Shown: piece after piece, positions 1 to 64,000 of the stretch
Position numbering within the stretch: the stretch's first letter is position 1
How the letters are laid out: every line of letters starts with the position of its first letter
Origin: a virus
DNA: 64,000 nucleotides
Virus record (IMG/VR): IMGVR_UViG_3300035698_004130
Coordinates: 38,678-102,677 of that record
Reading direction: 5' to 3' (one strand)
Program-made: the position numbers and the translations under genes
The notes under the pieces: generated by a model
Database searches by the model: none
What the model was told of the DNA's origin: nothing
The model's input: only the letters and a program-made list of their open reading frames with translations

Positions 1-689
1 TCCAGGGAAACGTAGAGAACATTTCTACCCTCAATTACAGCCTTGGCACCTTGGTTAACCAGATACAGAGACTTTCCAACACCAGGAGGAGCTACAACAA
101 TAGCAAGTTCCTTACGGCAGAGCCCACCTTCCAGGTTTCTGTTATGAGTTGGAAGAATCGTCTTGAACCGATCCCTATCCTTATCCTCATACATTCTCTT
201 CAGACGATTGTTTACATCTGAGAAGTAATCCTGCCCAACATCAACATTACGGTTTACTAGAAGTGCATCTTTAATAAGAGATTCAATCAGTCCATAATCA
301 TGATCCCCTTTGTTTAGCATGTTGGCTGAGATAGTAATTGCTGATTTGATAGCACTCTTCTTTGCAAAGTCCTCAACAGTATCCATGATAAACTCTCGGG
401 TATCAAAGATAGACTTATCAATACTGTTGATTAAAAGGATCTCATCCTCGTAGTCATAATCATCCTTCTCAGTAGAGTTGTTTTTAATGAAGTCTACTAA
501 GGCCGAGTCGGTAGGGAGGGTGCGATACTTATCGTAGAAGTCCCTTATCCCAATATAGATGTTTTGGTAACCTGTGGATTCAAAGTATTCAGGCTTGACG
601 ATGGCGACGACTTGAGAGAAGAACTCAATATCGTGCTTCAGGAGGTAAAGACAACCGCGTTGAGTGTTGTCTGACAGATTATAGGGCAT
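1..689 (-). CDS. DnaB-type replicative helicase, N-terminal part (cut by window edge)
   Basis: The first 229 residues of a replicative DNA helicase are visible; the rest lies left of the window. An all-helical N-terminal domain is followed by a RecA-type core whose Walker A motif (APPGVGKS) sits near residue 198. This is the layout of DnaB and T4 gp41, hexamers that unwind the fork on the lagging strand and recruit primase. The ATG at 689-687 is the only ATG between the in-frame stop upstream and the conserved region. It is the last visible gene of a minus-strand nucleotide and replication block. The matching DnaG-type primase lies far away at 56816-57760. Family is sure; DnaB versus gp41 ancestry cannot be settled from half a protein. 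Confidence 0.88.
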   Translation of the reverse strand, partial: MPYNLSDNTQRGCLYLLKHDIEFFSQVVAIVKPEYFESTGYQNIYIGIRDFYDKYRTLPTDSALVDFIKNNSTEKDDYDYEDEILLINSIDKSIFDTREFIMDTVEDFAKKSAIKSAITISANMLNKGDHDYGLIESLIKDALLVNRNVDVGQDYFSDVNNRLKRMYEDKDRDRFKTILPTHNRNLEGGLCRKELAIVVAPPGVGKSLYLVNQGAKAVIEGRNVLYVSL

Positions 690-730
690 ACGGTGTTTAT
701 AGAGCTTTGTGTGTGTAGGAAATCTTGTTA

Positions 731-1279
731 TTACTTCGTATCTTTATTTTTGATCATTTTAGCATTAGCAGCTTGGAGGAACTCTTTCTTATGAGCCGTT
801 TCCTTATCAGTATTCTTCTTAGCTAATCCAGCCTTTCTAAACACTTCCATGTTTGGATCAACCTTCTTGTAGTGAGCATCTCCACCAGACTTCATTCGTT
901 CTTTGGAGTTTGTGATGGAGTCAGCATAGAATTTCTCGGCTTCAGCCTTACCCATACCGTTCATGATACGTTGCTCGATCTGTTTCTTCTTGGTGTGAGT
1001 GGATCCCTTTACAAAGGCACTAGGAGCATCAACAACTACCCTAATAGCTACTTTCTTACACTTTAGACATTTGACTTTTTCTGGTGGATTCTCAGTCTTA
1101 TACACAATGGTTTTGTATACATCGTAATCCCTTGGGTCATCTGAGTCATCCATTGCTTCCAATTGAGCTTTGGTTGCAGACTTAGTAAGAACCTCTTCAG
1201 TATAGGTTCCGTCATCCTCTTTCCAGATATACCTAATATCTATATTCTCACATGAATTACACTTATAGTTAATAAACAT
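731..1279 (-). CDS. zinc-ribbon protein of unknown function
   Basis: A 182-residue protein with two CxxC pairs, CNSC near residue 8 and CLKC near residue 72, which would form one zinc ribbon. The C-terminal half is Lys/Glu rich and probably helical or disordered. The N-terminal ribbon resembles the FmdB-like zinc ribbons seen in many phages, but no function follows from that. The start ATG overlaps the stop of the preceding gene as TAATG, so translation is probably coupled. Expressed with the nucleotide and replication genes. Real gene very likely; role unknown. Confidence 0.75.
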   Translation of the reverse strand: MFINYKCNSCENIDIRYIWKEDDGTYTEEVLTKSATKAQLEAMDDSDDPRDYDVYKTIVYKTENPPEKVKCLKCKKVAIRVVVDAPSAFVKGSTHTKKKQIEQRIMNGMGKAEAEKFYADSITNSKERMKSGGDAHYKKVDPNMEVFRKAGLAKKNTDKETAHKKEFLQAANAKMIKNKDTK

Positions 1280-1458
1280 TACTCTACAGAGATTCCATAC
1301 TCTTCAAACACCTTTTGAGACATAGTTCTAATCTTCTCATACATCTCTTCCATCTTCTTTGGATCCATAACTGAAATTCTTGCACTCATGCGTTTCATTC
1401 TTTCTAATTCAGCGTCTACAACTTCGTAGTCAACTCCTCTATCTTTATCTTGTTCCAT
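1279..1458 (-). CDS. small charged helical protein
   Basis: A 59-residue, highly charged protein that is probably one long helix, rich in Met, Glu, Lys and Arg. The frame is open up to 1518, but the ATG at 1458 has a good ribosome site (AAGGA five bases upstream) and reduces overlap with the preceding gene to 14 bases, so it is preferred. It ends as TAATG on the next start. No homology recognised. Confidence 0.6.
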   Translation of the reverse strand: MEQDKDRGVDYEVVDAELERMKRMSARISVMDPKKMEEMYEKIRTMSQKVFEEYGISVE

Positions 1459-1774
1459 TCTTTTCCTTATTCCAAAGCCAGTATCTAAATCTACCTCTTT
1501 CCCAATGAAGGGACACATGTGTTAGGTAAGCAGGGGTAGGAGGTTCAATACCCTTGTCAGCATGATCGTCCATCCTGGGGGAAACATGCTGACAAATCCA
1601 ATCCATCACAGTATGGGTATCCCCAACCGAGTCATAACAGTATTTAGAAGGGTCGGGAGCCTCAATGAATTCCATGAGACGAGTAAGACTCATATCTGTG
1701 TATTTAGCTAACTCAAGTAGATACACAGTTCTTGATTTAAAGTAGTCTACCTTAGTCGCCACAGCCACCACCAT
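1445..1774 (-). CDS. hypothetical protein downstream of nrdJ
   Basis: About 109 residues if the ATG at 1774 is used. The frame is open to 1819, which would overlap nrdJ by 68 bases, so a later start is likelier. The body is an ordinary mixed helical sequence. The last ~25 residues, which overlap the next gene, are Trp/Arg rich and look less natural, so the end may be poorly conserved. It lies between nrdJ and small genes of the same operon. Not recognised; start uncertain. Confidence 0.5.
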   Translation of the reverse strand: MVVAVATKVDYFKSRTVYLLELAKYTDMSLTRLMEFIEAPDPSKYCYDSVGDTHTVMDWICQHVSPRMDDHADKGIEPPTPAYLTHVSLHWERGRFRYWLWNKEKNGTR

Positions 1775-3671
1775 CAACTCTACAAGCGGCAGGAGCTTGT
1801 TCTGATTCGATTCCATCATTCATAAGGGGAACTGCATACTTGAGAATGTTAGCAGGAGTAGTTGGGATAGCTTCAAGAGGCTCAGGCATCTCAGGAGTTC
1901 CCTTACTTCCCGCACGGTAAACAGTCATTCCCTTCAAGTAAGGAGCATACCGCAAAGCGATCTTGGAAATCTCTTCAGGTGTTGCATCATTTGGTAGATT
2001 GATTGTCTTACTGATAGCATTATCAATGTAACGTTGAAGTGTAGCTTGAACCATCATGTGTTCCTCAGGATCAACATCGTAGGCTCCAACAATGTGTGAA
2101 TGGTCCTTACCCTGCTCAAGAGCTTCCTTAAACATTGGATCAAGAACAACAGTATCTCTCCAAACATTACCTTCTCTGTAGCGTCTCTTATACATCGGAG
2201 CAAAGATTGGCTCAATACCAGTTGAGGCTCCATGAACCATAGAAATAGTTCCCGTAGGAGCAGCAGTTAGCATTACACCGTTCCTGATTCCATTCTCTTT
2301 AATGAGCATTCGAATTCTGGCTGGAAGCGTCTTGGCAAATTCTTCAGCAAGGAACTTCTTGGATTCGAATTCTGGGAAAGAGCCCTTATCTCTTCCGAGA
2401 TACATGGAAGCCAAGTAGGATTCGTCACGAATGGTTGCGTATAGTCTCTCAAGGAACTCGATACACTTATCTGAACCATACTTGTGGCCCATTTTGATAA
2501 GCATGTGATGGAGCCCCATAGTGCCAAGACCAATTCTACGCGACCTCTCTCCTGCTGTTCTGCACTCTTCAATTGGGTAGTGGTTTGCCGTGAGAACATT
2601 GTCTAGGAATCTAATCCCTGATCTGATGGTTCTAGCCAGTCTCTTCCAATCAACATCCTTGCAATCATCAGTAAGCATATTGGATAGGTTAACATGACCA
2701 AGACAGCAATTTGCGTAAGAGTCAAGTGGAATTTCCCCACAGGGGTTGGTCGCATTCATCTCTAGGAAATACGACAGATTAGTGTAGCGATTAGTTAGTG
2801 AGATGTTGAAGATACCAGGATCTCCAGACTCAACTGCGTTCTTCCAAATTCTATCCCAGAGATCAATAGCTTTAAAGATTACTTTTTGGGTGTCTTCAAA
2901 CTTATCATCGGGATGGCGTAGATGAAGATTGACAGCGCGAGAGAGCGCATCGTCTTCATCTAGCGCGACAATGTTGATCGTCTCGGAATGCCCATCGGGC
3001 GAAACTCTGTTGGTTGAGTAAACATAATAGTTCTTGTTATTGTATCTGAAATACCAGTCCTCATCATTCTCACAAGCTTCAATAAACCTGTCAGTGATTG
3101 CTACTGAGATATTGAAGTTTGTTAGCTGAGAAAGATCCAGTTTAACATGCAGAAACTCCAGTAGATCAGGATGAGTAACGTTAAGTTGGGCCATAAGAGC
3201 CGTTCGTCTATTTTTTCCTGCCTTAACATGATTACCAACCTCATTAATCATCTGCATCACTGAAACAGATCCAGGTGCAGAATTCTTGATGTTTCCAATA
3301 TCGTCACCCTTGGGTCGGATCTTGGAGAAATTAAACCCAATACCCCCTCCACCACAGGAGATGCGATACATATCTTGAATCAACTTTCCAATTGATTCCA
3401 CAGTGTCTTCTGGTTCGATGGAATAGCAATTAAGAAGGTTCTGTTTATTCCTTCCTGCACCATAAATGATCCTCCCACCTGGAACGAAGTCGCCTGAACT
3501 TAGGATTTCAAAGAATCTTGTTTCAACTGTTTTTACGTCACCTTCTTTCTCAACAGATGCAACGTGCTTCGACATTACTTTGCATCTTTCACTATACTTT
3601 GTCTCGCCAGGGTATGCGTATCGTTGCTCAAAAATCTTCTGCCCTAATCCGTCCAGTTGCTTTATCGTCAT
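1752..3671 (-). CDS. nrdJ: adenosylcobalamin-dependent (class II) ribonucleotide reductase
   Basis: Reduces ribonucleotides to deoxyribonucleotides using a cobalamin-generated thiyl radical, so it needs no NrdB partner and no oxygen. The 639-residue chain shows Cys82, the GGGGIGFNFS loop near residues 107-116, NPCGEIPL with the radical cysteine near residue 308, the APTGTIS...STGIEPIFA segment typical of class II enzymes, and a C-terminal cysteine tail (residues about 629-639, ending GGGCGD) that would be re-reduced between cycles. No NrdA/NrdB pair is visible here. The start overlaps the end of gene 46 by four bases (ATGA), so the two are cotranslated. The host or its habitat must supply B12. 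Confidence 0.93.
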   Translation of the reverse strand: MTIKQLDGLGQKIFEQRYAYPGETKYSERCKVMSKHVASVEKEGDVKTVETRFFEILSSGDFVPGGRIIYGAGRNKQNLLNCYSIEPEDTVESIGKLIQDMYRISCGGGGIGFNFSKIRPKGDDIGNIKNSAPGSVSVMQMINEVGNHVKAGKNRRTALMAQLNVTHPDLLEFLHVKLDLSQLTNFNISVAITDRFIEACENDEDWYFRYNNKNYYVYSTNRVSPDGHSETINIVALDEDDALSRAVNLHLRHPDDKFEDTQKVIFKAIDLWDRIWKNAVESGDPGIFNISLTNRYTNLSYFLEMNATNPCGEIPLDSYANCCLGHVNLSNMLTDDCKDVDWKRLARTIRSGIRFLDNVLTANHYPIEECRTAGERSRRIGLGTMGLHHMLIKMGHKYGSDKCIEFLERLYATIRDESYLASMYLGRDKGSFPEFESKKFLAEEFAKTLPARIRMLIKENGIRNGVMLTAAPTGTISMVHGASTGIEPIFAPMYKRRYREGNVWRDTVVLDPMFKEALEQGKDHSHIVGAYDVDPEEHMMVQATLQRYIDNAISKTINLPNDATPEEISKIALRYAPYLKGMTVYRAGSKGTPEMPEPLEAIPTTPANILKYAVPLMNDGIESEQAPAACRVDGGGCGD

Positions 3672-5260
3672 CCTATTGTGCTCAATCCTTCTTTCTTTGT
3701 AACCAGTATGTATTGAGATTCGCTCAATAGCTCTTGTAAGTGTGTATTGTGCGTAATTAACAATAGCACCTTATCAGGGTATTGCAATCTCAACGCATCG
3801 AGTAGATTATTTACTGCGCTGATCCCTGAATCATCGATATTATCACAAACTTCGTCAAAGAAGATTACGTTACAGTTGGTTCTAGAAATCTTAGCACTCA
3901 AATCTTGAAGTGCTAACATGATGGCAAGATTCACTCTTCTCTTCTCACCACCGGACAGTGAGATGTATTTAGTAACCAAGCCATTATTTTTTATCGTTTC
4001 TTCTAGTCCATCTGTGAACTCGATCGTAAATTGGCTACTAGTTAAAATCGAGATGTATTCGTTGCACTTTGAGTTAAAATACTCAAGGATGTTACGAATG
4101 ACGTATTTAATGAGCCCCTTCTCTGAAAAGGCTAATTCCCAGAACTTCATAACCTCTATAAGCGTCTCTAACTCATTAACTCTACTTGAGTATTCATCTA
4201 TCTGAGTGGTTACCTCAGTAAGTCGATCCCTACTTACTTGGGAAGTTTCAATTAACTTATTCTTCTCGTTATACTTTGCCCACTCAGATGAAGAATACTC
4301 AGGCTTAAGAGATAAGATTTTCTTTTCATTGAAGTCAACAGTCCCTTGATCGATGATTGAAATTGCTTGAAACTCTCCTAATCCTTCGGTGATCCTCTCA
4401 AGGTCTTCATGGGTCTGACACTTAAGATAGGAGTTTTTGCAAACAGGACACTCCTTATCTTCTGTGAATACCCCAGCATCCTTTGATTCTTGAAGCTTCT
4501 TAATCTTCTCTCTATATTTTCTTAACGATGTTTGAGCCTCACTTATCCTAGACCTGGATTCAACTATTTGACGTTCAGCCTCAAGGATATCTTCTAGGCT
4601 GGGTAACTCTACAAGGGAATACTTCGGACTTGGAATCTGGTCACCTAGCCGCTCCCTCTCTACCAGGAGCTTGTCTAGGAAAACTTGTGTAGTCTTCATC
4701 TCTGCATTGTAGCCCGATCTAAGTTGCTTGACAGCGGAACGCTTACCAAACATGTCATCCAGGTTGAAGCAGTTTCTGATGATCTTTCTCTTATCCTCAG
4801 GGTTTGAATCTAGGAAGGAGAAACTACTGTGCTGACCAAATACTACAGACGCCATAAACGACTTGTAGTCAGTCTCTAAAACCTCTTCGATATATTTTTG
4901 GGTCTCGGGAGCATTTTCCTTGTTTTGGTTTACACCATTAACAATAAAGTTTAAAGAAGTTGGTCTCTTGGTTCTAGTGATCTCAATATCACCAACACCC
5001 TCTTTATCTAGGAGAAGAGTAACGGACAATCCACTCCCGAACTGAGTGTTTACGATTGAGTCTTCGTTACTCTTGCGAATAGTCTTGCCAAAAATCCCTA
5101 GGGTGATAACCTCTAGGATAGCAGACTTACCAGCACCGTTTGATGCACCAGAATCCAGGTTGTTTCCAAGGATTCTTACAATACCATTATACTTTGTTAG
5201 ATCAAGATCTAAGTTCTTAAAGGAATAAATATTCCTAGCCTTCACTCGTTTTATTCTCAT
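3668..5260 (-). CDS. 46: recombination nuclease subunit, SbcC/Rad50 family (T4 gp46-like)
   Basis: ATPase subunit of the gp46/gp47 (Rad50/Mre11) complex that resects DNA ends for recombination-dependent replication. The 530 residues hold Walker A GASNGAGKS at 38-46, a coiled coil interrupted by a zinc hook CPVC at 271-274, the ABC signature LSGGEKRR at 434-441, Walker B IFFDEV at 465-470 and a switch histidine in LITHN near 503. Length is close to T4 gp46. It overlaps the end of the gp47 gene upstream by 26 bases and nrdJ downstream by four. Confidence 0.95.
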   Translation of the reverse strand: MRIKRVKARNIYSFKNLDLDLTKYNGIVRILGNNLDSGASNGAGKSAILEVITLGIFGKTIRKSNEDSIVNTQFGSGLSVTLLLDKEGVGDIEITRTKRPTSLNFIVNGVNQNKENAPETQKYIEEVLETDYKSFMASVVFGQHSSFSFLDSNPEDKRKIIRNCFNLDDMFGKRSAVKQLRSGYNAEMKTTQVFLDKLLVERERLGDQIPSPKYSLVELPSLEDILEAERQIVESRSRISEAQTSLRKYREKIKKLQESKDAGVFTEDKECPVCKNSYLKCQTHEDLERITEGLGEFQAISIIDQGTVDFNEKKILSLKPEYSSSEWAKYNEKNKLIETSQVSRDRLTEVTTQIDEYSSRVNELETLIEVMKFWELAFSEKGLIKYVIRNILEYFNSKCNEYISILTSSQFTIEFTDGLEETIKNNGLVTKYISLSGGEKRRVNLAIMLALQDLSAKISRTNCNVIFFDEVCDNIDDSGISAVNNLLDALRLQYPDKVLLLITHNTHLQELLSESQYILVTKKEGLSTIG

Positions 5261-6296
5261 GGTCTGAGATAATATCTAGCCCCTTCTCTAAATCTTCCTG
5301 CGGAATTGTGGAGGCTTGCTCTTCCAAGTATTGGCGAATCATATCACCATGTATGGATTGAACCGGGATATTTGGGTCGAAATTTGAAATGCGGTTATCC
5401 AGCTTCTTATCAAAGATGGGTTGGAATTTAATATCCACATGCTTCACCTTGTATTCTTCTAGAATATTGTTTCTAGTGTCAGTTGAGCCTTCCTCAGTGA
5501 ACTTATCCATGAGGACTCGCAGGATAGTGAAGTATCTTGGATCTTGGATCTCCTCTTTCATCTGTTCTAAAGATTCAAAGGGACAAACATAGTATCTTGG
5601 TCCGAACTCTACAGCCTTCTTTACCAGAGGTGACCAAACCCCTGGGGATTCTTGTGTAATTGTTCCAGTGAAGTGATCGTAATCACACTCACCAAAATTA
5701 GTTGACCATGGTGTCCCTAGAACTAGGACATTACCATCATCCTTATATCGGTGAATGTGGCCCAGAATCGTTCTATTCTTAAACACACCTTTCTCAAATC
5801 CAAAATCCATAAACCCACCTGAGTTCATGCAACCTTGGTATCCAAAGTGTCCAAAGACTACTGTGTCCTTATCCTTTATGTAACAAAGACTTTCCTTGAT
5901 TGTAGCCTCATTCTCATAGTGAGGAATAAAGAGGAAGTTAAGGTCTTCATCAAACTGGGTCTGGCTGATGAGAGACACTTTACTCCCGGACCACTCTAGG
6001 GTTTCCAATGCGGTTAGCCCGTCATCAGATTTATTTGCGGAATCATGGTTCCCCCGCAAGATGAAAACCTTTGTTAGTCCGGGAGTAAGTGAAATTTTCT
6101 TGAAGAGTCTTGCCACCTTTACAATAACCTCCGGGTGAGGTTTCCTATGGTGGTAGATGTCCCCTAAGAATACGACGTATTTTGGCTTGCTGCTATCGAT
6201 TAGCTTCAAGCAGGTTTCTACTTGGTTATCCAAATACCCCTTAAAAGGGCTATCAAAATGGGTATCCCCAATAATGAGGCATTTGGAGTTACTCAT
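5235..6296 (-). CDS. 47: recombination nuclease subunit, SbcD/Mre11 family (T4 gp47-like)
   Basis: Metal-dependent phosphodiesterase partner of the gp46-like ATPase. The five motifs of the calcineurin-like fold are present in order: GDTHFD (10-15), GDIYHH near 45, RGNHDS near 100, GHFG and GHIHRY. Residues after about 250 form the capping domain. The 353-residue length matches T4 gp47. Gene order 47 then 46 is that of T4. The start overlaps the stop of the small membrane protein gene by four bases. Confidence 0.95.
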   Translation of the reverse strand: MSNSKCLIIGDTHFDSPFKGYLDNQVETCLKLIDSSKPKYVVFLGDIYHHRKPHPEVIVKVARLFKKISLTPGLTKVFILRGNHDSANKSDDGLTALETLEWSGSKVSLISQTQFDEDLNFLFIPHYENEATIKESLCYIKDKDTVVFGHFGYQGCMNSGGFMDFGFEKGVFKNRTILGHIHRYKDDGNVLVLGTPWSTNFGECDYDHFTGTITQESPGVWSPLVKKAVEFGPRYYVCPFESLEQMKEEIQDPRYFTILRVLMDKFTEEGSTDTRNNILEEYKVKHVDIKFQPIFDKKLDNRISNFDPNIPVQSIHGDMIRQYLEEQASTIPQEDLEKGLDIISDHENKTSEG

Positions 6297-6514
6297 CGGC
6301 GACGGCGATTGTTATTTGCAGACCCGATCCAGATACACAGGATGGTGATAAGAAGAATAGTGAGGATAATAACTAATGGTCCCCAAAGAGGTGCAGTAAT
6401 CCACCACCAACTCCAGGTGATGAACTCAGTAAGCTTGAGCACCAGGAACACAATGAAAAGCAGGAACATGGGTCCAACGCTTTCTACCTTAACAGTGCTA
6501 CTCACTTCAACCAC
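6293..6514 (-). CDS. small membrane protein with two transmembrane helices
   Basis: A 70-73 residue protein with two hydrophobic segments (about residues 16-35 and 45-65) and a basic C-terminal tail NNNRRRR, suggesting both ends face the cytoplasm. Two GTG starts are possible: 6514, or 6505, which forms a GTGA overlap with the upstream stop. Size and topology fit class II holins, but also many phage inner-membrane proteins, and it sits in a nucleotide/recombination operon with no lysin beside it. Function not assigned. Confidence 0.65.
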   Translation of the reverse strand: MVEVSSTVKVESVGPMFLLFIVFLVLKLTEFITWSWWWITAPLWGPLVIILTILLITILCIWIGSANNNRRRR

Positions 6515-6882
6515 CAGTGCTTTTCAGCATCCCCATCAAGTCCAATGTAAACTTCCATGCCTTCGGGACCGGAATGGAATGAAAGGATGTTCTTCCCATT
6601 TGGATTGGCCTCTAGACCACGGAAGGGAAGGTTATCCAACATCTTTTGAATGCAAGTAAGAACACCCTTACGACGGGAGAACTGCTCATTCATGCGACAC
6701 TTTGCCGAAAACATCGTTGAAGATACAGTATCAAAGATTACTGTATGCCCACCATGCTGCTTCATCTTACGCCCATTCTGTTCGAATTGTCTAAGATGCT
6801 TAACCTTTAGGTTAAGTGAGAATAGTTCATCCCCAGACTTATAGTCTAGGATTGTAACTCCAAAATCAGGTGCTTGGGCCAT
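6502..6882 (-). CDS. hypothetical protein
   Basis: A 126-residue soluble protein with alternating beta and helical stretches and no motif I recognise. It is tightly packed: its start shares bases with the preceding stop (around 6882) and its end overlaps the membrane protein gene by 13 bases. Codon use and spacing look like its neighbours, so the gene is probably real. Confidence 0.65.
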   Translation of the reverse strand: MAQAPDFGVTILDYKSGDELFSLNLKVKHLRQFEQNGRKMKQHGGHTVIFDTVSSTMFSAKCRMNEQFSRRKGVLTCIQKMLDNLPFRGLEANPNGKNILSFHSGPEGMEVYIGLDGDAEKHWWLK

Positions 6883-7214
6883 TAGTCTACCACCTTAACA
6901 TTACGTGAGATGTAGGATGCAATCTTCTCAAAGGAGTATTTTTTTTCGTCATTCAAATGAATGAGCTTTTCTTGCATTTCAACAGATAGCCCGGCATAAG
7001 GCATAGTGGTTTCTAACGCTTCCCCCTTAGTAACCGACATAGGATAGCCATCATGCCAGTGTTCTTCCCTTAATTGCCCAGTGATGCTCTTAAGAACACC
7101 CAAGCAACAAAAGGCTCCCCCATCGTAGCTGCACATGCTTCCTTCCGTTTGGTCAAATTTCTTAGAGCGGAGGGCATTCAGCCATTTCTTCTTGATAATC
7201 TTACGCATTGTCAT
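6882..7214 (-). CDS. conserved phage protein of the CCLGVL type
   Basis: A 110-residue protein with the pattern W-x2-ALRS-x4-Q...GG-x2-CCLGVL, which I recall from many phage and prophage hypothetical proteins of unknown function. The open frame runs to 7409 inside thyX, but the ATG at 7214 has an AGGA nine bases upstream and begins exactly at the conserved region, so it is taken as the start. This leaves 154 bases upstream containing a promoter-like sequence and palindromes. Confidence 0.7.
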   Translation of the reverse strand: MTMRKIIKKKWLNALRSKKFDQTEGSMCSYDGGAFCCLGVLKSITGQLREEHWHDGYPMSVTKGEALETTMPYAGLSVEMQEKLIHLNDEKKYSFEKIASYISRNVKVVD

Positions 7215-7244
7215 AGTAGGTAGTCCTTTTTGAAACCTAGTTGT

Positions 7245-7314
7245 GTTTCCAAATGATTGGAAACCGATCAGTGAAACTGTCACCAAGTCTAACTTGGGCA
7301 GTGGAGGTATTATA
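7245..7314 (-). promoter_or_regulatory. candidate promoter and palindromic operator or leader
   Basis: On the minus strand a TATAAT hexamer (7314-7309) has no good -35 match 16-18 bases upstream. Downstream lie two inverted repeats: CCAAGT/ACTTGG at 7283-7297 with a 3-base loop, and a 20-base repeat at 7245-7264 with perfect 8-base arms (GTTTCCAA/TTGGAAAC). They sit between the hexamer and the gene starting at 7214. They could be repressor sites or leader hairpins. Confidence 0.4.
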
Positions 7315-7368
7315 GCCAGCCCGATGCCGGACTGACGTTCCATTCCCTTAAATTTCGCTAGAAAACAA

Positions 7369-8160
7369 TTAAATGTTCTCTTTAGTGATTCCCATTTTTT
7401 CAAGATCATCTGCGACTAAAAGCCAAAGAGCTTCTGCCATCTTTCTAATTTCGAATTGAGCGTCTGGCTTCAATCTTTGGTGTAGGAACCAAATTACTGA
7501 TTGCAGGGAGAGGGTCCAATAAGCCTTTGTATACATAGTCTGGGGGAGGATCATCCTCGCTACTTCCTTAGCAACACCGTTCTTAATTAGACTGTGATAG
7601 AGCTTTAAACTAGCCTTACAGTGTTCCTCCATTGCGTTGACAGCACCAGATTCTGACAGATAGGCAATATCGTATCTACTCAGCATATTCTCATATTCCC
7701 CTGAGCTTTGCTTGTTGCCATGCCCAGGATTGGATCTCAGGTATCTTGGAATATAGTAATTATCTGAGGTCTGGGTATACCGTCCAGAGGTCTCATTCCA
7801 AGAGCAACCCTTGTCGTTGTCATAGAGGTGGTCCAGAGCCTCCACAGAAACTTCCTCACCGTTGATCTCGTAGCTCCTGAATCCAGAGCCAACCTGATAT
7901 TTCATCAACTGTCGAGCCACATAAATGGGCAATTCAACCTCAAAGGTGTAGTATGAGTGACGGAATGGGCTAGTATGCTCATGCTCCCAGAGATATCCGG
8001 TGAGCTTCTTATCCTTATCCTCAAACTTGTCCTTTTTCTTGTCGTAGGAGGCTCTTGCAGCATTTGCTACTTTTAGGGCGTGATCGTGGACCATTTTGTC
8101 TACGAGGGATAATGAACTCTTCTCATCTAGGAGAAAATCAATTTTATTGGGTTCTTGCAT
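7369..8160 (-). CDS. thyX: flavin-dependent thymidylate synthase
   Basis: Makes dTMP from dUMP with methylene-tetrahydrofolate and FAD. Family marks: HTSPFRH (62-68), RQLMKYQ (83-89), SWNETSGRY (120-128), ARMILP and the C-terminal RLKPDAQFEIRKMAE, which carries the dUMP-binding Arg/Gln region. Two things are odd. The signature RHR is KYQ, and about 28 extra residues separate it from the SxNExSxRY half of the motif. The protein (263 residues) is otherwise of ThyX length. It starts its transcription block divergently from the basic protein gene at 8199. Confidence 0.88.
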   Translation of the reverse strand: MQEPNKIDFLLDEKSSLSLVDKMVHDHALKVANAARASYDKKKDKFEDKDKKLTGYLWEHEHTSPFRHSYYTFEVELPIYVARQLMKYQVGSGFRSYEINGEEVSVEALDHLYDNDKGCSWNETSGRYTQTSDNYYIPRYLRSNPGHGNKQSSGEYENMLSRYDIAYLSESGAVNAMEEHCKASLKLYHSLIKNGVAKEVARMILPQTMYTKAYWTLSLQSVIWFLHQRLKPDAQFEIRKMAEALWLLVADDLEKMGITKENI

Positions 8161-8198
8161 AGTATTTGATGTAAATAGGGGTGAGGAATTACTGACTG

Positions 8199-9131
8199 AT
8201 GATTGACATTGATGAACTAACCGTAGACGAATCCCTGGAACTTCTTGAGGGAATTACAAAGAAGCTTAATAAAATTAAGAAAGCAGGAGCCCAAAACTTC
8301 GGGGACCCAAAGATGGGAGATATGGTAAGCCAAGGCCAAAAGGAGATTAATAGAAATCCTAAGCCCGGATTTGGTGGGACTACCAAACGAAGGTCAGAAC
8401 ATAGACGTAAAAGAGGTGTGAAAAAGGCTCAGGAATCTCTTTTGAACTTTATCCAACAAGCTGTTAGTGAGGCTAATAAGGCTAACAAAGCTAAGAAAAG
8501 AAACTATGAGGGTAAGTCGGGTGCCGATATTATGTCCAAGGAGAAATTAGGAATTCATTCCTTGCCTGCTGGAACAAAAAAAAGAGCATTTGATGGCATG
8601 ATTAAATCCGATGCTAAGGGGGGAGGGACTAAAAATAGAATCCATCATGAGGCAGGAAGAAGGGCTGTTCACAGACAAAAAGCTCGCGAATCACTATTTG
8701 GAACAATCCATAACATGATTACCGAAGAGCAAGCAGATGACATTGAACAAGCCGGAGGTAGCCCTGAGGTTTTCAGAGCCACCAGAAAGGCCAAGCTCGC
8801 TCAAAGAGGTGTTCGTAAGTCTAAGCACATTTCCCGTAAGGATGCTTTAGGTAAGATGGGAGGAAGATATAAGAAAGATGGAACTCAAGCTGACAAGCAT
8901 ACTAAGTCAGGTGGAGAAAAGAACTTCTCGGATGATACCAAGAAGACTTCAGGTATTCCACTTAATCCAAAGGGTAAGCCTAAAAAGGGAAGATCAAGAG
9001 GAGACAAAGCTGACGTTAGAGGAAAGACTGTGAACACCTCACGTTCAACCGGAGAAGAAGGTCGTAAGGCTGATGCTAATGCAGACGCTTTCAGTGACCT
9101 AGTGGGTAACCTTAGCAAGAACAAACGCTAG
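8199..9131 (+). CDS. very basic repeat-motif protein, candidate internal head protein
   Basis: A 310-residue Lys/Arg/Gly-rich protein, probably largely disordered. Short amphipathic segments recur: ESLELLEGIT (11-20), KAQESLLNFI (76-85) and KARESLFGTI (161-170). The same KAxESL[L/F]xxI pattern occurs in the C-terminal tail of the prohead protease (KAHESLLQVI), and LLEGIT recurs in the capsid protein N-terminus. T4-like phages package basic internal proteins whose N-terminal targeting peptides are cut after Glu by the prohead protease, so a similar role is inferred. It is on the plus strand, divergent from thyX, and its stop overlaps the convergent polymerase stop (CTAG). Confidence 0.75.
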   Translation: MIDIDELTVDESLELLEGITKKLNKIKKAGAQNFGDPKMGDMVSQGQKEINRNPKPGFGGTTKRRSEHRRKRGVKKAQESLLNFIQQAVSEANKANKAKKRNYEGKSGADIMSKEKLGIHSLPAGTKKRAFDGMIKSDAKGGGTKNRIHHEAGRRAVHRQKARESLFGTIHNMITEEQADDIEQAGGSPEVFRATRKAKLAQRGVRKSKHISRKDALGKMGGRYKKDGTQADKHTKSGGEKNFSDDTKKTSGIPLNPKGKPKKGRSRGDKADVRGKTVNTSRSTGEEGRKADANADAFSDLVGNLSKNKR

Positions 9132-10228
9132 AGTTCAAACCTAACTCCATTACCGAAGGAACTGCCGACTTCAATATCAACTTCAAGGGGAGCCTTTAGT
9201 TCGATATTGAAGTTTTTTCGCATGTAGGTATAATTCCTAAGTTCATCAGACATGATTTGAACTGCTTCCCTAGTTTCTTCCTTGGGACACACAATTTCAA
9301 TGGAGTCGTGAACCGTCCCTACTACCTTTCCTCTAAATCCTCTATCCTTAAAAGTCTTCACAATGGATAGTAGACCACAAAGTAGGATATCATTAGCAGG
9401 AGATTGGATGGTAAAGTTCAGTCCCTGCCGGTAGGCTTCCCCCCTAATCTTCTTGAAAGGAGAATTAATGTTTGGAAGATTACGGTATCTACCAAAGATC
9501 GTCTTAGCATAAGCAAACTGCTCAACATACTCCTTAACCGTGTTCATATAGATTGGAACACCAGGGAAAGCTTCCATCCAACTATTGATGATCTCTTCAG
9601 CAGCAGCTTCTGAGATGTTTCTCTTAGCAGCTAGAGTGTATGCTGTTCCACCGTATACCGTAAGGAATGAAACTTCCTTTGCGATCTGCCGTTCTTCAGG
9701 GGTAATATCCTCAGGATCTTTCTTAAACGTAAGAGCAGCAGAGTAGGTATGAAGGTCCACTCCAGACTCAAAGGCTTTAATCATATTCCTTTCATTAGCT
9801 ACATGGGCTAGAACTCTAAGTTCCATTGCCTTCATGTCAACCGTAATGAAATCCCATCCAGTTGGAGCTACGATAAAGTCTCGGATGTTTACAGCAAGGT
9901 CTTTCTTCTCTCTAGGAAGAGTGTGGAAAGATACTCCAATCTTGGAAGCCTTTCCTCCACCCTTTCTAATGTTGGCACCAGAGTTTGATAATCTACCTGT
10001 TACCGTTCCATCAATGTTGTAGTTGGCGTAAATCCTACCATTTTTAGTATTCTCTAGGGATTGCTCCACTCCAACAATATAAGTGTTGTAAAGCTTTGAG
10101 AGTTTCTTAAACTCAGAAAACCTATCAAAGAATAGTTTAGCATCTTTCAACTTATCATCAGAGATAGTTCCCAAAACACTATTGGCGATATCAAGCTCTT
10201 CTTGCTTATTATACTTTTTCGCTGCCAC
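9128..10228 (-). CDS. family A DNA polymerase, palm and fingers (third of three split frames)
   Basis: Catalytic part of the replicative polymerase, 366 residues. Seen: the template region TVTGRLS (75-81), motif A DMKAMELRVLAH (D131, E136), motif B R180/K184/Y192 in RQIAKEVSFLTVYGG, and motif C HDS (H307, D308). There is no exonuclease domain; that lies in the two preceding frames. The start is GTG at 10228-10226 with a strong AGAGAGG five bases upstream, overlapping the middle frame by 20 bases. Homology is collinear across the boundary, so subunits probably assemble, unless a +1 frameshift fuses them. Confidence 0.92.
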   Translation of the reverse strand: MAAKKYNKQEELDIANSVLGTISDDKLKDAKLFFDRFSEFKKLSKLYNTYIVGVEQSLENTKNGRIYANYNIDGTVTGRLSNSGANIRKGGGKASKIGVSFHTLPREKKDLAVNIRDFIVAPTGWDFITVDMKAMELRVLAHVANERNMIKAFESGVDLHTYSAALTFKKDPEDITPEERQIAKEVSFLTVYGGTAYTLAAKRNISEAAAEEIINSWMEAFPGVPIYMNTVKEYVEQFAYAKTIFGRYRNLPNINSPFKKIRGEAYRQGLNFTIQSPANDILLCGLLSIVKTFKDRGFRGKVVGTVHDSIEIVCPKEETREAVQIMSDELRNYTYMRKNFNIELKAPLEVDIEVGSSFGNGVRFEL

Positions 10229-10745
10229 TGAAACCTCTCTTTACATATTCCTTATCAACAAGCTCTTTCATCTTCATTAAAGTTTCATCATTAGTTGCAG
10301 GCTGATCCTTTGTAGTGTAGGCGAATGGATACAGCCCAAATCCAGACTCGTCATTAACTTCCCACTCCTTATCCTTGTTCTTCCTTAAAGAGAATAGAAC
10401 TTGGCACAGTTGCTGGTTTGAGGCAAGGTTCGTCCCCTCAGGGATTCTGGGTGAGGACATTAGGTAACTCTCTACCTCTTGAATCTTCTGTGCCAGTTGA
10501 TCCTTAATCTCTGCCAGCTTATCCGTATCAATAAGCATTCCCTCAAACTCAATATCACGGAAGACTACCGAGAGAGGTGAGATCAAGTTTAGGTATAGAT
10601 TCTCCAGGTTCTTTTTCTGAATCTCTTCGATGAGCTTCGCATAGACCTTTACTGTGTAGTAAGTGTCCATAGCGTTACCCCGAAGGCAAGGCATCATCTC
10701 AATGTTTGCCCAGTCGAACTTGGTGTTGTTTTCAACGGTTAGCAT
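10209..10745 (-). CDS. family A DNA polymerase, exonuclease end and thumb (second of three split frames)
   Basis: A 178-residue middle piece. Residues 1-40 hold the end of the 3'-5' exonuclease with the motif III aspartate (AMD, D27). The remainder is the thumb region, including NLASNQQLCQVLF, which matches the NLxSPxQL element of family A polymerases. Its ATG overlaps the stop of the upstream frame (TAATG). It would be incomplete alone, as the exonuclease domain is cut between motifs II and III. Either it assembles with its neighbours or this is a recently broken gene; both junctions carry clean translation-coupling signals. Confidence 0.85.
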   Translation of the reverse strand: MLTVENNTKFDWANIEMMPCLRGNAMDTYYTVKVYAKLIEEIQKKNLENLYLNLISPLSVVFRDIEFEGMLIDTDKLAEIKDQLAQKIQEVESYLMSSPRIPEGTNLASNQQLCQVLFSLRKNKDKEWEVNDESGFGLYPFAYTTKDQPATNDETLMKMKELVDKEYVKRGFSGSEKV

Positions 10746-11797
10746 TACTTGATCTTATCCAGGGGGAAGTAGTAGTAAACTAGGTCTCTCAGACCCTTGG
10801 GAATACCTTCAAGGTAAAGATGTTGCATAAGCTTTGTATCCCACACATGTTTAACGTCTACCACTCCATACCGTAGCAGGAACTTCAAATCGAACGTTGC
10901 ATGTTGGAAGATCTTTCTATTATTGTCGTTTGCCAGGACTAAGGAAACGAACTCCATAATCTTTGCCTTAGTCTTATATGAGAACTTAGCTTCCCTATGA
11001 TCGATAGGCATTGCTACTGTCTTTGCAACAATGATGTTCCCACGCTTAAACTCATCCAAATCCAACATTGAGAAAGAGATGGTATGAAGTCTATGCTCTA
11101 GGAAGTTCAACCCTTCAGTCTCCACATCAACAGCAATGGGAGCTTTTGTGGTATAGAACTCCACATGCTTCTTAATATCCTCTTCGCTTTGAATAATATC
11201 AAAATCAATCGGAACTAGAACATCCTTCTCATTGATGATGCTGTTTACAGCATTCTCAACATCCTTGGAGAAGAGGTAAGCATTCTTTGGTTCAGATACT
11301 ACCTGCCATGGATGCATGACGGATACCAGACTAAAGGTGAAGCCATCCTCTAGTTGCATCTCCTTAGCTTTGCCTCTGACAGTAGTATCCTTCTTATTCT
11401 TACCGTAGAAAATAGTAGTAGCTAGTTTACCACATGCAAATACTAAAGTAGGCTTAAACTGTGCAATGGTGTCTTCCAAGTGAGCCATGCATTTCTTTCT
11501 AGAAATTGGGTCACTAGTGTCCATGGTCATTCCTGGGCACTTCATTGCAGTTGTGAATCCAACCCTATCTGTTGAAATGCCAAGCCTCCTAAGCTCAAGC
11601 TTGATGGCTCGATACTCATTTGGCCTGAAGGCTGTGTAAGAACCCTCATGCATTTTGGGAGCATCGGAGACAAATAAGATCTCTTTTGGTTCCTCGAATT
11701 CGTAGTCTAAAATTGTTCTACGGGGGAGAGGCTTCTTAAGTATAGGGCAACCCTCACACTTAGGATTCTCTTCGTTAAATAACTTATCTAGATCCAT
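10745..11797 (-). CDS. uracil-DNA-glycosylase-like domain fused to 3'-5' exonuclease N-part (first of three split polymerase frames)
   Basis: Residues 1-190 match the family 4 type uracil glycosylase domain that heads SPO1-type phage polymerases. Cysteines 14, 17, 87 and 103 fit a 4Fe-4S site, and MHPW is at 161-164. Residues 200-350 begin a DnaQ-like proofreading exonuclease with motif I DVETEG (D214, E216) and motif II FDLKF (D293). Motif III is in the next frame. In SPO1-like phages these domains and the polymerase are one chain. The start overlaps the HNH gene by 14 bases. Confidence 0.85.
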
Positions 11798-12266
11798 ACA
11801 CGTTTATTAAATCTCTTGCCCATTCCAATAAATCCTCTACTCTTTTCCCAGAAGGTTGGGAAGTAGACCATAACTCAAGATTGGATAAGGTATTATCATC
11901 CCTAATACCATTTTTATGGTGAACATTTTCATTTGGAAGTAATTTTCTTCCAAGATGCTGTTCCATAATAAATCTATGCTCAAGCATATTTTTTACCTTA
12001 CCATTGTCATTAACAGAAAATCTAACATACCCAGCACCAGTTAGATGCTTACCCTTACCAAAGTTTGGATGGGTAATTCCCTTGCGAAGTTTAAAGCACC
12101 CACAAGATTTCTTATTACCTGTGGTTATATGGGAGCCAATGGATTTGAAGGAATCCCCACAGTGACACTTGCACTCCCACACAGCTAGACTCTTCCCTTT
12201 AAAGGAAGAATCGTCTACGACTAAATACTTAATAAAAGTGATTCCATTAACAATTTTACCCACCAA
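11784..12266 (-). CDS. HNH homing endonuclease
   Basis: A free-standing HNH endonuclease of 160 residues. An N-terminal Cys-rich part (CKCHC, CGCF) may bind zinc. The nuclease core reads [12 protein letters not shown], then [12 protein letters not shown] and NLELWS, the usual HNH_3-type arrangement. A TTG start (12266) or the adjacent GTG (12263), which has AAGGA upstream, is used. It lies directly in front of the split polymerase, a typical place for a homing endonuclease that targets a polymerase gene. Confidence 0.9.
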
Positions 12267-12313
12267 ATCCTTAACTTTCCTATTTGATTGTCTATACCCA
12301 ATTACACTGAGTA

Positions 12314-12319
12314 TATAAT
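12314..12319 (+). promoter_or_regulatory. candidate -10 element before the late sigma gene
   Basis: TATAAT on the plus strand, 15 bases before the ATG at 12335, in the 68-base divergent gap between the HNH gene and the sigma gene. No consensus -35 lies at 16-18 bases; TTGATT at 12284 is 24 bases away. Plausible because this isolated plus-strand gene needs its own promoter. Confidence 0.3.
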
Positions 12320-12334
12320 GTAGTAAAAAAGGTT

Positions 12335-12724
12335 ATGGACTTAAGAAGGAAGACTATAATAGACCCAATGAGTAACTACATTAATAACAAGAGATTCGAG
12401 GAGCTTATCCAAGAGCGCAAGGCAGGGGATAATACAAACGAAGAGGAGCTTTTCCAATTGTTTGATATGCTCATCGACCGACTAATGGTGACCTACAAAT
12501 TTAAGGTAGATCATGAAGAAGCGAAGCAGGAATGCTTTCTTCTAATCCTAAAGGTGCTAAACAACTTTAAGAAAGAATCAGGGGCAGCATTCAACTACTT
12601 CACTACAGTAATACTAAACAACTTCCGACTCCTCTATACGAAGAATAGAAAGTATGCTGAGAAGATTGAGGCTTACAGGAACATTAAACAAGGTGGCTAT
12701 TCATCTTCTTCAATGGATGAGTAG
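12335..12724 (+). CDS. 55: late-transcription sigma factor, T4 gp55-like
   Basis: A 129-residue sigma-70 region 2 type protein. The N-terminal NYINNKRFEELI resembles the YxNNKxL start of T4 gp55. The helical block around EAKQECFLLILKVL and FNYFTTVILNNFRLLY fits core binding and -10 recognition. T4 gp55 is about 185 residues, so this is a short version lacking much of the C-terminal part. It should direct host RNA polymerase to the late head and tail genes. An alternative ATG at MSNY (residue 12) is possible. The gene is isolated on the plus strand, and its end overlaps a convergent minus-strand gene. Confidence 0.8.
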   Translation: MDLRRKTIIDPMSNYINNKRFEELIQERKAGDNTNEEELFQLFDMLIDRLMVTYKFKVDHEEAKQECFLLILKVLNNFKKESGAAFNYFTTVILNNFRLLYTKNRKYAEKIEAYRNIKQGGYSSSSMDE

Positions 12725-12918
12725 AATAGTTTAGGCAGATAACACCAGTGAAGATGTGAACCTCCTACGCGAAATGGCCAATCATCATCCAAGGGACTTC
12801 CACACCATGGAGGTTCCACAATGGGAGTATCAAACCACAACACATTTCCACAGTCTTCATGCCAGTCCCTGTAGTGGAAAGTTTTGTTAAACTCCGAGTT
12901 CCGCACTGATCCCACCAT
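12697..12918 (-). CDS. hypothetical protein
   Basis: Up to 73 residues, rich in Trp, Cys and His with no clear motif. It overlaps the preceding gene by 32 bases from the ATG, or 20 from an in-frame GTG at 12906. Its last nine codons lie antisense to the end of the sigma gene. It fills the only space between flanking genes, which supports it, but there is no recognisable homology. Confidence 0.45.
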   Translation of the reverse strand: MVGSVRNSEFNKTFHYRDWHEDCGNVLWFDTPIVEPPWCGSPLDDDWPFRVGGSHLHWCYLPKLFYSSIEEDE

Positions 12919-13270
12919 TGTATGTTACAATTCTAGGGAAAGCCTTGTGCAAGACTACCAGCATCGGGAGACTGGAGTAGCCTGATAGGCAGGAAGTAGA
13001 AATGGTCTCCTTATATTCCTTGATTGAGGAACGAATCACACCCAAAGCATTTGGGATGTTGAAAGTATCAATCACGTTAACCGCAGACTTAGTAAGTTCC
13101 GGGTGAGTTGAAAGGAGACCTTTAAAGACCTTGCAAGGGTCGTCCCACTCATTTACAATTAAGTAGTAGGATTTGTTCTTCTGCTCAATGTTGTCCTTAA
13201 TCGTTGCATCTAAATGCTTCGAGGACAACATATCGTTCGCAAAGAACTTTGCGGACATTGGGTTACTCAT
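12887..13270 (-). CDS. hypothetical protein
   Basis: A 127-residue protein beginning MSNPMSAKFF. The frame is open to 13303, but the ATG at 13270 overlaps the upstream stop by only eight bases and is preferred. The sequence looks like a small mixed alpha/beta enzyme or DNA-binding protein, but no motif is recognised. It is one of three small minus-strand genes between the plus-strand sigma and nuclease genes. Confidence 0.6.
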   Translation of the reverse strand: MSNPMSAKFFANDMLSSKHLDATIKDNIEQKNKSYYLIVNEWDDPCKVFKGLLSTHPELTKSAVNVIDTFNIPNALGVIRSSIKEYKETISTSCLSGYSSLPMLVVLHKAFPRIVTYNGGISAELGV

Positions 13271-13583
13271 TTGGTGTTTCGGGTGTTGCTTCGTCAGTGA
13301 CAATACTTAGCTTACTCTCTTGAGTAGCGTCTGGAGTTGGGAGGTCACTAAGGGGAATGAAATCAACAGGTGGCGCTTCCTTCTGAGCTTGCTGCTGGGC
13401 TTCCAAAGCTTGCTGTGCTTCAGCACTTTGCATCAGAGCTACAACACGTTCATGCATTGTTTGGCAACCAGCTAGGAAGATTTGCTTCCAAAAGGTTGGC
13501 TCTGGTAGATCCGGTGGTCTGATGCCACTGAAATTCTTAAATGACTGTGCTTCTTCAGCACTCAACTTGATTGTAATCTTCAT
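13263..13583 (-). CDS. hypothetical protein with Gln/Ala-rich middle
   Basis: A 106-residue protein that starts at MKITIKL, where a GAGG lies four bases before the ATG; the open frame further upstream to 13649 lacks such support. Residues 1-50 look folded, 55-75 are an Ala/Gln coiled stretch, and the rest is Pro/Thr/Glu rich and disordered. First gene of a small minus-strand group, divergent from the nuclease gene at 13682. Role unknown. Confidence 0.6.
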   Translation of the reverse strand: MKITIKLSAEEAQSFKNFSGIRPPDLPEPTFWKQIFLAGCQTMHERVVALMQSAEAQQALEAQQQAQKEAPPVDFIPLSDLPTPDATQESKLSIVTDEATPETPNE

Positions 13584-13681
13584 TCTTCCTCTTGCGCGTT
13601 CGGATACTGAAACTCTTGAATCGTCCAGTTTTAGGTTTGTGCTTTCCATCGGCAGGCTATCATAGTCGTGACGATACCCAT

Positions 13682-14218
13682 ATGAACGATAATTTTGACG
13701 TTAAAGCTCTAGAAAAGGACAAACCTAAGAAGCGGATCAACTCAAGGACCAAGGGGAATACTTTCGAAAGGAAGATCGCAAAGATCTTGAATGAAAGATT
13801 CGATACCAAGGACTTCTGTAGAACCCCAGGAAGTGGTGCATTTGCAACTACCCACACTCTTCCAACATACTTGCAGATTCATGGTGATTTAATCACTCCA
13901 ATAAACTTTAAATATACGATTGAGTGCAAGAAGGGGTATAACAAGGAAGGTTTATGTGAGTTATTTAATAGCAAGTCCAAACTTATCTCTATGATAGCTC
14001 AGGCAAGGCGAGATTCGATGAAGGTTTCTCAATCTTTTTTATTAATTCTTTCTCAAGACCGTAAAGATCCACTAGTTATCACCGATGAGTGCCTAGAGAG
14101 ATTTATAGAAATGGAACAAATCAATGCGTCCTTCTCATGGGGAAAAGTTTCAATCGTAACTCTAAACGACTTTTTGAGTCTTACCGACAGCCACTTCTTT
14201 AATGAAAAGTCTTTGTAA
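13682..14218 (+). CDS. PD-(D/E)XK nuclease, Holliday-junction-resolvase-like
   Basis: A 178-residue nuclease of the restriction-endonuclease fold. Seen: KGNTFERKIAKILN (active-site Glu), CRTPGSGAFATT, then HGDLITP (Asp) and YTIECKKG (Glu and Lys). The order E...D...ExK and the RTPGSG loop resemble archaeal Hjc-type and phage resolvases that cut branched DNA before packaging. No T4 gp49 homologue is visible, so this may fill its role; that is inference. The start is placed at MNDNFD because the 30 residues upstream look non-coding. The 3' end overlaps the convergent 725-residue gene by 57 bases. Confidence 0.8.
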   Translation: MNDNFDVKALEKDKPKKRINSRTKGNTFERKIAKILNERFDTKDFCRTPGSGAFATTHTLPTYLQIHGDLITPINFKYTIECKKGYNKEGLCELFNSKSKLISMIAQARRDSMKVSQSFLLILSQDRKDPLVITDECLERFIEMEQINASFSWGKVSIVTLNDFLSLTDSHFFNEKSL

Positions 14219-16339
14219 GAAAGCTTTTTGGGATGACAAGTAGGATTCCATCATTGTCTCCATTCCGGTATCTAGACTCAGCTTTTGGAGCGTCTTAAGG
14301 TCGGTAATACAAAAGATTTTTGTAAAGTAAATTCTAGCCCCTTCGAGGCTATTATTACATATTTCATCTTTTAAATAAACCTTCAAGCTTGTATCCTGAA
14401 CATTGAAGAATATAAAAGTGTTTCCTGTAGCTCTGATATCCCATTCACCTGAGTTAAACAGAAAAGAACTTATAATATCTTTCAATATGGTATTGTAACC
14501 GATCGAGTAGGATTCTGTAGTCTGGATATCTCTGAACTCGGAGATCGTAGAGTCGTCAGCAGACCCAGCAGCTACAAAGAGCTTCATTGCAAGATATTGC
14601 TTGGCTTCTGGAACATTCTTCTTGATATCAGAAATGATCTTCTTGTTCTTTAAGTAGACTGAACAGTATTGTTTGATCTTGTCTTCTAGAAGCTTTCTAT
14701 CATCCTCATCATGATTATGCTGGTATCGCTTTAGAAGTTGAACAAGTTCATACTTGTCATTATTAGCATTCAGTGGATCTCCAACTTCATTGTAGGATGA
14801 GTTAGCGATGAGGTTATCCAGCATAGATCCAATGAAGTTTGTAAATGGGGATACATTCTGCATATTCCCAGTTGAAGCATTCCTTGTCTTCACTCTGCTT
14901 GCTAGTGCTCCAATATCTGCTCCGATCTTCTGAAGTGAATCGGAGTAAGCTTTAACCGTGTTGATGTCCTTTACTCCAGTAATCTCTTGATACTTGAGCA
15001 TGAACCTGTTAGTTGGATCAGTGGTTACTCCAGCTACAAACTTAGATACGTTGTCTAGAGTTGCTACACCTAGGATTGGTTTCTGAATTCCAAGATAGTG
15101 CTTGATGTTGGACTGAGTGTAAAAGGCAGGATGCCCTGCTAGAAGAGCTTCTGAGTGTGTCGCCAGTGTTAATAGTTCAGGTCTATCTTTGAATATGAGT
15201 TCTAGTGGAGCAGACTTAACCATTGAGTTCGTAGAGATGTCTTCCTCTGAGAATCCCATAGTTACAAGAGCTTGCTTGGCCACTTCAAAGTTCTGATATA
15301 CCTCATACGTGTCTGCCATGAATCCCTCACCAGCACCAGACTTTCTAGTGATAATGAAGGAGGGTTTGCGAGCTTCTATATGGCGTTTTGAGGTCTTGAT
15401 GACCTTACCCACTGTCTCGCGTCCTCCAATAGGATCTAGGAGCACTGAGAAGTTCCTGATGGCTTGTGCGTCCTCTGGTTCAAGTGCTGCGCTCTCAAAT
15501 GTGGTCTGCCATTGCACGTAGGACTGATTTACCAAAGCAAGCTTCTGTTTGATGCCTGAATAAAGGGTTCCGGCACTTGATCCAATGGCTTCTGCACCTG
15601 GATGAGCAATCTGTGCTAATCTCTTTTGAGTGTCAATTAGATTGAAGACTGTTAGTGTATCCTGAAGGGAGAGGGCTCTAATTGCCTCGTCAATCCCTGG
15701 ACTTGTTCTGAGCCCAACATTGATTCTCTTAATCTTGATTTGAAATTTGAGAGTAATAGCTCTGGCTATCATCTTCAGGAATCCAATACTATCTTTGAAT
15801 ACTAATCCTGAGTTGGTCACATCCTCAAGGATGGAAACTGTTCCGTCTGAGTTAACCACTAGCATTGAAGTGATCTTGTTTTTCTCATTTTCCCCAATAT
15901 TGTCCTTCGCTAACGCTTCCATGATATCCCTTACGTTCTGAGAAACAATCAGAGAAACCCTTGGGTTGGTCATTTGAGGGAGAGTATCATACTCCTTCGT
16001 CATGGGATTATACTGGATCTTCACCTTCGGTGCTACGATCTGGTTCTCGATGGAAGCGGCACCACCTGTTACGAACTGCGTAAACATTTGGTATTCCTCC
16101 CAAGGTTTGCCCATTAGTAACTTCTTATCAATACCTTCGTATACTCGTGGGATAGAAGTTAAGATATCTTGAAATACTTCCTGCTCAGGAGTCAGGGACA
16201 TTTCTCCCATCATGGGATCTTGTCCCATTGGGTCTTGTTGTGCTTGAGGATCTCCTACAACCTCTTCCTCAATGAGAAGTTTAAGTGTCCTTTTCTTTTG
16301 CTTTGAGTAGCTTTCGAGTAGAGAGGTAAAGAAATCCAT
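14162..16339 (-). CDS. large head-associated protein of unknown function (candidate internal head protein)
   Basis: A 725-residue protein following the tube gene, the position of the portal gene in T4. It does not read as a portal: no portal crown or stem features are recognisable. Residues 1-26 are a short amphipathic helix followed by LLIEEE, similar to prohead targeting peptides cut after Glu. Residues 27-50 are Gln/Met/Pro/Gly rich, and the rest is a mostly helical globular sequence. Placement between terminators in the head/tail block suggests a late virion protein. It overlaps the convergent resolvase gene at its 3' end. Confidence 0.7.
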   Translation of the reverse strand: MDFFTSLLESYSKQKKRTLKLLIEEEVVGDPQAQQDPMGQDPMMGEMSLTPEQEVFQDILTSIPRVYEGIDKKLLMGKPWEEYQMFTQFVTGGAASIENQIVAPKVKIQYNPMTKEYDTLPQMTNPRVSLIVSQNVRDIMEALAKDNIGENEKNKITSMLVVNSDGTVSILEDVTNSGLVFKDSIGFLKMIARAITLKFQIKIKRINVGLRTSPGIDEAIRALSLQDTLTVFNLIDTQKRLAQIAHPGAEAIGSSAGTLYSGIKQKLALVNQSYVQWQTTFESAALEPEDAQAIRNFSVLLDPIGGRETVGKVIKTSKRHIEARKPSFIITRKSGAGEGFMADTYEVYQNFEVAKQALVTMGFSEEDISTNSMVKSAPLELIFKDRPELLTLATHSEALLAGHPAFYTQSNIKHYLGIQKPILGVATLDNVSKFVAGVTTDPTNRFMLKYQEITGVKDINTVKAYSDSLQKIGADIGALASRVKTRNASTGNMQNVSPFTNFIGSMLDNLIANSSYNEVGDPLNANNDKYELVQLLKRYQHNHDEDDRKLLEDKIKQYCSVYLKNKKIISDIKKNVPEAKQYLAMKLFVAAGSADDSTISEFRDIQTTESYSIGYNTILKDIISSFLFNSGEWDIRATGNTFIFFNVQDTSLKVYLKDEICNNSLEGARIYFTKIFCITDLKTLQKLSLDTGMETMMESYLSSQKAFLQRLFIKEVAVGKTQKVV

Positions 16340-16356
16340 GTTGGTTCAATAGACAA

Positions 16357-16389
16357 ATAGCTTATCCCTAGACTAAGGGAATAAGCTAT
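16357..16389 (-). terminator. hairpin between tube gene and the 725-residue gene
   Basis: Arms ATAGCTTAT-CCCT and AGGG-ATAAGCTAT with one bulged base and a 6-base loop, a 13-bp stem. On the minus strand it is followed by TTTG only, so it is a good hairpin with a poor U tract. It may terminate or attenuate transcription after the tube gene. Confidence 0.6.
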
Positions 16390-16409
16390 CTTTATTTAGG
16401 TTAGATGTC

Positions 16410-17009
16410 TTACTGATTCTGATCAGAATACTTCCCATAGTCCATGAAGTCCCATCTAAATGTTACCTCAATCGTTGAGAACTCGTTTGTCGAGTAATTC
16501 TTCTCAGAAAACCTTGTTGCCTTGGGGTAGACGCCGTATAGTTCCACATAAGCGTGAGGCTCCAAAGTATTGTCTAACTCAATAATAGTCATCTTATTGG
16601 CCTTGAATCCTCTATTTCCAGGTCCACCAGGAGAAGACAGCTTTGTCATGTCTCCAGTGGTAGGGTCATACATGGATTTGAACCATCCCCATAGTGCAGG
16701 GGAAACACGACTTAAATATTGGTTATCGAATGTGATCGTAACCTCATCTTGCGTAAACTTGCCAGGGTAGTAGAGTCTGTCATTTCCTCTATCCACAACA
16801 ATGTCATCAATTGTTCCTCCCACAGGAGAAACTTGCTTTGCAGCAGCAACCATATCGGTTGTTACCCCAGCAAATTCAGGGGGAAGACCATAGAATCGAC
16901 ATTCAAACTGGAAAGCTCTTACGGAGTCCAGTTGAGTGGAAACCTTAGGTAGAGTCTTACCAGGAGTGAAGTTTGCTCTGAAATCATTTTTTAGAATACT
17001 TTCTACCAT
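16410..17009 (-). CDS. 19: tail tube protein, T4 gp19-like
   Basis: Subunit of the inner tail tube through which DNA passes. The 199 residues (T4 gp19 has 163) show a beta-rich gp19 fold: a central IDDIVVDRGNDRLYYPGKFTQDEVTITFDN segment seen here in parts, and a C-terminal STIEVTFRWDF strand. It directly follows the sheath gene with a 5-base gap, the usual sheath-tube order. Confidence 0.9.
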   Translation of the reverse strand: MVESILKNDFRANFTPGKTLPKVSTQLDSVRAFQFECRFYGLPPEFAGVTTDMVAAAKQVSPVGGTIDDIVVDRGNDRLYYPGKFTQDEVTITFDNQYLSRVSPALWGWFKSMYDPTTGDMTKLSSPGGPGNRGFKANKMTIIELDNTLEPHAYVELYGVYPKATRFSEKNYSTNEFSTIEVTFRWDFMDYGKYSDQNQ

Positions 17010-17014
17010 AGTGA

Positions 17015-19015
17015 TTATCCGTTAATTGTTGCTGACTGATTCGTTAGATTAACTTCGAACACAATAGATTCAGCAGCCTTTGTTGGCTTAATTGTTACTG
17101 AGCACCAAAGCTCACTTCTATCTACTCTCAGTCCGGTATTTGTAGTGCTATCACACTTCACATCCCCTTGGACAATAGCTCTTCGGGCTAGAAGGTCATT
17201 AAGGAATGGTCTAAGTGCTTCTTCAACTTGTTCCCACGTAAACTGATCGTTAGGTTCATGCTGGAATGGCTTACCAAGTCTAAGGAGAACCTTTCTTAGG
17301 TAAATCATAAGTCTACGAACGTTAACTCTATCCAAGGCAGTTGGGTTTCTCTGAGCAGTCTTCTGGCCACCAATGATAATCCCTAGCTGAGTTTCTTTTT
17401 CAATAAAGTTGATGTTGTTGGTGTAAAGAACATCCTTATCCCCTTGGTTTAGCACTACTTCAACATCACTCGGCTTGGTGAGTCTACCTCTGCGTGTTCC
17501 AGCAGGAGCAAACCATGGCTCAGATACATTGTCAGTGAATACAAACTGTCTTGCAGCAAAGATCGTTGGGTCAAACCACTCATCAGCAGCCGAGTAAGGG
17601 TTAAATACCTGCAACCATGGCCAGTATACAGCAGCGTAGGAATTGTTGATTGCAGCAGTTCTGTCCTGTCTACCATTCATCCAGTTCACAGCCTCTTGAA
17701 CCTCACTGTATCCGTAAGGAGGTGAGACAATAGCTACAAAGTTCTTTGAGCTTTCAGCAAGAGTAATAAGCGCGTTCTGAACATCCTGATGGCTAATACC
17801 AGGAATCAATGCTAGTGAGACATTAAGGGAATCATCATCAAGAGCGTAAAGACCACTCTTAGCAGCAGCAGTTCCAATTAGGGCCGCTCTGTCGTCTGAA
17901 TCACTTGTTTCCGTAGTTGAGTAACCACTTTCTCCCCCAGCGAATGAGAAGGTGCCTTCCAACATCCTAACAAATCTAGGGGTTGCAAACGGATGAGCAA
18001 CACCTGCTGCATCTACGAATGTTGCATCTGCTAGAAGTGACTCACCAAACTGATCGGGAACACCCGATGTGAATGATACCCCCTCATTAAATATTTCCGA
18101 GTATAGGTAATCAGACTTATTGTTAGTATCGTGATTAACAAGAAGGAACTCAATGGATGCAGGACTAGAAGGACTAAGCTCAACACTAAATGTTTCCTTA
18201 GCTGATCCCTCACTGTTAATAGACAGCTTATCTCTACTTGAATTGTTGGTAACTTCCACTGACATACCTTGGACGGAGCCATCTCTTAGAGAGCTTAGGT
18301 TGTATCCTTCCCCAGGGTATACTGACGAGAACTTTACGACCATAGAAGATGCTGAAGATCCAGATGCAGTTGCTTCGCTTGCTCCACCACTTACTATGGA
18401 GCTAACATCCACAGAACCAAATAACCATGGGGAAGCTCCCGATAAAGTTAAGGTAGCACCAGAGCCAGCATACTTGCTAGCAATAAAGGTCATTCCAGAG
18501 GGGTCTGTGTAGGAGAAGATATCCTGGGTCCCAAGAAGATCAGTTCCTAAGCTAGCAGCAATGATTGCAGCAGATGTAGTGATTCCTGTTGAGGAAGTTA
18601 GTGTAATAACCTGGGAAGTGACCTTAGTTACCCCTGCGTTGTTTACGACAGTGTATGCGAATGAGCTAGGTAAAACTGGATCGTAAGATGCGACTGATAA
18701 GGTTGGGCAAGCTCCCACAGGTCCGTTTGCAACAGCAGATGAAAGTGAAGATGCCGTTCCAACTCTAACGAAGTATACTTGGTTAGTTGCTTCTAGAACT
18801 TCTAATGCACCTTCAAGCCCTTGTCCAGGGATTGCGGTCTTAGGTTGTCCAAACTTCTTAAGTAAGTTTTCTTGGGAAGTAGATAGAGTTGCGACATTAA
18901 GTGGTCCCTTGTCAGCAAAGCCGACGATTCCAACCACGCTAGACTCCACATTAGGAGTATAGATTGATTGGTCATTCTCTAATACGACTACAGATGGGCT
19001 TGCAGGTAATGCCAT
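17015..19015 (-). CDS. 18: contractile tail sheath protein, T4 gp18-like
   Basis: A 666-residue sheath subunit, the same size as T4 gp18 (659). The N-terminus SPSVVVLENDQS and VVGIVGFADKGPLN are typical of sheath domain I. The C-terminal block, with RQFVFTD, ALDRVNVRRLMIYLRK and QFTWEQVEEALRPFL, is the conserved handshake domain. It polymerises around the tube and contracts at infection. The variable Ser/Ala/Gly-rich region near residues 150-250 forms the outer domains. Confidence 0.95.
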   Translation of the reverse strand: MALPASPSVVVLENDQSIYTPNVESSVVGIVGFADKGPLNVATLSTSQENLLKKFGQPKTAIPGQGLEGALEVLEATNQVYFVRVGTASSLSSAVANGPVGACPTLSVASYDPVLPSSFAYTVVNNAGVTKVTSQVITLTSSTGITTSAAIIAASLGTDLLGTQDIFSYTDPSGMTFIASKYAGSGATLTLSGASPWLFGSVDVSSIVSGGASEATASGSSASSMVVKFSSVYPGEGYNLSSLRDGSVQGMSVEVTNNSSRDKLSINSEGSAKETFSVELSPSSPASIEFLLVNHDTNNKSDYLYSEIFNEGVSFTSGVPDQFGESLLADATFVDAAGVAHPFATPRFVRMLEGTFSFAGGESGYSTTETSDSDDRAALIGTAAAKSGLYALDDDSLNVSLALIPGISHQDVQNALITLAESSKNFVAIVSPPYGYSEVQEAVNWMNGRQDRTAAINNSYAAVYWPWLQVFNPYSAADEWFDPTIFAARQFVFTDNVSEPWFAPAGTRRGRLTKPSDVEVVLNQGDKDVLYTNNINFIEKETQLGIIIGGQKTAQRNPTALDRVNVRRLMIYLRKVLLRLGKPFQHEPNDQFTWEQVEEALRPFLNDLLARRAIVQGDVKCDSTTNTGLRVDRSELWCSVTIKPTKAAESIVFEVNLTNQSATING

Positions 19016-19017
19016 AA

Positions 19018-19359
19018 TTATTTCTTGGTGTTAGTGTCTTTCTTTAGGAAAGTTGATGGTGGGGTCACGTTAACTGGTTTAATGTCAGGAGTGACCTTAA
19101 TAACCCTTACAATCCTTCTAGCTATTAGGTTGTTTAAAATCCTACTTGAGTAGTTATCTGGGATGCTTACTGAAGCTTTTGCCCTCAGAAAGATCGATAC
19201 TTGCCCAGTTGGCGTATCAAAATACACACTGTGGCTCTGTAAACTAGTGTTTTGGATTAATCTCATATAAATAGCTCCTACTGTATTTACATTCAACACA
19301 GACGATTGTAAGTTAAAAACATAGTTGGTATTGCTAGAGAATTTCTTTAACAGAGACAT
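19018..19359 (-). CDS. hypothetical protein between tail terminator and sheath
   Basis: A 113-residue protein with a beta-rich middle and a basic C-terminal tail. The ATG at 19359 (MSLLKKF) is preferred over a GTG at 19371. It overlaps the gp15-like gene by 26 bases and ends two bases before the sheath start. The position suggests a neck or sheath accessory protein, but nothing in the sequence proves it. Confidence 0.6.
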   Translation of the reverse strand: MSLLKKFSSNTNYVFNLQSSVLNVNTVGAIYMRLIQNTSLQSHSVYFDTPTGQVSIFLRAKASVSIPDNYSSRILNNLIARRIVRVIKVTPDIKPVNVTPPSTFLKKDTNTKK

Positions 19360-20434
19360 TATCAATAACACAGGCTTTAAGTCCTGTGGAGAGGGGTCTA
19401 ATTTGTAAGTCTAAAGCTGTGCCTGTAAAGGTTTGGGAATAAGATCCCGCAGTCGAGACACTATTACCACCGGATCCTAAGCCTATATGGAGAGTGTCTG
19501 AGATTGAAACTACATCAAAACTTACATAATAAGTCTTTGAATCATCAATAGTGAGTGGGTAACGCATGTAGGACCAATCCACTTGATTGGCGAAGCTTCC
19601 CTCATTTCCAATAATGGTTAGATTTGAATTACCATTATTACTAACCCAATTATTGGTTGCAGTAGCAAAATCACCATTTACCACCATCTCAGGGCCAAGA
19701 GTATCTGCTACACTAATATCTTCCACAGGTGCTTCATCCACAGGGTATTCCACCTCTCCACTGTCAATAGTAACACTATGCACAAATCTCTCAATCTTAC
19801 CTGTGCTGGTGTATCTGAACTTGGGCATTGGAATGTAAGTCTCAACACTTAGAGTAAAGGATTTCTGAATGATTCTGTCTTCTTTATCATTGGCTGACAT
19901 AGATCCCATATCACTATCCCCGCTCTCAATGAATACCTTAGTGTAATCAGAGAATTTAGTTCTTAGATTTAAGGCTGGGTTGAACATGGTGAAGATGGTT
20001 GATCTAATCATATCCATGTCTGCCTTATACTTCGACCAGATACTGATCTCGTAGGTAAGGTTCACTGCTCTTGGGGAAAGGCTTAGGATTCTAACTGCCT
20101 TTTGTGCGACGGGATCCCAGTAGGATTCGTTGATTAGAACATTATGGTCACGTTGTCTGTCTTCAGCGATAGTTGTAGCTTTCTCTGATACTGATACGAT
20201 GGGTAAGATAAGAGTGTTGTCTTGCTTTAGCTTGCCAACCATTCTCTCCTGATCTCCATGCACACAAGTAATCTGTAGTCTGTTTCCGTTACCGTCGATA
20301 TAAAATATGTTTCCAAAGACACTAAGAAGTTCTCTTAGTGTCTCTCTGTAGATATTATGGATAGTTGGTTGCAACTTGTTAGTTGACATCTCAATGATCT
20401 GATTCTTAACCTGAAAGTCTTGGGGAGCTTGCAT
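19334..20434 (-). CDS. 15: tail terminator/sheath stabiliser, T4 gp15-like, with C-terminal carbohydrate-binding-like module
   Basis: Residues 1-240 match T4 gp15, the hexamer that caps tube and sheath and joins the neck: VNLTYEISIWSKYKADMD parallels gp15's YELSIFTRYEDDM, and KSFTLSVETYIPMP its SLTFEVNGWMYPP. Residues 250-366 are an added beta-sandwich with the pattern MVVNGDFATATNNW...YYVSFDV...IDNVSVKEIL, the shape of galactose/carbohydrate-binding modules in many marine and phage proteins. T4 gp15 has no such module (272 residues). First bases overlap the gp14-like stop. Confidence 0.82.
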   Translation of the reverse strand: MQAPQDFQVKNQIIEMSTNKLQPTIHNIYRETLRELLSVFGNIFYIDGNGNRLQITCVHGDQERMVGKLKQDNTLILPIVSVSEKATTIAEDRQRDHNVLINESYWDPVAQKAVRILSLSPRAVNLTYEISIWSKYKADMDMIRSTIFTMFNPALNLRTKFSDYTKVFIESGDSDMGSMSANDKEDRIIQKSFTLSVETYIPMPKFRYTSTGKIERFVHSVTIDSGEVEYPVDEAPVEDISVADTLGPEMVVNGDFATATNNWVSNNGNSNLTIIGNEGSFANQVDWSYMRYPLTIDDSKTYYVSFDVVSISDTLHIGLGSGGNSVSTAGSYSQTFTGTALDLQIRPLSTGLKACVIDNVSVKEIL

Positions 20435-20982
20435 TAGATTTTGCCTCCAACCTTATCAGACGTATCGAAGTAGGCTTCATTATGAATATCCTGGGTATCT
20501 CTTAGCACGGTTGCGTGAACCATTAGGTGATATACGCCGTAAGCTTCAAAGCTATCTTCTTGGACTTCGTGAACTTGGTATTTGATATCTTGGAACTCAG
20601 GCTCCAATACATCTCCAATGATGATCTCTCTACCTAGATTCTGTTCCACATAGGTCTTGTTGAATATAAATAGTTGGTCGTTCTGAACCTCCACACCAAA
20701 TTGGGTAAGGTTCTCTTCAATTGGTCTTGGGTCGTAGTGAGCCCATAGGGAAATTGCTTGAGGGGCTATGGTCTTCTGTCTAGACTCCATGTAAACATCA
20801 TCCACATCATTAGATTTCATGAACTTGTATACTTTGATCTTGGATCCAGACAGCTTAATATTCTCGTTATCAATTCTATTAAATAGATTCTTATCATCCT
20901 TCTTGTTGTATAGGGATAAGATAGACTCCTTAGCAGAGTCTTTTAGTGGATCTAACGAACTGTTAACCTTGAATCTTGCCAT
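20434..20982 (-). CDS. 14: neck protein, T4 gp14-like
   Basis: A 182-residue neck protein (T4 gp14 has 256). The best match is the stretch FGVEVQNDQLFIF...GDVLEPEF...YQVHEVQEDSFEAYG, parallel to gp14's FGMQVQDEVTLSI...EINWVEPYDPFYQLG. The N-terminal KVYKFMKSNDVDDVYMESRQKT contains the gp14 region that lists oligomer contacts. It joins the head to the tail together with the gp13-like protein encoded three bases upstream. Confidence 0.78.
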   Translation of the reverse strand: MARFKVNSSLDPLKDSAKESILSLYNKKDDKNLFNRIDNENIKLSGSKIKVYKFMKSNDVDDVYMESRQKTIAPQAISLWAHYDPRPIEENLTQFGVEVQNDQLFIFNKTYVEQNLGREIIIGDVLEPEFQDIKYQVHEVQEDSFEAYGVYHLMVHATVLRDTQDIHNEAYFDTSDKVGGKI

Positions 20983-20984
20983 AA

Positions 20985-21848
20985 TTAGCCAACGATGAAT
21001 AGAGGTGGACCTTCAAGAGCATCCGATAGTTCTTCTTTAAGTAGAGCCTTCTCTTCTCTTGATTCAGCTAGTAGGAGTTCACCATCTAGCTTTGATCCTC
21101 CTGATGGGCCTGGAAGGACAGCATACTTGGATCTAACTCTTCCTAGGATTTCCTTCGATAGGCATAGAGCGTATCTTTGGATCCAATTCTTATACAGTGG
21201 ATGTATGGTTTCAGCGTCTAAGGCACGGAATTCTAGGATGACACCTTCATTATTACTAGGCATCGGCCAGATTTGCAGATACTTACCGTTTACTATCTGC
21301 CATGAGGAACCTTGTCCCAACACTCTACTAATCTGTTTCAAGTATTGCTGTGTCAGGAGATACTCACTAACATTGTAGTTATTAAACAATCCTGTATTGG
21401 TGAAGAACATGATGGCGAAATCATATTCTAGTGATCCTGGGGAAGCTCCTAAGTTGAAAAGTTGGTTTCTATACCAAACGTCATTCAAGCCATTTGCAAC
21501 TTCTGGAGGAAGCTCATACATATTGATGTTTGCAGAGGTGTAAAATACTGCATACTGTGTCATCCAGTTAGGAGCACGGTATTCAAGATTCGAGATAGCT
21601 TCATCAATACATGTCTCCAGTTGGAAAGGAGTTAATTCCACATCAATGGTAGGAGCACCTAACCTTCCTAGGATAAAGTCCTTTACAGATCTTTCAAAGG
21701 GCTTCCATTCATCTCCCTCATTTAAGTCTTTATCATTGAGACCTAGACCATTTGGCTCAGGAGGGGTGTAATCATTTAGCTTCTCTCCTCCAAATGTTCC
21801 GTAAGACGAGCCATAGCGAGTGATTGTGGGTATTCCGATATCAGACAT
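20985..21848 (-). CDS. 13: neck protein, T4 gp13-like
   Basis: A 287-residue head-completion protein. The motif KDFILGRLGAPTIDVELTPFQLETCIDEAI is recognised in pieces at residues 56-86 and is characteristic of gp13-type neck proteins in T4-like and marine myoviruses. A C-terminal helical region with SREEKALLKEELSD follows. It is the first gene after the capsid terminator. AAAGG six bases before the ATG supports the start. Confidence 0.82.
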   Translation of the reverse strand: MSDIGIPTITRYGSSYGTFGGEKLNDYTPPEPNGLGLNDKDLNEGDEWKPFERSVKDFILGRLGAPTIDVELTPFQLETCIDEAISNLEYRAPNWMTQYAVFYTSANINMYELPPEVANGLNDVWYRNQLFNLGASPGSLEYDFAIMFFTNTGLFNNYNVSEYLLTQQYLKQISRVLGQGSSWQIVNGKYLQIWPMPSNNEGVILEFRALDAETIHPLYKNWIQRYALCLSKEILGRVRSKYAVLPGPSGGSKLDGELLLAESREEKALLKEELSDALEGPPLFIVG

Positions 21849-21886
21849 TTGTAACCTTTAGTGTAGTAGTATCTACTATAGAAATG

Positions 21887-21920
21887 AAAATGGAGATCAG
21901 ATTAATCTGATCTCCATTTT
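21887..21920 (-). terminator. terminator after the major capsid gene
   Basis: A perfect 34-base inverted repeat (17-base arms, beginning AAAATGGAGATCAG) 25 bases beyond the capsid stop, ending in TTTT on the minus strand. As DNA it is symmetrical and could act in both directions, but only minus-strand genes lie here. It should protect or terminate the abundant capsid mRNA and reduce read-through into the neck genes. Confidence 0.8.
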
Positions 21921-21944
21921 CCATTTTAGCTTCTAGGCTAAGGA

Positions 21945-23543
21945 TTAGTATCCAGCATTTCCGCCGTAATACTTGGTGTTCCTGAACACTTCCTTCGTGA
22001 TGAAGTCCGATCCGGCTCCAACAAGTCGAATGACTCTGTAGAATCGTGATGCCGGTTGAATGGCAACCTTTCCGTAACGAGTCAGGATACCCTTTCTCGG
22101 TTGGAACGACTCAGGGTCAACAACCTTATCTAGTGGCATGATTGGAACGTATGGGCAGTAGAACAGTCCTGCATCCATTGGGCCGTTGCCCTTGTATCCA
22201 ACAATGATTTCGTCTTCAGGGAACATCGGATCCACAATGAGATCATACTTGCCCATGAACTTACCAGTGTAGCTGATTTGCTGGCCGTTGTTTGTCGTTG
22301 GACTCCAATCTCTTGGAATACCACCTTCAAGCTTGGCAGCAGATTCTAGCAGCGTAGCGATCAACGGTGAGGTGATGATTACGCAACCAGGACCACGCAG
22401 CGTAGTTCTGTAGATATCTTGGCTAGCGAAGTTAATCAGTGCCAGGACATTCGAGTATAGGTGGCCAAGGTGTTGTGGAGCAAAGTTTGTGGCAGTGCTT
22501 GCGAACCGGCCAAGATCCATAACGTATACATTGGAGCCACTAGTGTTAGCGGATTCTCCAGCTAGGTCAGAGTGGAAATCGTAGTTGAATGCTCCGGGAA
22601 CGAATCCTTCGGAAGTTTGACTTGGACCTCTACCACCGATCTCTGGGAATGCATCAGCACCACCATTGAAGAGTGAACGGAGATACCATCCACCAAGGGG
22701 GTTACCGTGTTGCGTTTCGAATCCATAAGCAATCATTCGAATGTCTTCGATAAGCTCACGGTCGATTTCTAGGTTCATTTCCTTCGACAGAAGATCCGTT
22801 AGCTCGGCTTCCATGTCTAGGTTATGATATGCCTTCAAGTCTTGAGCAGCTTCAAGAGTCCAAAGGGCTCTCATCTTACGCTCACGAGCTTGCACAGTCT
22901 GCTTCTGAATGTGCATTGTAACTTCTGGAATACCAGTAGTTGCAAGGCGTTCAGCAGCAGATACATTCCATCCAAGAGTAGTCGTGCTATCAGGCCACGA
23001 TGCTAGTTTACCACCATAAGTAGTCGAAGGTGAACCATGAGTGTCACTGATAACGTTGGAAAGGTCGAAACCTTGTGTTCCAGAGAAATCAGAGTATGCA
23101 AGGGAGTCGTTCGTTCCCGCACCAAACGTTCCTTGTGCTCCAGGTCCAGACACTGATCCGATAGGACCAGCGGCAAGGCCGAGTGGCGTGATCTTGAACT
23201 GAGAATACATCGTCTCAACATTGTCTCCGTATGCACGGGAGTTACCCATGTAGAAGATCTGTGAAACAGGTCCATCCATTGCTTGAGTAGCACCAATCTT
23301 ATTAAAGATCAATTCTGGATACATTCTACGAATCATGGGGAATGCCCACTTTTGGAATGTTCCAATCTTACCCACAGTCGTTGCCCCAGCACCGATAGCT
23401 TCTTCGTTTAGCTTCGAGTTCTGGTTGACAAATTCTTTTGCCTGATTATCCATCAGACGAGCGGTTTGGTAAGCTACGCTTTGGTCGGTAATCCCTTCCA
23501 GTAGCTTTTCCCAACGCTTCATTAATCCTGCTCTATCAGTCAT
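21945..23543 (-). CDS. 23: major capsid protein precursor, T4 gp23-like
   Basis: A 532-residue HK97-fold capsid protein (T4 gp23 has 521). Conserved pieces: FQKWAFPMIRRMYPELIFNKIG after residue 60, ERKMRALWTLEAAQDLKAYHNLDMEAEL in the middle and the C-terminal RYGKVAIQPASRFYRVIRL. The first ~48 residues should be a prohead-specific peptide: they contain WEKLLEGIT and end LNEE-AIGAG, fitting the (L/I)xE cleavage rule of the T4 prohead protease. Followed by a strong terminator; scaffold gene is two bases upstream. Confidence 0.95.
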   Translation of the reverse strand: MTDRAGLMKRWEKLLEGITDQSVAYQTARLMDNQAKEFVNQNSKLNEEAIGAGATTVGKIGTFQKWAFPMIRRMYPELIFNKIGATQAMDGPVSQIFYMGNSRAYGDNVETMYSQFKITPLGLAAGPIGSVSGPGAQGTFGAGTNDSLAYSDFSGTQGFDLSNVISDTHGSPSTTYGGKLASWPDSTTTLGWNVSAAERLATTGIPEVTMHIQKQTVQARERKMRALWTLEAAQDLKAYHNLDMEAELTDLLSKEMNLEIDRELIEDIRMIAYGFETQHGNPLGGWYLRSLFNGGADAFPEIGGRGPSQTSEGFVPGAFNYDFHSDLAGESANTSGSNVYVMDLGRFASTATNFAPQHLGHLYSNVLALINFASQDIYRTTLRGPGCVIITSPLIATLLESAAKLEGGIPRDWSPTTNNGQQISYTGKFMGKYDLIVDPMFPEDEIIVGYKGNGPMDAGLFYCPYVPIMPLDKVVDPESFQPRKGILTRYGKVAIQPASRFYRVIRLVGAGSDFITKEVFRNTKYYGGNAGY

Positions 23544-23544
23544 A

Positions 23545-24192
23545 TTAGTTCTTTAAACCTTTAAGTTTATCTAATACACGTTGGTCAACCCAAGGGTTAT
23601 CGCCTGCGTGATTCTCATTCAATTTGTTACTTTCCTCTTCATCAACGACGAAGTTTTCTTGGCTAATAACAAGTGCCGTATCCGAAAAGTTTCGACCTTT
23701 CGATTCTGAGAGTCTTTCCAGATCCTCATTTGTGTCTTCTAGTTGTTCTTCCAAACGGGTGCTCTTATCTACAGCAACCTTAACTTGGCTCTTCAACTTA
23801 ACGTTATCCTTCAGTAGCTTGTTAACTTGCTCTAAAAGAACGTCGTTCTTATGCTCAAGTGACTCACCTAGTGAAGCAAGGATTCCCATCCCAGTGATTT
23901 CATCTTCAGTTGTGTTCTCTACTGCAAACATTGATCTTACTGTTTCAAACATTTGAGCGTTTCTGTAGACTGGATTCTCTAGCTCAAGCTCCTTAATGGC
24001 TTGCTCCTTCAACTTATCGATGTTACCTCTAATGAAGTATGATACCTTGTTCGTGAGGTCAGCTTTGGCTTCCTGCACTTTCTGCTTAATAGTGACCGAC
24101 AGTAATTCCGCAATCTTTTCAAGGGTTGACTCATCCATCCCCTCAGGTAAATGATCTGCGATACTCTCGATTACATCTTTCTTTTTGCCCAT
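23545..24192 (-). CDS. 22: prohead core scaffold, T4 gp22-like
   Basis: A 215-residue, mostly coiled-coil, acidic protein that should form the assembly core inside the prohead and be degraded by the protease. Long heptad-rich helices span residues 100-165. The VDEEESNKLNE tail has LxE-type sites. Its place between protease and capsid genes is the T4 order 21-22-23. Little sequence identity to T4 gp22 is visible; the call rests on context and coiled-coil character. Confidence 0.85.
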   Translation of the reverse strand: MGKKKDVIESIADHLPEGMDESTLEKIAELLSVTIKQKVQEAKADLTNKVSYFIRGNIDKLKEQAIKELELENPVYRNAQMFETVRSMFAVENTTEDEITGMGILASLGESLEHKNDVLLEQVNKLLKDNVKLKSQVKVAVDKSTRLEEQLEDTNEDLERLSESKGRNFSDTALVISQENFVVDEEESNKLNENHAGDNPWVDQRVLDKLKGLKN

Positions 24193-24219
24193 ATTGACCT
24201 CTGTTGTATGATTATCTAT

Positions 24220-24243
24220 ATAGCCTCTTATCGAAAAGGCTAT
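24220..24243 (-). terminator. hairpin between protease and scaffold genes
   Basis: In minus-strand RNA a 10-bp stem (ATAGCCTTTT with AAGAGGCTAT, one G-U pair) closes a CGAU tetraloop, 22 bases beyond the protease stop. No U tract follows on this strand, so it may be an attenuator or an mRNA-processing or protecting hairpin rather than a full terminator. Confidence 0.45.
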
Positions 24244-24264
24244 TCTTTTTGTTTTTTGTAACGA

Positions 24265-26034
24265 TTAGGTAGGAATAAACTTCTTTTTCTTACGTTTGTT
24301 AGCTTTCATTAGGGAAGCTGCTGACTTTTCCATTGAATCTCGGTTAGCTCTACCCTGCCTGGAAGCAGCTTTATTACCTGCTCTAAGCATTGCTGACAGC
24401 CCAGATCCCTTGTTATGCTTCTTTTGTGCTGTTTCAGCGTCCCCGACTCTACTCCCAGGATGTTTCCCTGAACCTATCGTCCCTTTAGCGGCTTGCTTTG
24501 CTCCCTGGCGTGATTCCCATCCACTTTTCTTAATCTTATTAGCAGCTTTGGTAGCTCCTTCAATTACTTGTAATAGGGATTCATGAGCCTTGCTTAACGC
24601 ACGACCTTTATTAAGTTGTTCTGCTCTCTGTCCATCACGCCTTCTTCCAACTGCGCTCTTTTCGGTAGAGTGTGCTTCAGCCTTTGCCCTTGCAATGTTA
24701 GATGTTTTAGTTCCGGGTGCTCTAGTTGCTGAATCTCTGGTGTTATAATTCTTTAGAAACTTATTGGTAGTTTTTACTCTACCTGCTTCATAAAGGGCTA
24801 TTAGAGAGGTTACAAAGGCTTCGTTGACGCCTGCGCCGAATGCATTATTCTTATTGGGTTTTGGCTTGATGTATTTTGGTTTGGCATTAACGCCTGCTCC
24901 AAAGTGGCTGTTAGCCTTTGCTTGAGCTTGCTTTGCGGCATGACGCTTTTCCGCATAGATATTAGCAGCCTTTCTAGCTCTCCCTGTTCGTCTATCACTA
25001 GCACTTGCAGGAGGAGTTCTCCTAACCTTCTTTACAGATGGCTTAGGTGCTGATTGCTTAACATCCGCCTTGGAAGCTGCACGCTTTTGGATGAAATCAC
25101 TAGTTGTTGTGATACCCTTCTTAATTCCAGATCCTGCTGCTCCAGCGGCTCTTCCTAGTTTTCTAGCAATTCCACCATCACTATTTGGTTTGGTAGTTCC
25201 AGACTTTTGCATTCCAGAACGAGCAGCACCAATTGTTTTTCCTGCGGAATGTGCAGCCCACTTAGCCGCCTTTCCAAGCCCAGACTTTACTTTAGGTGCA
25301 GCGAAGTTGCCAAAATCCTTTAGATTCTTTCCGGCTCTTTTACCCGCCCAACTAGCAGCCTTTCCGATAGCTTTTCCAACGCCTCTTGCACCCTTTTTAG
25401 CCATATCACCAAAGGCACCCTCATCAAGGTCTTCCCCTAGTGCTTCATTGATCTTTTGCTTAAGCATCGTCATTGCGATTTGCTCTCTTCGCATTCTCGA
25501 TACGATAGCTTGGGCCTTCTGACTGTTTAACTTAACAGATTCTGTTAGGCTGGGGTAGGCTCCGTGAGTTGATGGGTCTGATACAAGGTCAAACGTTAGA
25601 AGCTTAAAGTCTTCATTAACGGTCTTATACTTTGCACCTTCTGATAGGGTTCCCAAACCTCTACTTGAAATACCAATTTTAACTCCATCATTGATAAGAG
25701 CTTGAACGATCTTTCCACTAGGTGTAGAAAGGATCTCACACTCTCCAATAACGTCACCATTAGACTTAACTTCTAGGTTAGTGATAAGGTGGGATGCTTG
25801 GGAGAGTTGGATCTCATCATTTAGTGGATGATCCAATGCACCTACTAACGAGCGTGATTTAATCTTCTCGTTGAGGTTCTTTACTTGAGATTCCAATACC
25901 TTTCTTGGGTAGACTCGGTTGTTATTGTTAGCCTCGTCACACTTTTGGAACTTACCGGAAAGAATCATCTTCTTCTGCCCAGACTTGCTCTCGGTAACTC
26001 TAGCTTCTAATACGGAATACTCAACTAATAGCAT
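24265..26034 (-). CDS. 21: prohead maturation protease (T4 gp21-like) fused to a long basic tail
   Basis: Residues 1-180 are the serine protease of T4-type proheads (herpes assemblin-like fold): YPRKVLES near 42-49, catalytic His69 in GALDHP, and Ser123/124 in GISSRGLG. T4 gp21 ends at 212 residues; this protein has 589. Residues 206-589 are extremely Lys/Arg/Ala/Gly rich, histone-like. They are introduced by EALGEDLDE-GAFG (199-209), which fits the protease's own LxE cleavage rule. Other candidate sites are LYE416-A417 and VIE492-G493. KAHESLLQVI (483-491 region) matches repeats in the 8199-9131 protein. The tail may be packaged as DNA-binding peptides after self-cleavage (inference). Confidence 0.9.
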   Translation of the reverse strand: MLLVEYSVLEARVTESKSGQKKMILSGKFQKCDEANNNNRVYPRKVLESQVKNLNEKIKSRSLVGALDHPLNDEIQLSQASHLITNLEVKSNGDVIGECEILSTPSGKIVQALINDGVKIGISSRGLGTLSEGAKYKTVNEDFKLLTFDLVSDPSTHGAYPSLTESVKLNSQKAQAIVSRMRREQIAMTMLKQKINEALGEDLDEGAFGDMAKKGARGVGKAIGKAASWAGKRAGKNLKDFGNFAAPKVKSGLGKAAKWAAHSAGKTIGAARSGMQKSGTTKPNSDGGIARKLGRAAGAAGSGIKKGITTTSDFIQKRAASKADVKQSAPKPSVKKVRRTPPASASDRRTGRARKAANIYAEKRHAAKQAQAKANSHFGAGVNAKPKYIKPKPNKNNAFGAGVNEAFVTSLIALYEAGRVKTTNKFLKNYNTRDSATRAPGTKTSNIARAKAEAHSTEKSAVGRRRDGQRAEQLNKGRALSKAHESLLQVIEGATKAANKIKKSGWESRQGAKQAAKGTIGSGKHPGSRVGDAETAQKKHNKGSGLSAMLRAGNKAASRQGRANRDSMEKSAASLMKANKRKKKKFIPT

Positions 26035-26438
26035 TATTGTTTTTTACCTTTCTTCCAGAATTGGTCACTGGAGAACTTCTTAGACTTACTCTTCCCATGT
26101 CTTACCATGGTTCTTACAGAAAACTTCTTAACGTCTCCAAAGTCCGATGGGATTGTTCCCGAACTGAATCCCTTAGCAACTCTGCCCGAAACTGATTGAG
26201 CGTCATCCTTGCCCCACTTTCTCTTAGTGATTACATATAGACGATCTGACGACTTGGTTGAAAAGATTTGACCTACGAATCCATTTTTCAGTGCATCCAT
26301 AATGGACTTGTAAATATGAACCCTAGCCTTACTAGCGTTTGAATGCCCCTTTCCAGTAGTCTTCATTTTACTTCGACCAGCCTGTGAACCTTGTCCAGAG
26401 GATGCTCTTGTTTCCGAGATTAGCTTAAGTAGATCCAC
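26034..26438 (-). CDS. small basic protein with candidate capsid-targeting peptide
   Basis: A 134-residue Lys/Ser-rich protein beginning MDLLKLISE-TRASS. The first nine residues resemble the capsid-targeting peptides of T4 internal proteins, which are cut after Glu by gp21. It lies directly upstream of the protease gene, overlapping it by one base, and overlaps the preceding gene by 14. The basic body would bind packaged DNA. Internal head protein is the best inference; no homologue recognised. Confidence 0.7.
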   Translation of the reverse strand: MDLLKLISETRASSGQGSQAGRSKMKTTGKGHSNASKARVHIYKSIMDALKNGFVGQIFSTKSSDRLYVITKRKWGKDDAQSVSGRVAKGFSSGTIPSDFGDVKKFSVRTMVRHGKSKSKKFSSDQFWKKGKKQ

Positions 26439-26859
26439 GTTTCTTTATTCTCTTTTTCTTCCGAACTGGTGCTGTATTGACTCCAATCATTCCAACTGTT
26501 GTCATCTCAGCAATAGTTTCTCTTGCTTCCTTAAGGAGTGCTGTCAGCTTTACAATTAAAGAATTAACCTTGGCTTCCATAACCTTTTTAGGGTCCCCCT
26601 TAGGATTTGCTCTGGGGACTTCCTTTAGTGCTGGCTCTATGCCCTCATTAACAGGATCATTAGCCAAAGCAAAGTTCACAAAATTCTCGACAAGTGCGTC
26701 AGATAGCACTACTCCTCTAATATCATCCATTTGCACAGGAATAGCTCTCGCTCCTGTGGGCACTGTTTCATTGCTCATGCCAGCGAAGATATCTTCAGTG
26801 GCGGATAGCAAGTCATTATGATTCAGATTAGTCATCGTATTCGTCATCGTATTCGTCAT
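26425..26859 (-). CDS. hypothetical prohead-block protein
   Basis: Up to 144 residues. The N-terminal MTNTMTNTMTN comes from a 12-base repeat that gives three in-frame ATGs (26859, 26847, 26835), so the true start is uncertain; AGAGG lies directly before the first and 12 bases before the second. The middle is helical, and the end (RKKKRIKKRG) is strongly basic. Position in the head block next to the acidic protein and protease suggests a prohead core component. Confidence 0.6.
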   Translation of the reverse strand: MTNTMTNTMTNLNHNDLLSATEDIFAGMSNETVPTGARAIPVQMDDIRGVVLSDALVENFVNFALANDPVNEGIEPALKEVPRANPKGDPKKVMEAKVNSLIVKLTALLKEARETIAEMTTVGMIGVNTAPVRKKKRIKKRGST

Positions 26860-27124
26860 CCTCTAGTTCGTCATCTTCCAAAAGGCTCTCACCATCTTCG
26901 TAACTCACAGACTCATTAATTGCATCAAGGATGTAATCAACATGTTCTGCTAGAGTTTCTTCGGATAGTGGTTCCTCTAGTTGGGACTCACATAGTGGGC
27001 AAGCGTGCTCAGCTTCATCAGTTGCCTCTTCGACAACAGCCTCTGCACTTTCGGTGACTTTACGAGTCGGATCTGATTCAACAATCATCTTCACGAACTC
27101 GTCTGTAATTTCAATTCCTTTCAT
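26828..27124 (-). CDS. acidic prohead-core candidate protein
   Basis: A 98-residue, very acidic protein ending in DDEYDDEYDD, with one CPLC pair near the middle. The ATG at 27124 has AGGAG nine bases upstream and is preferred to an upstream start at 27145. It is first in the head gene block, the place of the small acidic core protein gp67 in T4. Similarity is in size, charge and position only. Confidence 0.6.
   Translation of the reverse strand: MKGIEITDEFVKMIVESDPTRKVTESAEAVVEEATDEAEHACPLCESQLEEPLSEETLAEHVDYILDAINESVSYEDGESLLEDDELEDDEYDDEYDD
26831..26860. repeat. 12-bp tandem repeat inside a gene overlap
   Basis: Two and a half copies of gtcatcgtattc. On the minus strand one frame reads as the Asp/Glu/Tyr tail of the acidic protein; the frame shifted by two reads as MTNT repeats at the start of the next protein. 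Expansion or loss of a unit changes both proteins by four residues. Confidence 0.85.
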
Positions 27125-27152
27125 AGTAAAAACTCCTGGCAGCAACTATTGC

Positions 27153-27160
27153 TACTTATA
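27153..27160 (-). promoter_or_regulatory. candidate late promoter of the head block
   Basis: TATAAGTA on the minus strand, seven of eight matches to the T4 late box TATAAATA, 29 bases before the ATG at 27124. A gp55-like sigma is encoded in this window. AT-rich octamers arise by chance, so support is weak. Confidence 0.3.
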
Positions 27161-27194
27161 TCTATTTTCCCTTATCTTTTTTTCAAGATAAAAT

Positions 27195-27491
27195 CTAGTT
27201 TCCGTCTGCATAAACGGACCCAGCTATCACATTTCCGGTATCTCCACACAATGTGGGGTCTCCAGACCGCCAAACAGCAATGTTATTAATGAAAACCGTT
27301 GGACTTCCAACTCCTGCCTTCACATAATGGATATCTGTTAAAAGGTTGTGGATCCCAAAGAAATCATTAGTGCAAACAACTGGGATGTTGTTAATAAACA
27401 CTGTTCCAAGGGCATTACCAGCGACAGCAGGGATTGGTGGGTATCCATTATGCCCATTAGTGAGATCTCCTGCTTTAACGATTAACGGCAT
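27195..27491 (-). CDS. PAAR-repeat spike tip protein (T4 gp5.4-like)
   Basis: A 98-residue PAAR protein: GDLTNGHNGYPPIPAVAG, VFINNIPVV and the repeated SPTVFINNIAVWRSGDPTLCG, read in parts, form the small cone that caps the central spike. The histidines and the late cysteine are in places expected for the zinc site. T4 gp5.4 has 97 residues. Last gene of the baseplate block, overlapping the preceding gene by 17 bases. Confidence 0.9.
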   Translation of the reverse strand: MPLIVKAGDLTNGHNGYPPIPAVAGNALGTVFINNIPVVCTNDFFGIHNLLTDIHYVKAGVGSPTVFINNIAVWRSGDPTLCGDTGNVIAGSVYADGN

Positions 27492-29946
27492 TTTTCCTTC
27501 CTGCTACGGTGATAACCACATTGTCGTCATCAACTAGAATTTGATCTAATCTATCTAGTTTACCTCCGATGACATGGTTGATTTTCATTTCATTTCTATT
27601 ACCCTTTTCGAGGTCTTTTAAGAATGATTTACTTGTGTTGTAAAATAACTCTCCAAGTTTATTCACAGTCAAGCGTCTAAACACATCGAACCAAGTTACT
27701 TCTTCGGGTTCATATGTAGAGTAGAGAGTATCCACAACTTGCGTTAGATATCCAATACCATTAGCTGAAACTGCCGGAGCAGCGGAACCATATGCTCCAT
27801 CAACGAAATACGTGTTAGCCATATTTGTTGCTAAGGGATCAAACTTGTATGTGTAATTCTGGGTATCAACAGGCTCAAACACACCAACTTTAATATCTCC
27901 TGATTCGTTGTAAAGGTTAACCTCTTGAAGCTCTGAACTACGCTCTTCGTCATCACTGAATTGGAATGAGGGACTGAATTCTAGGCTACGGGAAACAGTA
28001 TCGCCAAAGGAAGTGACTCTAGAGAATCCGTTAAATGGATTGAACTTGGATCCCATCACGGGGGTAACAACAATTCCAAAGGGAACATTCCTTGCAAAGA
28101 TAGCTCTATCCTCTGGGGATCTACTATCCTTTAGTGCTCTGAATGTGATATCATTTTGCTGTATGGTTATAGCTGAAGACTCCTGTGCATAACGATACAT
28201 TGGATCTCTGTAATCAAGATTGGCTCTCGTTACTGCGAATCCGTTATTCTTAGAGTGCTCATCAATTAGTGTCTGATCCGTTAGCAACTGATAGGTCGCA
28301 AATAAGGTATCCACTAAGGGATTGTTATTATCCAAAGAGCTAATGGATGACAATACAAGCTCAAAGTATAATGGCTCAAGAGACGAAGCTCCTGTATCAC
28401 CTGATACGAACTCATGGCTACCACTCTGTGAGGTTACTCCGAGGGTAGGATCCGGTGAAACTCCAAACAGCGTTAATGCATTGTATCTTGCTTCAGGAGA
28501 AACATAGTAAGTGCTGGAAGCCTCATTCTGGGTTAAGAGGGGGACAACACCCGAATCGATGGTTGAGTAGTTAATGTAGTAACCATCCCCATCCCCAGTT
28601 GTCATATTCTCACAGTTGCCACTAATGTCTTGCACTATTAATCCTGCGTTGGTTAGTGGGATACTTCCGTTCTCAAGAGTTAGTTTTACTCTAACATCTT
28701 CATTCAATCTTCTCTGTCTACGCAACTGTCTTGTTTGGTGGTTCTCTTCCTTGCCATCTGTGTCGATCAGAATGGCCTGTGATGCCAGGATACCTAAGCC
28801 TGCTCTTTCACCATGCTCAGGAGTTGTAATGCCCTCATATCTAATCCTAACATCGTTTCTCTGCTTCTGGCTGATGCCAATGTAGTAAGCTGCATCAAGC
28901 TCGTCAAGAGTTCCTGTAAGAATGTGTTTTCTCACCATTTCTAAGAACGATGGTAGGCCAATAAGTTGTCCCCCAGGATAGTGGAAAGAGTTGAATGCGG
29001 CTAGCAACTGTGGGTTTAAACTAGCTTTAACCTTGTCCAAAGTGAGCCCAAATACTGTGCTCTCAGACCACGGTTGAGATGAGTTTTGGGATTGTATTAG
29101 TTGGCTAACCTCAATTGTAATTGAGGGGGCAAAGATATTAGGGTAACTGAGGTTAGGAACTAAAACAGTTACCGGATCTGGCTCAACATTGAAAAAGTTT
29201 AGCTCTGGGTCAAACAGACGAGGCTCACTTGCAATTGAAGATGGAGGTAAGGGTTGAGAGAATATTTCTCTGGATACGTTTACAACTATGATTGGAGGCT
29301 CAGTCTGGACTACTGTTGTTGCACCGATTGATCCTGGCTCTTGAACCACACTAGGTGGAATCACAGTTGTTGTTAGATTTGGCTCTTGAACTTGCTCAGG
29401 AATTTGATTTACTACTTGAGTAAGAGAGATACAATCACTTAGGATATTAGAATCCTTACACACTAATTCACATGCCGGTTTGGTTAGATGTATACATCCT
29501 ACTGGCCAGAAAAGAGTTAGAAGTTCCGGGTCGAGTATCTGGGTGCACACCGAGCAGAACCTTTTAATAATTCTCAGTGTTCCATCAGGACAGAAAAATT
29601 CAACCTCTTTACAGCGGTATCTCTGAGGGGAACCAGTTGTTCCACCTGTTGTGGTTCCAACTGAAGGACCCCCTGTTGAAGGCCCACTAGGGTTTACTAC
29701 GATTCCACTACCACCAGCACTTGGATTGACACTAGTTCCACCAAAGCCGGGTCCAGGAGGTCTTCCTCCACCAGGACGACGAGGATCCCTAGGAAATTTA
29801 GGTGGTTTTATAATCTCGAATGGGGGATCACTCTGAGGAGGTTTTGGAATAATGATTACAGTTGTAGGTGGCGGGAGACCTGGAATAGTTACAGGCTGAC
29901 CCCCAGGAACGAACTCCCCACAATTGAACCGAAGACCTCCACCCAT
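27475..29946 (-). CDS. baseplate/tail structural protein with Pro/Gly-rich N-terminus
   Basis: An 823-residue protein. Residues 1-110 are Pro/Gly/Thr rich and unstructured. Residues 110-170 are a cysteine-rich segment (about eight Cys in CKEVEFFCPDG, CSVCTQ, GCIHL, CELVCKD and later). The rest is a large beta-rich region with a helical end. No family recognised. It is in the middle of the baseplate operon between PAAR and another structural gene and overlaps both, so a virion role is likely. Confidence 0.75.
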   Translation of the reverse strand: MGGGLRFNCGEFVPGGQPVTIPGLPPPTTVIIIPKPPQSDPPFEIIKPPKFPRDPRRPGGGRPPGPGFGGTSVNPSAGGSGIVVNPSGPSTGGPSVGTTTGGTTGSPQRYRCKEVEFFCPDGTLRIIKRFCSVCTQILDPELLTLFWPVGCIHLTKPACELVCKDSNILSDCISLTQVVNQIPEQVQEPNLTTTVIPPSVVQEPGSIGATTVVQTEPPIIVVNVSREIFSQPLPPSSIASEPRLFDPELNFFNVEPDPVTVLVPNLSYPNIFAPSITIEVSQLIQSQNSSQPWSESTVFGLTLDKVKASLNPQLLAAFNSFHYPGGQLIGLPSFLEMVRKHILTGTLDELDAAYYIGISQKQRNDVRIRYEGITTPEHGERAGLGILASQAILIDTDGKEENHQTRQLRRQRRLNEDVRVKLTLENGSIPLTNAGLIVQDISGNCENMTTGDGDGYYINYSTIDSGVVPLLTQNEASSTYYVSPEARYNALTLFGVSPDPTLGVTSQSGSHEFVSGDTGASSLEPLYFELVLSSISSLDNNNPLVDTLFATYQLLTDQTLIDEHSKNNGFAVTRANLDYRDPMYRYAQESSAITIQQNDITFRALKDSRSPEDRAIFARNVPFGIVVTPVMGSKFNPFNGFSRVTSFGDTVSRSLEFSPSFQFSDDEERSSELQEVNLYNESGDIKVGVFEPVDTQNYTYKFDPLATNMANTYFVDGAYGSAAPAVSANGIGYLTQVVDTLYSTYEPEEVTWFDVFRRLTVNKLGELFYNTSKSFLKDLEKGNRNEMKINHVIGGKLDRLDQILVDDDNVVITVAGRKNAVNR

Positions 29947-32327
29947 TACATTAGGTTGATAGAAGGATTAGTACCGTTTAGGTTGATAGCGTTAGCTGAA
30001 AACCCATTTGGAATACCAATAATTTGGAATGATACTGTAGGGTAGATTGCAACCCCAGCACTAGACTCTCCTTCTACAACACCATTTACATAACTGTGTT
30101 CAAGGATATCATGGTTGATAACAGAGAATCCTGCAAACATCTCACCCGCATCTCTGTTTTGGAATGGGTAAGGAGTGCTGGTTCCAGGCTCAGTAGATCC
30201 ACCTGAGATTTCAGCGTTGTATTGATCGTTTGCAACCCATGAAACAAAGATTGTAAACTCATTAGGCTTCTTATCAATCCATACAGAGGCATTACCTGCT
30301 ACAGTTAGGTTGTTACCGTCCTTGTGAGTTCTGCAAGATAGTGGAGCACAGTTCCAAAGTTGTGCATCAACATGGTAGTCGGATGCCCATTGAACTTGTG
30401 ATCTATCTAGGAAGATTCGTTTCTTCACAAAGTGCATCATCACGTTACCTTTTGTTGAGGCTGATTGTCCCGTGTTTCTAATTTGGTCTGTTCCTAGGCT
30501 AGCAATTCTTGCTCTAGAGGCAAACTCTGAAGCTGCTCCAAATCTACTAAATGCAGCAAACTCTACTGATGGATTAGCATTGTTAGCAAAACCTGGACCG
30601 TAGGCATGATAGTTAATATGGTCGTTAGGGTATTCACCCTTTTGCAATCCTGTTCCCCTTTTAAGCCACTCGGCAATATCCCAGTCTGGGCGATCAGGAA
30701 TTACTGTCCCTGCTGGGTATCCATATCTTGAGATAACTTGTTGTTTAGCGGTTTCAGCGTTAGTGGTCCCTTGCTTAACTGCGATGTAGTGGCCAAGAAC
30801 TGACTCAACCCCGTAGTTGAATCCTCCCTTAACATACCCAGAGCCAATAACTCTTGGTCTGGCATCTGTAGCAAGTGTAGTGTAGATTGTTCCAATTTTA
30901 GAGTTAAAGTTACTCTGAAGATCCTTTACAGTGGTATCAACATATCCTTCGGAAGCTACTGGATTGGCTAGTGAGATTTGTGGAGTTGCGGCAGCAATAC
31001 CCCCTCTCTCATTATAGGCAAGCTCTGTGGTTCTAAAGAATGGTCTAATATCAATAACATCTGCTGCTGCAATAATGCTAGCACCTGTCTCCGTTAGGGA
31101 AGCAGACTTCTTAACAACAATGTAAGCTATAGGAAGGATGGACTGTCCAATTAGAGAGAAGTTCTCTTGTTCCACATTCTCAGACAGCAACGGCGCAAGG
31201 TTCATTAAATCATCAGGTGATGGGAATGAACCCTTCACCGTTGAGAACCCGGCAGTTCCATTCTCGTCGGCAGCGTGAGACAACATCAAGGGAGTTCCCC
31301 CTTGTGTTTGTAGAGATACAACATCCTGGCTATTAGACTGTGTTACCCCCGTTTGAAAGGATACACCAATTCCTGCACCTTTAACAATACCTAAGGTAGG
31401 CTCTGTTATGGTTGTGGGAGCCACACCGGCAAAGGCTGGAATAGTTGTGCTTTGTTGGTCAATTGCCTTGCTGTAAATAAACAGAAGGTCAATTCTTTGG
31501 GTTGCATCAGTTAGAATCTTAGTTCCAGTCTCATCGTAGTAGAAGTGTTCATCCTCATCAAAGGAAGGGATCTCCATACTCAATGCTGATGGCACATCCA
31601 CGATAGCAGTTCTAGCAACTCCTCTCCACCTCTTAATAAACTCACTCTCAAGCTTGCCTGTATGATAAAAGGATCCTAAGGAAAGACTTTCAGCTTGTGG
31701 AAATTTCCTAGTAGGGAAAGGAGTCCCATGTGTCCAGATCTGTCCAATGAAGTTTGGGTAAGTTGGTCGGGTTGCAGCAGCACCAATGTTAACTGCGTAG
31801 CCAGGGTAGGATGAAGTTACATACTCAGAAGGAAGATCATTGGACCTCATTGGGAATGTGAAGGCTCTTTCTGCAAGACCATTCATATTCAAAGCATCTG
31901 CGGTTAGTGTGCTTCTAAATTTAGCGATAGTTCCACTCACCAAGGGGCCAACATTAGTTTGGCTCCCCCATTCGTTGGGCTCTAGGTTGCTTTCAACTCC
32001 AAGAGCTTGGGTGATGAATTGAAGTGGATTAATAGCGTAAGCATCATTAATACGTGCCGTGAACTGCCCAGGCTGAACAATAACCCTAGCGGAGAATTCG
32101 TCTACGCTTGGACGAAGTTCAGTGAATCCACTTCTGTCAACTTGTAGGTTCGCAGTCTTACCAAGCAGTCCTTCTACTTGGTCTTTGAGAAACTTTGAGT
32201 TTTCCTCTTGCTGCTTAATAGGAATATTATCAACCTCATAGAAATAAGGGTCATTAGCCTTAAAATACCTAATCGGATTGGTAAACCTGTATGGTGAATC
32301 AAAGTAACTTACAATACCACTTGTCAT
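29946..32327 (-). CDS. virion structural protein (baseplate or fibre attachment)
   Basis: A 793-residue protein starting with a conserved block around FTNPIRYFKAND and FYEVDNIPIKQQEEN. I associate this pattern with large structural proteins of marine T4-like phages, where the N-terminus docks to the baseplate. The remainder is beta-rich with a C-terminal jelly-roll-like end. Ends share bases with the genes on both sides. Specific role not known. Confidence 0.75.
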   Translation of the reverse strand: MTSGIVSYFDSPYRFTNPIRYFKANDPYFYEVDNIPIKQQEENSKFLKDQVEGLLGKTANLQVDRSGFTELRPSVDEFSARVIVQPGQFTARINDAYAINPLQFITQALGVESNLEPNEWGSQTNVGPLVSGTIAKFRSTLTADALNMNGLAERAFTFPMRSNDLPSEYVTSSYPGYAVNIGAAATRPTYPNFIGQIWTHGTPFPTRKFPQAESLSLGSFYHTGKLESEFIKRWRGVARTAIVDVPSALSMEIPSFDEDEHFYYDETGTKILTDATQRIDLLFIYSKAIDQQSTTIPAFAGVAPTTITEPTLGIVKGAGIGVSFQTGVTQSNSQDVVSLQTQGGTPLMLSHAADENGTAGFSTVKGSFPSPDDLMNLAPLLSENVEQENFSLIGQSILPIAYIVVKKSASLTETGASIIAAADVIDIRPFFRTTELAYNERGGIAAATPQISLANPVASEGYVDTTVKDLQSNFNSKIGTIYTTLATDARPRVIGSGYVKGGFNYGVESVLGHYIAVKQGTTNAETAKQQVISRYGYPAGTVIPDRPDWDIAEWLKRGTGLQKGEYPNDHINYHAYGPGFANNANPSVEFAAFSRFGAASEFASRARIASLGTDQIRNTGQSASTKGNVMMHFVKKRIFLDRSQVQWASDYHVDAQLWNCAPLSCRTHKDGNNLTVAGNASVWIDKKPNEFTIFVSWVANDQYNAEISGGSTEPGTSTPYPFQNRDAGEMFAGFSVINHDILEHSYVNGVVEGESSAGVAIYPTVSFQIIGIPNGFSANAINLNGTNPSINLM

Positions 32328-35300
32328 TAATTATCCTTTTCTAGATCGAAGGTATTTACTGATCTCACACCCTTACCATGCGTTTTAAGCGAACTATCAG
32401 TAGAGTCTCCACCATGCGCTCCTCGGTAGGGATAATAAATCGAAACAACCTTTGCTAATCCAGACTTACCCACTGAGTTATGTTTCGCGTTTGCGAAGCT
32501 GTTAGCAGCAGAATCATCCAGAACAGCCTTAATAGTTCCCGGACTAAACACCATAGATGATGCGTAGTAAAATCCAGAAGCTTCAAGAACTCCGTTGTTA
32601 TTCTTTATTAGAGACATGTGATTAGCACTAACATCTCCTGGTGCAATACAATTTGCAGAGAAGTTATATCCTTGGGAAAATACTTGTGGAATAAGTCCAC
32701 TAAGAGAGCTTTCATTATTTAATAGCCAGTTAGCTGCTGGGTCAGTTGAGAAGAACAACCTGAATGGGCCTAAGTTGCCAGCAGACGATCTGCTATATGC
32801 GTGATTGTTCGACTCTCCATAATAGTCCAAGATACTGACAGTTCTTGTATCATGAGTTCCCGAAGGTGCTCCTGATGCTGCTCCATACACTCCTGAAGGG
32901 CCAACGTATCCAGCGTCAACTGGGTGTAAGCTGCTTACGGTGATGTATTTAGCATTCAACATTGAGTTGTCTGCGATGTTCCAGATAAATAATCTATTAC
33001 AGTTATCTCCTTCAGAAACTCCATCAACAGCGTCATAAACAAGTCCAGAGGCATTCCAAAAGCCACATGGAAAGTGGACATTGTTTACTTCAACATTGCT
33101 TTGGTTAACTGCTCTTACACACATTCCCCCAAGGGTTACGGAACTGAAGTCTAAGCTGTTTACTGTATCTCCAATGGCGTCTTCCAGGTAGTAATGCTTG
33201 CCTTGTCCATTAACTGAGAATGCATCTGCACCCCCATAGGCTAGCGAAATATTTGCAGTAGCTGGCGAAGCCTCATAGTAAAGGGAATCATTAGGGTTAG
33301 GGTAAAACTGGACGGACCCGGCACTCGTGTAGAGAGGATAGTTTAGATCTGCTGAAGTTACATAATCAAGACCACTTGCAATTTGAAGTGCTCCATATGT
33401 CCCGTCACCCCAGAATTGAGCGTAGTCTCCTAAATCTTCCAACGTCAACTGGGATCCATGATCCACAACAATACAAGCTCTAGTAGAGTGAAGCTCCACC
33501 ATGGTGTGGTTTGCAGGATTAGTTAAGTCGTAGGAGCTTACTTGTAAACTACCATTGTAATCTCTCTGGGGAGTAATATCAATCTTTGAGTTATTGTCTG
33601 CGAGAATATTAATAGCATATCTACCAATGACCGTTGGGCCATGTATCCTGATAGTTGATCCTTCATCGGCAAACAATGCAACCTTCTTCTCTTGGAGTTC
33701 AAAGGTTGATGGCCCTGCAATCCTAGTTGCATACTTAGATGATCCTCTAAGAATAACTTCCGATCCTCCCTTTGCAGAAATAGCAGCACCATAAATCGCA
33801 GCGTCATCTAATAAGTAGGAGTCTGGATTGAAGATGATAGGGTGAACAGCGTCCAGGTTGGAACCTTGCTCTAGGATAATAGAGGGTAGAACACACTTCT
33901 GGCCTGTAGTATTCTGCTTAATTCCAAATGATCCAGAAGCTAGGAACTGATCATACATTTCAGGCATACCACTTGTTACTGTGGGAAGGAATGATGAGTT
34001 GATTAACTTAAGGTGAGTTCCGTTCTCAACAAGGGAAGTTTGATGAACGTGAGCACCATCAAGGGCGGTTGAGTTGTTGACGAATAAGGAGTAGGTATCC
34101 TTGTTGTAAGTTAAGGAAGAATCTTTTAGTCTAATACCTTCCTTCTGCGAATACTGAGCCTTAACACAATCTAACGCTAACTTAGAGTTTACAGCATCGA
34201 TACCTCTAAAGTTTCCGTAGTTAAATAGTCTACCACTGTGTTCAAGGACGGAGTTTTCTAGTTGGATTCCCGCATGTTTATTTAACTCTGTAATGAGTTG
34301 ATGAGCATCGAAGTATGCGACAGTTGCTGAACCATCTAGCTCAGTCTTTCCTCCAGTAATTCTTGAGTTAACCGCCTTAATACCAATATCATTCCTTGAG
34401 ATACAGAATAGGCTTCCCATACCAGGAATTGGAATATTCTGCGTTCCATCGTAGAAGATTCCTGGAATTCCGCTAAAGAAATTGCCGTATTGAATACCCG
34501 AGGTAGAGTGGTATAAGCCTAACTGCCTATCATCGTCAGTATGGAAATTGATTTCCGAATTAACTGCAAGGATACCGGCCCCATAGCTATCTTGGGGATT
34601 CTCATTCTTAAGCTTTGTAGTCCAAGCCTCACCAATACGAGTTCCAGTGGAATCGAATGGGTAGTTACGATATGCAACGAACGTCTTTGATATTAAAACC
34701 TTAGAGTTGAATGCTCTCAGCCCAGACTTGTGGCATCTGGATACGGAGCAATTCTCAAGGAATACATTAGAGTTTTCAATATTGATACCATGGTCCACAG
34801 TCCCACTCCAGGCTCCACCATCTACGGTGAAATTTCTGATGTATACTGGCCCATGGCAGTTCGTAATATTGATGCTTGCAAGTTTATTGACATACCCAAT
34901 TGACACAGTAAGATGGATTGCATCCCCTGGCGTTTCCCATACAATTTCTGCATCAGTAATCTCATTAATACAGGAAGCATCATACGTATCAATTAAATCT
35001 TCTGTTTGGGGATTGGACTCATAGTTTGTAAATGCAACTAGACCACTACTATTAAAAGCAGTAACCCAAGGAGTTGTGGGATTATTATCAGCTAAAGCTG
35101 CTCCAAGTCTATTATTGTTTCCCTCAATGATCTTCCTTGTGAATACAGTAAGATTTCCGGCAAGTCTGGTGTCCACAGTAGTTGGGGAACTCAGCATAAG
35201 CTGTAAGCCCCCAAGAGAGAATGAATGTGCTCCGTTTATTCCGGTGAGTAATGAGGGCATCACCATGTTATTAAACTTAGCTGAAGCTACTCCTAGGTGA

Positions 35301-35806
35301 TCCGAATGCGTTCCTAGAGAGATAGCAGATGCAATTGAGTAATCGCTATTAGCATCTGCGATTTCCCTATTCCAAATCTCAGAGTTTGATCCACCAGTTC
35401 CAATAGCGAATCCACGGTTTACAATCTCAAGACTACCCTTTGGCCCAAAGATCTTGTTGGAAAGGTTGAGTTCTCCAAGATTTCCAAAGTTCATTACCTC
35501 AACTAGGAGTGGGTAGTTAATCACTTCTGGAACAGCTTCTAAGCAGGAGCTTAGGGAAGTGTAGAAGTTACCACAAGTAGAAGGTGCAGTGGAAGAGACA
35601 ATAAAGCTCATCCCCGTGATAGCAGACGTAGCGTATCCAGCTCTTGCCCATAGTGCTGTTGTTCGCTCTTCTAGGTCAAGAACAGGAAGATTATCCTGCT
35701 CCCACTGGTAGAAGGAGCTTGGGTCAAACTTGGTTACAGGGTCCGTCCAGCACGAGTAGTGATCGTTGGCTCCTCCTGATACGTATATGTCGCTTGTGTT
35801 TAGCAT
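32327..35806 (-). CDS. large beta-helix tail protein (candidate adhesin or depolymerase)
   Basis: A 1159-residue protein. The region around residues 300-800 has repeated short strands with Asn/Ser turns (VDHGINIENSNVFLENC, ALDGAHVHQTSL and similar), the look of a right-handed parallel beta-helix of the pectate-lyase type. Such proteins are phage tail fibres or spikes that bind or cut surface polysaccharide. No catalytic residues can be named. The ATG overlaps the stop of the 31-residue gene upstream (TAATG). Confidence 0.8.
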   Translation of the reverse strand: MLNTSDIYVSGGANDHYSCWTDPVTKFDPSSFYQWEQDNLPVLDLEERTTALWARAGYATSAITGMSFIVSSTAPSTCGNFYTSLSSCLEAVPEVINYPLLVEVMNFGNLGELNLSNKIFGPKGSLEIVNRGFAIGTGGSNSEIWNREIADANSDYSIASAISLGTHSDHLGVASAKFNNMVMPSLLTGINGAHSFSLGGLQLMLSSPTTVDTRLAGNLTVFTRKIIEGNNNRLGAALADNNPTTPWVTAFNSSGLVAFTNYESNPQTEDLIDTYDASCINEITDAEIVWETPGDAIHLTVSIGYVNKLASINITNCHGPVYIRNFTVDGGAWSGTVDHGINIENSNVFLENCSVSRCHKSGLRAFNSKVLISKTFVAYRNYPFDSTGTRIGEAWTTKLKNENPQDSYGAGILAVNSEINFHTDDDRQLGLYHSTSGIQYGNFFSGIPGIFYDGTQNIPIPGMGSLFCISRNDIGIKAVNSRITGGKTELDGSATVAYFDAHQLITELNKHAGIQLENSVLEHSGRLFNYGNFRGIDAVNSKLALDCVKAQYSQKEGIRLKDSSLTYNKDTYSLFVNNSTALDGAHVHQTSLVENGTHLKLINSSFLPTVTSGMPEMYDQFLASGSFGIKQNTTGQKCVLPSIILEQGSNLDAVHPIIFNPDSYLLDDAAIYGAAISAKGGSEVILRGSSKYATRIAGPSTFELQEKKVALFADEGSTIRIHGPTVIGRYAINILADNNSKIDITPQRDYNGSLQVSSYDLTNPANHTMVELHSTRACIVVDHGSQLTLEDLGDYAQFWGDGTYGALQIASGLDYVTSADLNYPLYTSAGSVQFYPNPNDSLYYEASPATANISLAYGGADAFSVNGQGKHYYLEDAIGDTVNSLDFSSVTLGGMCVRAVNQSNVEVNNVHFPCGFWNASGLVYDAVDGVSEGDNCNRLFIWNIADNSMLNAKYITVSSLHPVDAGYVGPSGVYGAASGAPSGTHDTRTVSILDYYGESNNHAYSRSSAGNLGPFRLFFSTDPAANWLLNNESSLSGLIPQVFSQGYNFSANCIAPGDVSANHMSLIKNNNGVLEASGFYYASSMVFSPGTIKAVLDDSAANSFANAKHNSVGKSGLAKVVSIYYPYRGAHGGDSTDSSLKTHGKGVRSVNTFDLEKDN

Positions 35807-35901
35807 TAGTAATTAGATCCCTTTCTTAAATTATCTTCAGCCCATAAAGGCTGAAAGTTAGTATAGTGGCAAGCTTTCTTTCTCTTATCAGGATCTCTCA
35901 T
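35806..35901 (-). CDS. 31-residue protein resembling an HNH-nuclease C-terminus
   Basis: A short frame, MRDPDKRKKACHYTN... to ...KGSNY, fills the 97-base gap between two structural genes. It starts four bases after the upstream stop and ends as TAATG on the next start. Its core HYTNFQPLWAEDNLRKG resembles the last part of HNH nucleases (YTNLQPLwaxDNlxKG), but the catalytic part is absent. It could be a retained fragment or a small conserved protein. Confidence 0.55.
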   Translation of the reverse strand: MRDPDKRKKACHYTNFQPLWAEDNLRKGSNY

Positions 35902-35905
35902 AGCT

Positions 35906-36523
35906 CTAACCAAAAGTTATAGTCCATCTAAAGACTAATCCAAAATCTGAAGTCTTTACGATGTTACTAAAGTATTTATACGCTCCAAGGACAGAAGCCT
36001 CTGGAGTCGCATCTCTTGGGTTTGTAAGAAACAATCCAATTTCATTTAATGGCGCATCGTTGCCATCTCTAGCTATGCTGTTAGCTGTATCCTCATCTAG
36101 GAAGATAGTATATCTAACACTTGTGTCGTCAATCTTGGTGACCTTACTAAAAGGGATCTTACCATAGATTGGGGTTGGAGTTGTTATAACGGTTCCATTC
36201 TTATACTGGTTGGCCGAGAAGGAGTAAAGGTTACTGTCCCCAGCCCCAGTATATTCTGCGATGGAACTTAATGCCCCTGAAAGGGAGTTGGTTGCGCTCA
36301 CCTGAACAGAAGAGTTCCCACTGACACCAAGCTGGAATCTGTCAATCTGGTAGTCGGTGATTGATGTGGATCCGTTCCGGCTATACATGTAGGCTAGACC
36401 CCATCCAAACCCGGAAACAATCACATTCTTATCATCAAAGATAAGCTCTTCCACTCCATTGGCGATTTTATGGATCGTTAGATGCCCATTGATTTCCAAT
36501 TTATCTGTAAATGATTGTTGCAT
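35906..36523 (-). CDS. tail structural protein
   Basis: A 205-residue beta-rich protein: N-terminal KLEINGHLTIHKI and NVIVSGFGWGLAYM, C-terminal KYFSNIVKTSDFGLVFRWTITFG. This N-terminal 'free end' phrase and terminal W-T-I-x-F strand are common in small baseplate or fibre-connector proteins of myoviruses. The downstream neighbour gene product also ends in a similar strand (SLVFRFT), suggesting a shared fold. Role unknown. Confidence 0.72.
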   Translation of the reverse strand: MQQSFTDKLEINGHLTIHKIANGVEELIFDDKNVIVSGFGWGLAYMYSRNGSTSITDYQIDRFQLGVSGNSSVQVSATNSLSGALSSIAEYTGAGDSNLYSFSANQYKNGTVITTPTPIYGKIPFSKVTKIDDTSVRYTIFLDEDTANSIARDGNDAPLNEIGLFLTNPRDATPEASVLGAYKYFSNIVKTSDFGLVFRWTITFG

Positions 36524-36524
36524 G

Positions 36525-37550
36525 TTAAGTAAATCTAAAGACTAGTGATATTGTCGGCCCCTGATTAGTGAAGAATCCTACTCCATAAACCTTTTCAGTA
36601 TTAGTATTTAGTAGGTGCTCAAAGCCTGAGTTGTCCCCTGCAACCCCAAGTCCAGGGTTAATAGCCGTAAGATCCAGGTCATCATGGTTTAAAAAACTAT
36701 CCCATGAAGTGATCTTTGCTACCATCTTGTATTGCCTGTTAGTATTTAGAGCGTCCCACGTATATGGAGGGGTTAATCCAGACGCTAACATAGCTTTAAT
36801 ATCTAGGCAGTAAACTCCTACCTGTGTTACTCCCCCAAACGCAGCTAATGCAGCAGCATCCCCAAGTTTGGGCACAATAGCTACCTTAAATCCTCCACTT
36901 GAAGGTTGGTAGGTGGGAGAAAATGACTGCACTGCCCCACCCCTTGTATCCCCTTTAACATCAGTTGAATTAATTACATCACTCATTTTCAAGTAGCCAT
37001 CTCTATCCATGATCCCAAACTCATTGAATACTCCACTTAAGGTTCCAGAGAATTGAAATACTCCATCTCCGTCATAGAAGTTATAGTGGGACGCTGCACC
37101 AGAAGGTGGGTAGGGGCTAACCACATTCCATACAGAACTTAGAGAAGACACGATGGTAATATTAGAGTAGTGACCTAAATTGGGTAATCCTACTGTAGAC
37201 GCATTAGTGGTTGTATCTCCATCCTCTAATCGGGTATCATAGGGGGAAGGAGCTTGGGGGACGGAACTATACGATGGGAATTGAGCCCAAGTTGCCGAGG
37301 CATGGTATGATGAGGGGGAGTTCGTGTTATAGGCGTTAAACAGAATTCTCTCTTGGTTGTAGGTTGAGCCTTCTGTGGAGCTAATAGTATGAGCGTGATA
37401 ATTGAATCCGTCAGCGTCCTTTCCTAAGGTAAAACTATAAAAAGTAAAGTTCGATGTATCCAAGATTGCACTAGCAGATGGAATATCTGCGATTGCTGGA
37501 TTGACTGTAAGGAAGTCGGCTATAACTTCTCCAAAACCTTTAGTGAACAT
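36525..37550 (-). CDS. tail structural protein
   Basis: A 341-residue protein starting MFTKGFGEVIADFLTVNP, with Ser/Thr/Tyr/Gly-rich beta regions and the C-terminal strand GPTISLVFRFT, like the product of the next gene. It begins by sharing a base with the gp7-like stop. Probably a baseplate-associated or fibre-connector protein; family not recognised. Confidence 0.7.
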   Translation of the reverse strand: MFTKGFGEVIADFLTVNPAIADIPSASAILDTSNFTFYSFTLGKDADGFNYHAHTISSTEGSTYNQERILFNAYNTNSPSSYHASATWAQFPSYSSVPQAPSPYDTRLEDGDTTTNASTVGLPNLGHYSNITIVSSLSSVWNVVSPYPPSGAASHYNFYDGDGVFQFSGTLSGVFNEFGIMDRDGYLKMSDVINSTDVKGDTRGGAVQSFSPTYQPSSGGFKVAIVPKLGDAAALAAFGGVTQVGVYCLDIKAMLASGLTPPYTWDALNTNRQYKMVAKITSWDSFLNHDDLDLTAINPGLGVAGDNSGFEHLLNTNTEKVYGVGFFTNQGPTISLVFRFT

Positions 37551-40500
37551 TAGACTAATACCTCAACTTCATCAAGGGCGGCTGGGTAGCCAACGGATGC
37601 GAATGCTATTTGAACTCTACTATATGATTCTATAAATTGTCTGTAGTCTGCTCTTGAGCCATTAGTATCAGCGATTAGGTAGGGATGATCTGAATCATTT
37701 GCAACTCTCGATGCTTGCCCTCTAAGGGCTCCTGCTCCTCCAACGATTTTATTCCAGAACTTGAATATTCCTTGAACTTGGGATTTTGAAGTTGGAACAC
37801 GTATAGGGTAACAATCGTCAACTGCAATAACCTCTGAGCGTTGCTTGAGGGTTAAGTCCTGCATTTTGATTGAATCAAGAAGCATAAACTGTTTTGGTTT
37901 AGCTGAGTTCGGAATCATGAACAATTCTACAACATAGCTTTGATCCTTCCTGTGTAGTTGCCCAAAGGCTTTAAGATATTCGTTGTTTAAGATTTGTTGT
38001 CTATTATCTGTAGTGAAAGTAAACTTTAGATTTTGGAAGTCAGCTTCCTTGATTCCCACAATTGGGGAAGAGGATAGAACAGTATTGTTAGCAAGGTAAA
38101 TACATTCAAATGTAGTTGCTTCCTCCTCAAGCTCTTCTTGGGTCTTCTCTCTTAGTGGAAGGTGGAATAGAGTTGAGTAGCTTACTACTTCATCCTGCTT
38201 TATAATTGCAGGGTGTTGGACCCAAAATCCATCTTGGTTGAGACTCCACATCCTACCCAGTTCAGGCTTAGTGTGAACCCAGACTCCAATGGTTCTATCC
38301 CCAAACTTCTGGCCCTTGAGTTCTGTAACTAGTAACTTAGCATCAACCTCAAACTTATGTTCGGGCAGTAGGAAGTTCTCAGTGATTGGGTAAGAAGCAG
38401 GGGAAGAGTGCTTCTTCATGTCCATTCTAATTCTACCAAACCCATCTAGTGATCTATTCTGGATGAAGGTTCGATTATACATGTAGTCGTCATCGGTTGA
38501 GGACTTTCCTACAGGATCAATCTTAAACACTTGGAATCCATTATCCTCCGAGATACCGGAAGTTTGGATAAGCTCAACAGCATCAATAATACCTGAGTTA
38601 ACATACTCAAAGGTGTCAACATACATGTCATCGCTACTACTAGCAATATACACTCCGGCACTACTAGCTTGGAATCCATTTTTATTATTTAGATTATCCA
38701 AGGCAGATAGAGATGCAGTTACAAACCCTGCCGCACCTAGAGTATCAAACTCACTGTTATACAGGAGAGGCCCAAAGGTGTGAGAGTAAATGTTAGCACC
38801 ATCCTGGTAGTGCATATGATCGGATAATTGATGCCTAGCAAAATGGGTTGTGTAGTCCTTGTAGAAGAGATGGAATTCCTTCCCAAACCCAAAGTTATAG
38901 AAATCGTTGACGCTTTCCGGGAACCATCCGTCAGACTCTGTAGCAGAGTTTGCGTATGCTTGATACACATTTCTAACCTCTAGGGCTTCAGTTGTTGCTG
39001 ATCCATAAGCAGCAGAAGCTTCCCAATACTTTATGTCTTCCTTTAGAGAGTGAATGATAGCATAGAATTCTGGTAGCTGGCATCTATCATTGTGCCAATC
39101 AACAAGACCTAAACCTGTGTGCCCTCTTCCTATAAGAGCATCGCTAACTGTGTAGCCGTAGAAGGTTGAGCTAGAGTTGATACCCTGGCACACTGAGTAT
39201 ACCGCAGGTAAGTTAACATGGTCTGGAATGCTTTCAAAGCTTAGTGAGCTAGGAATGAATCCCAAAGGAATCCCACTCAAGCCTGAAAGCATGTAGTGGG
39301 ATGTAGGCATGTTAAACCCTGTCCTATCGTAATAGCCATTCTTGGGAGCTAGCTTCTCATAGGATCTTCTTCTTAGGGAATATCTACTTAGGTTTGAAGC
39401 ATTATTTGAGGCGTTGGTGTATAGAGGATCCATACGGCTAACCAAGTCCTTACGGGAGAAGGATCCTGCTGCCCCACCTAAACCTCTTTTGAATGAGGAA
39501 ATACTAATTCCAGAAGTGATCCAGTTCCTACAGTAAGATCCACCGTCAGCTTCGTCAACTGATGGCATAACCATGGGCATGGCCGAAGATTGGAAATTAA
39601 TGTAGTCTACTGTTGATAGGGTTAGACTAACTAAGGGAATTGAGTGAGCCGGAACAAAGGAATTTAATACCTTGGAAGCCAGCACGACTGCATCCCCAGA
39701 ATCAATATCGTCTGAGTTCTTCTTGGTGAAATCAAACTCGGAAGCATCAAATACTAACTTGAAGTGAGACGACTTACCCGACCATAGGGAAGCATACTCA
39801 AAGTTCTTGTTATTAAGGTTTAGGATAAGGTTGTTTAGGTTTGGTGGACTGTTATACCCAGAAGTGAATAGCAACCAACTTGAAGTTCGGGGTTCTTCAT
39901 CAACCTCCAAAGCATTGGTTGTTACGAAATCTTTAAACTGAAAAGCAAACAATTGGTTGACTCCAAAACATACAAGTCTATCTGTGATGAAATCAAGCAT
40001 CTCCTTCGTCATTTCAACATTGACGTAGTATGGATATTCTTCGAAGGGAGGGATAGGATAAACCTTTCCTCTGTAGCGGAAACCGTCTTCTTGGTTAGGG
40101 ATATTGAATGCTTCCGGGAACTTCAGGAAAGTCTCGTAAAGGATTCTATCCGTAGCGTGCTTAACATTATCATCCATGCTGGATGCAGAGTAGCCAACCA
40201 CATTCATATATGCTGCAATATCTGGATACCAGTTCTGGAAGGATTCAAAGTAGACTGATTCTGTAGCTAGTGAGTAGTGAATCAGGAATGGAATGTAGGA
40301 TTCCCATAACTCTGTGATACGAGACTCAATACTGAAGATATCCTTGGGGAACACAGTATTAAGTGCGAATTGAACAGACTGCTTAGTTCCAACCTTCTTG
40401 TAAACTTCTACAGCATTCTTAAGTTGTAATCTCCATCTTTCTGGGTTAGATCCAAACAGATCCCATCCGATCAGATCCGCTAGAAGAGGTAGGAACTCGT

Positions 40501-41425
40501 CTGGGCAGTCATCGATATCATACACTGTCTCTAGGAGATCAGTGTCACTACTCATATCAAATGCAGCGAACGAGATAGCTCTTAGTAGTCTGGAGAAGGG
40601 TCCAGCCGGGATCTTGTCCGTAGTTTGTAGGTCAGCGGTGATAAAGGTATCAAACTTGTCTCTAACAGTGAAGTCCGAACGATCTGCGTATAATGGAGAG
40701 TAGATAACATCCATCCAAGTTTGGAGATTATCTAATTGCTGCGTTCCACTTGTGAACTCCCCCCCAGCACTTGCAAAGGTAGCAGAGGGGTAGTAGGCAA
40801 GGTCATTACGCCAGATGAATTCTGACAAACCTTTCATGCAGTCGTTAAGGGCAATTGGCTCTCCTGCATATGTTTTCTCTACCAGTATGTTCTTTACAAA
40901 AGATGAGGGATCGTAGGTAGCTGCTGATGTGTTCAGGAAATACAACCATGAAAGATTCTCAATCAGGTAGTTGTGAGTAGCTGAAGGAGCATCTGTAAGG
41001 TGGAATGATGAGGTTGGAGCGTTTATTGCTATTGAGGGCAGTAGCTCGTCTTCAAGGTAATCTGCGAAGGATCCGCTAGTTTTGAAGTCTGAGAATGACT
41101 TTCCAACTCTATTCAGAATCTTGGTTTCAAATCTCTCTGTGGTAAGGAAAGATAGATTATTCTGCTTAACGAAGTATGGGGCGATTCCTTCAAGGGTATC
41201 CATACTGCTGTAGGATGTATACTCAACTGCACTAATGAATAGCACAGAGGATACACTACTAGCAAAATCAATATGTTCATTAATTAGAACATCTACTAGG
41301 TCATCTTCTTTTCCAAAAGTTGCTAAATCTTCTTCCTTGTAGAGGTTAGGGACAATATAGTCCAGAGCCTCAAAGTAATTAGGTTTGAAGTAAGTTTGGC
41401 TGTTTAAGTAAGTCTTTCCTGACAT
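37550..41425 (-). CDS. baseplate wedge protein with P2 gpI-type domain (T4 gp7-like role)
   Basis: A 1291-residue wedge protein. Residues 307-360 (DDCPDEFLPLLADLIGWDLF, then LKNAVEVYKKVGTKQSVQFAL) match the phage tail protein I family; T4 gp7 is the equivalent in the (gp6)2-gp7 wedge core. The large remainder is beta-rich and probably forms peripheral arms. Gene order gp25, gp6, this gene is that of contractile tails (W, J, I in P2). T4 gp7 has 1032 residues, so this is somewhat longer. Confidence 0.82.
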   Translation of the reverse strand: MSGKTYLNSQTYFKPNYFEALDYIVPNLYKEEDLATFGKEDDLVDVLINEHIDFASSVSSVLFISAVEYTSYSSMDTLEGIAPYFVKQNNLSFLTTERFETKILNRVGKSFSDFKTSGSFADYLEDELLPSIAINAPTSSFHLTDAPSATHNYLIENLSWLYFLNTSAATYDPSSFVKNILVEKTYAGEPIALNDCMKGLSEFIWRNDLAYYPSATFASAGGEFTSGTQQLDNLQTWMDVIYSPLYADRSDFTVRDKFDTFITADLQTTDKIPAGPFSRLLRAISFAAFDMSSDTDLLETVYDIDDCPDEFLPLLADLIGWDLFGSNPERWRLQLKNAVEVYKKVGTKQSVQFALNTVFPKDIFSIESRITELWESYIPFLIHYSLATESVYFESFQNWYPDIAAYMNVVGYSASSMDDNVKHATDRILYETFLKFPEAFNIPNQEDGFRYRGKVYPIPPFEEYPYYVNVEMTKEMLDFITDRLVCFGVNQLFAFQFKDFVTTNALEVDEEPRTSSWLLFTSGYNSPPNLNNLILNLNNKNFEYASLWSGKSSHFKLVFDASEFDFTKKNSDDIDSGDAVVLASKVLNSFVPAHSIPLVSLTLSTVDYINFQSSAMPMVMPSVDEADGGSYCRNWITSGISISSFKRGLGGAAGSFSRKDLVSRMDPLYTNASNNASNLSRYSLRRRSYEKLAPKNGYYDRTGFNMPTSHYMLSGLSGIPLGFIPSSLSFESIPDHVNLPAVYSVCQGINSSSTFYGYTVSDALIGRGHTGLGLVDWHNDRCQLPEFYAIIHSLKEDIKYWEASAAYGSATTEALEVRNVYQAYANSATESDGWFPESVNDFYNFGFGKEFHLFYKDYTTHFARHQLSDHMHYQDGANIYSHTFGPLLYNSEFDTLGAAGFVTASLSALDNLNNKNGFQASSAGVYIASSSDDMYVDTFEYVNSGIIDAVELIQTSGISEDNGFQVFKIDPVGKSSTDDDYMYNRTFIQNRSLDGFGRIRMDMKKHSSPASYPITENFLLPEHKFEVDAKLLVTELKGQKFGDRTIGVWVHTKPELGRMWSLNQDGFWVQHPAIIKQDEVVSYSTLFHLPLREKTQEELEEEATTFECIYLANNTVLSSSPIVGIKEADFQNLKFTFTTDNRQQILNNEYLKAFGQLHRKDQSYVVELFMIPNSAKPKQFMLLDSIKMQDLTLKQRSEVIAVDDCYPIRVPTSKSQVQGIFKFWNKIVGGAGALRGQASRVANDSDHPYLIADTNGSRADYRQFIESYSRVQIAFASVGYPAALDEVEVLV

Positions 41426-43017
41426 TATAGGTATGCGGAGTTGATGGTTAGGTTATTTAGCTGAATAACCTCGTTGTAGGCTACTTTAATAGTCCTATCA
41501 ATATTGTCTACTTCAGCATACCTAATCTCATTAATGTCGAGGAGGAATTTCACTAGATCCTGAGGAATAAATGATTCCCCAAAGTCTGTGTTATCCACAT
41601 TGAAATACTCTAGGATTCTTGCTTTCGTTCGCCCAACAATCTGGGATTCATTATTCTTATACTTGGAATCAATGGTAATCGTTAGGATAACATCCATGGT
41701 TCTGATAAGGCCATCCACTACTACAGGCTCGTCTGTGAGCATCTTTTTCTCCGATAGAGCGACAATTAACTGTCTCTTGTATTCTGGAGTGGCTTTACGG
41801 AGTTGAGTGTTCGATGACTTTTCAAGAACAAAAAGGTCGATAATGTTAGCTGAGGAGTAAGCTCTTCGCACAACTGCATTAGCCTTCCCGGTTGATCCGT
41901 AATTGGAAACAAAGGTATTGATGAATCCCTTGTAATCAACAAGGGTAACAAGTCTGTCCTGTCGTCTGAATGTGATTGGGGCATATCTCTTGGCATGGGC
42001 AACTGATTCAGCATCCGACCCACCAGTTCCAATACTTATGTTTTCTAGGACTCCTATATCGGGGGATACTTCGCTATCAAGCGTTCCCTCAATGGGAGCG
42101 TTCAGGAAGCTTGTAGCAATGTTTCCTCTGGACCCACCACCAACTCTATAGGATACTGTGTAGGTATCACCAACGGCAGGGGATAGTCCAACAGTGGAAT
42201 CTCCGAATAGGATAGATGCAGTAAAGTTATCGTTTGTGGTTACCTGGAACACCTTATCACTCGCTCCTGAAGCGAAGTAGATATTGTCCTCTTCGGAGTA
42301 GACTCCAGTGGTCGCCTCAGATCCCGTGATAAAGATCTGAGCACTCCTTTCGACGTAAGGGAACTGAGATAGGGAAATGCTCTTAATCGTGTCTGGTGAC
42401 TGGAACACGCCAGACTCAACAACTAGTGCTCCCTCTAGTAGAACTGCATCTGTGATGATTACAGTTCCATTAGAAGCACTAGCTCCGAATACAAGGTCAT
42501 TACTGTTTTGATCTAGGTCGATAGTTCCATCAGTTTTCACCTTATACAATGTGAAGGATAGTGATCCTCCATCCTCTGGGGAAGTAATACTTGTGACTCT
42601 GTTTGCGGGGGTAACAGTGAAGGATGATGGGGAAGCGATTGAGGGAGGAGTAATAGTGATCGAGGCATTTGCGGCGGCTGAGATCGGGCCTTTCATCCTT
42701 ACACCAACTAGCTCCAGAAGCTTCTTAACACTGCTTCTACTTCTAGCGGTTTTGAGATAGTTCTCATTTGCTAGGTAGTCGGCCTTGTTAGCCTGGATAT
42801 GCCCTACAGCAGCCATCAACTCAATCAGCATGATACCAAAATCAGACTCAGAGAAGTTGTTGTAATCTAGGGGGTAAGTAGCCTTAACATACTTGATTAA
42901 TGAAGTCCGAATAGACGCAAAGTCGGAAGCAGAAAAATCAATTAATTTCTCCTTGTTGTCTAGATTAGAAGGAAGAAACTTTAAAAAATCAGATTGGACT
43001 GTTCCTGTAAATACCAT
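41425..43017 (-). CDS. 6: baseplate wedge protein, T4 gp6/P2 gpJ-like
   Basis: A 530-residue wedge protein that forms the ring around the hub. Marks: LIELMAAVGHIQANKADYLANENYL at 66-90 (seen in pieces), VKKLLELVGVRMKG, then the middle domain with ETVAHAKRYAP-like DAESVAHAKRYAPITFRRQDRLVTLVDY, and the C-terminal domain RLDIN-type ILEYFNVDNTDFGESF. Equivalent of gpJ in P2. It begins one base from the gp25 stop. Confidence 0.92.
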   Translation of the reverse strand: MVFTGTVQSDFLKFLPSNLDNKEKLIDFSASDFASIRTSLIKYVKATYPLDYNNFSESDFGIMLIELMAAVGHIQANKADYLANENYLKTARSRSSVKKLLELVGVRMKGPISAAANASITITPPSIASPSSFTVTPANRVTSITSPEDGGSLSFTLYKVKTDGTIDLDQNSNDLVFGASASNGTVIITDAVLLEGALVVESGVFQSPDTIKSISLSQFPYVERSAQIFITGSEATTGVYSEEDNIYFASGASDKVFQVTTNDNFTASILFGDSTVGLSPAVGDTYTVSYRVGGGSRGNIATSFLNAPIEGTLDSEVSPDIGVLENISIGTGGSDAESVAHAKRYAPITFRRQDRLVTLVDYKGFINTFVSNYGSTGKANAVVRRAYSSANIIDLFVLEKSSNTQLRKATPEYKRQLIVALSEKKMLTDEPVVVDGLIRTMDVILTITIDSKYKNNESQIVGRTKARILEYFNVDNTDFGESFIPQDLVKFLLDINEIRYAEVDNIDRTIKVAYNEVIQLNNLTINSAYL

Positions 43018-43460
43018 TATACCTCTAGGTCAATTTTGAAATTGACTAACTCATTCTCTTTTAGGGCACAAAATAAACTAACTTTGATGCCTCCTGTTCT
43101 GGTTTCTAAAACTCTAAGCTTAGTAACCTTAACACTCCTTAGATATCTATTAAACGACACTCTAACCTCGTCTCTAATCGCATGGAATGTTGCTTCATCA
43201 ACAGGCTCCATAAGAAACCTTCTAAGGCTACATCCAAAGTCTGGTAGCATAAACCTTTCACCTCTCTCTGTCCTAATAACCGCCTTAATGGCAGCTTTAA
43301 CTAACTCCAATCCAGATGATTTGGAGAAGTAGCCCTTTCCGGGGTTATCTACTAAAGGATACCTCATACCCACAGACTTGCTGGTTTTTAGGGTCATATC
43401 CTTTTCTGCATAAGAAGGAACTATCTTACCATAGGTTGTTGTGGATGTGGGAATTGCCAT
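43017..43460 (-). CDS. 25: baseplate wedge protein, T4 gp25/gpW-like
   Basis: A 147-residue lysozyme-fold-like wedge protein that nucleates sheath assembly. The block AIKAVIRTERGERFMLPDFG and LRRFLMEPVD is the gp25 signature, with the E-x-R core clear. T4 gp25 has 132 residues. Neighbours upstream (glycosidase) and downstream (gp6) are packed with one shared base each. Confidence 0.93.
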   Translation of the reverse strand: MAIPTSTTTYGKIVPSYAEKDMTLKTSKSVGMRYPLVDNPGKGYFSKSSGLELVKAAIKAVIRTERGERFMLPDFGCSLRRFLMEPVDEATFHAIRDEVRVSFNRYLRSVKVTKLRVLETRTGGIKVSLFCALKENELVNFKIDLEV

Positions 43461-45457
43461 TAATATATTTCAAATCTGGTATCAACAAGTGCGCTAGCAT
43501 TAAATATGTCAATGATATCTCTTAGGTCCGTCATTAATCCATCATAGTATGTATCATACGCAGCCCAATCAATGTCGTTTGAGGGATTATCTCCCAAGTA
43601 GTAACAGTTTGAATCAGCATCACATAACAAGTCAGTCTTTCCTAGGGAGGTTAATCCAAACTTTTGGTCCTTGGTGGGATTAATAGTGGCTGATGCGTTA
43701 CTCAGCGCAAAGTAGGTGGAAGAGAATGCTAACGTATGTGCTGGAAGTAGGGGGCTACGATCATACTGGGAGCCTACAACCTCTGTGATGTAACCCAAAT
43801 AAATGTTAGTCTTCGTAAGAGTATAAATAATATTGTGTAACATCTCATTCCATGCTAGGATATGACTGTTCCTACTTATCCATCCAGTCGCAGTATCTGG
43901 GTAAGAGGCTAGCTCTACTGGGTAATCAGAGCTAACACTGTAAAGATTGTTAATATAGTTTTCAATTGTTAACCCACTAACGGATGACGACCATTTCTTA
44001 GATACGGAAAATTCTGATCCCATTGTAGGTGTGTATAACCTACTCCTAGTCTGCTGGCTTAGAGCGTTAAGGATAATCTCCGCAGCCTTAGAGTGATTCC
44101 ACTGGGTTTCTGTTGCGGATACTGTAGTAATAGGGTTATACTCCTTTTGGATAGCCGGAACACCCGACCAGTAACCACCATCTGCTCCACCATCGACTGA
44201 TACCCCCTTTTGAACAAAGGAACTTTGGAGTTGGCTTGGGGGGAACCACCCAGAGGATAAAGCAATACCCGCGTAAACTTCACCATCCCTCGATTGACGG
44301 AATTCACCATCCCAAAATAGCAAACCTTGGGAATCCCGGAACGGTTCTTCCGACATACCATAATCAATCATACCATCAAAGATCATCCCTCCATACCCAG
44401 CTTCATGCCAATTGGCAACTTCGAAGAATGGGAAGGATCCATTATTACTAAAGGATGCCTCATTATACATTCCAGGGACTCCAATCTCTTGAGCCCCCGA
44501 GATAGCCGCAGTAACAAAGTTAGATACCATAAACTTACTGTTATTATAAGGGTGCATAGACGCTACATTTATAACTGCGGAAAGTAAATGAAACCCATTT
44601 GGATACCCTGGGTGATCCCCATTACCATTTGATAATTGGTCAGGGTAAGGCTCATACCCCGCACCATTCCCTACAGTGATTGCAATATTTAAGGAGGATG
44701 CAAGTGCGCTCACTAGAAGGCAGGATGAGTAGGTGAGAGCGGAGGTTGGGACTCCAACCTTATCCTCTAGACCAAACTCATTAGCTAGATCCACAGACCA
44801 GAATGATTGGTAGGCTGAAACAGTTTCAATAATATCAGTTATAAAGGGTGCGCCACAGGTGGTATAAAAATCCAATTGTTGAGCTTCCGAGGAAACCTCA
44901 AACTTCATTGGAACTCTGTGCCAAGATGCGGTAAGGCCGTGTTCAAGAGCAGAAGCGGCTTCCAATCTGTTTTGAGGTGCAGCAGCGCCATAAACCGAAG
45001 GGGCCCCTGTCTCGTCAGCAGTGCCAAGTTGAATACCATCCCAAATAACTAACTGAACACGTATCTTAACCTTATCGCATAAATCCATAAAGTCAGCGAC
45101 ATTGGCTAGGTGAGTTTCTTTATCCCTATCCCACACATACATGTCTGTAAACACCCTAATAGTGTTTATGCCAATATTACGAAGTAGATTTAGGCAATGC
45201 TCATTATCCTCACGACTGTAATACCACCATTGAGTAGTCTTGTTGGCCCCCATGAAAACTTTATCGCCATCGTGCCCCACGAGTCCCGCTAGCGCGGCTG
45301 TTTCATGAGAGTATCGTGGCGTAAACCCTGATTTCTCCCACTCAGAGTGAGGGATGGGGTAGTAGTTTACCCCCCTACAGTTGGAATAGTAGGATAAAGC
45401 CCCAGCCGAGATAATTGGATTTTGAGGTTGTTTGGTGATGATGGCTTGTTTTGACAT
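43460..45457 (-). CDS. clan GH-A glycoside hydrolase (GH5-like), virion-associated candidate
   Basis: A 665-residue TIM-barrel glycosidase. The start RGVNYYPIP, then LLRNIGINTIRVFTD (Arg101), LANEFG with the Asn226-Glu227 acid/base pair, MHPY (His302, Tyr304) and YNEAS (Glu333, likely nucleophile) follow the retaining clan GH-A order. No signal peptide. It sits inside the wedge operon between gp25 and a LamG protein, with shared start/stop bases, so it is very likely a tail-mounted enzyme that cuts a host surface glycan. Residues 400-665 are an added domain of unknown type. Substrate unknown. Confidence 0.82.
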   Translation of the reverse strand: MSKQAIITKQPQNPIISAGALSYYSNCRGVNYYPIPHSEWEKSGFTPRYSHETAALAGLVGHDGDKVFMGANKTTQWWYYSREDNEHCLNLLRNIGINTIRVFTDMYVWDRDKETHLANVADFMDLCDKVKIRVQLVIWDGIQLGTADETGAPSVYGAAAPQNRLEAASALEHGLTASWHRVPMKFEVSSEAQQLDFYTTCGAPFITDIIETVSAYQSFWSVDLANEFGLEDKVGVPTSALTYSSCLLVSALASSLNIAITVGNGAGYEPYPDQLSNGNGDHPGYPNGFHLLSAVINVASMHPYNNSKFMVSNFVTAAISGAQEIGVPGMYNEASFSNNGSFPFFEVANWHEAGYGGMIFDGMIDYGMSEEPFRDSQGLLFWDGEFRQSRDGEVYAGIALSSGWFPPSQLQSSFVQKGVSVDGGADGGYWSGVPAIQKEYNPITTVSATETQWNHSKAAEIILNALSQQTRSRLYTPTMGSEFSVSKKWSSSVSGLTIENYINNLYSVSSDYPVELASYPDTATGWISRNSHILAWNEMLHNIIYTLTKTNIYLGYITEVVGSQYDRSPLLPAHTLAFSSTYFALSNASATINPTKDQKFGLTSLGKTDLLCDADSNCYYLGDNPSNDIDWAAYDTYYDGLMTDLRDIIDIFNASALVDTRFEIY

Positions 45458-48153
45458 TATTGAATATCAATAGGTTCCCACATGAGATTTGGGACTTCAA
45501 TGTTTTTAAAGAACGTTCTTGTTGCTTCAAAGTTGTGCTTAATTTGACTGGTTGTTAATGCTCTTGAGTAGAACTTGGTGTTTCCAAGATAACCTTTAAG
45601 GCCACTAATAGTTCCTCCATAAGTTCCTCCCATAAAATTTCCATTGGGATTACCATCAGTCCAACCCCCTCCTAGAATCCAAGGGCTAAAGTATGTATCC
45701 AAGGTAAGTCCCACGCCTGGGTAAGATAAAGAGTTTTCTTTCTTGATAGAAGGGATCCTAGGCATACCCTCTCTAGCACTCTTACCAAACACTGTTGTAT
45801 AACTTGATACAGAAAGTTTAACCCCATCAAGATACATTCGAACTTCATCTTTTACGGGATCCAGGGATACTGTGATCTGACAGAATTCTCTTCCGCATGA
45901 GGATAGGGATACGCCCTCCTGGGTTCCCCAAATAGGAGCAGTCATACCATGCCATCCTAATGTTTCATCACAATTTCCCCCAAGTGCAAACGACTTATTA
46001 ATAAACCCTACGGAGCTTGAGTCAAAAGACTGAGTTGGTGCTAGAACCAATACTGCGTTGGTTACAGGGTTATCCTCGGTCAAGTTGGAAGGTAGTTCCC
46101 CAGTGGTAAATCTTCTATCCCTAGTAAATCCTAAAATAAGTCCTCTAACTACATTACTACCTTCATCGGCCCTCATGTAGTTGATATCACTTTGGGAGCT
46201 TACAGTAGTTCCAAACCCAGTGTTTTCATTTGATAGAATAAGTCTGTAAAGTCCAGAAACACCATTCTCACCAAAACCATAGTTTACTCCGTCTAACTCT
46301 GGCACGTGCACCCAGGTTTCAAAGGTAGCTCCTTCAGAGCTATAAAGGAAATCTTGAAACTCCGGCTTTGGGGGAAGTCTAATGAAGTTGCCAGTTGAGC
46401 TATAGGTTAGATCCTCTGATGATAGCTTCATAACTCCATCAAGATATGCAATACCCAATCCTCTATCAAATACAGAGGAAGCAGTTGAGGCTACTAATTG
46501 AGCGTTGTATTCAATTCCATTACTATTGCTATTGTGTAACTGGAACTCAACACTCTCTGGCCTATCAACCTGTGCGGTTAGGTAGTTATACATAGCGAAT
46601 AACTCATCTCCGATAACCGTCTGGTTAACTGATAGGCTGGGTGCTGATACGGCATTTGGATCTGTGCTGATGATAGTTCCAGATGCAATGTTATTGATTA
46701 ATAAATGTTCGAATACGATTGGATCTGTAACATCTAGCTGTTGTGTAAACTTAACCTCCAGGGGTAGAACAACTCCAGAAACGTCAGACTGATTTAGGAC
46801 GATGCTTCTCTGCTTCTCCACATCAACTAAAAAGTTAATACCCTCAAGATAGGAGAAGTCGTTAATAGGAATTTCTCCCGGTTGGAAGTAGAACTCGTTT
46901 CTATACAGTGCAGGGAGCTTGACAGCAAGTTCAATCTGCTTCTTCCTCTTATTAATCTTATCGATGAAGTGGGAGGTCTCTGACAGCATCACTTGACGCA
47001 TGTTGGCAATTAGAATCTGTGAGGATCCTGATGCCTCTAGTGCTCCAATGTAAGCTGAAACATCATAGATTTTTCTATTCTTATTACCAATAAGGTCTAG
47101 TAGGAGGTTATCCTGGGTGTAGTAGTTGGTTAGGAAATCAGAATCGTCAACTACGTTAGGATCTAAGATAGTATCAAAGTATTGCCTTAAACTCTCAGTG
47201 CTTGTTGGAACACCTCTTCCTCCAAGGTTTGGATCGTATTCAAGTTTCCAGTTACTCTCTGATGGGAGTTCAAGCCTTCTCTGCTCAATATCCATAAGGG
47301 CAGGAATGATACCACTAGTTTGTGAGTCATAGTATAGCCCGTCAATTGAAAGAACAAATCTACCATTCTTTGAGACAGGAGGACCAAAATTTAATCTAAA
47401 TACCTCTTCTGATAGGGTTTCCTCTGGTTGGCCAAGATTAGAGTTAGTGCCAGATAAAATAGAAGCATAGTCATCCCTAAACTCAGGCTCTAGGGAAGGG
47501 TCTTGAAGTCTAGCAGTAATGATCGCATCAACATTAGCTAGAAGGGAGTCTGCCTTGTCTGCGAAAGTTTGTGCGTCCTTTGCGTCCTGTAGCTCAATAC
47601 CAAATTGTGAGTTGAGCATGGCACTATAGGCTTCTGGATTAAGCCTTGATAACTCTTCCTTCTTAGCTCCTGCGTTACCTCCAGAATAATCCAGGTAATC
47701 CTTGAAGGAACCAAGGCAGTCAGAGATTGAATCAATTTGAGCTTGGGTGTTTTGATAGTTGTTGTAGAGTTGGCCTGCAAATCCAGCAGCGGCACCAGCA
47801 GCACCTAGAACTCCACCAAGAGCCCCAAGGAACCCGCCTTCATCTGAATCCAACCCATTCTTTGAGGAGTCAGATACGAAGCGGAAAATACCGTCCTCAG
47901 TATCATACTCAATGCCTCCGGTCAGGTATCTAAGTTTACCGAACAATGCTTTAGTTACATCGTTGGCTCTAGCAGAACCGTTTGCAGCAGATCCTCTAAT
48001 CCCATTTAAAACAGGAGAGGGTAGAAGTGTTAAAACATCTGTGGTAAGGTTTACCATACATGATGGCATACCAAATGCGGTCCCTAAGGCTCCTACAGGT
48101 CCACCTCCTTTTCCGGTTAATTCAAAAAATGTTTTACTATCAAATGTGGCCAT
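45457..48153 (-). CDS. tail structural protein with C-terminal LamG (concanavalin-like) domain
   Basis: An 898-residue protein. Residues 100-130 are a Gly/Ala hydrophobic stretch (GALGGVLGAAGAAAGFAG). A mixed middle follows, and roughly residues 585-885 form a LamG-type jelly roll: ATFETWVHVPELDG, EVRMYLDGVKLSV, and GYLGNTKFYSRALTTSQI. LamG domains bind glycans. Placement between the spike and glycosidase genes suggests a baseplate protein contacting the cell surface. Not recognised in T4. Confidence 0.8.
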   Translation of the reverse strand: MATFDSKTFFELTGKGGGPVGALGTAFGMPSCMVNLTTDVLTLLPSPVLNGIRGSAANGSARANDVTKALFGKLRYLTGGIEYDTEDGIFRFVSDSSKNGLDSDEGGFLGALGGVLGAAGAAAGFAGQLYNNYQNTQAQIDSISDCLGSFKDYLDYSGGNAGAKKEELSRLNPEAYSAMLNSQFGIELQDAKDAQTFADKADSLLANVDAIITARLQDPSLEPEFRDDYASILSGTNSNLGQPEETLSEEVFRLNFGPPVSKNGRFVLSIDGLYYDSQTSGIIPALMDIEQRRLELPSESNWKLEYDPNLGGRGVPTSTESLRQYFDTILDPNVVDDSDFLTNYYTQDNLLLDLIGNKNRKIYDVSAYIGALEASGSSQILIANMRQVMLSETSHFIDKINKRKKQIELAVKLPALYRNEFYFQPGEIPINDFSYLEGINFLVDVEKQRSIVLNQSDVSGVVLPLEVKFTQQLDVTDPIVFEHLLINNIASGTIISTDPNAVSAPSLSVNQTVIGDELFAMYNYLTAQVDRPESVEFQLHNSNSNGIEYNAQLVASTASSVFDRGLGIAYLDGVMKLSSEDLTYSSTGNFIRLPPKPEFQDFLYSSEGATFETWVHVPELDGVNYGFGENGVSGLYRLILSNENTGFGTTVSSQSDINYMRADEGSNVVRGLILGFTRDRRFTTGELPSNLTEDNPVTNAVLVLAPTQSFDSSSVGFINKSFALGGNCDETLGWHGMTAPIWGTQEGVSLSSCGREFCQITVSLDPVKDEVRMYLDGVKLSVSSYTTVFGKSAREGMPRIPSIKKENSLSYPGVGLTLDTYFSPWILGGGWTDGNPNGNFMGGTYGGTISGLKGYLGNTKFYSRALTTSQIKHNFEATRTFFKNIEVPNLMWEPIDIQ

Positions 48154-48156
48154 TGG

Positions 48157-49185
48157 TTATTCTTCGTAGGATGTTGGTTCTAGGGGAGTCGTTGGTGCTT
48201 CATTAGCTGGGTATCCAGAGTTGAAGTGAATTTGAGTTCCCTGCATACTATTTACTGATCCACCATCTGTGGCGATATTAGCATCAGCTTTTATATTTAC
48301 GTTAGTTCCCTTAATGTTTACATCTTGTGCAGCAGTAAGGTTGATATTGGCGTCTGAGGTAATCTGAACATCTCCTGTTCCATGAATCTGGACAGAGCCA
48401 TCAGCAGCGATTTGGATTCTAGCTTTGGGAGTTACTAGGAATATCCTGCCATCTTCCGCTTTGGAAACCAAGGTTACATCAGCGTTCTCGCTCCTTAGAT
48501 TAACATTTCCAAATCTATTGTTGCCTGGGCCTGCGAAAGCTCCAGTAGAATGGTTTTCAATATTAATGTCTCTTCCGTCAATAACATACATTCCTAGATC
48601 TGACTGGTATACCACAAACTTCTGAGACCCCTTAGATTTCATCTCAATGGATCTCTCAGAGTGAATTTCATCCCCTTCTGAGAATATAAGTAGTCCGTCT
48701 CCATGCTCGTTTCTTAAGATGACAGCATCCGATTTAGGGGAGTCGTTTAAGCTCAACATCTTTCCCTTTTCGCTGGTGAGGTCTGTCTTAGCTACAATCT
48801 GTGAAGGGAGGAACTTTCTAGTGATATGGACTCCAGCACCTACTTGGTTGGCGTAGGAAACTTTTTGAGGCTTCTTTCTATCTGAGTAGACCCTAGTATC
48901 TCCTACTACCTTCCAATCCTTTAGTCCCCCTGCCTGTGGCGTGTCAGGAGTATCCACAATAGTTGACATATAGTAAATCTTCCCATCTCCATCCTCATCC
49001 AATGCCGCAAGAATTCTGGATCCTTCTTCAGGGATCGCGAGCATTCCTCCATTATTGAGCATATACATTGGGGATGTGTAAGTTACATCAAAAGCTCCTT
49101 GGGATAGTGCAGGAAAAATTACCTTTAAAGTCCCTTGCTTATCATCGTCAACGTTGGATACTACTGTTCCTTTGATTATCTTCAT
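48157..49185 (-). CDS. 5: central spike protein, T4 gp5/gpV-like, without lysozyme domain
   Basis: A 342-residue spike. Residues 1-100 are the OB-fold (VVSNVDDDKQGTLKVIFP...AALDEDGDGKIYYM). Residues 230-320 are the repetitive VxIxGTxDVxI triple-stranded beta-helix that pierces the membrane (VQIHGTGDVQITSDANINL). T4 gp5 carries a lysozyme domain between the two; here that region (about 110-230) shows no lysozyme sequence. Tip is completed by the PAAR protein. It shares a base with the hub gene. Confidence 0.9.
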   Translation of the reverse strand: MKIIKGTVVSNVDDDKQGTLKVIFPALSQGAFDVTYTSPMYMLNNGGMLAIPEEGSRILAALDEDGDGKIYYMSTIVDTPDTPQAGGLKDWKVVGDTRVYSDRKKPQKVSYANQVGAGVHITRKFLPSQIVAKTDLTSEKGKMLSLNDSPKSDAVILRNEHGDGLLIFSEGDEIHSERSIEMKSKGSQKFVVYQSDLGMYVIDGRDINIENHSTGAFAGPGNNRFGNVNLRSENADVTLVSKAEDGRIFLVTPKARIQIAADGSVQIHGTGDVQITSDANINLTAAQDVNIKGTNVNIKADANIATDGGSVNSMQGTQIHFNSGYPANEAPTTPLEPTSYEE

Positions 49186-51683
49186 TACCTAAGTTCCTTG
49201 GCGTAAGCTCTCTCAAAATCATTCTCTAGATACTCTTTTGAAAGACCCCTATCTTTATATGCATTGAGGTAATTTCTCTTAAAATTAGCTTTCATATCTT
49301 CCATAAGCTTACCAACCTTAACGACTCCTTCAGATGAAGGAATATCATTAACCCCAAGTTGCCTTCCTGTAGCTTTCAGATGGAATTCAGAATACATCTC
49401 TGTTCCATCCATGAAATGCCTAAACCCTTCGATGGAGTAAGCTCCTGTGTAAGGAGCAACTTTAGCCACCTTATCATAGCCCATTATGGAATTATTTCTG
49501 GCTAATAGGATACATTGTGTTCCAGCAGGTTGTGTAAGCTTAAAGAAGGGAATAGTTTTCATATCAACTTCAATAGCTAACTTTGCAAGCTCGCGCAAAA
49601 TATTCTCTTGGGTCGTAACAACCTCTTCAAGGGTGTCAACTTCAATGGTGGCACCCTTCTTTCGGGTGCTGTGTTCCACTAAAAGGTAGAGTAATGCAGC
49701 TAGTTCCTTGACGCTTAGAGCTTCAATATTGTCGATGCTTTTATTTAACCCAAGTAGTATATTCCTATCAGGGTCTGTGAACGAGCCTTCCCGTTCTAAC
49801 ATCTTAACAATGATATTAATATCACTCTCAACTCCCTGGGATTCTCCCTCATAAGGGACTACATCCCAAATTCTGTTAAGAATTCTTTTAGGTAGCTTAC
49901 CAAATACCTTTTTAATTGTATCTTGTTTAATGGAGTTAACAAAAGGAACTAGAGCTTTCTGCTTAATGCCCATATTGTATACTCCTGTGTATGCTTGGTT
50001 ATACTTTACTGATAATCCCATTACATTAGGATTATCCAAGTTATACCTGAATACCACCCTACCTTGGGATAGGAGTGCAGAGTCGTCTGGAGCACCATCA
50101 AGGGATAGCTTATCAACGCTAACAACCTCTTCTCCAAATGAAGAGTTTCTTGGTAGTTCGATATACTCTTTGTAGTAGGCATTTCTATAGAACGAAACGA
50201 AATACTTAGCAAGGTCTTCCTTGTTTATATAATCTACGGGTAGTCTCCTAGTAAGTTGTTCAAAGTTAACTACGCTTCGGAGGTATAGAAGATTATCAAT
50301 GATTAGTCTAGATCCAAAGATAAGAGCAGGCTTTGTTTCATCCTTAATAAATCCCTCTTTCTTCCACATCTTAAGAACCTTCATATCCGACTCCTCTAAG
50401 AAATCAATATCAAAGCCAGTTGTGTTCTTGAATTTTCCGTATAAGGATTTGTATCCCTCAATTATTCTTCTAAGTGGGATATAAAAATCAGGAAGGGTAT
50501 CGTAGATGCTATCATTATTTTCATTGGTGACCCTCATCTCCAGTAGTCCCTTATCATCAGGGAACTTATCCTTACCTTCTTGAATCTCATCAAACATGAT
50601 CTTAGTGTTAATATCAACATCCTCTAAATCCTCTAGCAGATTAATACCAAACTCCCTAAAGAATTGTATGTATTCCTTGATCTCCTTTCTAAATCTGGAT
50701 ACCTTGCTGGGAGAGTTCTTGCTCAAGTCCTTCATGAGAGTGTTGCCAGTGTTGACAAGATTTATTAAGCCAATGTAAGCTCCTGCTACTGGCTTTGAAA
50801 CGGATTCCTTAATTGCATCTAGCCCTCTTCGCCCAGAGGATTTGAAAGACCTCTTCTTTGTGAGTAACACACTAAAATAGGGATTGACTATACTGTTGAG
50901 ATCAGGAAGTAGAACTATAACATTAGGGTTGCTTGCCGCATTAGCAATATAGTCTGTAACAAGGGAAGTCATCACACTATGCTCCTTGTTGATTAGCTGT
51001 TCTCCTGTAAAACTTGTAGTAGCTCTGTAGCTTTTAAGATTCCTATCGGCAATAACCCTACTGAACTTATTAACTGCTCCATACAACCCTGTGCTTCTAC
51101 CGAACGCTAGCGAGTTAGCCTGGAGGAATGAGGTAGCCGCTGTGAATACCATTTCAATCTCTTTCACTCCTTCAGCAGTGGTCAGGAGGCTAGCCTTTTG
51201 TAGAGTTGTAGTGAATGGCCCACCCCAGTTATCAAGATCATCTCCTACTCCAAAAGCAAAGTAAACCTCGTTGAAGTTAGCCTGAACACCTTGTTCGTTT
51301 ACAAAGGTGCTTTCCACTCGGCTGATTTCCTTTGAGGTTAGATTATTATCCTTAAGCTTCGCTTCAGTGTATAATTCCTTAGCAATTTGCACCAGGAGGT
51401 TAGACGCTGATGATCTTCCAATAAAGAAGTTCTCAAACAAGTCATCGGTCTCAAGGAATTTAAGTCTTAAGTTGGATGGTCGGGAGACCGAGTGGGAGTA
51501 ATCAAACTCCATAAGGTTCCCATTGTTTCCGGGCGACACAATATAACTATTAGCAATCTCTTCCTCAGTTAGAGTTAAGAGAATACTACGATACGAGTTA
51601 GCCTTTTCCTTAGCGAAGAATATCTTTTCGATAGCTTCCCTAGATGTTGTAATGAAAACATTGCCTGTGAATACTCTTGTCAC
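49185..51683 (-). CDS. candidate baseplate hub protein
   Basis: An 832-residue protein immediately upstream of the spike gene, the place of the gp27/gpD hub in contractile tails. Early beta-rich residues include SRPSNLRLKFLETDDLFENFF, followed by long helical regions with several Lys-rich coils. It is about twice the size of T4 gp27 (391) and no hub motif can be named, so the call rests on position. It may be a hub fused to additional domains. Confidence 0.65.
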   Translation of the reverse strand: MTRVFTGNVFITTSREAIEKIFFAKEKANSYRSILLTLTEEEIANSYIVSPGNNGNLMEFDYSHSVSRPSNLRLKFLETDDLFENFFIGRSSASNLLVQIAKELYTEAKLKDNNLTSKEISRVESTFVNEQGVQANFNEVYFAFGVGDDLDNWGGPFTTTLQKASLLTTAEGVKEIEMVFTAATSFLQANSLAFGRSTGLYGAVNKFSRVIADRNLKSYRATTSFTGEQLINKEHSVMTSLVTDYIANAASNPNVIVLLPDLNSIVNPYFSVLLTKKRSFKSSGRRGLDAIKESVSKPVAGAYIGLINLVNTGNTLMKDLSKNSPSKVSRFRKEIKEYIQFFREFGINLLEDLEDVDINTKIMFDEIQEGKDKFPDDKGLLEMRVTNENNDSIYDTLPDFYIPLRRIIEGYKSLYGKFKNTTGFDIDFLEESDMKVLKMWKKEGFIKDETKPALIFGSRLIIDNLLYLRSVVNFEQLTRRLPVDYINKEDLAKYFVSFYRNAYYKEYIELPRNSSFGEEVVSVDKLSLDGAPDDSALLSQGRVVFRYNLDNPNVMGLSVKYNQAYTGVYNMGIKQKALVPFVNSIKQDTIKKVFGKLPKRILNRIWDVVPYEGESQGVESDINIIVKMLEREGSFTDPDRNILLGLNKSIDNIEALSVKELAALLYLLVEHSTRKKGATIEVDTLEEVVTTQENILRELAKLAIEVDMKTIPFFKLTQPAGTQCILLARNNSIMGYDKVAKVAPYTGAYSIEGFRHFMDGTEMYSEFHLKATGRQLGVNDIPSSEGVVKVGKLMEDMKANFKRNYLNAYKDRGLSKEYLENDFERAYAKELR

Positions 51684-51982
51684 TATGATAGTTTGGGAAT
51701 CTTAATTTGATCCCTTACATTTAGCTCTTGGAAAGGATCCTTAATGTTGTTAAACCAGCAAATAAGCCAGTCTAAGGTGGGAGTGCTGTAAAATAGATTT
51801 GAAATAAGATCTGCTCTGTGCTCAAACCCAGGAGGAACATACCCAACATCAAAGGAGAAATCTGCCATTCTTCTTTGAAACTGTTCAAAGTCCTCGGAGT
51901 TTAAAGTGGTGGTAACATTCTTATCCTTGTGTATTACTTGAACGAAACCAATCTTTAAATGATTATTATACTTCATCTCCAC
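51683..51982 (-). CDS. 53: baseplate wedge protein, gp53-like (LysM-type)
   Basis: A 99-residue protein with the gp53 phrase RADLISNLFYSTPTLDWLICWFNN followed by IKDPFQELNVRDQIKIPKL, read in pieces; this is the LysM-like part that joins wedges. T4 gp53 is 196 residues, so this is a short form. It overlaps the preceding gene by 17 bases. Confidence 0.8.
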   Translation of the reverse strand: MEMKYNNHLKIGFVQVIHKDKNVTTTLNSEDFEQFQRRMADFSFDVGYVPPGFEHRADLISNLFYSTPTLDWLICWFNNIKDPFQELNVRDQIKIPKLS

Positions 51983-52916
51983 CTCTTAACGTAATCAATC
52001 CGTTGTAAGGATCAGTGTTGTTGTCCCCTAAGATTCCTTCCCATCCAGCTAGGTTGTCACCTTCAGTAACCTCCCCTGCTTTAAATGCTCCAAAGTCTCC
52101 AGTTCTATTCTCCGCTAGATTAAGGCTAATTTCAAGTTGTTTTGGAAGCAGGGTATTAATATCATAGCCTGCCTCTTCAACGATCTTAATATCGTAGCCT
52201 TCTGTAACACATGGAATATTGTTATACAAGGGTCCATGGGTAACTCTTACAATTGGTGGACCTTGGGTAGTATCTCTAGCATTGTTAAGGGTTGTGGATC
52301 TAATTAGGTTAACCCAGGAGAGAACAATGTCAATTAGAGTGTTCATATCCTTCATATCGTCCTTTGGATCTTCAAACTCCCCAAGAACATCTAGAAGACC
52401 ATCAACAGCGTTATCGAAGAAGTTTCTTCCCCCTGTCTTTAGTCTGGCTATTTCTTGGTAGTAGGCTCTGTGAGTTCTTCCATGCTCGACACTTTTCCCA
52501 GGATCGACGTTTGGAGTTAACTCATTGTTATGGAATGGCCCGTAACCACCTTCACCCGCATAGGCAAAGAATGACTTGATCGCAGCATCCTTTCCTGTAT
52601 AGAATAGGCTGAATTGTCTTTGGAAGTGATCTGCTAATCCCTCAGTGCCAAGATGCTCTAGTAAGTGTAGGAATGTTATTCTAAAGGTTAGGTTGAACTT
52701 TCTTGATTCCGCACCCATGTAAGCATGTAGCGCATTTGCTCTCCCAAGTAGCTTGTAGGTAGCTAGATTGGCTTTCCCAGTTTCGGTGATGGTGGGATTC
52801 TCCAGCATAGGAATATAAGTTCTGATAACTCTATTATCTGTCTGAGGAAATTCTAAGGTGAGATGTGATCTCTCCTCAATCTTCCTCTTATTCATCTTTT
52901 TGTAAAAGTTTGCCAT
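51966..52916 (-). CDS. tube-baseplate connector protein (gp48/gp54-type candidate)
   Basis: A 316-residue protein. The N-terminal half is helical; the C-terminal half (PPIVRVTHGPLYNNIPCVTEGYDIKIV and KQLEISLNLAEN, in pieces) looks like the tube-fold of baseplate cap proteins that start the tail tube. Gene position between the tape measure and the gp53-like gene supports this. The specific T4 counterpart (gp48 or gp54) cannot be decided. Confidence 0.65.
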   Translation of the reverse strand: MANFYKKMNKRKIEERSHLTLEFPQTDNRVIRTYIPMLENPTITETGKANLATYKLLGRANALHAYMGAESRKFNLTFRITFLHLLEHLGTEGLADHFQRQFSLFYTGKDAAIKSFFAYAGEGGYGPFHNNELTPNVDPGKSVEHGRTHRAYYQEIARLKTGGRNFFDNAVDGLLDVLGEFEDPKDDMKDMNTLIDIVLSWVNLIRSTTLNNARDTTQGPPIVRVTHGPLYNNIPCVTEGYDIKIVEEAGYDINTLLPKQLEISLNLAENRTGDFGAFKAGEVTEGDNLAGWEGILGDNNTDPYNGLITLRGGDEV

Positions 52917-54466
52917 TATCGTGGAGTCCCAACAGAACCAGATGGTATAGATCCGGTAACGTCAATTCTATCGCTCATCTTCTGAAGGTGTCTAGTCTGC
53001 TTTTGCAGTTCCCCATGTTGAAGGTTCATTCGTCTAGAGTTAGCTCTAACTTCCATTAAATATTGCTCAAGGACAGTTCCCAGGAGGTTGGTCTTCATAT
53101 CCTTTGGCTTATCAATAGTCTTTTTGGTGTTGATCTTGATCTCTTCCTGGTATTTAGTTTGCTTCATTGATTCTTTACTGATACTAGAGAATGCCTTAGT
53201 AATCTCAGGCCAGAAGGTGTATCCAAGGCCAGCAGCAATTCCAATTGGGCCTAGGATGGACAGCATACCCCCCACTCCTGCTCTGCCACCTCTTCCTCTG
53301 CCTCCCATTATACCTGCTCCCATAGCTCCTGCATTACCCAAAACAGATCCCATAGCTATGGCGGGAAGAGCCTTTATTAGAAGTTGGTAGATAGTCCGGT
53401 TGAAACGATCGTAGTAAAGCTTCGCTGATTCTTTAACAGCCTTAGCTGAATCAAGAATCTCATCTGAGTCAGCTTTCATGTCCTCATTAATCTTTGTTTG
53501 GTTAAGGATCGATGCATTAACATTTCTCAGAGCAACAGCAAGGTCACCTCCAATGAATCCATCGGCTCTGAAATACTTCATCGAGTTGTTGTTAGCCTCG
53601 TAACCCGTTCCCACGATGCTATCCAGTCTGGTGTTAGCTTGGCCAAGGAACATCTTGATGTCGCCCATCAACTCTTCGGCAGGCTTGTTAGCGTTTAGGA
53701 AGGTATCCTCAGCACCTTCAATACCAAGTTGGAACCTCTTGCCCCAAGCTTCAGGACCAACAAGTAAGCTAGCGATAGCCTGATTAGCAGAGTTGTTCCT
53801 ACCACCAGTCATAGTGGTTAGGGCTTTCATCATGTTACCAGTGTTTTCTGCACCACCAGTAAGCGAAGTTCTCTGCATCAGACCCTTCACGCTGTTTACT
53901 GCCTCTAGTAAGGTCTCACTTGATATTAGGTAATTACGGGAAAGACTCTCATTAGATTTGATTAGCAGTGTCGCTGAATCAATATTGTTCCCCGTCATCT
54001 CTAGAAGACTGACCACAGACTCGCGTAGCTCGCCCGTATCCTGCCCTGTAAGGCGCATTCGGTTGGTTAATCGATTAACATCAGTCGAGTTGTCCCTGAT
54101 GCCCGCAGAAAAGTTCTTGAGCAGTTCAGCAGCATTCTCGAAGAATCCACCATTCAGTTCAGCAAGCACCTTTGTGTTCTCAGAGAGGAACCTGTTCATT
54201 GAGGTTCCCTGAGCTAAACTCTTCATTTGGACAGCATCTGCCCTCTTGAAGGATTCTCTCATCTGGTTCCCTACGGTTCCAAACTGGATGATGGACTCAT
54301 TCAGTCCTCTAAGCGACAGGATGTTGTTTGAAATGATATCCGTGTTATCACGAAGATATCTGTTTCCTTGGGTGTTTCCCTGGTTAAGAAGAGCAATATT
54401 CCTAAGTAGATCCTTAAGTAGCCTCTCTGTTCTGGGATCCATACCGGGAGTGGGAGTGCTAACCAT
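52916..54466 (-). CDS. tape measure protein
   Basis: A 516-residue, mostly helical protein with coiled-coil stretches, a hydrophobic Gly/Ala/Met region near residues 365-425 (PAIAMGSVLGNAGAMGAG, GPIGIAAGLGYTF) and a basic coiled C-terminus. This is the profile of gp29/tape-measure proteins that set tail length and enter the membrane at injection. T4 gp29 has 590 residues, so the tail should be somewhat shorter than T4's, at the usual 0.15 nm per residue. Confidence 0.82.
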   Translation of the reverse strand: MVSTPTPGMDPRTERLLKDLLRNIALLNQGNTQGNRYLRDNTDIISNNILSLRGLNESIIQFGTVGNQMRESFKRADAVQMKSLAQGTSMNRFLSENTKVLAELNGGFFENAAELLKNFSAGIRDNSTDVNRLTNRMRLTGQDTGELRESVVSLLEMTGNNIDSATLLIKSNESLSRNYLISSETLLEAVNSVKGLMQRTSLTGGAENTGNMMKALTTMTGGRNNSANQAIASLLVGPEAWGKRFQLGIEGAEDTFLNANKPAEELMGDIKMFLGQANTRLDSIVGTGYEANNNSMKYFRADGFIGGDLAVALRNVNASILNQTKINEDMKADSDEILDSAKAVKESAKLYYDRFNRTIYQLLIKALPAIAMGSVLGNAGAMGAGIMGGRGRGGRAGVGGMLSILGPIGIAAGLGYTFWPEITKAFSSISKESMKQTKYQEEIKINTKKTIDKPKDMKTNLLGTVLEQYLMEVRANSRRMNLQHGELQKQTRHLQKMSDRIDVTGSIPSGSVGTPR

Positions 54467-54469
54467 CTA

Positions 54470-54910
54470 TTAAATACCAATCCATTTCATAAATCTTCTT
54501 ATCAAGTTTAGTTTAATCTCAACGGAGACAACCCTTGAGGTGAAGGCAATATCAAATGTTCTAAAGTTTTCTTTACCTAGGAAGGAGCCAATAATAGCTG
54601 GGGAATAGTAGTCGCAAGCCTTCCTGTTCTTATACAGTGTATTTACCATAGAGGCAAACATTTGTTCTGTTACTGTCTCCAGAACGACCACATTCAGCAA
54701 GGTATTATTCTGGGTAGAGAGAAAGTGCCCAGAAGAGGTTCTTTTAGACCGAACCACTAGACCAAATCTATTCCACGGGTAAGTAGCCTTTGTCTCTGGA
54801 GGCATTGGATACTCGAAGTGAATTATGTCTCCTGGCCTAACGGACAGAGGAGAAACTTGTCTTAGGGAGAATTTCCCGCTGTATTGGTGCAGATATTGGC
54901 TAGGTTCCAT
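54470..54910 (-). CDS. hypothetical protein at the start of the tail block
   Basis: A 146-residue protein with VSPLSVRPGDIIHFEYPMP at 18-36, a phrase I have seen in small baseplate-region proteins of T4-like phages of unknown role, and a basic C-terminal helix. It is the first gene of the long minus-strand tail block, followed three bases on by the tape measure gene. Confidence 0.65.
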   Translation of the reverse strand: MEPSQYLHQYSGKFSLRQVSPLSVRPGDIIHFEYPMPPETKATYPWNRFGLVVRSKRTSSGHFLSTQNNTLLNVVVLETVTEQMFASMVNTLYKNRKACDYYSPAIIGSFLGKENFRTFDIAFTSRVVSVEIKLNLIRRFMKWIGI

Positions 54911-54933
54911 GTTTTTTCAAATTTCCTCATTTC

Positions 54934-54942
54934 TATTTATTA
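54934..54942 (-). promoter_or_regulatory. candidate late promoter of the tail block
   Basis: TAATAAATA on the minus strand, 24 bases before the ATG of the first tail-block gene. AATAAATA matches T4 late TATAAATA at seven of eight. It is the only obvious place for a promoter for the ~27-kb block that starts here; weak by sequence alone. Confidence 0.3.
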
Positions 54943-54987
54943 TCTCAGACCTCGAAAGACTTTAATAGTATTTAAAAGGGTTACTAA

Positions 54988-55314
54988 GTGATCCTTGATG
55001 ATTCCTCCTTTATGTCTACTCTAGAAGAACAACTGATTGAAACGATTGATTTACTAAGCTTTACCTTTTCTACCTCCTTCGTTGATAAGTGGAAGTTTAA
55101 ATACGGGATACGACTTCTGAGGTTGTTTCAAGTAAGGATGTTAAAGTCTTTAGAGGCTAGAAAGCCCTTGAAGATTACAACAGTTTATAAGTTTCTTGTC
55201 GTTGATTCAGGGTTCAATCCTGATTTGGTCCTATCCTTCCTAGACGATATTGATTACGAAATCTACTATCCGATGATTCTAGGCAGAAAAAAAGACCTAC
55301 CCGAAATCGAGTAA
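54988..55314 (+). CDS. hypothetical protein
   Basis: A 108-residue, mostly helical protein with a GTG start supported by AAGGG eight bases upstream; an in-frame ATG at 55012 lacks a ribosome site. No motif recognised. It is on the plus strand in the gap between the divergent tail block and the Cas4-like gene. Its last codons overlap a terminator of the opposite strand. Confidence 0.6.
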   Translation: MILDDSSFMSTLEEQLIETIDLLSFTFSTSFVDKWKFKYGIRLLRLFQVRMLKSLEARKPLKITTVYKFLVVDSGFNPDLVLSFLDDIDYEIYYPMILGRKKDLPEIE

Positions 55315-55317
55315 GTC
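55287..55317 (-). terminator. terminator of the Cas4-like gene
   Basis: In minus-strand RNA GACUUACUCGA and UCGGGUAGGUC pair over 11 positions with two G-U pairs and are followed by UUUUUUU (plus-strand A run 55287-55293). On the plus strand the G-U pairs become mismatches and no U run follows, so it acts only for the minus strand. It lies within the end of the plus-strand gene. Confidence 0.75.
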
Positions 55318-55352
55318 CTTGTGAGCCACCCAGCATTAGGTAGACTACCTGT

Positions 55353-55496
55353 ATGAGAAGCGATATTGAAGACGCCGTATTTCGGGGAAACTACAGAGCC
55401 AACCATAACGGCATGGGTCCAGACCTAGACCCCCTTGGGGTCTTTATTGGTTGGGTCTTTTTCTTTGGGCTTTTCTATCTTTTCATCTTCCAATAG
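55353..55496 (+). CDS. possible 47-residue membrane protein
   Basis: Starts MRSDIEDAVFRGNYRANHNG, continues to a hydrophobic C-terminus (GVFIGWVFFFGLFYLFIFQ), one probable transmembrane helix. The second half is antisense to the end of the Cas4-like gene, whose Lys/Glu/Pro-rich codons read as hydrophobic ones on the other strand, so the helix could be accidental. It follows the previous plus gene by 38 bases. AGG of a weak ribosome site lies in an AGGTAG-A-CTACCT palindrome. Confidence 0.35.
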   Translation: MRSDIEDAVFRGNYRANHNGMGPDLDPLGVFIGWVFFFGLFYLFIFQ

Positions 55497-56297
55497 TTTC
55501 TTAGCCTTAAGCTCTGCGTCCTTGATTACCTTCAACTTCTTCTGCTCATCCATTCGAAGAGCAACCTCGGAATTACAGTTGAACTTATCACATGCTGGCT
55601 GGTATTCGCACCAATCACAGAAGATGTTCCTTTGTGAGTAGAACTCGTCCTTCTTCTTCTTACGAATCTTCCACACCTTATCAATCTCCTTCTTCTCCCA
55701 TTGAAAGATTTGGAACTTCGAGAACCTTACGGATACGAAGTTGTTTGAAAGAGGGTAGTAGTGGGAGCAATAGATCTTGTCATAGGGGACGTTATACGTC
55801 CTGTGGATTGCAAAGGCGTAACCCATAAGTTGCTTATCATTAAGCAGATCTTTTTTCTTCTTTTCTCTCTTAGAAGTCTTGTAGTCGATTACGAGGTAAC
55901 TTCCATCAGTCCCCTTAATAACCCGGTCAATAATCCCGATGAACCCAATGTCGCGCTCAACATCTAGTGGGATTTTGTAGGCTCCTTCAGTGGCCACCGT
56001 CTCGCCCAGTTTTTGATTCCAAGAAAGAAAGTTTTCTAGGCAAGCCTTCATCCTATCATTCTCCCGGAAGGGAACTCTGTAGGTCGGCCTTTCAGCTTCT
56101 GCTACCTTTAGCAGAGACTTAAAGTCTTTAAGCTTGTAGCCTTCTTCGAATACTTTGTGGATAAACGAGCCGAAATTCAAGGCGTCCTCATTCTTGGATC
56201 CAAATCCTGGGTAACGCAGGACATATCTAAGATAATACTTCCATAGGCACTGATCGATTACATCGCTCTTCGATGCGCTAATACTATTTATAAACAT
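55425..56297 (-). CDS. RecB/Cas4-like PD-(D/E)XK exonuclease
   Basis: A 290-residue nuclease. Core: FGSFIHKVFEEGY (His, Glu), IGFIGIIDRVIKG (Asp) and YLVIDYKTSK (Asp and Lys). A first Cys at CLWKYYLRY and later CDWCEYQPAC form the four-cysteine 4Fe-4S arrangement of Cas4/AddB nucleases. It would process DNA ends in recombination. The C-terminal ~35 residues are a charged tail. The start overlaps the HNH remnant by 14 bases. No CRISPR array is present. Confidence 0.9.
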   Translation of the reverse strand: MFINSISASKSDVIDQCLWKYYLRYVLRYPGFGSKNEDALNFGSFIHKVFEEGYKLKDFKSLLKVAEAERPTYRVPFRENDRMKACLENFLSWNQKLGETVATEGAYKIPLDVERDIGFIGIIDRVIKGTDGSYLVIDYKTSKREKKKKDLLNDKQLMGYAFAIHRTYNVPYDKIYCSHYYPLSNNFVSVRFSKFQIFQWEKKEIDKVWKIRKKKKDEFYSQRNIFCDWCEYQPACDKFNCNSEVALRMDEQKKLKVIKDAELKAKKLLEDEKIEKPKEKDPTNKDPKGV

Positions 56298-56805
56298 GGA
56301 TAATCATTTTGGCGCTTTTTATTCTATTACAGGAACCACATAAAGGTTGTATATTGAACTGCCAATTTGAACCTCCTTTTGATAAAGGATGTATATGATC
56401 GGCGACCAAATCATCCTTTGTTCCGCAATACGCGCACTCGTGATTATAGACTTCAAGGGCCATATCCCAGTTAAAAAATCCAGGTGCTTCCAACTTTCTA
56501 GCTCTACGATCTCTGGAAGCGGAGAGCCTAACCTTCTTACCTTCTAGGGAAGAGCAATAATCCCTCTGGTAATTTTTTTGGTAGGCAGTATACTTCTCTC
56601 TGTTCCCTCAAACCCAGGTTTTCTGGGTAGAGGATATAGACTCCTTGTTATTTTCCCTATACGACTTTTGTTGCTTTTTTACAGAATTGTGATTTTCAGT
56701 ATAGAACTTTTGGTTCCTAGTTCTTACAATATCTTTTTTGCAGGTAGAACAATACTTAAATCCTGACTTAATCATGCAACAACACTTCCTACACACTACT
56801 ACCAT
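56284..56805 (-). pseudogene. HNH endonuclease gene interrupted by one in-frame stop
   Basis: Two frames (56608-56805 and 56284-56493) and the gap between them lie in one reading frame, broken only by a TGA at 56608-56610. Read through it, the chain has an N-terminal double CxxC zinc finger (CRKCCC, CSTCK), a Lys/Tyr/Asn linker (SYRENNKES, NREKYTAYQKN), RDRRARKLEAPGFF, and a classic HNH core CAYCG...ADHIHPLSKGG...QPLCGSCNRIK. This is the layout of a common phage homing-nuclease family. The break may have inactivated it; sequencing error or read-through is possible. Confidence 0.8.
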
Positions 56806-56815
56806 ATAAATATCT

Positions 56816-57760
56816 ATGTCTATTGTGAACTCTTCTTTTATTAGGACTTACTGTTTAGGTAGGTTTACTGATAATTATAGGCTCTCCAACTGTGAGATGG
56901 AGTTAGTAATTCCATCTATTTTCCTCGATGACGACTACAATCGGCACATGTCCATCAATTTGGAGAATGGATTGTGGAGATGCTTTAAGACTGGAAATGT
57001 GGGAAACTTTCCAAAACTCATTTCAATCCTTGAGAAGTGCAGCTACAGAACTGCCTACGAGAGATTTGTATTTGAGAACCTTCTCATTGAGAATGTTCCA
57101 GATGAACCTGAAAAGGTAATCGCAACCACAGATATTGAGGACACAACTAAGTTCACCCTGCTTGAGGAGAATCATCCGTTCATTGTATCAAGGATGTTGG
57201 AGGGATCTAGGTTCTATATCTCGGACGAAGGATTTTATGCGGGAAGGCTGATTATCCCGTTCTTCAATTCCGCAGGGAAACTTTTCTACTTCCAAGCAAG
57301 GAGTATCAATGGCCGACAGCCCAAATATCTCAATTGCCGGTCTCTAAAAAGTTCTCAGGTGCTCTACCCGTTCAATTACGAGTCCTATGAACCCCTGTAT
57401 ATCACTGAAGGAGTGTTCGACTGCCTAAGTTTGCGTGCAGTTGGCCTAAATGCGACTACTACTCTATCCTGCGAAACCTCCAAGGAACAGATGGAGCAGT
57501 TGAGGCATTATCAAGGTCCACTAGTAAACGCCTTTGATAATGATGAGGCAGGAAGAAGGGGAACTAGAAAGTTCATGACGATTGCCCACAACTACAATCG
57601 AACTGATCTCAAGTTCATTCATCCTCCGGGATCATTTAAGGATTGGAATGAGATCCTGTTGAAGGAAGGACCGGATGAACTTATTAGTATCACCCGGAAC
57701 GTTAGCACTCTTGATGCAATGATGCTAGAGATTAACGAATTACAAATCCAAGATCATTAG
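56816..57760 (+). CDS. 61: DNA primase (DnaG-type TOPRIM, T4 gp61-like)
   Basis: Makes RNA primers for the lagging strand. Residues 20-60 are a reduced zinc-binding domain (Cys26, His44, Cys56 in GLWRCFKTG). Residues 140-260 hold the RNA-polymerase and TOPRIM core: GRLIIPFFNSAG, YITEGVFDCLSL (Glu188) and NAFDNDEAGRRG (Asp231, Asp233). Length 314 is close to T4 gp61 (342). Partner of the DnaB-type helicase at the other end of the window. It is on the plus strand; its end overlaps the next minus gene by 29 bases. Confidence 0.92.
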   Translation: MSIVNSSFIRTYCLGRFTDNYRLSNCEMELVIPSIFLDDDYNRHMSINLENGLWRCFKTGNVGNFPKLISILEKCSYRTAYERFVFENLLIENVPDEPEKVIATTDIEDTTKFTLLEENHPFIVSRMLEGSRFYISDEGFYAGRLIIPFFNSAGKLFYFQARSINGRQPKYLNCRSLKSSQVLYPFNYESYEPLYITEGVFDCLSLRAVGLNATTTLSCETSKEQMEQLRHYQGPLVNAFDNDEAGRRGTRKFMTIAHNYNRTDLKFIHPPGSFKDWNEILLKEGPDELISITRNVSTLDAMMLEINELQIQDH

Positions 57761-58667
57761 AATATATGATTTGGTCTAGAGCGTTAAACTTCAGCCTCAC
57801 AATGTAAGACCCTCTTTGGGAACCGAATGTTCCGTCCAGCATACTTGGATGGGTTGCAAGAAGACTTGTATCAAAGTTGTAGATAACAGTGTTTCCGGCA
57901 GTAACGTTACATAGTGATGACGTTGCAGCGAATCCTGATACAGTTACTCGTGATGCTAGGTTGCGATCGTCGTTAAGTTTGATGATCTCAATAGCAGGAT
58001 CAATCACCAGGGACTGCTTGAAGAGGTTGGTGATGCTTCTATCAATGTTTGCATTCTCCAGAGTAACCTCATTGGTTAGTCTAATATCCACCTTAGATCC
58101 AAGAACGATGTGGTTGTTCGCTAGTTTAGTGCTAACATGGAATAGGAGTGGTTCGGTTACTGTGAAGAACCTGTCCTCAGTAAGAGAAAACTCATTAATG
58201 AGTGTATCAAGGTCTGACCCAGCTTTTCGTCTAACAGTCCAAACATCGAGGTAGTTTCCAATTGCTGAAACCCTATTCTCGATTGGATTATCCGCAGATA
58301 GATTAAACACCGCTGAAGCAGCAGCCGTATCCAGAACTGTGGCATAGACGCCTTCAGAGATTCTGTAGATACCAGAGGCTCCCGCACTGTAGTTTGAGGC
58401 ATTGAAACCAATGTCATTAATGTCAGCGGATCCCGAGGGAGCAAAGTGCATTAGAACCACACTGGAGAAATCACTGTCGATCTCCCCATCATTGGTTACT
58501 ACTGAGCTAGGAGCCCAGTTACTCTCTGCTGCAAAAATACTCACACCACTAATTTCATAGGGATCGGTATACTGCCCATCATTAATGAAGTAAGTAACGA
58601 GCGCAGTCTTCCCTAGAACAGAGGGTCTGTTGTGTCTGGTATCAACTGAGGTGGTGTTAATAATCAT
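57732..58667 (-). CDS. hypothetical virion protein
   Basis: A 311-residue beta-rich protein starting MIINTTSVDTRHNRPS, without recognised domains. The start ATG overlaps, as TAATG, the stop of the -1-frame extension of the gp26-like gene, so it belongs to that late transcript. Probably structural or baseplate-related by sequence style (Ser/Thr/Asn/Ala-rich strands). Confidence 0.7.
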   Translation of the reverse strand: MIINTTSVDTRHNRPSVLGKTALVTYFINDGQYTDPYEISGVSIFAAESNWAPSSVVTNDGEIDSDFSSVVLMHFAPSGSADINDIGFNASNYSAGASGIYRISEGVYATVLDTAAASAVFNLSADNPIENRVSAIGNYLDVWTVRRKAGSDLDTLINEFSLTEDRFFTVTEPLLFHVSTKLANNHIVLGSKVDIRLTNEVTLENANIDRSITNLFKQSLVIDPAIEIIKLNDDRNLASRVTVSGFAATSSLCNVTAGNTVIYNFDTSLLATHPSMLDGTFGSQRGSYIVRLKFNALDQIIYSNDLGFVIR

Positions 58668-58837
58668 TATTCGTCCTGAGATTGTTTGATATCATCGGAG
58701 TAGAATTTCATGAAGCTCATCCTTTCGATCTTCGTCATTTTCTTAACATCCGAGTATGCAAATTTGATCTTATTTACTAATATGTAGGCTTCGAGAAGCA
58801 ACTCATCTAAGGTTAAACTTTCTTCTAACTCACTGAA
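58667..58837 (-). CDS. -1-frame extension of the gp26-like chaperone
   Basis: Fifty-six codons plus stop without an own start: FSELEESLTLDELLLEAYIL and further to QSQDE. It is reached only by a -1 slip on U UUU UUU (58843-58837) just before the zero-frame stop. Leucine/glutamate-rich helix, like the C-terminal extensions of tail-assembly chaperones. Its stop overlaps the next ATG (TAATG), which indicates that the frame is translated. Confidence 0.7.
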   Translation of the reverse strand, partial: FSELEESLTLDELLLEAYILVNKIKFAYSDVKKMTKIERMSFMKFYSDDIKQSQDE

Positions 58838-59586
58838 AAAAAATGTGCATCAAGCGGAACGTTTAGAACCTCAATGTGCTTACAGGTAGGGCACTCAAAG
58901 TTGAACCTGGGATCTACACCATAATCATTCTTTAGAATAGCATTTGAGATTGTTTTCATATCTCGGATAGCAAGCCTCTTTAGCACCGCATTTATGAACA
59001 CAGGGTCCGTAGTATCAGCAATACTCACCACAAATCTATGAAGATTCTTAATTATGGTGTCAACATCCGAAAGGTAGTTTTCTTCAATTACTCTTGGGAA
59101 CCTTACCTTCACATCCACATCTAGAGTTGGGAGTCTAATGATTCTTGGGTCTTCTAGCTCATCTTCAACATATGTGATATCCAGGTGCTTTGCGATATCA
59201 ATTGTGGTGGTAACACCCGCTCCACACTTTGGGCACGAGATTGGGAAGTTATACTCAGCCCCATAGCTAATCTCCCTAACCTTCATCAGCAGGAAGATCT
59301 TGTCGAATAGGACAACTGACTCAATTGGGATACCATCTACACACTTTCTAAGGATGCCATTGACCGCATCGACTCCACGGTTGCTAGTGGATAAGATCCG
59401 TTGCTCATCCTCAAACAGAAGTGGCTTCACTCTAACCCCATTGAAGTTTTCATAAAATTTACCTTTTGAAGGTAGCTGAACTTCAACTTCAACTTCCTTT
59501 GGCACGTTAGCGAATAGAGCTTCAATAGCATCTTCTCTGCTAATTGGGGTTGAGTTTTTTGGCGTAATGTCTGTTATTTTGTCCAT
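58825..59586 (-). CDS. 26: baseplate hub assembly chaperone, T4 gp26-like
   Basis: A 253-residue protein of the T4 baseplate-protein (gp26) family: EVQLPSKGKFYENF at 34-47 parallels the LPSTGKxxxYRPF start, then LLFEDEQRILS, IFLLMKVREISYG. Two CxxC pairs (CPKCG, CPTCK) suggest a zinc ribbon. It is needed for hub assembly, not part of the virion in T4. The last codons pass a run of eight U, and a -1 slip would give a 306-residue fusion. AGGA six bases before ATG. Confidence 0.82.
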   Translation of the reverse strand: MDKITDITPKNSTPISREDAIEALFANVPKEVEVEVQLPSKGKFYENFNGVRVKPLLFEDEQRILSTSNRGVDAVNGILRKCVDGIPIESVVLFDKIFLLMKVREISYGAEYNFPISCPKCGAGVTTTIDIAKHLDITYVEDELEDPRIIRLPTLDVDVKVRFPRVIEENYLSDVDTIIKNLHRFVVSIADTTDPVFINAVLKRLAIRDMKTISNAILKNDYGVDPRFNFECPTCKHIEVLNVPLDAHFFSVS

Positions 59587-59604
59587 TGTGGTCCTATGAT
59601 GTCT

Positions 59605-59610
59605 ATTATA
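59605..59610 (-). promoter_or_regulatory. candidate promoter in a 31-base divergent gap
   Basis: TATAAT on the minus strand, 19 bases before the ATG at 59586, within GTCTATTATAGTAGAC (59601-59616), a near-palindrome that gives -10-like hexamers on both strands. Good AGGA for the gp26-like gene; no ribosome site is visible for uvsW on the other strand. Confidence 0.35.
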
Positions 59611-59617
59611 GTAGACA

Positions 59618-61000
59618 ATGGAGATTCAAGTAGGCAATTTAACTTCCGTAGTAAAAACGGATAACCCGGATATCCTAAAAGGGCTTCATAATAAGTATGG
59701 CTTCTTTGTGCCAGGGTATCAGTATGCTACTTCTTACAGGAAAAGAAGGTGGGATGGTAAGAAAAGATACTTCAAGTTAAGTGGCACTTTCAAGACAGGA
59801 TTATTAAAAAGAATTCTAAAAGATCTTGATACCATAGGTTGCAAAGATACTCTTATCACAACTGACATTAAGGGTTTAGATGCTAAGGCAAAAAGGATAA
59901 AGGGATTTACCTACCGCAAATACCAAAAGGATGCAATTACCTACTGCCTTGAAAATCTTAGATGTCTGGTTAGCTCCCCAACTGGATCAGGAAAAACCCT
60001 AATCATGGCTGGGATCATCCATTCCCTACAGACTATAGACCCAGACCTAAAAGTGATTATCCTGTTTAAGGAGAAAGGAGTCTTAAAGCAAACTTACGAC
60101 TTCTTCAAGGGATGTGCTGTTAAGAACGTTGGGGTAAACTCTGGCGAAGGATACACAGAGGGGAACATCATGCTTTCCACTGTCCAAAGCATTGATAGGA
60201 TTCTGGATACTCACCTGGATGATGCAACCGTGCTTATGGTCGATGAGGTCCACCAGTTTGGCTCAGGAGAGACAACGATAGCCGCCATTGAGTCTTTTCC
60301 TAACGCAGTGTATAGGTTTGGCTTCACAGCTACAGTCCCTCAGGAAAAGTCTGAGAGCGTCAATGCGAGGATGACACTTGAGGGAGCTTTCGGTTCTGTC
60401 TTCACTACGAGAACTATGGAGGAGCTTATTGATGATGGCAGTCTTGCTCGGCCTATTATCCAGATTGTTCACCACGAGGACTTTGTGGATGAAGATCAAA
60501 CCTACCTTGAAATCTACGATCAGGCGATTGTTAATTCTGAAAGCCGTAATAACAAGGTTCTAAGCATCGTTAATCAGGTGTATTCAACTAACAAGAGTGC
60601 TAAGGTCCTAATCCTTGTAAAGAACATTCAACATATTAGAAACCTTGAAGCCTTAATTAAGGGTGTTGCTGTTGTTGAGGGGGATACCTCTCTCGAAGAT
60701 CGCTATAGGGTAATTAACAAATTCATTGAAGCAAAGGGCAACGCAACAATTATTGGAACCAAGGTTATGCAAACTGGTATTAGCATTGATGAGATTACCC
60801 ACATGATCGACGCTCGGTGTATGAAGGGAGAGATTCCCGTTATCCAAGGGCTTGGTAGAGGGGTGAGAAAAGAGAAGGGAGTCGCAGTAGTTTATTACTA
60901 CGACTTCTATGACACCGTGAAATACCTAAATAAGCACTCAAAGAGTAGACTCAAGCACTACAAAAACCTAAACCTAGAAATTAACTATGTCAAAATCTAA
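59618..61000 (+). CDS. uvsW: UvsW-like superfamily 2 DNA helicase
   Basis: A 460-residue SF2 helicase that remodels recombination intermediates and removes R-loops, helping the switch to recombination-dependent replication. An N-terminal domain (GLHNKYGFFVPGYQYATSYR, read in parts) matches UvsW. Motifs: SPTGSGKT (Lys127), MVDEVH (Asp209-His212), FGFTATVP, VIGTKVMQTGIS-type segment and QGLGRGVRK with arginine fingers. T4 UvsW has 503 residues. Confidence 0.93.
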   Translation: MEIQVGNLTSVVKTDNPDILKGLHNKYGFFVPGYQYATSYRKRRWDGKKRYFKLSGTFKTGLLKRILKDLDTIGCKDTLITTDIKGLDAKAKRIKGFTYRKYQKDAITYCLENLRCLVSSPTGSGKTLIMAGIIHSLQTIDPDLKVIILFKEKGVLKQTYDFFKGCAVKNVGVNSGEGYTEGNIMLSTVQSIDRILDTHLDDATVLMVDEVHQFGSGETTIAAIESFPNAVYRFGFTATVPQEKSESVNARMTLEGAFGSVFTTRTMEELIDDGSLARPIIQIVHHEDFVDEDQTYLEIYDQAIVNSESRNNKVLSIVNQVYSTNKSAKVLILVKNIQHIRNLEALIKGVAVVEGDTSLEDRYRVINKFIEAKGNATIIGTKVMQTGISIDEITHMIDARCMKGEIPVIQGLGRGVRKEKGVAVVYYYDFYDTVKYLNKHSKSRLKHYKNLNLEINYVKI

Positions 61001-61235
61001 CGATGTCTTTACAAGGGAAGCCCAAGTAGACTCCCTTAACTTAATCACGAAAGAGCAGCAATCAATGATTGAATTCTGCACAGATACCCTGAGTGAGATC
61101 AAAAAGAGTAAGCGTATTACTGAAGCGTCTTTCAGGCAACTCACAAACATTTGGAGAGAGTTGGATTCCCTTAGAGAATTGTTCTTCCTGAGAATCCTTA
61201 ACTCCCTAAAACGTGGTGATATCCTTAATCGTTAG
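60987..61235 (+). CDS. small helical protein, UvsW.1-like
   Basis: An 82-residue, all-helical protein overlapping the uvsW end by 14 bases, as T4 uvsW.1 follows uvsW. The size fits T4 UvsW.1 (76 residues), and a helical bundle is predicted from the heptad-like pattern (ASFRQLTNIWRELDSLRELF). Function unknown; match is position and size, not motif. Confidence 0.65.
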   Translation: MSKSNDVFTREAQVDSLNLITKEQQSMIEFCTDTLSEIKKSKRITEASFRQLTNIWRELDSLRELFFLRILNSLKRGDILNR

Positions 61236-62731
61236 GGTGCGCCCCACGAGGGGATTCCACCAGCTACAGTAAGCACATCTCCGTTTGACCCAATCGGTAG
61301 TCTAATAATATCCACACCATCGTAGTAAAGTAGATCCCCAGCCGTAATGGTATCTTTAAGGTTTGCAATATCTGTTAGAAGTGTGCTAGCCTCTTCTCTA
61401 GTTCCAATTTGAGTATCAACCCAACTCTTACGAGCTAACTGGGGTCCAGTTATGGGATCAGTGCTAGCTGACGGAGCCAGGACAAAAGTTCTTGTTCCGT
61501 CAGTCCTTGCGTATTGAAGATGGTCATCTGCTGTGAGAGTTCCTAGACTAGCGTGAGGGATAGCTCCGGGACTTTGGTATCCAATTGTTCTTGGGGATCC
61601 CCCAGAAACATATAATAGATCCCCATCAGCAGCACCAACATTCTCAAAGTCTTGGAAGTCATCTAATTGAGTAGCTGATAAATTACTTGATAATGCTAGG
61701 GATCCAAGAGAAAGTAGAGTTCTAGCCGCCGCTGAGTCCACAGAGTTTAGCAGACTTCTTCCATAAGTTTGGGAAGGCTCGTTTAGTAGTGCTCCATCCG
61801 TATCCCAGTATATCACTCCCCCAGGAGAAACAGTAAGGTTTGATAGCTCTGTTAAATTTCCGTTTAAAAGTTGTCGTAGTGCTGTTTGTGTGGCAACATA
61901 AGTGACGTTGGTTAAATGATTTCCTGCTGATGGAATTGCTGATGCATTTACCGCATTGATGAATCCTCGTGTCGCAGAGATATCCATATATTGATCGTGA
62001 GCGGAAAGAGCACTAAGTTCTGATAGTGACCCGTGAGCAGACGGTGAGTTTCCAGCTAGAAGACTCGATGGAGTATAGGTAACCCCATTTCCATCCGGGT
62101 TAACTAGAACTAGGTAATTGGCATCACCCACAGAGTAGGCATCAACATCTGATAAGCCAGAGAAACTAAGGGAATCCGATGTTGATAATGCCCCTAACCC
62201 CAGACCTAATCTGGTTGCTATAGCAGTGGTTAAAACCGCCTGAGATTGGGAAAAAGTGCTGTAGGGTGCTAACGCAATGTTACCCGCAGAATCAACAAAG
62301 TAAACACTATTGGCTACTGGAGTGATAACCCCTAAATCTGTTAGATTCTGGCTAGCTCCCTCGTAGATACTATTGAAGAATTCATCTACCGCTGAAACTG
62401 CGGATACAACTCCTGCTGGAGTGATTACAAGGGCTCTGTTAATATGTCCTGCTAGTGTGGCGATATCAACATCAGTAAGGTCAGTAAGTTTTGTTGCGGC
62501 TGTTCCTCCTGTCCCAATAAAGCTTGTGGCACTGACAGCACCATTAATAATCAATGTCCCCCCCGAAGAGGTTTCCAAACATTCAGCAAAAACTCTAACG
62601 GTGTTTACATCAGTTACTGTAATAGTAGTGGCTTCAATGTCGGCTAGCTCTGTTAGAGCCTTAGCCCTCAATTTAGAATCGTAGCCAATTCCAACAGGTT
62701 TGTTATTTGATGTGAATGGGGATACAACCAT
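61232..62731 (-). CDS. tail fibre or virion protein
   Basis: A 499-residue protein of repetitive short strands and turns with SxxDLSDVD-like phrases (TKLTDLTDVDIAT, SLSFSGLSDVDAYS) and the HASLGTLTADDHLQYARTDGTR block common in phage fibre shaft proteins. It ends in KSWVDTQIGTREEAS and a small C-terminal strand. It is preceded by the repeat fibre gene with which it shares a base, and it is convergent to uvsW.1. Binds receptor or forms part of the fibre; exact role unknown. Confidence 0.78.
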   Translation of the reverse strand: MVVSPFTSNNKPVGIGYDSKLRAKALTELADIEATTITVTDVNTVRVFAECLETSSGGTLIINGAVSATSFIGTGGTAATKLTDLTDVDIATLAGHINRALVITPAGVVSAVSAVDEFFNSIYEGASQNLTDLGVITPVANSVYFVDSAGNIALAPYSTFSQSQAVLTTAIATRLGLGLGALSTSDSLSFSGLSDVDAYSVGDANYLVLVNPDGNGVTYTPSSLLAGNSPSAHGSLSELSALSAHDQYMDISATRGFINAVNASAIPSAGNHLTNVTYVATQTALRQLLNGNLTELSNLTVSPGGVIYWDTDGALLNEPSQTYGRSLLNSVDSAAARTLLSLGSLALSSNLSATQLDDFQDFENVGAADGDLLYVSGGSPRTIGYQSPGAIPHASLGTLTADDHLQYARTDGTRTFVLAPSASTDPITGPQLARKSWVDTQIGTREEASTLLTDIANLKDTITAGDLLYYDGVDIIRLPIGSNGDVLTVAGGIPSWGAP

Positions 62732-64000
62732 TATACCTCTGGGTAAATTACTGCGTGAGCACTGTAAAGGGAGAAAAGATTAGTAGCGTTGGATACAGTG
62801 TATATGATTTGAACAGTTACCGTAATATCTGAAGTCGAATCCTCTGCATCATTAGCCTGGGCACTACCTCTACTCTTACCATGTCCCCAACCTCCAGTTG
62901 TATCACTCCCAGTTGCGCTACCAATATCCACCCAGTGGGTTACCCTTTGCTTACTTGTGGAGTTCCTAGGAGAAATTACAATCTCACCCTTTAGAGGATA
63001 TTCATCAGTATCATTGGAAAGCTGGTTACTAGTAGATCCCCAAGAGACTCCTCCATTAAGGAGAATTCTCATTCCGGTATTTGATGATGAGTTTTGAAAT
63101 GCCTTGGCAGTCCATTTCACTACGCAGGCACCACTAAGTCCCATAGCATCTGCTGGAATAGTAAACTCAAATAAATCTACCCAGCTAGTTGTGCTAGATC
63201 CAGTTTGAATAATTGGATCCCCTGTCTGTGAATAAACCATGTAAGGGATTTTTAGCAGATTTCTTATTGCCACAAGGGATGCTTCTGTAGAGTTATCTAG
63301 TGCATCTGCGCCGATAGCATCTGCATCGATTTGATCTGAGGCAACAGTATCAAGAGTTGCAAGAGCACCTAAATTGAGAGATGCCTCGGTAAAGTGGACA
63401 GTAGAAGATGCTATGTGGTTATCAATAGTTGTGGTATCAGGTGCCGTCCATTCAGGGAGTGATCCATTTGAGGTTAAATGGTGTCCCACATATCCAATAC
63501 GCAATAAGGTTAGATCCCCCCCTAATTTGGCGTGAATAATGTCCCCTTGGGAATACCCTGAGGTATTAAACTTTGCGGCTATATTGGTTATATTGGTAGC
63601 AATAGCTGAACTAAGCTGAGTTGTGGAAGCTGATATGTCATCAGCAAAAGTTTCCAACTGATCGTGTGAACTTGTTCCTATATTTGATAATGCTGTGTGA
63701 TCTGTGGTATTTGTGTTTAATGCCCAAGCCGTTTCATTATCTCCAACATAGGAGGATAGACTTACAGTTGAAGCTGCAACATCGGCTATATTGGTTATAT
63801 TGGTAGCAATAGCTGAACTAAGCTGAGTTGTGGAAGCTGCAACATCGGCTATGTTAGTTATATTGGTAGCAATAGCTGAACTAAGCTGAGTTGTGGAAGC
63901 TGCAACATCGGCTATATTGGTTATATTGGTAGCAATAGCTGAACTAAGCTGAGTTGTGGAAGCTGCAACATCGGCTATGTTAGTTATATTGGTAGCAATA
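62731..64000 (-). CDS. repeat-bearing fibre-like protein, C-terminal part (cut by window edge)
   Basis: The frame is open from the stop at 62731 to the right edge (at least 422 codons), so an apparent TTG start at 63657 is only internal. The N-terminal visible part consists of 21-residue heptad repeats (VAASTTQLSSAIATNITN plus IAD). A bridge follows, then a beta-rich C-terminal head with Trp/Asn strands (SWVDLFEFTIPA...GMRILLNGGVSWG) that looks like a receptor-binding or capping domain. The heptads suggest a trimeric coiled-coil shaft. Confidence 0.8.
   Translation of the reverse strand, partial: IATNITNIADVAASTTQLSSAIATNITNIADVAASTTQLSSAIATNITNIADVAASTTQLSSAIATNITNIADVAASTVSLSSYVGDNETAWALNTNTTDHTALSNIGTSSHDQLETFADDISASTTQLSSAIATNITNIAAKFNTSGYSQGDIIHAKLGGDLTLLRIGYVGHHLTSNGSLPEWTAPDTTTIDNHIASSTVHFTEASLNLGALATLDTVASDQIDADAIGADALDNSTEASLVAIRNLLKIPYMVYSQTGDPIIQTGSSTTSWVDLFEFTIPADAMGLSGACVVKWTAKAFQNSSSNTGMRILLNGGVSWGSTSNQLSNDTDEYPLKGEIVISPRNSTSKQRVTHWVDIGSATGSDTTGGWGHGKSRGSAQANDAEDSTSDITVTVQIIYTVSNATNLFSLYSAHAVIYPEV
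63781..64000. repeat. 63-bp tandem repeats in the fibre gene
   Basis: Copies begin at 63781, 63844, 63907 and 63970, each 63 bp, the last cut by the edge. Alternate copies share a synonymous variant (atattgg versus atgttag), so a 126-bp double unit has been duplicated. A further near-identical copy lies at about 63577-63632. Confidence 0.92.

Follow-up and report, generated by a model that had tools for sequence, protein, structure and literature searches.

Three proteins, here called A, B and C, are encoded on the minus strand (11797-9128) of the window, the 64,000-nucleotide stretch of viral DNA that was analysed, and are very probably translated separately, together forming a single replicative DNA polymerase of family A. 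The single chain carrying both exonuclease and polymerase that is usual for this family is replaced by three reading frames, among which a uracil-DNA glycosylase (UDG) domain, a 3'-5' exonuclease and the polymerase are divided (Table 1). Protein A would supply the UDG-like domain together with one half of the exonuclease; B would add the second half and the thumb base, and the polymerase core would come from C. The proofreading site would then form solely at the contact of A with B, and the thumb solely at that of B with C. The gene layout, its conservation, purifying selection and the independent placement of A are direct observations; we infer the assembly and activity of the three.

Table 1. 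Features of the polymerase locus in the window.
Feature	Positions	Strand	Description
HNH endonuclease gene, 160 aa, TTG start	11784..12266	-	PF13392; lies next to the polymerase genes, upstream of A, whose start it overlaps; not itself a polymerase gene
Protein A, 350 aa	10745..11797	-	UDG-superfamily domain with four conserved Cys, then Exo I (D224, E226) and Exo II (D303); ORF, PF03167, PF01612
Break 1, TAATG	10743..10747	-	A stop overlaps B start; lies between Exo II and Exo III, at about Klenow residue 470; B+C model begins at Klenow 470
Protein B, 178 aa	10209..10745	-	Exo III D27, Gly for Tyr at 23, first part of thumb; profile match to Klenow 482-592
GAGAGG, ribosome-binding-like	10234..10239	-	Five bases upstream of the GTG of C
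Break 2, 20-nt B/C overlap, GTG start of C	10209..10228	-	Within the thumb; profile alignments of B and C place it between Klenow 592 and 627
Protein C, 366 aa, GTG start	9128..10228	-	Remaining thumb, palm, fingers; motifs A (D131), B (R180, K184, Y192), C (H307, D308); PF00476, 243.6 bits

The original prediction, made from the sequence, placed a UDG domain with Exo I-II, Exo III with the thumb, and the palm and fingers in three collinear frames, joined by TAATG and by a GTG start with AGAGAGG; open reading frames, Pfam matches and motif residues bear this out at both junctions. Protein A matches PF03167 (UDG, E 1.1e-6) and positions 3-129 of the 173 in the PF01612 exonuclease profile, B gives a weak match to PF00476 (E 0.0067, profile 2-69), and C covers positions 58-380 of the 381 in the latter profile. 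The names Exo I to III and motifs A to C are ones that we take to apply to these residues. Together with PDB profile matches to solved uracil-DNA glycosylases, the PF03167 match assigns the first domain by sequence to UDG family 4/5. Its Cys 14, 17, 87 and 103 are found in all aligned copies and are presumably ligands of an Fe-S cluster. Protein A is predicted on these grounds to combine a UDG-like domain with half of a 3'-5' exonuclease.

Structure models are consistent with this division. Joining B and C artificially in one chain, an approach that says nothing on assembly in trans, gave a model with pLDDT 88.6 and pTM 0.83 that matches Klenow 470-928 with a Z of 37.8 over 446 residues; residues 174-183, the junction, are its sole stretch with pLDDT below 50. 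This fold, the PF00476 score and the conserved residues of motifs A, B and C in the palm and fingers identify a family A polymerase. In the A+B model (L091), likewise artificially joined and silent on assembly in trans, the exonuclease domain is complete, with 210 residues aligned to 1kln 324-545 (rmsd 2.4, Z 21.1); the pTM of this model is only 0.59.

Relatives with the same breaks, a search for which had been proposed with the original prediction, proved to be numerous. HMMs built from eleven members recovered 143 distinct sets of A, B and C in viral contigs, every one of them collinear and on one strand; what makes a set distinct is its sequence (B with the beginning of A), whatever its lineage or sampling site, and the window's own record is possibly counted twice among them (L001, L109). 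All come from metagenomic contigs, except for one contig in a single-cell genome. Of 338 loci scored, the following lie outside the 143: 21 with A only, 6 with C only, 6 with B and C, 4 with A and B, 17 in which A and C share one frame and B has no score, and one (L335) with A and C in separate frames. Since the same two breaks occur in 143 distinct homologous sets, the split is not a product of chance, and a three-way division with one break within the exonuclease domain is real. It had been called unusual; within its own group it is not so and, as judged from these sequences, the split is fixed in its lineage.

The lineage comprises diverse and widespread uncultured myoviruses with a T4-type capsid, and psbA-type genes (PF00124), sought as a sign of a cyanobacterial host, were found in none of eight long records. 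In each of the 11 records examined a single family A palm is encoded, and none of the 11 gave a match to PolB or to PolIII-alpha.

Single contigs do have the appearance of assembly errors or a decayed gene, such as L145, with a broken B, and L327, in which one exonuclease is read in two overlapping frames. As an account of the split itself, the chance of error or decay is negligible, as 143 sets share both breaks, their catalytic residues do not vary and the dN/dS medians are all under 0.07. Indeed, the exonuclease carboxylates are retained in every aligned copy (D224 and E226 in 139/139, D303 and D27 in 143/143), as are the polymerase residues D131 (142/142), R180 and K184 (141/141 each), Y192 (140/140) and D308 (134/134). 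Median dN/dS values are 0.059 for A (32 pairs), 0.037 for B (74) and 0.033 for C (77), and the earlier argument that motif conservation speaks against decay therefore holds. L327 and L335, the latter with its break inside the palm, were considered as further split forms, rejected, and not counted in the clade.

The junctions themselves are variable. The spacing between A and B, taken from 96 sets and not from all 143, ranges from -19 to +1038 nt, and in some loci the gap holds opposite-strand genes or ORFs, or an HNH gene; such spacings and opposite-strand genes exclude sequencing error, decay and a conserved frameshift. The start codon of B is ATG or GTG in 95 of 96 sets, and of the 46 members listed all but L130 have it at one and the same place in the alignment. 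A test for a +1 frameshift had also been suggested. Programmed frameshifting, or bypass of the stop codon, would yield one protein from the three frames and would fit an offset from B to C of +1 in 82 of 99 sets, with overlap of the two genes in 85 of 86 measured pairs. The offset is, however, +2 in 16 of the 99 and 0 in one (L145, where B is disrupted), and B and C do not overlap in L093. Programmed frameshifting calls for a conserved offset between the pieces; as offsets and spacings vary, genes are inserted between A and B in some loci and B retains its own start codon, we regard this route to a single protein as highly improbable.

For three separate proteins, translation of A and B would be coupled through TAATG, and C would be re-initiated from its own ribosome-binding site. 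A Shine-Dalgarno-like 4-mer precedes C in 70 of 86 relatives, whereas of 430 random positions 64 have one. A promoter-like motif lies upstream of B in 7 of 9 sets with opposite-strand ORFs between A and B and in 1 of 76 when the two are coupled, counts that are post hoc because the motif was picked after viewing the same sequences. A split intein and a group I intron were also considered and rejected: Pfam detected an intein domain in none of the three proteins, the pieces have no long extra ends, and no Rfam match was found in the window or in five relatives.

The composition of the exonuclease site bears on how the three proteins might work together. Conservation of the exonuclease residues had been claimed, and this stands for the four metal-binding acidic residues of a DEDDy enzyme, three in A and one, the Exo III aspartate, in B. 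It fails for the Exo III Tyr (Klenow Tyr497), which should stand four residues ahead of the last Asp but is Gly in 143/143 three-part sets, 7/7 two-part members and L187. The Tyr is present in all 15 one-chain relatives that could be resolved; the one-chain L103, L104 and L105 have it, and L101 is not resolved there. Because Gly replaces the Tyr in all split forms, the exonuclease may be weak or repurposed, and proofreading would be altered through this loss.

The same substitution, and the location of A as much as 3.7 kb from B and C with other genes between (L292), would also suit an arrangement in which B and C are the polymerase and A, its exonuclease inactive, is no longer a proofreading partner and works alone in the handling of uracil or other bases. 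This we consider quite unlikely, as A is under purifying selection and all four carboxylates, divided over A and B, are invariant in aligned copies. Staying with a three-protein enzyme, it is tempting to speculate that the replicase is modular and that proofreading is an add-on: A, with its own promoter and mobile in the genome, would dock on B to complete an exonuclease without the substrate-positioning Tyr, and fidelity and UDG-like activity would be tuned by the amount of A. Such an elaboration is unlikely on present evidence.

Forms with fewer pieces inform the origin of the breaks. The polymerase of cultured relatives is one chain; in a sister group A stands apart and B and C are fused, and L187 is a natural B-C fusion. 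We conclude that the split derives from a one-chain enzyme and that break 1 is common to the two-gene and three-gene forms; break 2 either followed later or was closed again in the two-gene group. Tree support for the three-part group is 19 with C alone (36 three-part sets, 6 of 7 two-part and 18 one-chain rows) and 77 with A+B+C (30, 5 and 6, respectively), values that accommodate both a two-gene form arising first and a re-fusion of B and C. The row sets for the alignment of B and C were picked through trial runs until both halves aligned.

The neighbouring HNH gene had been offered as the driver of the split, a proposal that finds little purchase here: in the window the gene lies at neither break, unlike the endonuclease of the Aeh1 nrdA kind, and 76 of 93 A-B junctions leave no room for an insert. 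Break 1 of L007 is nevertheless precisely where an HNH gene 40% identical to that of the window is found, and in L086 an HNH-like piece, truncated because the contig ends, occupies the same place; these are the only two such cases among the gap loci examined. These related genes within break 1 point to the HNH gene as a coloniser. They also lend something to the idea that an HNH homing endonuclease made break 1, leaving the genes in pieces, and was later lost in most lines, a route described for nrdA of phage Aeh1 in the available part of PMC2988022. Against this stand the junctions without an insert, the unrelated genes that make up the remaining inserts and the position of the window's HNH gene, and we hold such an origin to be somewhat unlikely.

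SPO1-like, Samunavirus and similar phages (LysYB1, SM1, JP1, RcTiptonus) share the domain order, and the HMMs match their A, B and C regions; their polymerases are, however, one chain of about 890-970 aa. In the sections of PMC10580990 available, OM43 phages MEP401/402 likewise have a family A polymerase from two genes with a small ORF between, but the break is in the palm after the TGR motif and the exonuclease is intact in one chain; this polymerase gives only low HMM scores to A, B and C. The available part of PMC2988022 describes gp43 of Aeromonas phages 25 and 44RR, also a replicative polymerase in separate chains, which is of family B and in two parts with an endonuclease or an untranslated spacer at the break; the phage 25 chains co-purify and are active. 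Aeh1 nrdA, split by mobE at an HNH-associated site, is in the same excerpt an essential enzyme in separate chains, but a different one, in two parts and with the endonuclease still at the break. Replicases in pieces also include the MIJ3 PolB with a split intein and jumbo-phage PolIII alpha (accessible portions of PMC6892783, PMC7824862), which belong to other families, the MIJ3 pieces carrying intein sequence, which was not found here. Rhodothermus phage RM378, where an exonuclease gene lies apart from the polymerase core, had been cited as a parallel. This does not hold up: Rm378p024, the protein annotated as its 'DNA polymerase', matches PF03104, the exonuclease domain of family B, and so belongs to another family. 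Its genome record was covered over the first 50 kb, and nothing significant to the A HMM was among the matches listed. Searches of the open-access literature found no three-way split family A polymerase, though one may nonetheless have been published, and no passage on a split polymerase in the available text of PMC6302109, PMC9069017 and PMC11348598.

Split replicases are thus known in phages, and those found in print are two-part, of other families or broken elsewhere. Here, the enzyme is divided in three, the split crosses the exonuclease active site, and intermediate steps are recorded in relatives with one chain or two genes. This makes testable the rebuilding of an exonuclease site from two chains, a possible regulation of proofreading through the amount of a subunit, and the reason why the split is accompanied by loss of the Exo III Tyr. 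Furthermore, the natural breaks are guides for cutting a polymerase into working parts, and annotation that seeks a single PolA gene will misread such genomes. A three-protein polymerase with a shared error-correcting site seems to be a rare and testable design.

A total of 338 loci, collected by scanning viral contigs and, once, genome contigs, and supplemented from phage records and from the record that contains the window, were sorted with HMMs of A, B and C made from 11 diverse members (minimum identity to the window: C 45%, B 29%, A 35%), and repeats were then removed. The original prediction held that the DNA polymerase is split over three frames, and the search for relatives has borne this out: the same two breaks, between A and B (break 1) and between B and C (break 2), recur in 143 three-frame sets, all of them (143/143) collinear on a single strand. 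At nine loci A stands apart and B and C share a frame; among these are a sister group (L292, L293, L295, L296, L297, L299 and L300) and L187, a near relative of the three-part forms. One-frame forms numbered 22 (15 contigs and seven phage-collection records). In phage SP8 (L106), C is set apart by an interruption (5756-6600) containing a gene annotated as an HNH homing endonuclease, at a site where a group I intron is known in related phages. The last of the nine loci with B and C in one frame, L327, was rejected as a split form of this clade, being an unrelated gene with overlapping frames.

Gene layout at the split polymerase in the window, and content of the spacer between A and B in related loci
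Feature	Position	Strand	Description
HNH gene	12266-11784	minus	first in order, before A
A	11797-10745	minus	350 aa; UDG-superfamily domain plus the greater part of a Pol I exonuclease domain
B	10745-10209	minus	178 aa; weak Pol A match
C	10228-9128	minus	366 aa, GTG start; Pol A core
129-aa ORF	12335-12724	plus	scores weakly for sigma-70 region 2 (E 0.033); lies divergent to A
Spacer, L007			HNH gene
Spacer, L134, L148, L162, L164, L168, L187 (one subgroup)			91-aa hydrophobic ORF, exactly between A and B
Spacer, L156			glycosyltransferase-like gene
Spacer, L093			small Cys-rich ORF
Spacer, L131, L132, L135, L138, L144-L147, L176, L182			opposite-strand ORFs

A, B and C are predicted to be separate proteins. 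Among the 93 sets having both ends known, on which spacing was measured, B starts within 3 nt of the A stop, or overlaps it, at 76 junctions, 67 of these overlapping by one base (TAATG type); at 17 a spacer of 42 to 1038 nt intervenes. The 91-aa spacer ORF gave no Pfam match in the one copy searched (L148). In the two-part locus L292 (6902-10625), the stretch between A and B+C holds ThyX, a 659-aa ORF and a gene resembling glutamine synthetase. The frame offset from B to C, determined for 99 sets, is +1 in 82, +2 in 16 and 0 in one, and B begins with ATG in 91 of 96 sets and with GTG in four. An SD-like 4-mer precedes C in 70/86 cases versus 64/430 random positions; none precedes A in any of the 93 sets examined. 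Glutamine-synthetase-like and/or ThyX genes were also seen between A and fused B+C in the two-part loci L293 (6770-7444) and L296 (6751-7728).

A promoter-like motif, [AT][AT]NATAG, was chosen by eye before counting, so its counts are descriptive and constitute no test: it lies within 20 nt of the A start in 85/93 sets versus 9/1720 control windows, and ahead of B in 7/9 sets with opposite-strand ORFs in the gap between A and B (L131, L132, L135, L144, L147, L176 and L182) versus 1/76 coupled sets. Since the motif mostly ends 0-4 nt from the A start codon and no SD-like 4-mer precedes A, transcripts from it are suggested to be leaderless. The window's own A has no such motif upstream, because the HNH gene occupies that place. 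Elsewhere in the window the motif stands 6-7 nt ahead of genes starting at 13649 (-), 59586 (-) and 59618 (+). The sigma-70-region-2-like ORF also adjoins A in relatives, where it is 62-72% conserved.

The argument that motif conservation speaks against decay is strengthened, as the exonuclease and polymerase residues are kept in every aligned copy and dN/dS is low. The exonuclease acids are invariant (in A, D224 and E226 139/139 and D303 143/143; in B, D27 143/143), as are the polymerase residues of C (D131 142/142, R180 and K184 141/141, Y192 140/140, H307 and D308 134/134) and, wherever aligned, the four UDG-domain cysteines (132-134 of 132-134 copies), the remainder in each case being gaps. 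Median dN/dS for pairs of moderate synonymous distance was 0.059 for A, 0.037 for B and 0.033 for C; a single B pair rose to 0.66. A, B and C thus look like functional genes. At L145 (5584-5871), a frame change breaks B within a 67-kb contig and may be an error or decay.

Modelled as a single chain, B+C gave pLDDT 88.6 and pTM 0.83, with pLDDT <50 only at the junction (residues 174-183), and aligned with residues 470-928 of Klenow (1kfs; Z 37.8, rmsd 3.7, 446 residues). As this alignment begins at 470, break 1 lies near that residue, between Exo II (Asp424) and Exo III (Asp501). In the profile alignments B covers Klenow 482-592 and C begins to match at 627 (numbering from 324, as for 1kln), so break 2 falls within the thumb, in the interval 592-627. 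In L091, a locus where a single stop separates A from B, the joined A+B model (pLDDT 89.3, pTM 0.59; break at 344) matched 1kln 324-545 over its residues 196-414 (Z 21.1, rmsd 2.4, 210 residues); in the model, therefore, the two halves joined as one chain form a complete exonuclease fold.

Split replicases as such are already known, split PolB and split PolIII alpha being other replicases in pieces. The gp43 of Aeromonas phage 25 is split, with pieces described as active and co-purifying, and nrdA of Aeh1 is likewise split (PMC2988022). A further paper describes a two-part family A polymerase in MEP401 (PMC10580990). We found the MEP401 break in the palm, 3' of the exonuclease and TGR motif, whereas the present group is three-part, with breaks in exonuclease and thumb. 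RM378, previously offered as a parallel, proves a poor one, its polymerase belonging to family B rather than family A. The available portion of the Far-T4 paper lists DNA polymerases and lacks the word 'split' (PMC4360716).

Besides a contractile-tail module, the virus record holding the window (102,677 bases) encodes a primase, a helicase, ribonucleotide reductase, SbcCD-like proteins and a major head protein of T4 type. The head protein is common to 10/10 records searched (49-69%), including one two-part record (G010), and its best cultured match, among many T4-like ones, is a Klebsiella phage (28.8%). PF00476 has one match in each of 11 records searched; family B and PolIII alpha have none in these 11, and as no record has a completeness estimate this absence is no proof. 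A photosystem gene was found in none of eight records searched. A Prochlorococcus single-cell genome includes a contig (130,604 bases) with a three-gene polymerase (L188, QCKN01000003.1, and L146), a candidate host link.

Trees were built from C by itself and from A+B+C; in both, a branch parts all split forms from one-chain forms (support 99 and 100, starred), and the two-part members form one group (100, starred). Support for the three-part group is 19 and 77, respectively, which leaves two readings: break 2 may have come second, or B and C may have re-fused. Fusion of B and C can occur, as seen in L187 (7286-8131; contig shared with L277), where a small length difference deletes the B stop; this is a single contig, ending inside C, and is closely related to L162 and L166.

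Four residues ahead of the Exo III Asp, Gly occurs in 143/143 three-part and 7/7 two-part forms and also in L187, versus Tyr in 15/15 one-chain relatives where the site aligned (6/21 one-chain or intron-interrupted rows did not resolve). The motif is GNxxD in split forms (in the window, residues 23-27 of B at 10679-10665 on the minus strand) versus YxxxD, and Gly here is, on present alignments, a trait accompanying the split. As described for Klenow, Tyr497 and Phe473 help to place the substrate and the metals are held by Asp355, Asp424 and Asp501 (PMC9629493). Break 1 adjoins the Phe473 position. From these sequence features, we infer that proofreading would be altered in the split forms.

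What the first reader, a model, noticed from the sequence alone, without database searches (positions are those of the whole stretch)
24265..26034. Prohead protease fused to a long histone-like tail with self-cleavage sites
The gp21-type protease domain ends near residue 180-200, as in T4, but the frame continues ~385 residues of Lys/Arg/Ala/Gly sequence. The junction EALGEDLDE-GAFG and later LYE-A and VIE-G fit the T4 (L/I)xE rule. The enzyme could release its own tail inside the prohead as DNA-condensing peptides, making the gene a packaged polyprotein. I know of no described T4-type protease with such a tail.
Basis: partly seen in the sequence, partly recalled or inferred. Interest (0 to 1): 0.78.

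Follow-up and report, generated by a model that had tools for sequence, protein, structure and literature searches.

The report
Phage head protease with swappable basic tail
An uncultured T4-type phage makes its head-maturation protease with a large, strongly positively charged extra tail that the enzyme could cut off itself; dozens of related viruses carry different tails in the same place, built partly from pieces that also occur as separate basic proteins, so the gene looks like a protease fused to an exchangeable internal head protein.

Summary
It is not an oddity: 64 distinct tails were compared (window plus IMG/VR relatives); all are net positive, 34-408 residues long and hypervariable. 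Two relatives with 98.5% identical protease domains have tails only 19% identical. Where tails align, dN/dS is mostly well below 1.

In relatives, tail modules recur in separate small basic genes beside the protease (E to 2e-19), and one close pair has the same sequence fused in one phage and split off in the other. A recurrent module centres on [VIL]xE|[AG]; the DLRKW module of the separate genes follows [LIV]xE in 8 of 8 cases; short LxE leaders like T4 capsid-targeting sequences are common.

C-terminal self-cleavage is known (T4, phiKZ, SPN3US); fusion to an exchangeable internal-protein-like cassette appears undescribed. Cleavage, virion retention and DNA condensation are untested.

The parts
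24265..26034 (-). whole gene: gp21-type prohead protease with C-terminal basic tail, 589 aa
   Evidence: open frame; S77 4e-23; phrog_207 1.8e-47
25444..26034 (-). residues 1-197: protease domain; putative catalytic residues H69, S124 (or S123), D149
   Evidence: fold match to 5jbl 6.5e-12; residues invariant in 60 sequences; catalytic assignment by alignment to T4 gp21
25444..25452 (-). INE195-197|A: best candidate self-cleavage junction
   Evidence: [LIVM]xE[AGST] in this segment in 41 of 65 relatives against 6.8 expected; a T4-type gp21 ends LAE|AMKKAL
25420..25428 (-).
   Evidence: sequence; not conserved in relatives
24268..25419 (-). residues 206-589: basic tail
   Evidence: composition; basic tails at this place in the relatives
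24820..24828 (-). VNE403-405|A: possible internal site (V at P3)
   Evidence: sequence
24787..24795 (-). LYE414-416|A: possible internal site, fits the strict rule
   Evidence: sequence
24559..24567 (-). VIE490-492|G: possible internal site (V at P3)
   Evidence: sequence
26034..26438 (-). conserved 134-aa basic core protein (net +21) with capsid-targeting-like leader MDLLKLISE|T
   Evidence: about 60% identical in close relatives; leader xxE conserved
26425..26859 (-). 144-aa conserved core-region protein, function unknown
   Evidence: homologues in the same place
26828..27145 (-). acidic gp67-like core protein (strongly acidic C-terminus)
   Evidence: homologues of net charge about -30 in the same place; gp67-like by charge and position only
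23545..24192 (-). gp22-like scaffold, 215 aa, separate from the protease
   Evidence: conserved between protease and gp23 in relatives; assignment by position
21945..23543 (-). major capsid protein gp23; candidate processing site near KLNE|EAIG
   Evidence: Pfam Gp23 9.8e-72; xxE conserved near this place in relatives
8199..9131 (+). second basic core-like protein, 310 aa, net +33, begins MIDIDELTVDESLELLE|G
   Evidence: shares one element with the tail, whole-length similarity not significant

Best explanation
The gene is a fusion of the phage's gp21-type prohead protease with a basic internal (core) protein carried as its C-terminal propeptide. The chain enters the prohead core, where the tail binds acidic core proteins. 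When activated, the protease cuts itself after INE197 (possibly LDE205, then at internal sites), releasing the 22-kDa protease and one or more very basic pieces. Acidic core peptides leave; the basic pieces tend to stay with the incoming DNA, as T4 internal proteins do. In this virus group the tail is an exchangeable slot: tails are replaced and rebuilt from modules that also occur as separate basic genes beside the protease. Shown by sequence: fusion, charge, conserved junction motif, module sharing in relatives, fused/split pair, selection on the protein. Inferred: cleavage, core binding, retention in the head, any role in DNA condensation or host takeover.
For: Junction motif in 41/65 sequences against 6.8 expected. 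T4-type gp21 C-terminus LAE|AMKKAL. C-terminal self-processing known for T4, phiKZ, SPN3US. Tail modules shared with separate basic ORFs beside the protease, E to 2e-19. L099 fused, L100 split, domains 185/200 identical. Recurrent module with E at 35/39 and A/G after it at 37/38. DLRKW module preceded by [LIV]xE in 8/8. Ten-residue LxE leaders on separate basic ORFs. dN/dS mostly 0.02-0.5 in alignable tails. Cassette-like replacement: domain 98.5%, tail 19%.
Against: No cleavage or virion data. The window's own tail shares little with the modules of relatives. xxE enrichment after removing similar contexts is modest (odds ratio 2.24, p=0.008) and a Lys control also rises to 1.8. The junction motif could be conserved as a helix end. 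About a third of relatives, mostly the distant ones, lack A/G/S/T after the E, and some have almost no tail.
Confidence: 0.5

Rival explanations
1. The tail is only a targeting and activation propeptide. It anchors the protease in the acidic core, is cut off, chopped up and expelled; its sequence drifts because mainly charge matters.
For: Known C-terminal propeptides: 64 residues in SPN3US. Charge is kept while sequence is not. Acidic gp67-like neighbour. Long basic peptides with internal sites could be degraded.
Against: Length up to 408 aa, modules shared with separate proteins, and mostly low dN/dS say that more than charge is kept.
Confidence: 0.3
2. The tail is never cut. It is a permanent basic extension that holds the protease on DNA or core, and the xxE motifs are incidental.
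For: Enrichment after removing similar sequences is modest; no cleavage data exist.
Against: C-terminal self-processing is usual for this protease class, and the junction motif is conserved and matches a T4-type C-terminus.
Confidence: 0.1
3. The tail is a scaffold fused to the protease, as seems the case in an uncultured 636-kb phage and as is common in HK97-type phages (the latter from my own knowledge).
For: LR756504 carries a 712-aa protease with an acidic tail (net -48) and [LIV]AE sites spaced 14 residues apart.
Against: A separate gp22-like scaffold follows the protease in the window and relatives, and these tails are basic, not acidic.
Confidence: 0.07

Closest known systems
T4 gp21 prohead protease (MEROPS S77, Pfam PF03420, PDB 5jbl)
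   Same: Domain, fold, neighbourhood of core genes and gp23; C-terminal processing; LAE|A near the C-terminus in a T4-type member (PMC9026906)
   Different: T4-type gp21 is 212 aa with about 6 residues behind that site; here about 390
SPN3US gp245 / phiKZ gp175 prohead proteases
   Same: Self-cleaved C-terminal propeptide; 64 residues in gp245 (PMC10052503)
   Different: Cleavage motif AxE in SPN3US; no exchangeable basic cassette reported in the texts read
T4 internal proteins IPI-IPIII with capsid-targeting sequences
   Same: Basic, poorly conserved, short leader ending L/I-x-E (PMC9026906); relatives' separate basic ORFs look alike by charge and leader
   Different: T4 IPs are separate genes with no protease attached; no sequence homology was tested or claimed
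Cyanophage T4-GC119 hypothetical proteins (e.g. PSSM2_123)
   Same: Basic, modular, share DUF5872-like modules with separate ORFs of the window's relatives; modules often preceded by [LIV]xE
   Different: Encoded near gp15/gp16, not fused to the protease
Protease with acidic tail in the uncultured 636-kb phage LR756504
   Same: gp21-type protease with a long tail rich in xxE sites
   Different: Tail acidic and regularly repeated, probably a scaffold

Membership tests
gp21-type prohead protease (S77) | Sequence match above the curated cut-off | tested here: met
   82.4 bits against 27
gp21-type prohead protease (S77) | Fold of T4 gp21 | tested here: met
   Foldseek 6.5e-12, TM 0.58/0.73 to 5jbl
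gp21-type prohead protease (S77) | Conserved His, Ser, Asp | tested here: met
   H69, S123/S124, D149 invariant in 60 sequences; which residues are catalytic is by alignment only
gp21-type prohead protease (S77) | Gene between core genes and scaffold-gp23 | tested here: met
   gene order
gp21-type prohead protease (S77) | Proteolytic activity after L/I-x-E, self-cleavage | not testable with these tools
   motifs only
T4-type internal protein (IP) | Basic charge | tested here: met
   net +62 after residue 200
T4-type internal protein (IP) | N-terminal capsid-targeting leader ending L/I-x-E | tested here: inconclusive
   the tail has the protease in place of a leader, with INE|A at the junction; separate ORFs of relatives and the 134-aa neighbour have leaders
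T4-type internal protein (IP) | Packaged in the head and injected | not testable with these tools
   no virion data
Histone-like DNA-condensing protein | Match to a histone or other chromatin protein family | tested here: not met
   Pfam finds only S77 in the whole protein at E up to 0.1
Histone-like DNA-condensing protein | Binds and condenses DNA | not testable with these tools
   composition only

The most novel reading that the evidence does not exclude
A lineage of T4-type phages uses the C-terminus of its head protease as a cargo slot: exchangeable basic modules are carried into the prohead on every protease subunit, released by self-cleavage, packaged with the DNA and injected, with cassettes replaced between close relatives under pressure from hosts.
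Probability: 0.33. Interest if true: 0.8.

Novelty: new variant of a known kind. Interest (0 to 1): 0.62.

Why it matters
[quoted passage not shown] A natural series of proteases with the same domain and tails from almost none to over 400 residues would let one ask what the C-terminal propeptide does. It also links the protease to the poorly conserved internal proteins that T4-like phages inject, and suggests a natural way of loading cargo into phage heads.

Tried and rejected
Artefact or frameshift: rejected (more than 60 contigs; mostly low dN/dS in alignable tails). Uniqueness: rejected. Histone homology: no match. LDE205 as the general junction: rejected in favour of INE197.

The tail of relative L029 gave no match in named phages even at E 10, but the low-complexity filter weakens this. 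The window tail gave no BLAST match below 0.5 among the tails and separate ORFs with filtering; only an FGAGV/KPK element shared with L084 stands clearly above shuffles (z 4.2). P0002 against the whole tail is not significant (95 against a 99th percentile of 99); one element chosen afterwards is. P0002 found no relatives in phages or viral contigs. The single-sequence AlphaFold model of the whole protein is uninformative (pLDDT 48). The T4 portal profile search rang nowhere, controls included, and shows nothing. One genome-contig scan gave two contigs, in an Altibacter MAG and a Prochlorococcus single-cell assembly: weak hints of host only. Literature searches found no description of such tails, but the library lacks most subscription papers.

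Full report
WHAT IS THERE. The finding lies on the minus strand: complement(24265..26034), ATG to stop, 589 aa. Residues 9-162 are a prohead protease of the T4 gp21 type (Pfam Peptidase_S77 4e-23, cut-off passed; PHROG head maturation protease 1.8e-47). A model built from 60 sequences matches T4 gp21, 5jbl, at Foldseek E 6.5e-12, with herpesvirus proteases far behind. H69, S123/S124 and D149 are invariant in the alignment. The rest of the frame is basic: K 15%, R 8%, A 18%, G 12%, with 13 Glu in the last 391 residues. The window is part of a 102.7-kb virus record; the genes around the protease, in order of transcription, are acidic gp67-like, 144 aa, basic 134 aa, protease, scaffold, gp23.

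SITES. Five xxE sites lie at or behind the end of the domain: INE197|A, LDE205|G, VNE405|A, LYE416|A, VIE492|G. Shuffling the tail gives 0.67 sites of the broad form against 4 seen (P=0.004) and 0.36 against 2 for the strict form (P=0.047). Across relatives the segment around residue 197 carries [LIVM]xE[AGST] in 41 of 65 sequences against 6.8 expected. A T4-type gp21 (phage ECML-134, 212 aa) ends LAE|AMKKAL at about this place. I therefore take INE197|A as the main junction. It may also be conserved as the end of a helix; no cleavage was tested.

RELATIVES. Scans of IMG/VR gave 17 and 80 loci, partly the same contigs. 64 distinct tails of at least 30 residues, the window included, were compared; all are net positive, 34 to 408 aa. 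A few relatives have almost no tail (L072, L081, L083, L097). The named phages examined have proteases of 193-251 aa. Protease domains are 49-71% identical to the window's, while the tails are hypervariable: L046 and L064 share 98.5% of the domain but 19% of the tail (131 and 251 aa), L041 and L051 98.0% and 23%. Where tails can be aligned, most pairs show dN/dS of 0.02-0.5 (L037/L043 0.07, L029/L051 0.29), so they are selected as protein, though they evolve faster than the domain.

MODULES. Tails are mosaics. A recurrent element, e.g. SSTEILGRTVVE|AFKKVCWGDRYDE, has E in 35 of 39 and A/G after it in 37 of 38 distinct non-gap instances, in fused tails and in separate ORFs. Another, directly behind the junction in many relatives, resembles EF-hand/dockerin repeats (Dockerin_1 1e-4, just below its cut-off). 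Between protease and scaffold many relatives have extra small ORFs, 34 in all; most but not all are strongly basic. Some share modules with the fused tails of other phages (L030 ORF against the L058 tail, 2e-19). L099 and L100 have domains 185/200 identical; L099 carries a long fused tail, L100 a short one followed by a separate 290-aa ORF similar to the L099 tail (score 150, shuffle maximum 94). This is the clearest case of the same sequence fused in one phage and separate in another.

LEADERS. The conserved 134-aa basic neighbour begins MDLLKLISE|T here and with a similar leader in nearly all relatives. Separate basic ORFs begin MSAFRNYLSE|G, VGSFKNYLIE|G, MTDLKMLLAE|D, MKDLTTQLVE|D; each of these leaders is ten residues long, like T4's. 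The DLRKW module (phrog_23735; weakly DUF5872-like) is preceded directly by [LIV]xE in 8 of 8 cases with several different upstream sequences. T4's rule is L/I-x-E and its leaders are the capsid-targeting sequences (PMC9026906). By pattern, then, the xxE rule operates in this group.

STATISTICAL CAUTION. All tails together hold 81 [LIVMF]xE[AGS] against 34.6 +/- 5.4 shuffled; the Asp control is not enriched. After removing similar contexts the association is odds ratio 2.24, p=0.008 for Glu at -2, while Lys gives 1.8. The case rests on conserved modules and leaders more than on raw counts.

MECHANISM. Most likely the protein is made as one chain, the basic tail helps it into the acidic core, and the activated protease cuts at INE197 and perhaps further, leaving a 21.8-kDa protease and basic pieces of up to 200 residues (net +37, +10, +20). 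In T4 about 55 gp21 copies sit in the core with about 360 copies of each IP (PMC9958956), so a tail would be a minor internal protein by number. T4 gp21, phiKZ gp175 and SPN3US gp245 are all processed at the C-terminus, the last losing 64 residues by autocleavage. A gp21 homologue is among the virion proteins detected in cyanophages (PMC3037559). Retention and DNA condensation are inference; the main rival is a targeting propeptide that is chopped up and expelled.

THE WINDOW'S OWN TAIL. It is one of the longest tails and the most basic, and it lacks the clear modules of its relatives. An FGAGV/KPK element is shared with L084 (z 4.2), and an element around VIE492 resembles part of a second basic ORF in the same genome, 8199..9131(+), but the whole-length similarity is not significant. 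The module argument is thus drawn from relatives.

VERDICT. A real, reproducible feature, and an undescribed one as far as the searched literature goes: a gp21-type protease whose C-terminal propeptide has become an exchangeable, internal-protein-like cassette. New variant of a known kind.

Noticed in passing
L122 (LR756504.1 184465-189971): Uncultured 636-kb phage: prohead protease of 712 aa with an acidic tail (net -48) holding [LIV]AE motifs spaced 14 residues apart; looks like a protease-scaffold fusion with tandem self-cleavage sites.
   Followed up: partly
L102-L104, L111-L117 (cyanophage T4-GC119 genes): Basic modular proteins (net +17 to +58) whose DUF5872-like modules are often preceded by [LIV]xE; 24 sites against 13.2 +/- 3.2 shuffled in ten related sequences. 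Possibly polyprotein precursors of internal proteins.
   Followed up: partly
window 8199-9131 (+): 310-aa basic ORF (net +33) with leader MIDIDELTVDESLELLE|G, on the strand opposite to its neighbours; no relatives found.
   Followed up: partly
window 14162-16339 (-): 725-aa protein, portal candidate by position behind the sheath gene and a 199-aa protein that may be the tail tube, begins MDFFTSLLE|S, a capsid-targeting-like leader. No family match.
   Followed up: no
L016, L028, L030, L039, L043, L050, L054, L060, L061 between protease and scaffold: A conserved 161-162-aa protein with a coiled-coil-like charged half and two hydrophobic, possibly membrane-spanning stretches; weak match to phrog_1544.
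   Followed up: no
L043 residues 206-255 and many relatives: EF-hand/dockerin-like repeats (LDKNKNNKIDSEDF..., FPDLSGDGKVTMKDIL) directly behind the cleavage junction, suggesting calcium binding inside the head.
   Followed up: partly

What the first reader, a model, noticed from the sequence alone, without database searches (positions are those of the whole stretch)
43460..45457. Glycoside hydrolase embedded in the baseplate operon
A GH-A barrel with Arg101, Asn226-Glu227, His302/Tyr304 and Glu333 intact lies between gp25 and spike genes, with shared start/stop bases on both sides. Known tail depolymerases are mostly beta-helix spikes; a retaining TIM-barrel enzyme as a wedge-linked component would be distinct. 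It probably opens a capsule or exopolysaccharide.
Basis: partly seen in the sequence, partly recalled or inferred. Interest (0 to 1): 0.72.

Follow-up and report, generated by a model that had tools for sequence, protein, structure and literature searches.

The report
Swappable sugar-cutting enzyme on phage baseplate
An uncultured phage carries, inside the gene cluster for its injection baseplate, a gene for a barrel-shaped sugar-cutting enzyme that related phages lack, keep, or have disabled and linked to a different enzyme, apparently clipped on by a short tail on the neighbouring baseplate protein; this shows how phages may exchange the tools that open a host's sugar coat.

Summary
Window 43460-45457 (minus strand) encodes 665 aa. 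Residues 12-404 model as a GH5-like clan GH-A barrel, and R101, N226-E227, H302, Y304 and E333 are where stated. The gene shares one base with gp25 and one with an 898-aa baseplate-operon gene (g898). Sequence libraries do not recognise it; fold comparison does (Z 18.7 to GH5_18).

Relatives in IMG/VR add more. All barrel homologues with visible flanks lie in this same slot; 55 relatives have g898 abutting gp25. Three architectures occur: (I) a single barrel with all catalytic residues (the window); (II) a barrel with E227 changed to Lys and H302 and E333 missing, fused to a GH49-like beta-helix; (III) another catalytically altered barrel beside a convergent opposite-strand gene. In type II, barrel and beta-helix have been swapped independently. 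g898 carries a C-terminal W-[ED]-[PS] tail in 21 of 21 occupied loci and 0 of 55 empty ones.

Best reading: a virion-mounted retaining glycosidase held on the baseplate through g898, cutting host surface polysaccharide. TIM-barrel phage depolymerases are already known, so this is a new variant of a known kind. The slot, its probable docking tail and the disabled-barrel scaffold are the new parts. Substrate, host and virion location are untested.

The parts
43460..45457 (-). Barrel gene, 665 aa (P0001): GH5-like clan GH-A glycosidase, type I
   Evidence: ORF; fold; homologues
44246..45424 (-). Barrel domain, residues 12-404
   Evidence: VIA-align range 13..404 to 6mp7, Z 18.7, rmsd 3.8, 283 aligned
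43463..44245 (-). C-terminal region, residues 405-665, mostly helical, fold unassigned; kept in all three architectures at lower identity than the barrel
45155..45157 (-). R101, strand 2
44777..44782 (-). N226-E227, end of strand 4: predicted acid/base motif
   Evidence: NE aligns with NE of the GH5 enzyme 8d89
44546..44554 (-). H302-P303-Y304, just after strand 6
44459..44461 (-). E333, just after strand 7: predicted nucleophile
45457..48153 (-). g898: 898-aa baseplate-operon protein with LamG-like C-terminus, conserved across the clade; proposed anchor
45460..45492 (-). C-terminal tail of g898, PNLMWEPIDIQ (WEP at 45472-45480): proposed docking peptide, present only when the slot is occupied
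   Evidence: 21/21 occupied vs 0/55 empty; variable third codon positions
43017..43460 (-). gp25 baseplate wedge protein, downstream border of the slot
   Evidence: GPW_gp25 2.3e-9; phrog_261
41425..43017 (-). gp6-like baseplate wedge protein
   Evidence: phrog_219 2.1e-38
48157..49185 (-). gp5/spike-like protein
   Evidence: phrog_13211 2.3e-7
37550..41425 (-). Tail_P2_I-like tail protein, 1291 aa

Best explanation
The gene encodes a virion-mounted glycosidase of a contractile-tailed phage. Its barrel (residues 12-404) is a GH5-like clan GH-A fold with the residues of a retaining enzyme: E227 acid/base, E333 nucleophile, R101, N226, H302 and Y304 in support. The protein sits in an optional slot of the baseplate operon and is probably held on the baseplate by the C-terminal W-E-P tail of the adjacent protein g898. 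Once the particle reaches a host, the enzyme would cut a beta-linked surface polysaccharide and clear a path to the envelope. In relatives the same mount carries other versions. In type II the barrel has lost its catalytic residues and is fused to a GH49-like beta-helix; in type III the barrel is altered and a second gene lies beside it. The barrel would then serve as mount and the cutting or binding part would be exchanged as hosts change. Shown by computation: fold, intact residues, slot occupancy, tail co-occurrence, module swapping. Inferred: catalysis, virion location, tail binding, target sugar.
For: GH-A fold: 81 Foldseek hits with E<=0.001, and every one of the 50 shown is a glycosidase; VIA Z 18.7 to GH5_18 6mp7; the family profile finds GH5 mannanase 8d89 at E 0.0011. 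Intact catalytic set in all type I members, p 9e-8; purifying selection, dN/dS 0.14 for L082/L020. Every homologue with visible flanks lies between g898 and gp25; none found elsewhere in 13 empty-slot records. The tail on g898 tracks occupancy 21/21 vs 0/55, and in 6 of 6 phylogenetically independent pairs; its codons vary at third positions. Barrel and beta-helix swap independently of gp6. The type II extra domain matches GH49 (Z 16.8-18.6, the next hit 12.6). TIM-barrel tailspike depolymerases exist (PMC11823257). Depolymerases held through short conserved peptides exist (PMC6872550).
Against: Both structure models have low confidence (mean pLDDT 56 and 46). No proteomics, host or substrate is known. 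No member of the family is in 50,697 annotated phage records. The g898 tail is encoded next to the barrel gene, so its co-occurrence could partly be joint transfer of one DNA segment. The catalytic Glu-Glu geometry was read from strand order, not measured.
Confidence: 0.72

Rival explanations
1. The barrel is mainly a sugar-binding receptor protein: it binds a surface glycan without meaningful turnover, as the altered type II and III barrels may do.
For: Two of three architectures lack the catalytic residues yet remain under purifying selection.
Against: All catalytic positions are invariant in type I at about 33% mean barrel identity, which binding alone would not need.
Confidence: 0.15
2. 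The enzyme is not part of the particle. It is an auxiliary or lysis-stage glycosidase that merely lies in the baseplate operon.
For: No virion data; phages do encode glycosidases outside the virion (general knowledge).
Against: Always in the same slot between baseplate genes; its presence tracks a tail on a baseplate protein; the N-terminus MSKQAIITKQPQNPIISAG shows no obvious export signal by eye.
Confidence: 0.1
3. The W-E-P tail of g898 is not a docking peptide. It is a hitchhiking end of a transferred cassette, or a translation-coupling sequence for the barrel gene.
For: The tail-coding DNA directly abuts the barrel gene; TGGGAACC is well conserved as DNA.
Against: All four third-position variants of the Pro codon and two of the Glu codon occur; W sits 3 or 7 residues from the end; spacing to the start codon varies. 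W[ED][PS] is kept in 21 of 21 while barrels differ to about 22% identity.
Confidence: 0.25
4. The enzyme is a wall-degrading (peptidoglycan) virion enzyme rather than a surface-polysaccharide depolymerase.
For: Virion-associated lysins commonly sit at the baseplate or tail tip (PMC5380687).
Against: Nearest folds are mannosidases, mannanases and GH2 enzymes, not lysozymes; the slot is empty in most relatives, unlike a universally needed wall enzyme.
Confidence: 0.08

Closest known systems
GH5_18 exo-beta-mannosidases and GH5 beta-mannanases (6mp7, 7lr7, 3wh9, 8d89)
   Same: Barrel fold over residues 12-404; Arg on strand 2, Asn-Glu on strand 4, His/Tyr after strand 6, Glu after strand 7
   Different: About 10-15% identity; not recognised by Pfam or NCBIfam; extra ~260-residue C-terminal region; encoded in a phage baseplate operon
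TIM-barrel tailspike depolymerases of Acinetobacter phages (Aci07, Bestia, AB3P2, APK26; PMC11823257)
   Same: TIM-barrel glycosidase domain in a phage tail protein, reported with depolymerase activity
   Different: No sequence match to P0001 anywhere in the phage collection; those are tail fiber/spike proteins, this is a separate gene between g898 and gp25
Conserved-peptide RBP docking in K1-5, G7C and Klebsiella phages (PMC6872550)
   Same: A depolymerase is attached to an anchor protein through a short conserved peptide and can be exchanged
   Different: There the peptide is at the N-terminus of the enzyme; here it is at the C-terminus of the presumed anchor
GH49 dextranase/isopullulanase (1ogm, 3wwg)
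   Same: Type II relatives carry a C-terminal domain with this two-part fold and conserved NxD and GDD motifs
   Different: Fold match from a low-confidence model; in these phages it is fused behind an altered barrel; absent from the window itself

Membership tests
Clan GH-A glycosidase | (beta/alpha)8 barrel | tested here: met
   Eight strands in the model, Z up to 18.7 over 283 residues; mean pLDDT only 56
Clan GH-A glycosidase | Catalytic Glu at the ends of strands 4 and 7, with Asn before the first | tested here: met
   N226-E227 end strand 219-228; E333 follows strand 329-331; distance not measured
Clan GH-A glycosidase | Retaining hydrolysis of beta-linked glycans | not testable with these tools
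   Needs an enzyme assay
GH5 family proper | Sequence profile above the curated cut-off | tested here: not met
   No Pfam Cellulase match for P0001; six relatives match weakly, best E 0.00028, those shown being below the cut-off. Called GH5-like only
Phage tail-associated depolymerase | Part of the virion | not testable with these tools
   Inferred from the operon slot and the g898 tail
Phage tail-associated depolymerase | Degrades host surface polysaccharide | not testable with these tools
   Host and substrate unknown
Beta-helix tailspike depolymerase | Parallel beta-helix catalytic domain | tested here: not met
   The window protein is a barrel; only type II relatives have a beta-helix
GH49 (type II C-terminal domain in relatives) | N-terminal beta-sandwich plus beta-helix, three catalytic Asp | tested here: inconclusive
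   Top four VIA hits all GH49, Z 16.8-18.6; one member hits Glyco_hydro_49N at 0.0037; D354, D378, D379 invariant; model pLDDT 46 and no Foldseek hit below 0.001

The most novel reading that the evidence does not exclude
The baseplate has a standard optional mount. A short W-E-P tail added to a universal baseplate protein holds a barrel subunit. The barrel began as an enzyme and in two lineages lost catalysis and became a carrier for other surface-acting modules (a GH49-like enzyme in one), so the phage exchanges tools without touching the baseplate core.
Probability: 0.5. Interest if true: 0.78.

Novelty: new variant of a known kind. Interest (0 to 1): 0.62.

Why it matters
If true, it gives a clean natural example of how a phage changes the enzyme with which it opens its host's sugar coat: one optional slot, one short docking tail, and an old enzyme kept as a mount after losing its own activity. 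It offers a directly testable peptide-protein contact, and a phage glycosidase family that sequence libraries do not recognise.

Tried and rejected
Sequence-only family searches of P0001 gave nothing usable: Pfam, PHROGs, NCBIfam, PDB sequences, 50,697 phages; the Pfam CoV_NSP15_M match (E 0.0093, below cut-off) is noise. A short-peptide scan of IMG/VR with P0001 alone found nothing; going through gp6 opened the family. A scan of 84,980 bacterial and archaeal genomes with the family profile found no relative; the sensitivity of that scan is limited. A profile of type I members alone found no PDB match. An invertible cassette in type III was considered: inverted repeats were weak and matched no cassette border. 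Cyanophage origin by psbA: no match in 8 records, not decisive. No promoter or terminator excess around the gene. Foldseek on the type II domain had no hit below 0.001; only the VIA re-ranking singled out GH49.

Full report
CHECK OF THE OBSERVATION. The ORF at 43460-45457 lies on the minus strand, has an ATG start and encodes 665 aa. It shares one base with gp25 downstream (GPW_gp25 2.3e-9) and one with an 898-aa gene (g898) upstream; both junctions read TAATG. The window is part of a 102,677-bp virus record with a contractile sheath, tail tube, gp6, gp25, a gp53-like protein, PAAR and a T4-type capsid protein, so it is a myovirus.

FOLD. Sequence libraries do not recognise P0001. An AlphaFold model on 17 homologues has mean pLDDT 56 and pTM 0.57, better in the first 265 residues. 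Its strands fall at about 23-25, 99-103, 133-140, 219-228, 259-264, 298-301, 329-331 and 361-363, so E227 ends strand 4 and E333 follows strand 7, as clan GH-A requires. Foldseek gives 81 PDB hits at E <= 0.001, led by GH5 mannanases and mannosidases. VIA-align gives Z 18.7, rmsd 3.8, 283 residues to the GH5_18 enzyme 6mp7. A profile of the family finds the GH5 endo-mannanase 8d89 at E 0.0011, and in an earlier profile alignment its Asn-Glu pairs with the phage Asn-Glu. I call it GH5-like, not GH5, because the curated Pfam cut-off is not met.

RELATIVES AND THE SLOT. The gene itself has no close relatives, but its neighbour gp6 gave 80 IMG/VR loci, and a profile scan gave 22 barrel loci (several are re-cuts of contigs already fetched). 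Every barrel homologue with visible flanks lies between g898 and gp25. In 55 loci the two genes abut. On the gp6 tree occupancy needs at least nine changes by parsimony. No second copy was found in 13 empty-slot records, though these are fragments.

THREE ARCHITECTURES. Type I (window, L082, L083, L031, L020 partial, L062) is one protein; in the five full-length members all six catalytic positions are invariant among only 47 invariant columns of 665 (p 9e-8), and L082/L020 shows dN/dS 0.14. Type II (ten loci read in full, 1295-1330 aa) has Lys at 227 and no counterpart of H302 or E333, and adds about 620 residues. That part, modelled alone (pLDDT 46), has four GH49 enzymes as its top VIA matches (Z 16.8-18.6; next 12.6), one member hits the GH49 N-terminal domain at 0.0037, and the Asp residues of NxD and GDD are invariant. 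Type III (L002, L014-16, L097-99, L102) has His-Asp for Asn-Glu, no HPY and Asp for E333, and a convergent gene of 689-808 aa between barrel and gp25. Whether type II and III barrels are fully inactive is inferred from lost residues, not measured.

MODULE SWAPPING. Within type II, L086 and L087 have identical gp6 but barrels 64% and beta-helices 45% alike. L086 and L089 have barrels 98% alike with beta-helices 45%. L087 and L090 share the beta-helix (100%) with barrels 64%. Such mosaicism is what exchanged host-range parts show.

A PROBABLE DOCKING TAIL. In the window g898 ends ...FFKNIEVPNLMWEPIDIQ. Relatives without the barrel end at or near FFKN-. The motif W[ED][PS] in the last 16 residues occurs in 21 of 21 occupied and 0 of 55 empty loci, and follows occupancy in 6 of 6 phylogenetically independent pairs (9 on all branches). 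I noticed it in about 20 loci and it then held in the rest. The Pro codon uses all four third bases, Glu uses both, and the distance to the next start varies, which argues for selection on the peptide. All three architectures share it, so it would serve the mount rather than catalysis. L007 looks like a deletion: g898 stops at VEVP and is followed by 21 bases matching the 3' end of a type II beta-helix gene, then gp25; enzyme and tail are both gone. Joint transfer of tail and gene remains a rival explanation.

HOW IT MOST LIKELY WORKS. A particle carrying the type I protein presents a retaining beta-glycosidase at its baseplate, tethered through g898, and cuts a surface polysaccharide so the tail can reach the envelope. 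Fold, residues, slot and tail co-occurrence are shown; catalysis, virion location and target are inferred. Mannan-type linkage is only suggested by fold neighbours.

COMPARISON AND NOVELTY. Reviewed depolymerases are mostly beta-helix proteins (PMC5380687), but TIM-barrel domains with reported depolymerase activity occur in Acinetobacter phage tailspikes (PMC11823257), and phage proteins annotated GH5 exist. Short conserved docking peptides are known in K1-5, G7C and Klebsiella phages, at the enzyme's N-terminus (PMC6872550). The enzyme is thus a new variant of a known kind. The optional slot with a tail on the anchor, and an altered barrel kept beside a GH49-like enzyme, were not found described in the papers I searched, a limited search of open papers.

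Noticed in passing
L014:7398-9467, L002:7409-9478, L097:8067-10448, L102:8069-10495 (all minus): A convergent opposite-strand gene of 689-808 aa interrupts the baseplate operon between the altered barrel and gp25 in type III loci. No family match; no flanking inverted repeats that would suggest inversion.
   Followed up: partly
L007:1082-1102: 21-base remnant matching the 3' end of a type II beta-helix gene between g898 and gp25: an apparent deletion scar of enzyme plus g898 tail.
   Followed up: partly
L087 and L090, type II beta-helix part: Beta-helix modules about 100% identical while gp6 is 81% and barrels 64%: recent exchange of that module between distant relatives.
   Followed up: yes
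window 49185-51683: The 832-aa gene upstream of the gp5-like gene has no Pfam or PHROG match; full-length relatives in this clade range from about 740 to 1178 aa at 20-39% identity, unusually variable for an operon-core gene.
   Followed up: no
window 9128-12266: The DNA polymerase region is split over three ORFs (10745-11797, 10209-10745, 9128-10228) next to an HNH-like endonuclease ORF (11784-12266). Assigned by eye, not searched.
   Followed up: no
window 32327-35806: 1159-aa protein in the tail operon without Pfam match; repetitive beta-rich look by eye, possibly a second fibre or spike.
   Followed up: no

What the first reader, a model, noticed from the sequence alone, without database searches (positions are those of the whole stretch)
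58667..59586. Likely programmed -1 frameshift in the gp26-like chaperone gene
Zero frame reads CAU UUU UUU UCA and stops three codons later. A -1 slip on U UUU UUU opens 56 codons, Leu/Glu-rich, ending TAATG on the next gene. Tail-assembly chaperones of many phages use such shifts (lambda G/GT, P2 E/E'), but I do not know one described for a gp26-type hub chaperone.
Basis: partly seen in the sequence, partly recalled or inferred. Interest (0 to 1): 0.75.

Follow-up and report, generated by a model that had tools for sequence, protein, structure and literature searches.

The report
Frameshift-made phage tail assembly chaperone
A T4-like phage appears to make a short and a long form of its tail-assembly helper protein from one gene by letting some ribosomes slip back one base; the slip site is kept across very divergent relatives, but this device has already been described for T4-like phages, so it is a well-supported new example and not a new system.

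Summary
The gp26-like gene (59586-58825, minus strand) ends CAU UUU UUU UCA GUG AGU UAG; a -1 slip on U_UUU_UUU adds 56 residues ending in TAATG. In 85 of 85 examined loci (80 kept of 255 found, 4 others, the window) an in-frame U_UUU_UUY sits near the gp26 stop and a complete -1 ORF follows. All 57 representatives keep NNU UUU UUY; 51 have no AUG/GUG in the first 22 -1 codons. The extension is homologous to cyanophage gp51 (-1 frame behind the same heptamer in 79 of 80), which matches the C-terminus of T4 gp51. T4 gp26 and gp51 are paralogues: a short and a long form. The predicted gp26 fold aligns best, at modest Z, with YqbN and HK97's tail assembly chaperone. So this is a G/GT-type chaperone pair. 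Verdict: new member of a known kind. Side lead: six other gp26-family phages or contigs carry the extension in the +1 frame. No product has been measured.

The parts
58825..59586 (-). Zero-frame product: gp26-like short chaperone form (TAC-N), 253 aa
   Evidence: PF12322 T4_baseplate E 2.5e-20, phrog_150 baseplate hub E 3.3e-22; AlphaFold model mean pLDDT 85.9
58837..58843 (-). Slippery heptamer U_UUU_UUU (within an 8-T run 58836-58843)
   Evidence: In-frame U_UUU_UUY in 85 of 85 loci near the gp26 stop; 57 of 57 representatives
58665..58837 (-). -1 frame extension, 56 codons plus TAA: gp51-like C-terminal domain (TAC-C); the long product would be 250+56 = 306 aa
   Evidence: Complete -1 ORF in 85 of 85; profile matches to cyanophage gp51
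58825..58827 (-). Zero-frame stop UAG, three codons after the heptamer (same spacing in 70 of 85 loci)
58663..58667 (-). TAATG: stop of the extension overlapping the start of the next gene
   Evidence: TAATG at this place in 4 of 85 loci, so the overlap itself is not generally kept
57732..58667 (-). Next gene, 311 aa, function unknown; follows the extension in the relatives too
   Evidence: tblastn match in 76 of 80 relatives

Best explanation
[quoted passage not shown] Most ribosomes stop at UAG 58827-58825 and make the short form, TAC-N (253 aa, gp26-like). A minority, with tRNA-Phe in both sites on UUU UUU, slip back one base on U_UUU_UUU and read 56 further codons, making the long form TAC-NC (306 aa), whose extra domain is gp51-like (TAC-C). 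By analogy with lambda G/GT, the common part would bind the tape measure protein and the extra domain would bring in tail tube or hub subunits; neither form is expected in the virion. Shown here by sequence: the site, the open -1 frame, their conservation, the homology of the extension with gp51 and of the main part with T4 gp26 and gp51. Inferred: that ribosomes slip, how often, and what the two products do.
For: 85 of 85 loci have in-frame U_UUU_UUY in the last 45 gp26 codons and a complete -1 ORF of 58-78 aa from the slip; they were found with peptide patterns from gp26 upstream of the site, not with the slip site. In 57 representatives the codon before Phe-Phe is NNU 57/57 and the first Phe codon UUU 57/57, against 69% and 73% elsewhere in the same genes; 0 of 5 other Phe-Phe pairs in these genes form the heptamer. 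The extension evolves as a protein in the -1 frame: pairwise identity by codon position 0.60/0.74/0.48 in 49 representatives. 51 of 57 have no AUG or GUG, and 37 of 57 none of AUG/GUG/UUG, in the first 22 -1 codons. The window-family profile finds cyanophage gp51 at E 1.2e-6 (best shuffle 0.26); the cyanophage profile finds T4 gp51 at 5.1e-5 (best shuffle 0.0068). Cyanophage set: heptamer in 79 of 80. T4 gp26 and gp51 both match PF12322 over its full length, E 8.8e-64 and 3.9e-52. Best alignments of the predicted model to solved structures: YqbN 3klu Z 6.5 and HK97 tail assembly chaperone 2ob9 Z 6.1, next row 3.7.
Against: No protein or reporter data. The window itself shows no stimulatory RNA structure: its downstream 60 nt fold less well than shuffles (z +0.97), although the family mean is -1.05 against -0.01 in control stretches; consensus folding found nothing shared. 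The loci are related, so 57 of 57 is not 57 independent events. Foldseek alone found no significant match (2ob9 E 1.8), and Z 6 is in the range that unrelated folds can reach (note). The tape measure gene of this phage was not identified, so the usual neighbourhood could not be confirmed. Of 25 other gp26 homologues, 6 have a -1 ORF without the classic heptamer and 6 have the extension in the +1 frame.
Confidence: 0.92

Rival explanations
1. Transcriptional slippage: RNA polymerase adds a U (or drops two) in the T run, giving some mRNAs with a shifted frame.
For: The window's run has 8 T, a length at which polymerase slippage becomes plausible (general knowledge).
Against: 37 of 57 representatives have NNT TTT TTC, a run of only 6 T ended by C, yet keep the layout. 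What is conserved is the in-phase heptamer, not run length.
Confidence: 0.05
2. Sequencing or assembly indel, or a broken gene: the true gene is one in-frame fusion.
For: A homopolymer is where indels occur; one cyanophage-type locus, L143, is an in-frame fusion without the heptamer.
Against: The two-frame layout is in 85 of 85 and 79 of 80 loci from many assemblies, including isolate genomes P-SSM4, Atu_ph07 and XacN1.
Confidence: 0.01
3. The extension is a separate gene (gp51) started on its own, by reinitiation after the gp26 stop.
For: Cyanophage gp51 is annotated as its own gene with an ATG; 56 of 77 have ATG as the sixth -1 codon. L190 has a -1 ORF with an ATG and no heptamer.
Against: In the window's family 51 of 57 have no AUG/GUG before the conserved block; in the window the first ATG is -1 codon 36, inside the domain, and the only earlier candidate is a UUG at codon 15. 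It does not explain the conservation of NNU UUU UUY.
Confidence: 0.04

Closest known systems
Tail assembly chaperones of T4-like phages (TAC-N / TAC-NC; Vladimirov, Gautam & Davidson 2022, Virology 566:9)
   Same: gp26-type protein, poly-T slip site at its 3' end, long form with an extra C-terminal domain. What I saw of that paper: its title and statements in two citing papers (passages); the rest is recalled.
   Different: This is a divergent lineage: 30-43% identity to its nearest relatives found, 19-21% to cyanophage P-SSM4 gp26 and T4 gp26/gp51. I could not check whether that paper covers it.
Phage T4 gp26 and gp51
   Same: Both T4 proteins are PF12322 members; gp51 carries the extra C-terminal domain.
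   Different: T4 uses two genes for the short and long forms; here one gene and a slip site.
Lambda G/GT and P2 E/E'
   Same: Short protein plus -1 frameshifted long form from one gene, for tail assembly (review PMC5009743, passages).
   Different: Different slip heptamer (lambda's recalled as GGGAAAG); no sequence comparison with lambda or P2 was made here, the link rests on layout and on the weak fold match to HK97's chaperone.
GTTTTT frameshift of Vandenendeviridae/Andersonviridae (phage Adele, PMC12846349)
   Same: Poly-T -1 slip at the end of TAC-N with an open -1 frame in all genomes they looked at (passage).
   Different: Not compared by sequence here.

Membership tests
gp26 / T4_baseplate (PF12322) | Match to the family profile above its cut-off over most of its length | tested here: met
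   73.6 bits, cut-off 24.5, positions 3-209 of 219
Frameshifted tail assembly chaperone (G/GT type; T4-like TAC) | Conserved in-frame slippery heptamer near the end of the short form | tested here: met
   85 of 85 loci; 57 of 57 representatives
Frameshifted tail assembly chaperone (G/GT type; T4-like TAC) | Overlapping ORF in the shifted frame, without an evident start of its own, conserved as protein | tested here: met
   Complete -1 ORF in 85 of 85; no AUG/GUG early in 51 of 57, and codon-position pattern
Frameshifted tail assembly chaperone (G/GT type; T4-like TAC) | Extension homologous to that of the T4 group (gp51) | tested here: met
   Window-family profile to cyanophage gp51 E 1.2e-6; cyanophage profile to T4 gp51 5.1e-5; the window-family profile alone does not reach T4 gp51 (E 2.1)
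Frameshifted tail assembly chaperone (G/GT type; T4-like TAC) | TAC-N fold | tested here: inconclusive
   Top two rows 3klu (YqbN) Z 6.5, rmsd 3.2, 78 aligned and 2ob9 (HK97 TAC) Z 6.1, rmsd 3.0, 70 aligned, next 3.7; Z below 8, and Foldseek E 1.8
Frameshifted tail assembly chaperone (G/GT type; T4-like TAC) | Gene lies by the tape measure gene (usual, though not so in T4) | tested here: inconclusive
   Tape measure gene not identified by profile; the next gene is a 311-aa unknown. In LIS04 the next big gene is annotated tape measure, in SP-15 putative tail protein
Frameshifted tail assembly chaperone (G/GT type; T4-like TAC) | Both products made, at a set ratio, absent from virions | not testable with these tools
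   Needs a reporter or proteomics

The most novel reading that the evidence does not exclude
The gp26/gp51 chaperone pair is one family that is decoded in at least four ways: -1 slip (window, cyanophages, some jumbo phages), +1 slip on UUU_N at the same Phe-Phe site (SP-15, LIS04, Streptococcus GXN1, Microcystis Mel-JY01, LR756508, L189), in-frame fusion (L143) and two separate genes (T4). The direction of slippage would have switched within one gene while the Phe-Phe site stayed in place.
Probability: 0.4. Interest if true: 0.5.

Novelty: new member of a known kind. Interest (0 to 1): 0.33.

Why it matters
It corrects annotation (the long form is missed or cut short in public records), gives a clean comparative case for the chaperone pair of T4-like phages, and supports the view that T4's separate genes 26 and 51 do the job that one slippery gene does in relatives. 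The possible switch between -1 and +1 slippage inside one family would be a useful test bed for how recoding evolves.

Tried and rejected
Single-protein scan of viral contigs with the window protein found nothing; an alignment of four distant homologues did. A shared downstream RNA structure: consensus folding gave none; some relatives have hairpins starting about 8 nt after the heptamer (e.g. L023, L030, L058), the window's own fold there is no better than shuffles. A sequence search of solved structures with the gp26 alignment gave only chance hits. Pfam and PHROGs give nothing for the 56-aa extension on its own. Profile-profile comparison of the window-family extension with the jumbo-phage extension was weak (probability 27.5), and jumbo against cyanophage gave nothing (0.4), so homology of the extension is shown only between the window-family, cyanophage and T4 forms; the jumbo profile instead finds the +1 extensions. 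Paper searches for prior reports. Rows dropped before counts: 28 of 85 loci as 90% or more alike; 8 jumbo-type loci of the 57 for the codon-position and folding work, and L074 as well for the consensus fold; 3 of 80 cyanophage loci without site or without the full extension.

Full report
What is there. The window lies in a 102,677-base virus record with T4-type genes: tail sheath, major head protein, head maturation protease, baseplate wedge, sheath stabilizer, a UvsW-like helicase, SbcC-like and ribonucleotide reductase genes. On the minus strand, 59586-58825 encodes a 253-aa protein of the gp26 family (PF12322, E 2.5e-20; phrog_150 baseplate hub). It ends GAU GCA CAU UUU UUU UCA GUG AGU UAG. 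The -1 frame runs on for 56 codons to TAA at 58667-58665.

Conservation of the site. Relatives were collected with peptide patterns from gp26 itself, upstream of the site: 80 kept of 255 confirmed, 3 of 3 and 1 of 1 from bacterial assemblies; with the window, 85. All 85 have in-frame U_UUU_UUY in the last 45 codons, and all have a complete -1 ORF, 58-78 aa counted from the slip. In 70 of 85 the zero-frame stop is three codons after the heptamer. After removing sequences 90% or more alike, 57 remain: NNU before Phe-Phe in 57, UUU as the first Phe codon in 57; elsewhere in the same genes NNU is 1961 of 2851 two-fold codons and UUU 294 of 405 Phe codons, and none of 5 other Phe-Phe pairs makes the heptamer. 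The sequences share ancestry, so I give no probability.

The extension is a translated domain without an evident start of its own. For 49 representatives (the 57 less 8 jumbo-type loci) identity by -1 codon position is 0.60, 0.74, 0.48, the pattern of a coding frame. 51 of 57 have no AUG or GUG and 37 of 57 no AUG/GUG/UUG in the first 22 codons. In the window the only early candidate is a UUG at codon 15; the first AUG is at codon 36.

What the extension is. In cyanophage P-SSM4 the gene after gp26 is the 61-aa gp51, 'baseplate hub assembly catalyst', in the -1 frame. In a set of 80 loci found with P-SSM4 gp26 (the best 80 of at least 600), 79 have the heptamer; 77 have a complete extension within the locus. 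The window-family extension profile hits cyanophage gp51 at E 1.2e-6 in a set of 987 sequences that includes 20 shuffles of each (best shuffle 0.26); the leading Phe-Phe is part of both and may help a little. The cyanophage profile hits T4 gp51 at 5.1e-5 (best shuffle 0.0068), while the window-family profile does not reach T4 gp51 directly (E 2.1).

T4 explains the function. T4 gp26 (208 aa) and gp51 (249 aa) both match PF12322 over the whole profile, and gp51 alone has about 48 more residues at its end; its C-terminal part matches phrog_634, the cyanophage gp51 family. T4 thus has a short and a long form as two genes. Gp26 and gp51 are listed as hub assembly chaperones of T4 (PMC3004832, passages). 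An AlphaFold model of the window's short form (mean pLDDT 85.9) aligns best, among 601 chains that Foldseek ranked highest, with YqbN (3klu, Z 6.5; that YqbN is a phage tail chaperone is recalled) and with the HK97 tail assembly chaperone (2ob9, Z 6.1), the next row being 3.7. This is supportive, not proof.

Ribosome or polymerase. 37 of 57 representatives end the heptamer in C, which leaves a run of 6 T. A run that short does not favour polymerase slippage, and phase is conserved. Ribosomal -1 slippage is the best reading. The region 3' of the site folds somewhat better than shuffles across the family (mean z -1.05, control -0.01) but not in the window (+0.97), and no common structure was found.

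What is known. A 2016 review says G-T frameshifting is conserved in long tailed phages 'except T4' (PMC5009743, passage). In 2022 Vladimirov and colleagues identified the T4-like chaperones; I could not open that paper. PMC10274946 (passage) says that some T4-like phages carry one short and one long fused gene instead of frameshifting, and PMC12846349 (passage) says that poly-T slip signals are known in TAC-N genes of T4-like phages. The window is therefore a new member of a known kind.

Variation worth noting. Among 25 other homologues (L002-L009, L176-L192, with L002 and L007 also read), 12 have the -1 heptamer, 6 have a -1 ORF without it (L177-L179, L182, L183, L190), 6 have the extension in the +1 frame (L003, L004, L006, L008, L176, L189; L176 is SP-15 again) and one (L191) is cut off. 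A further +1 case is Microcystis phage Mel-JY01. At the Phe-Phe (or, in L006, Phe-Leu) site the +1 cases read UUU C, UUU U or, in LIS04, UUU A; the first two would let tRNA-Phe slip +1 and pair again (inference). The jumbo-phage extension profile, built from -1 loci, finds four of the +1 extensions (SP-15 1.9e-10, L189 4.3e-7, LIS04 2e-6, L006 2e-4; best shuffle 0.12). The one paper search made for it (SP-15 only) found no report.

Noticed in passing
L004 (SP-15), L003 (LIS04), L008 (GXN1), L006 (LR756508), L189, L193 (Mel-JY01): gp51-like extension lies in the +1 frame, open across the gp26 stop, with UUU_N at the Phe-Phe site: a candidate +1 version of the same recoding.
   Followed up: partly
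L011 (T4 genes 26 and 51): T4 gp26 and gp51 are paralogues, short and long forms of one chaperone.
   Followed up: yes
L004:3303-3422, L005:3397-3519: In SP-15 and Atu_ph07 the extension is annotated as a 39-40 aa ORF from an internal Met, which cuts the domain.
   Followed up: partly
L143:2001-2894: Cyanophage-type gp26 and gp51 fused in frame (297 aa), no heptamer; a real fusion or an indel, not resolved.
   Followed up: partly
L177-L179, L182, L183: -1 extension present but the site reads GTA AAT TTT TCA TAA, without the classic heptamer.
   Followed up: no
L012-L091, 3' end of gp26: In most of these loci the zero frame after the heptamer reads NNN GTG A(A/G)(C/T) stop; in the -1 frame the same bases code a kept Glu-Leu.
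   Followed up: no
window 57732-58667, 56816-57760, 59618-61000: The 311-aa unknown next to the extension has a match in 76 of 80 relatives, the 314-aa plus-strand gene in 65 of 80 and the UvsW-like gene in 70 of 80.
   Followed up: partly
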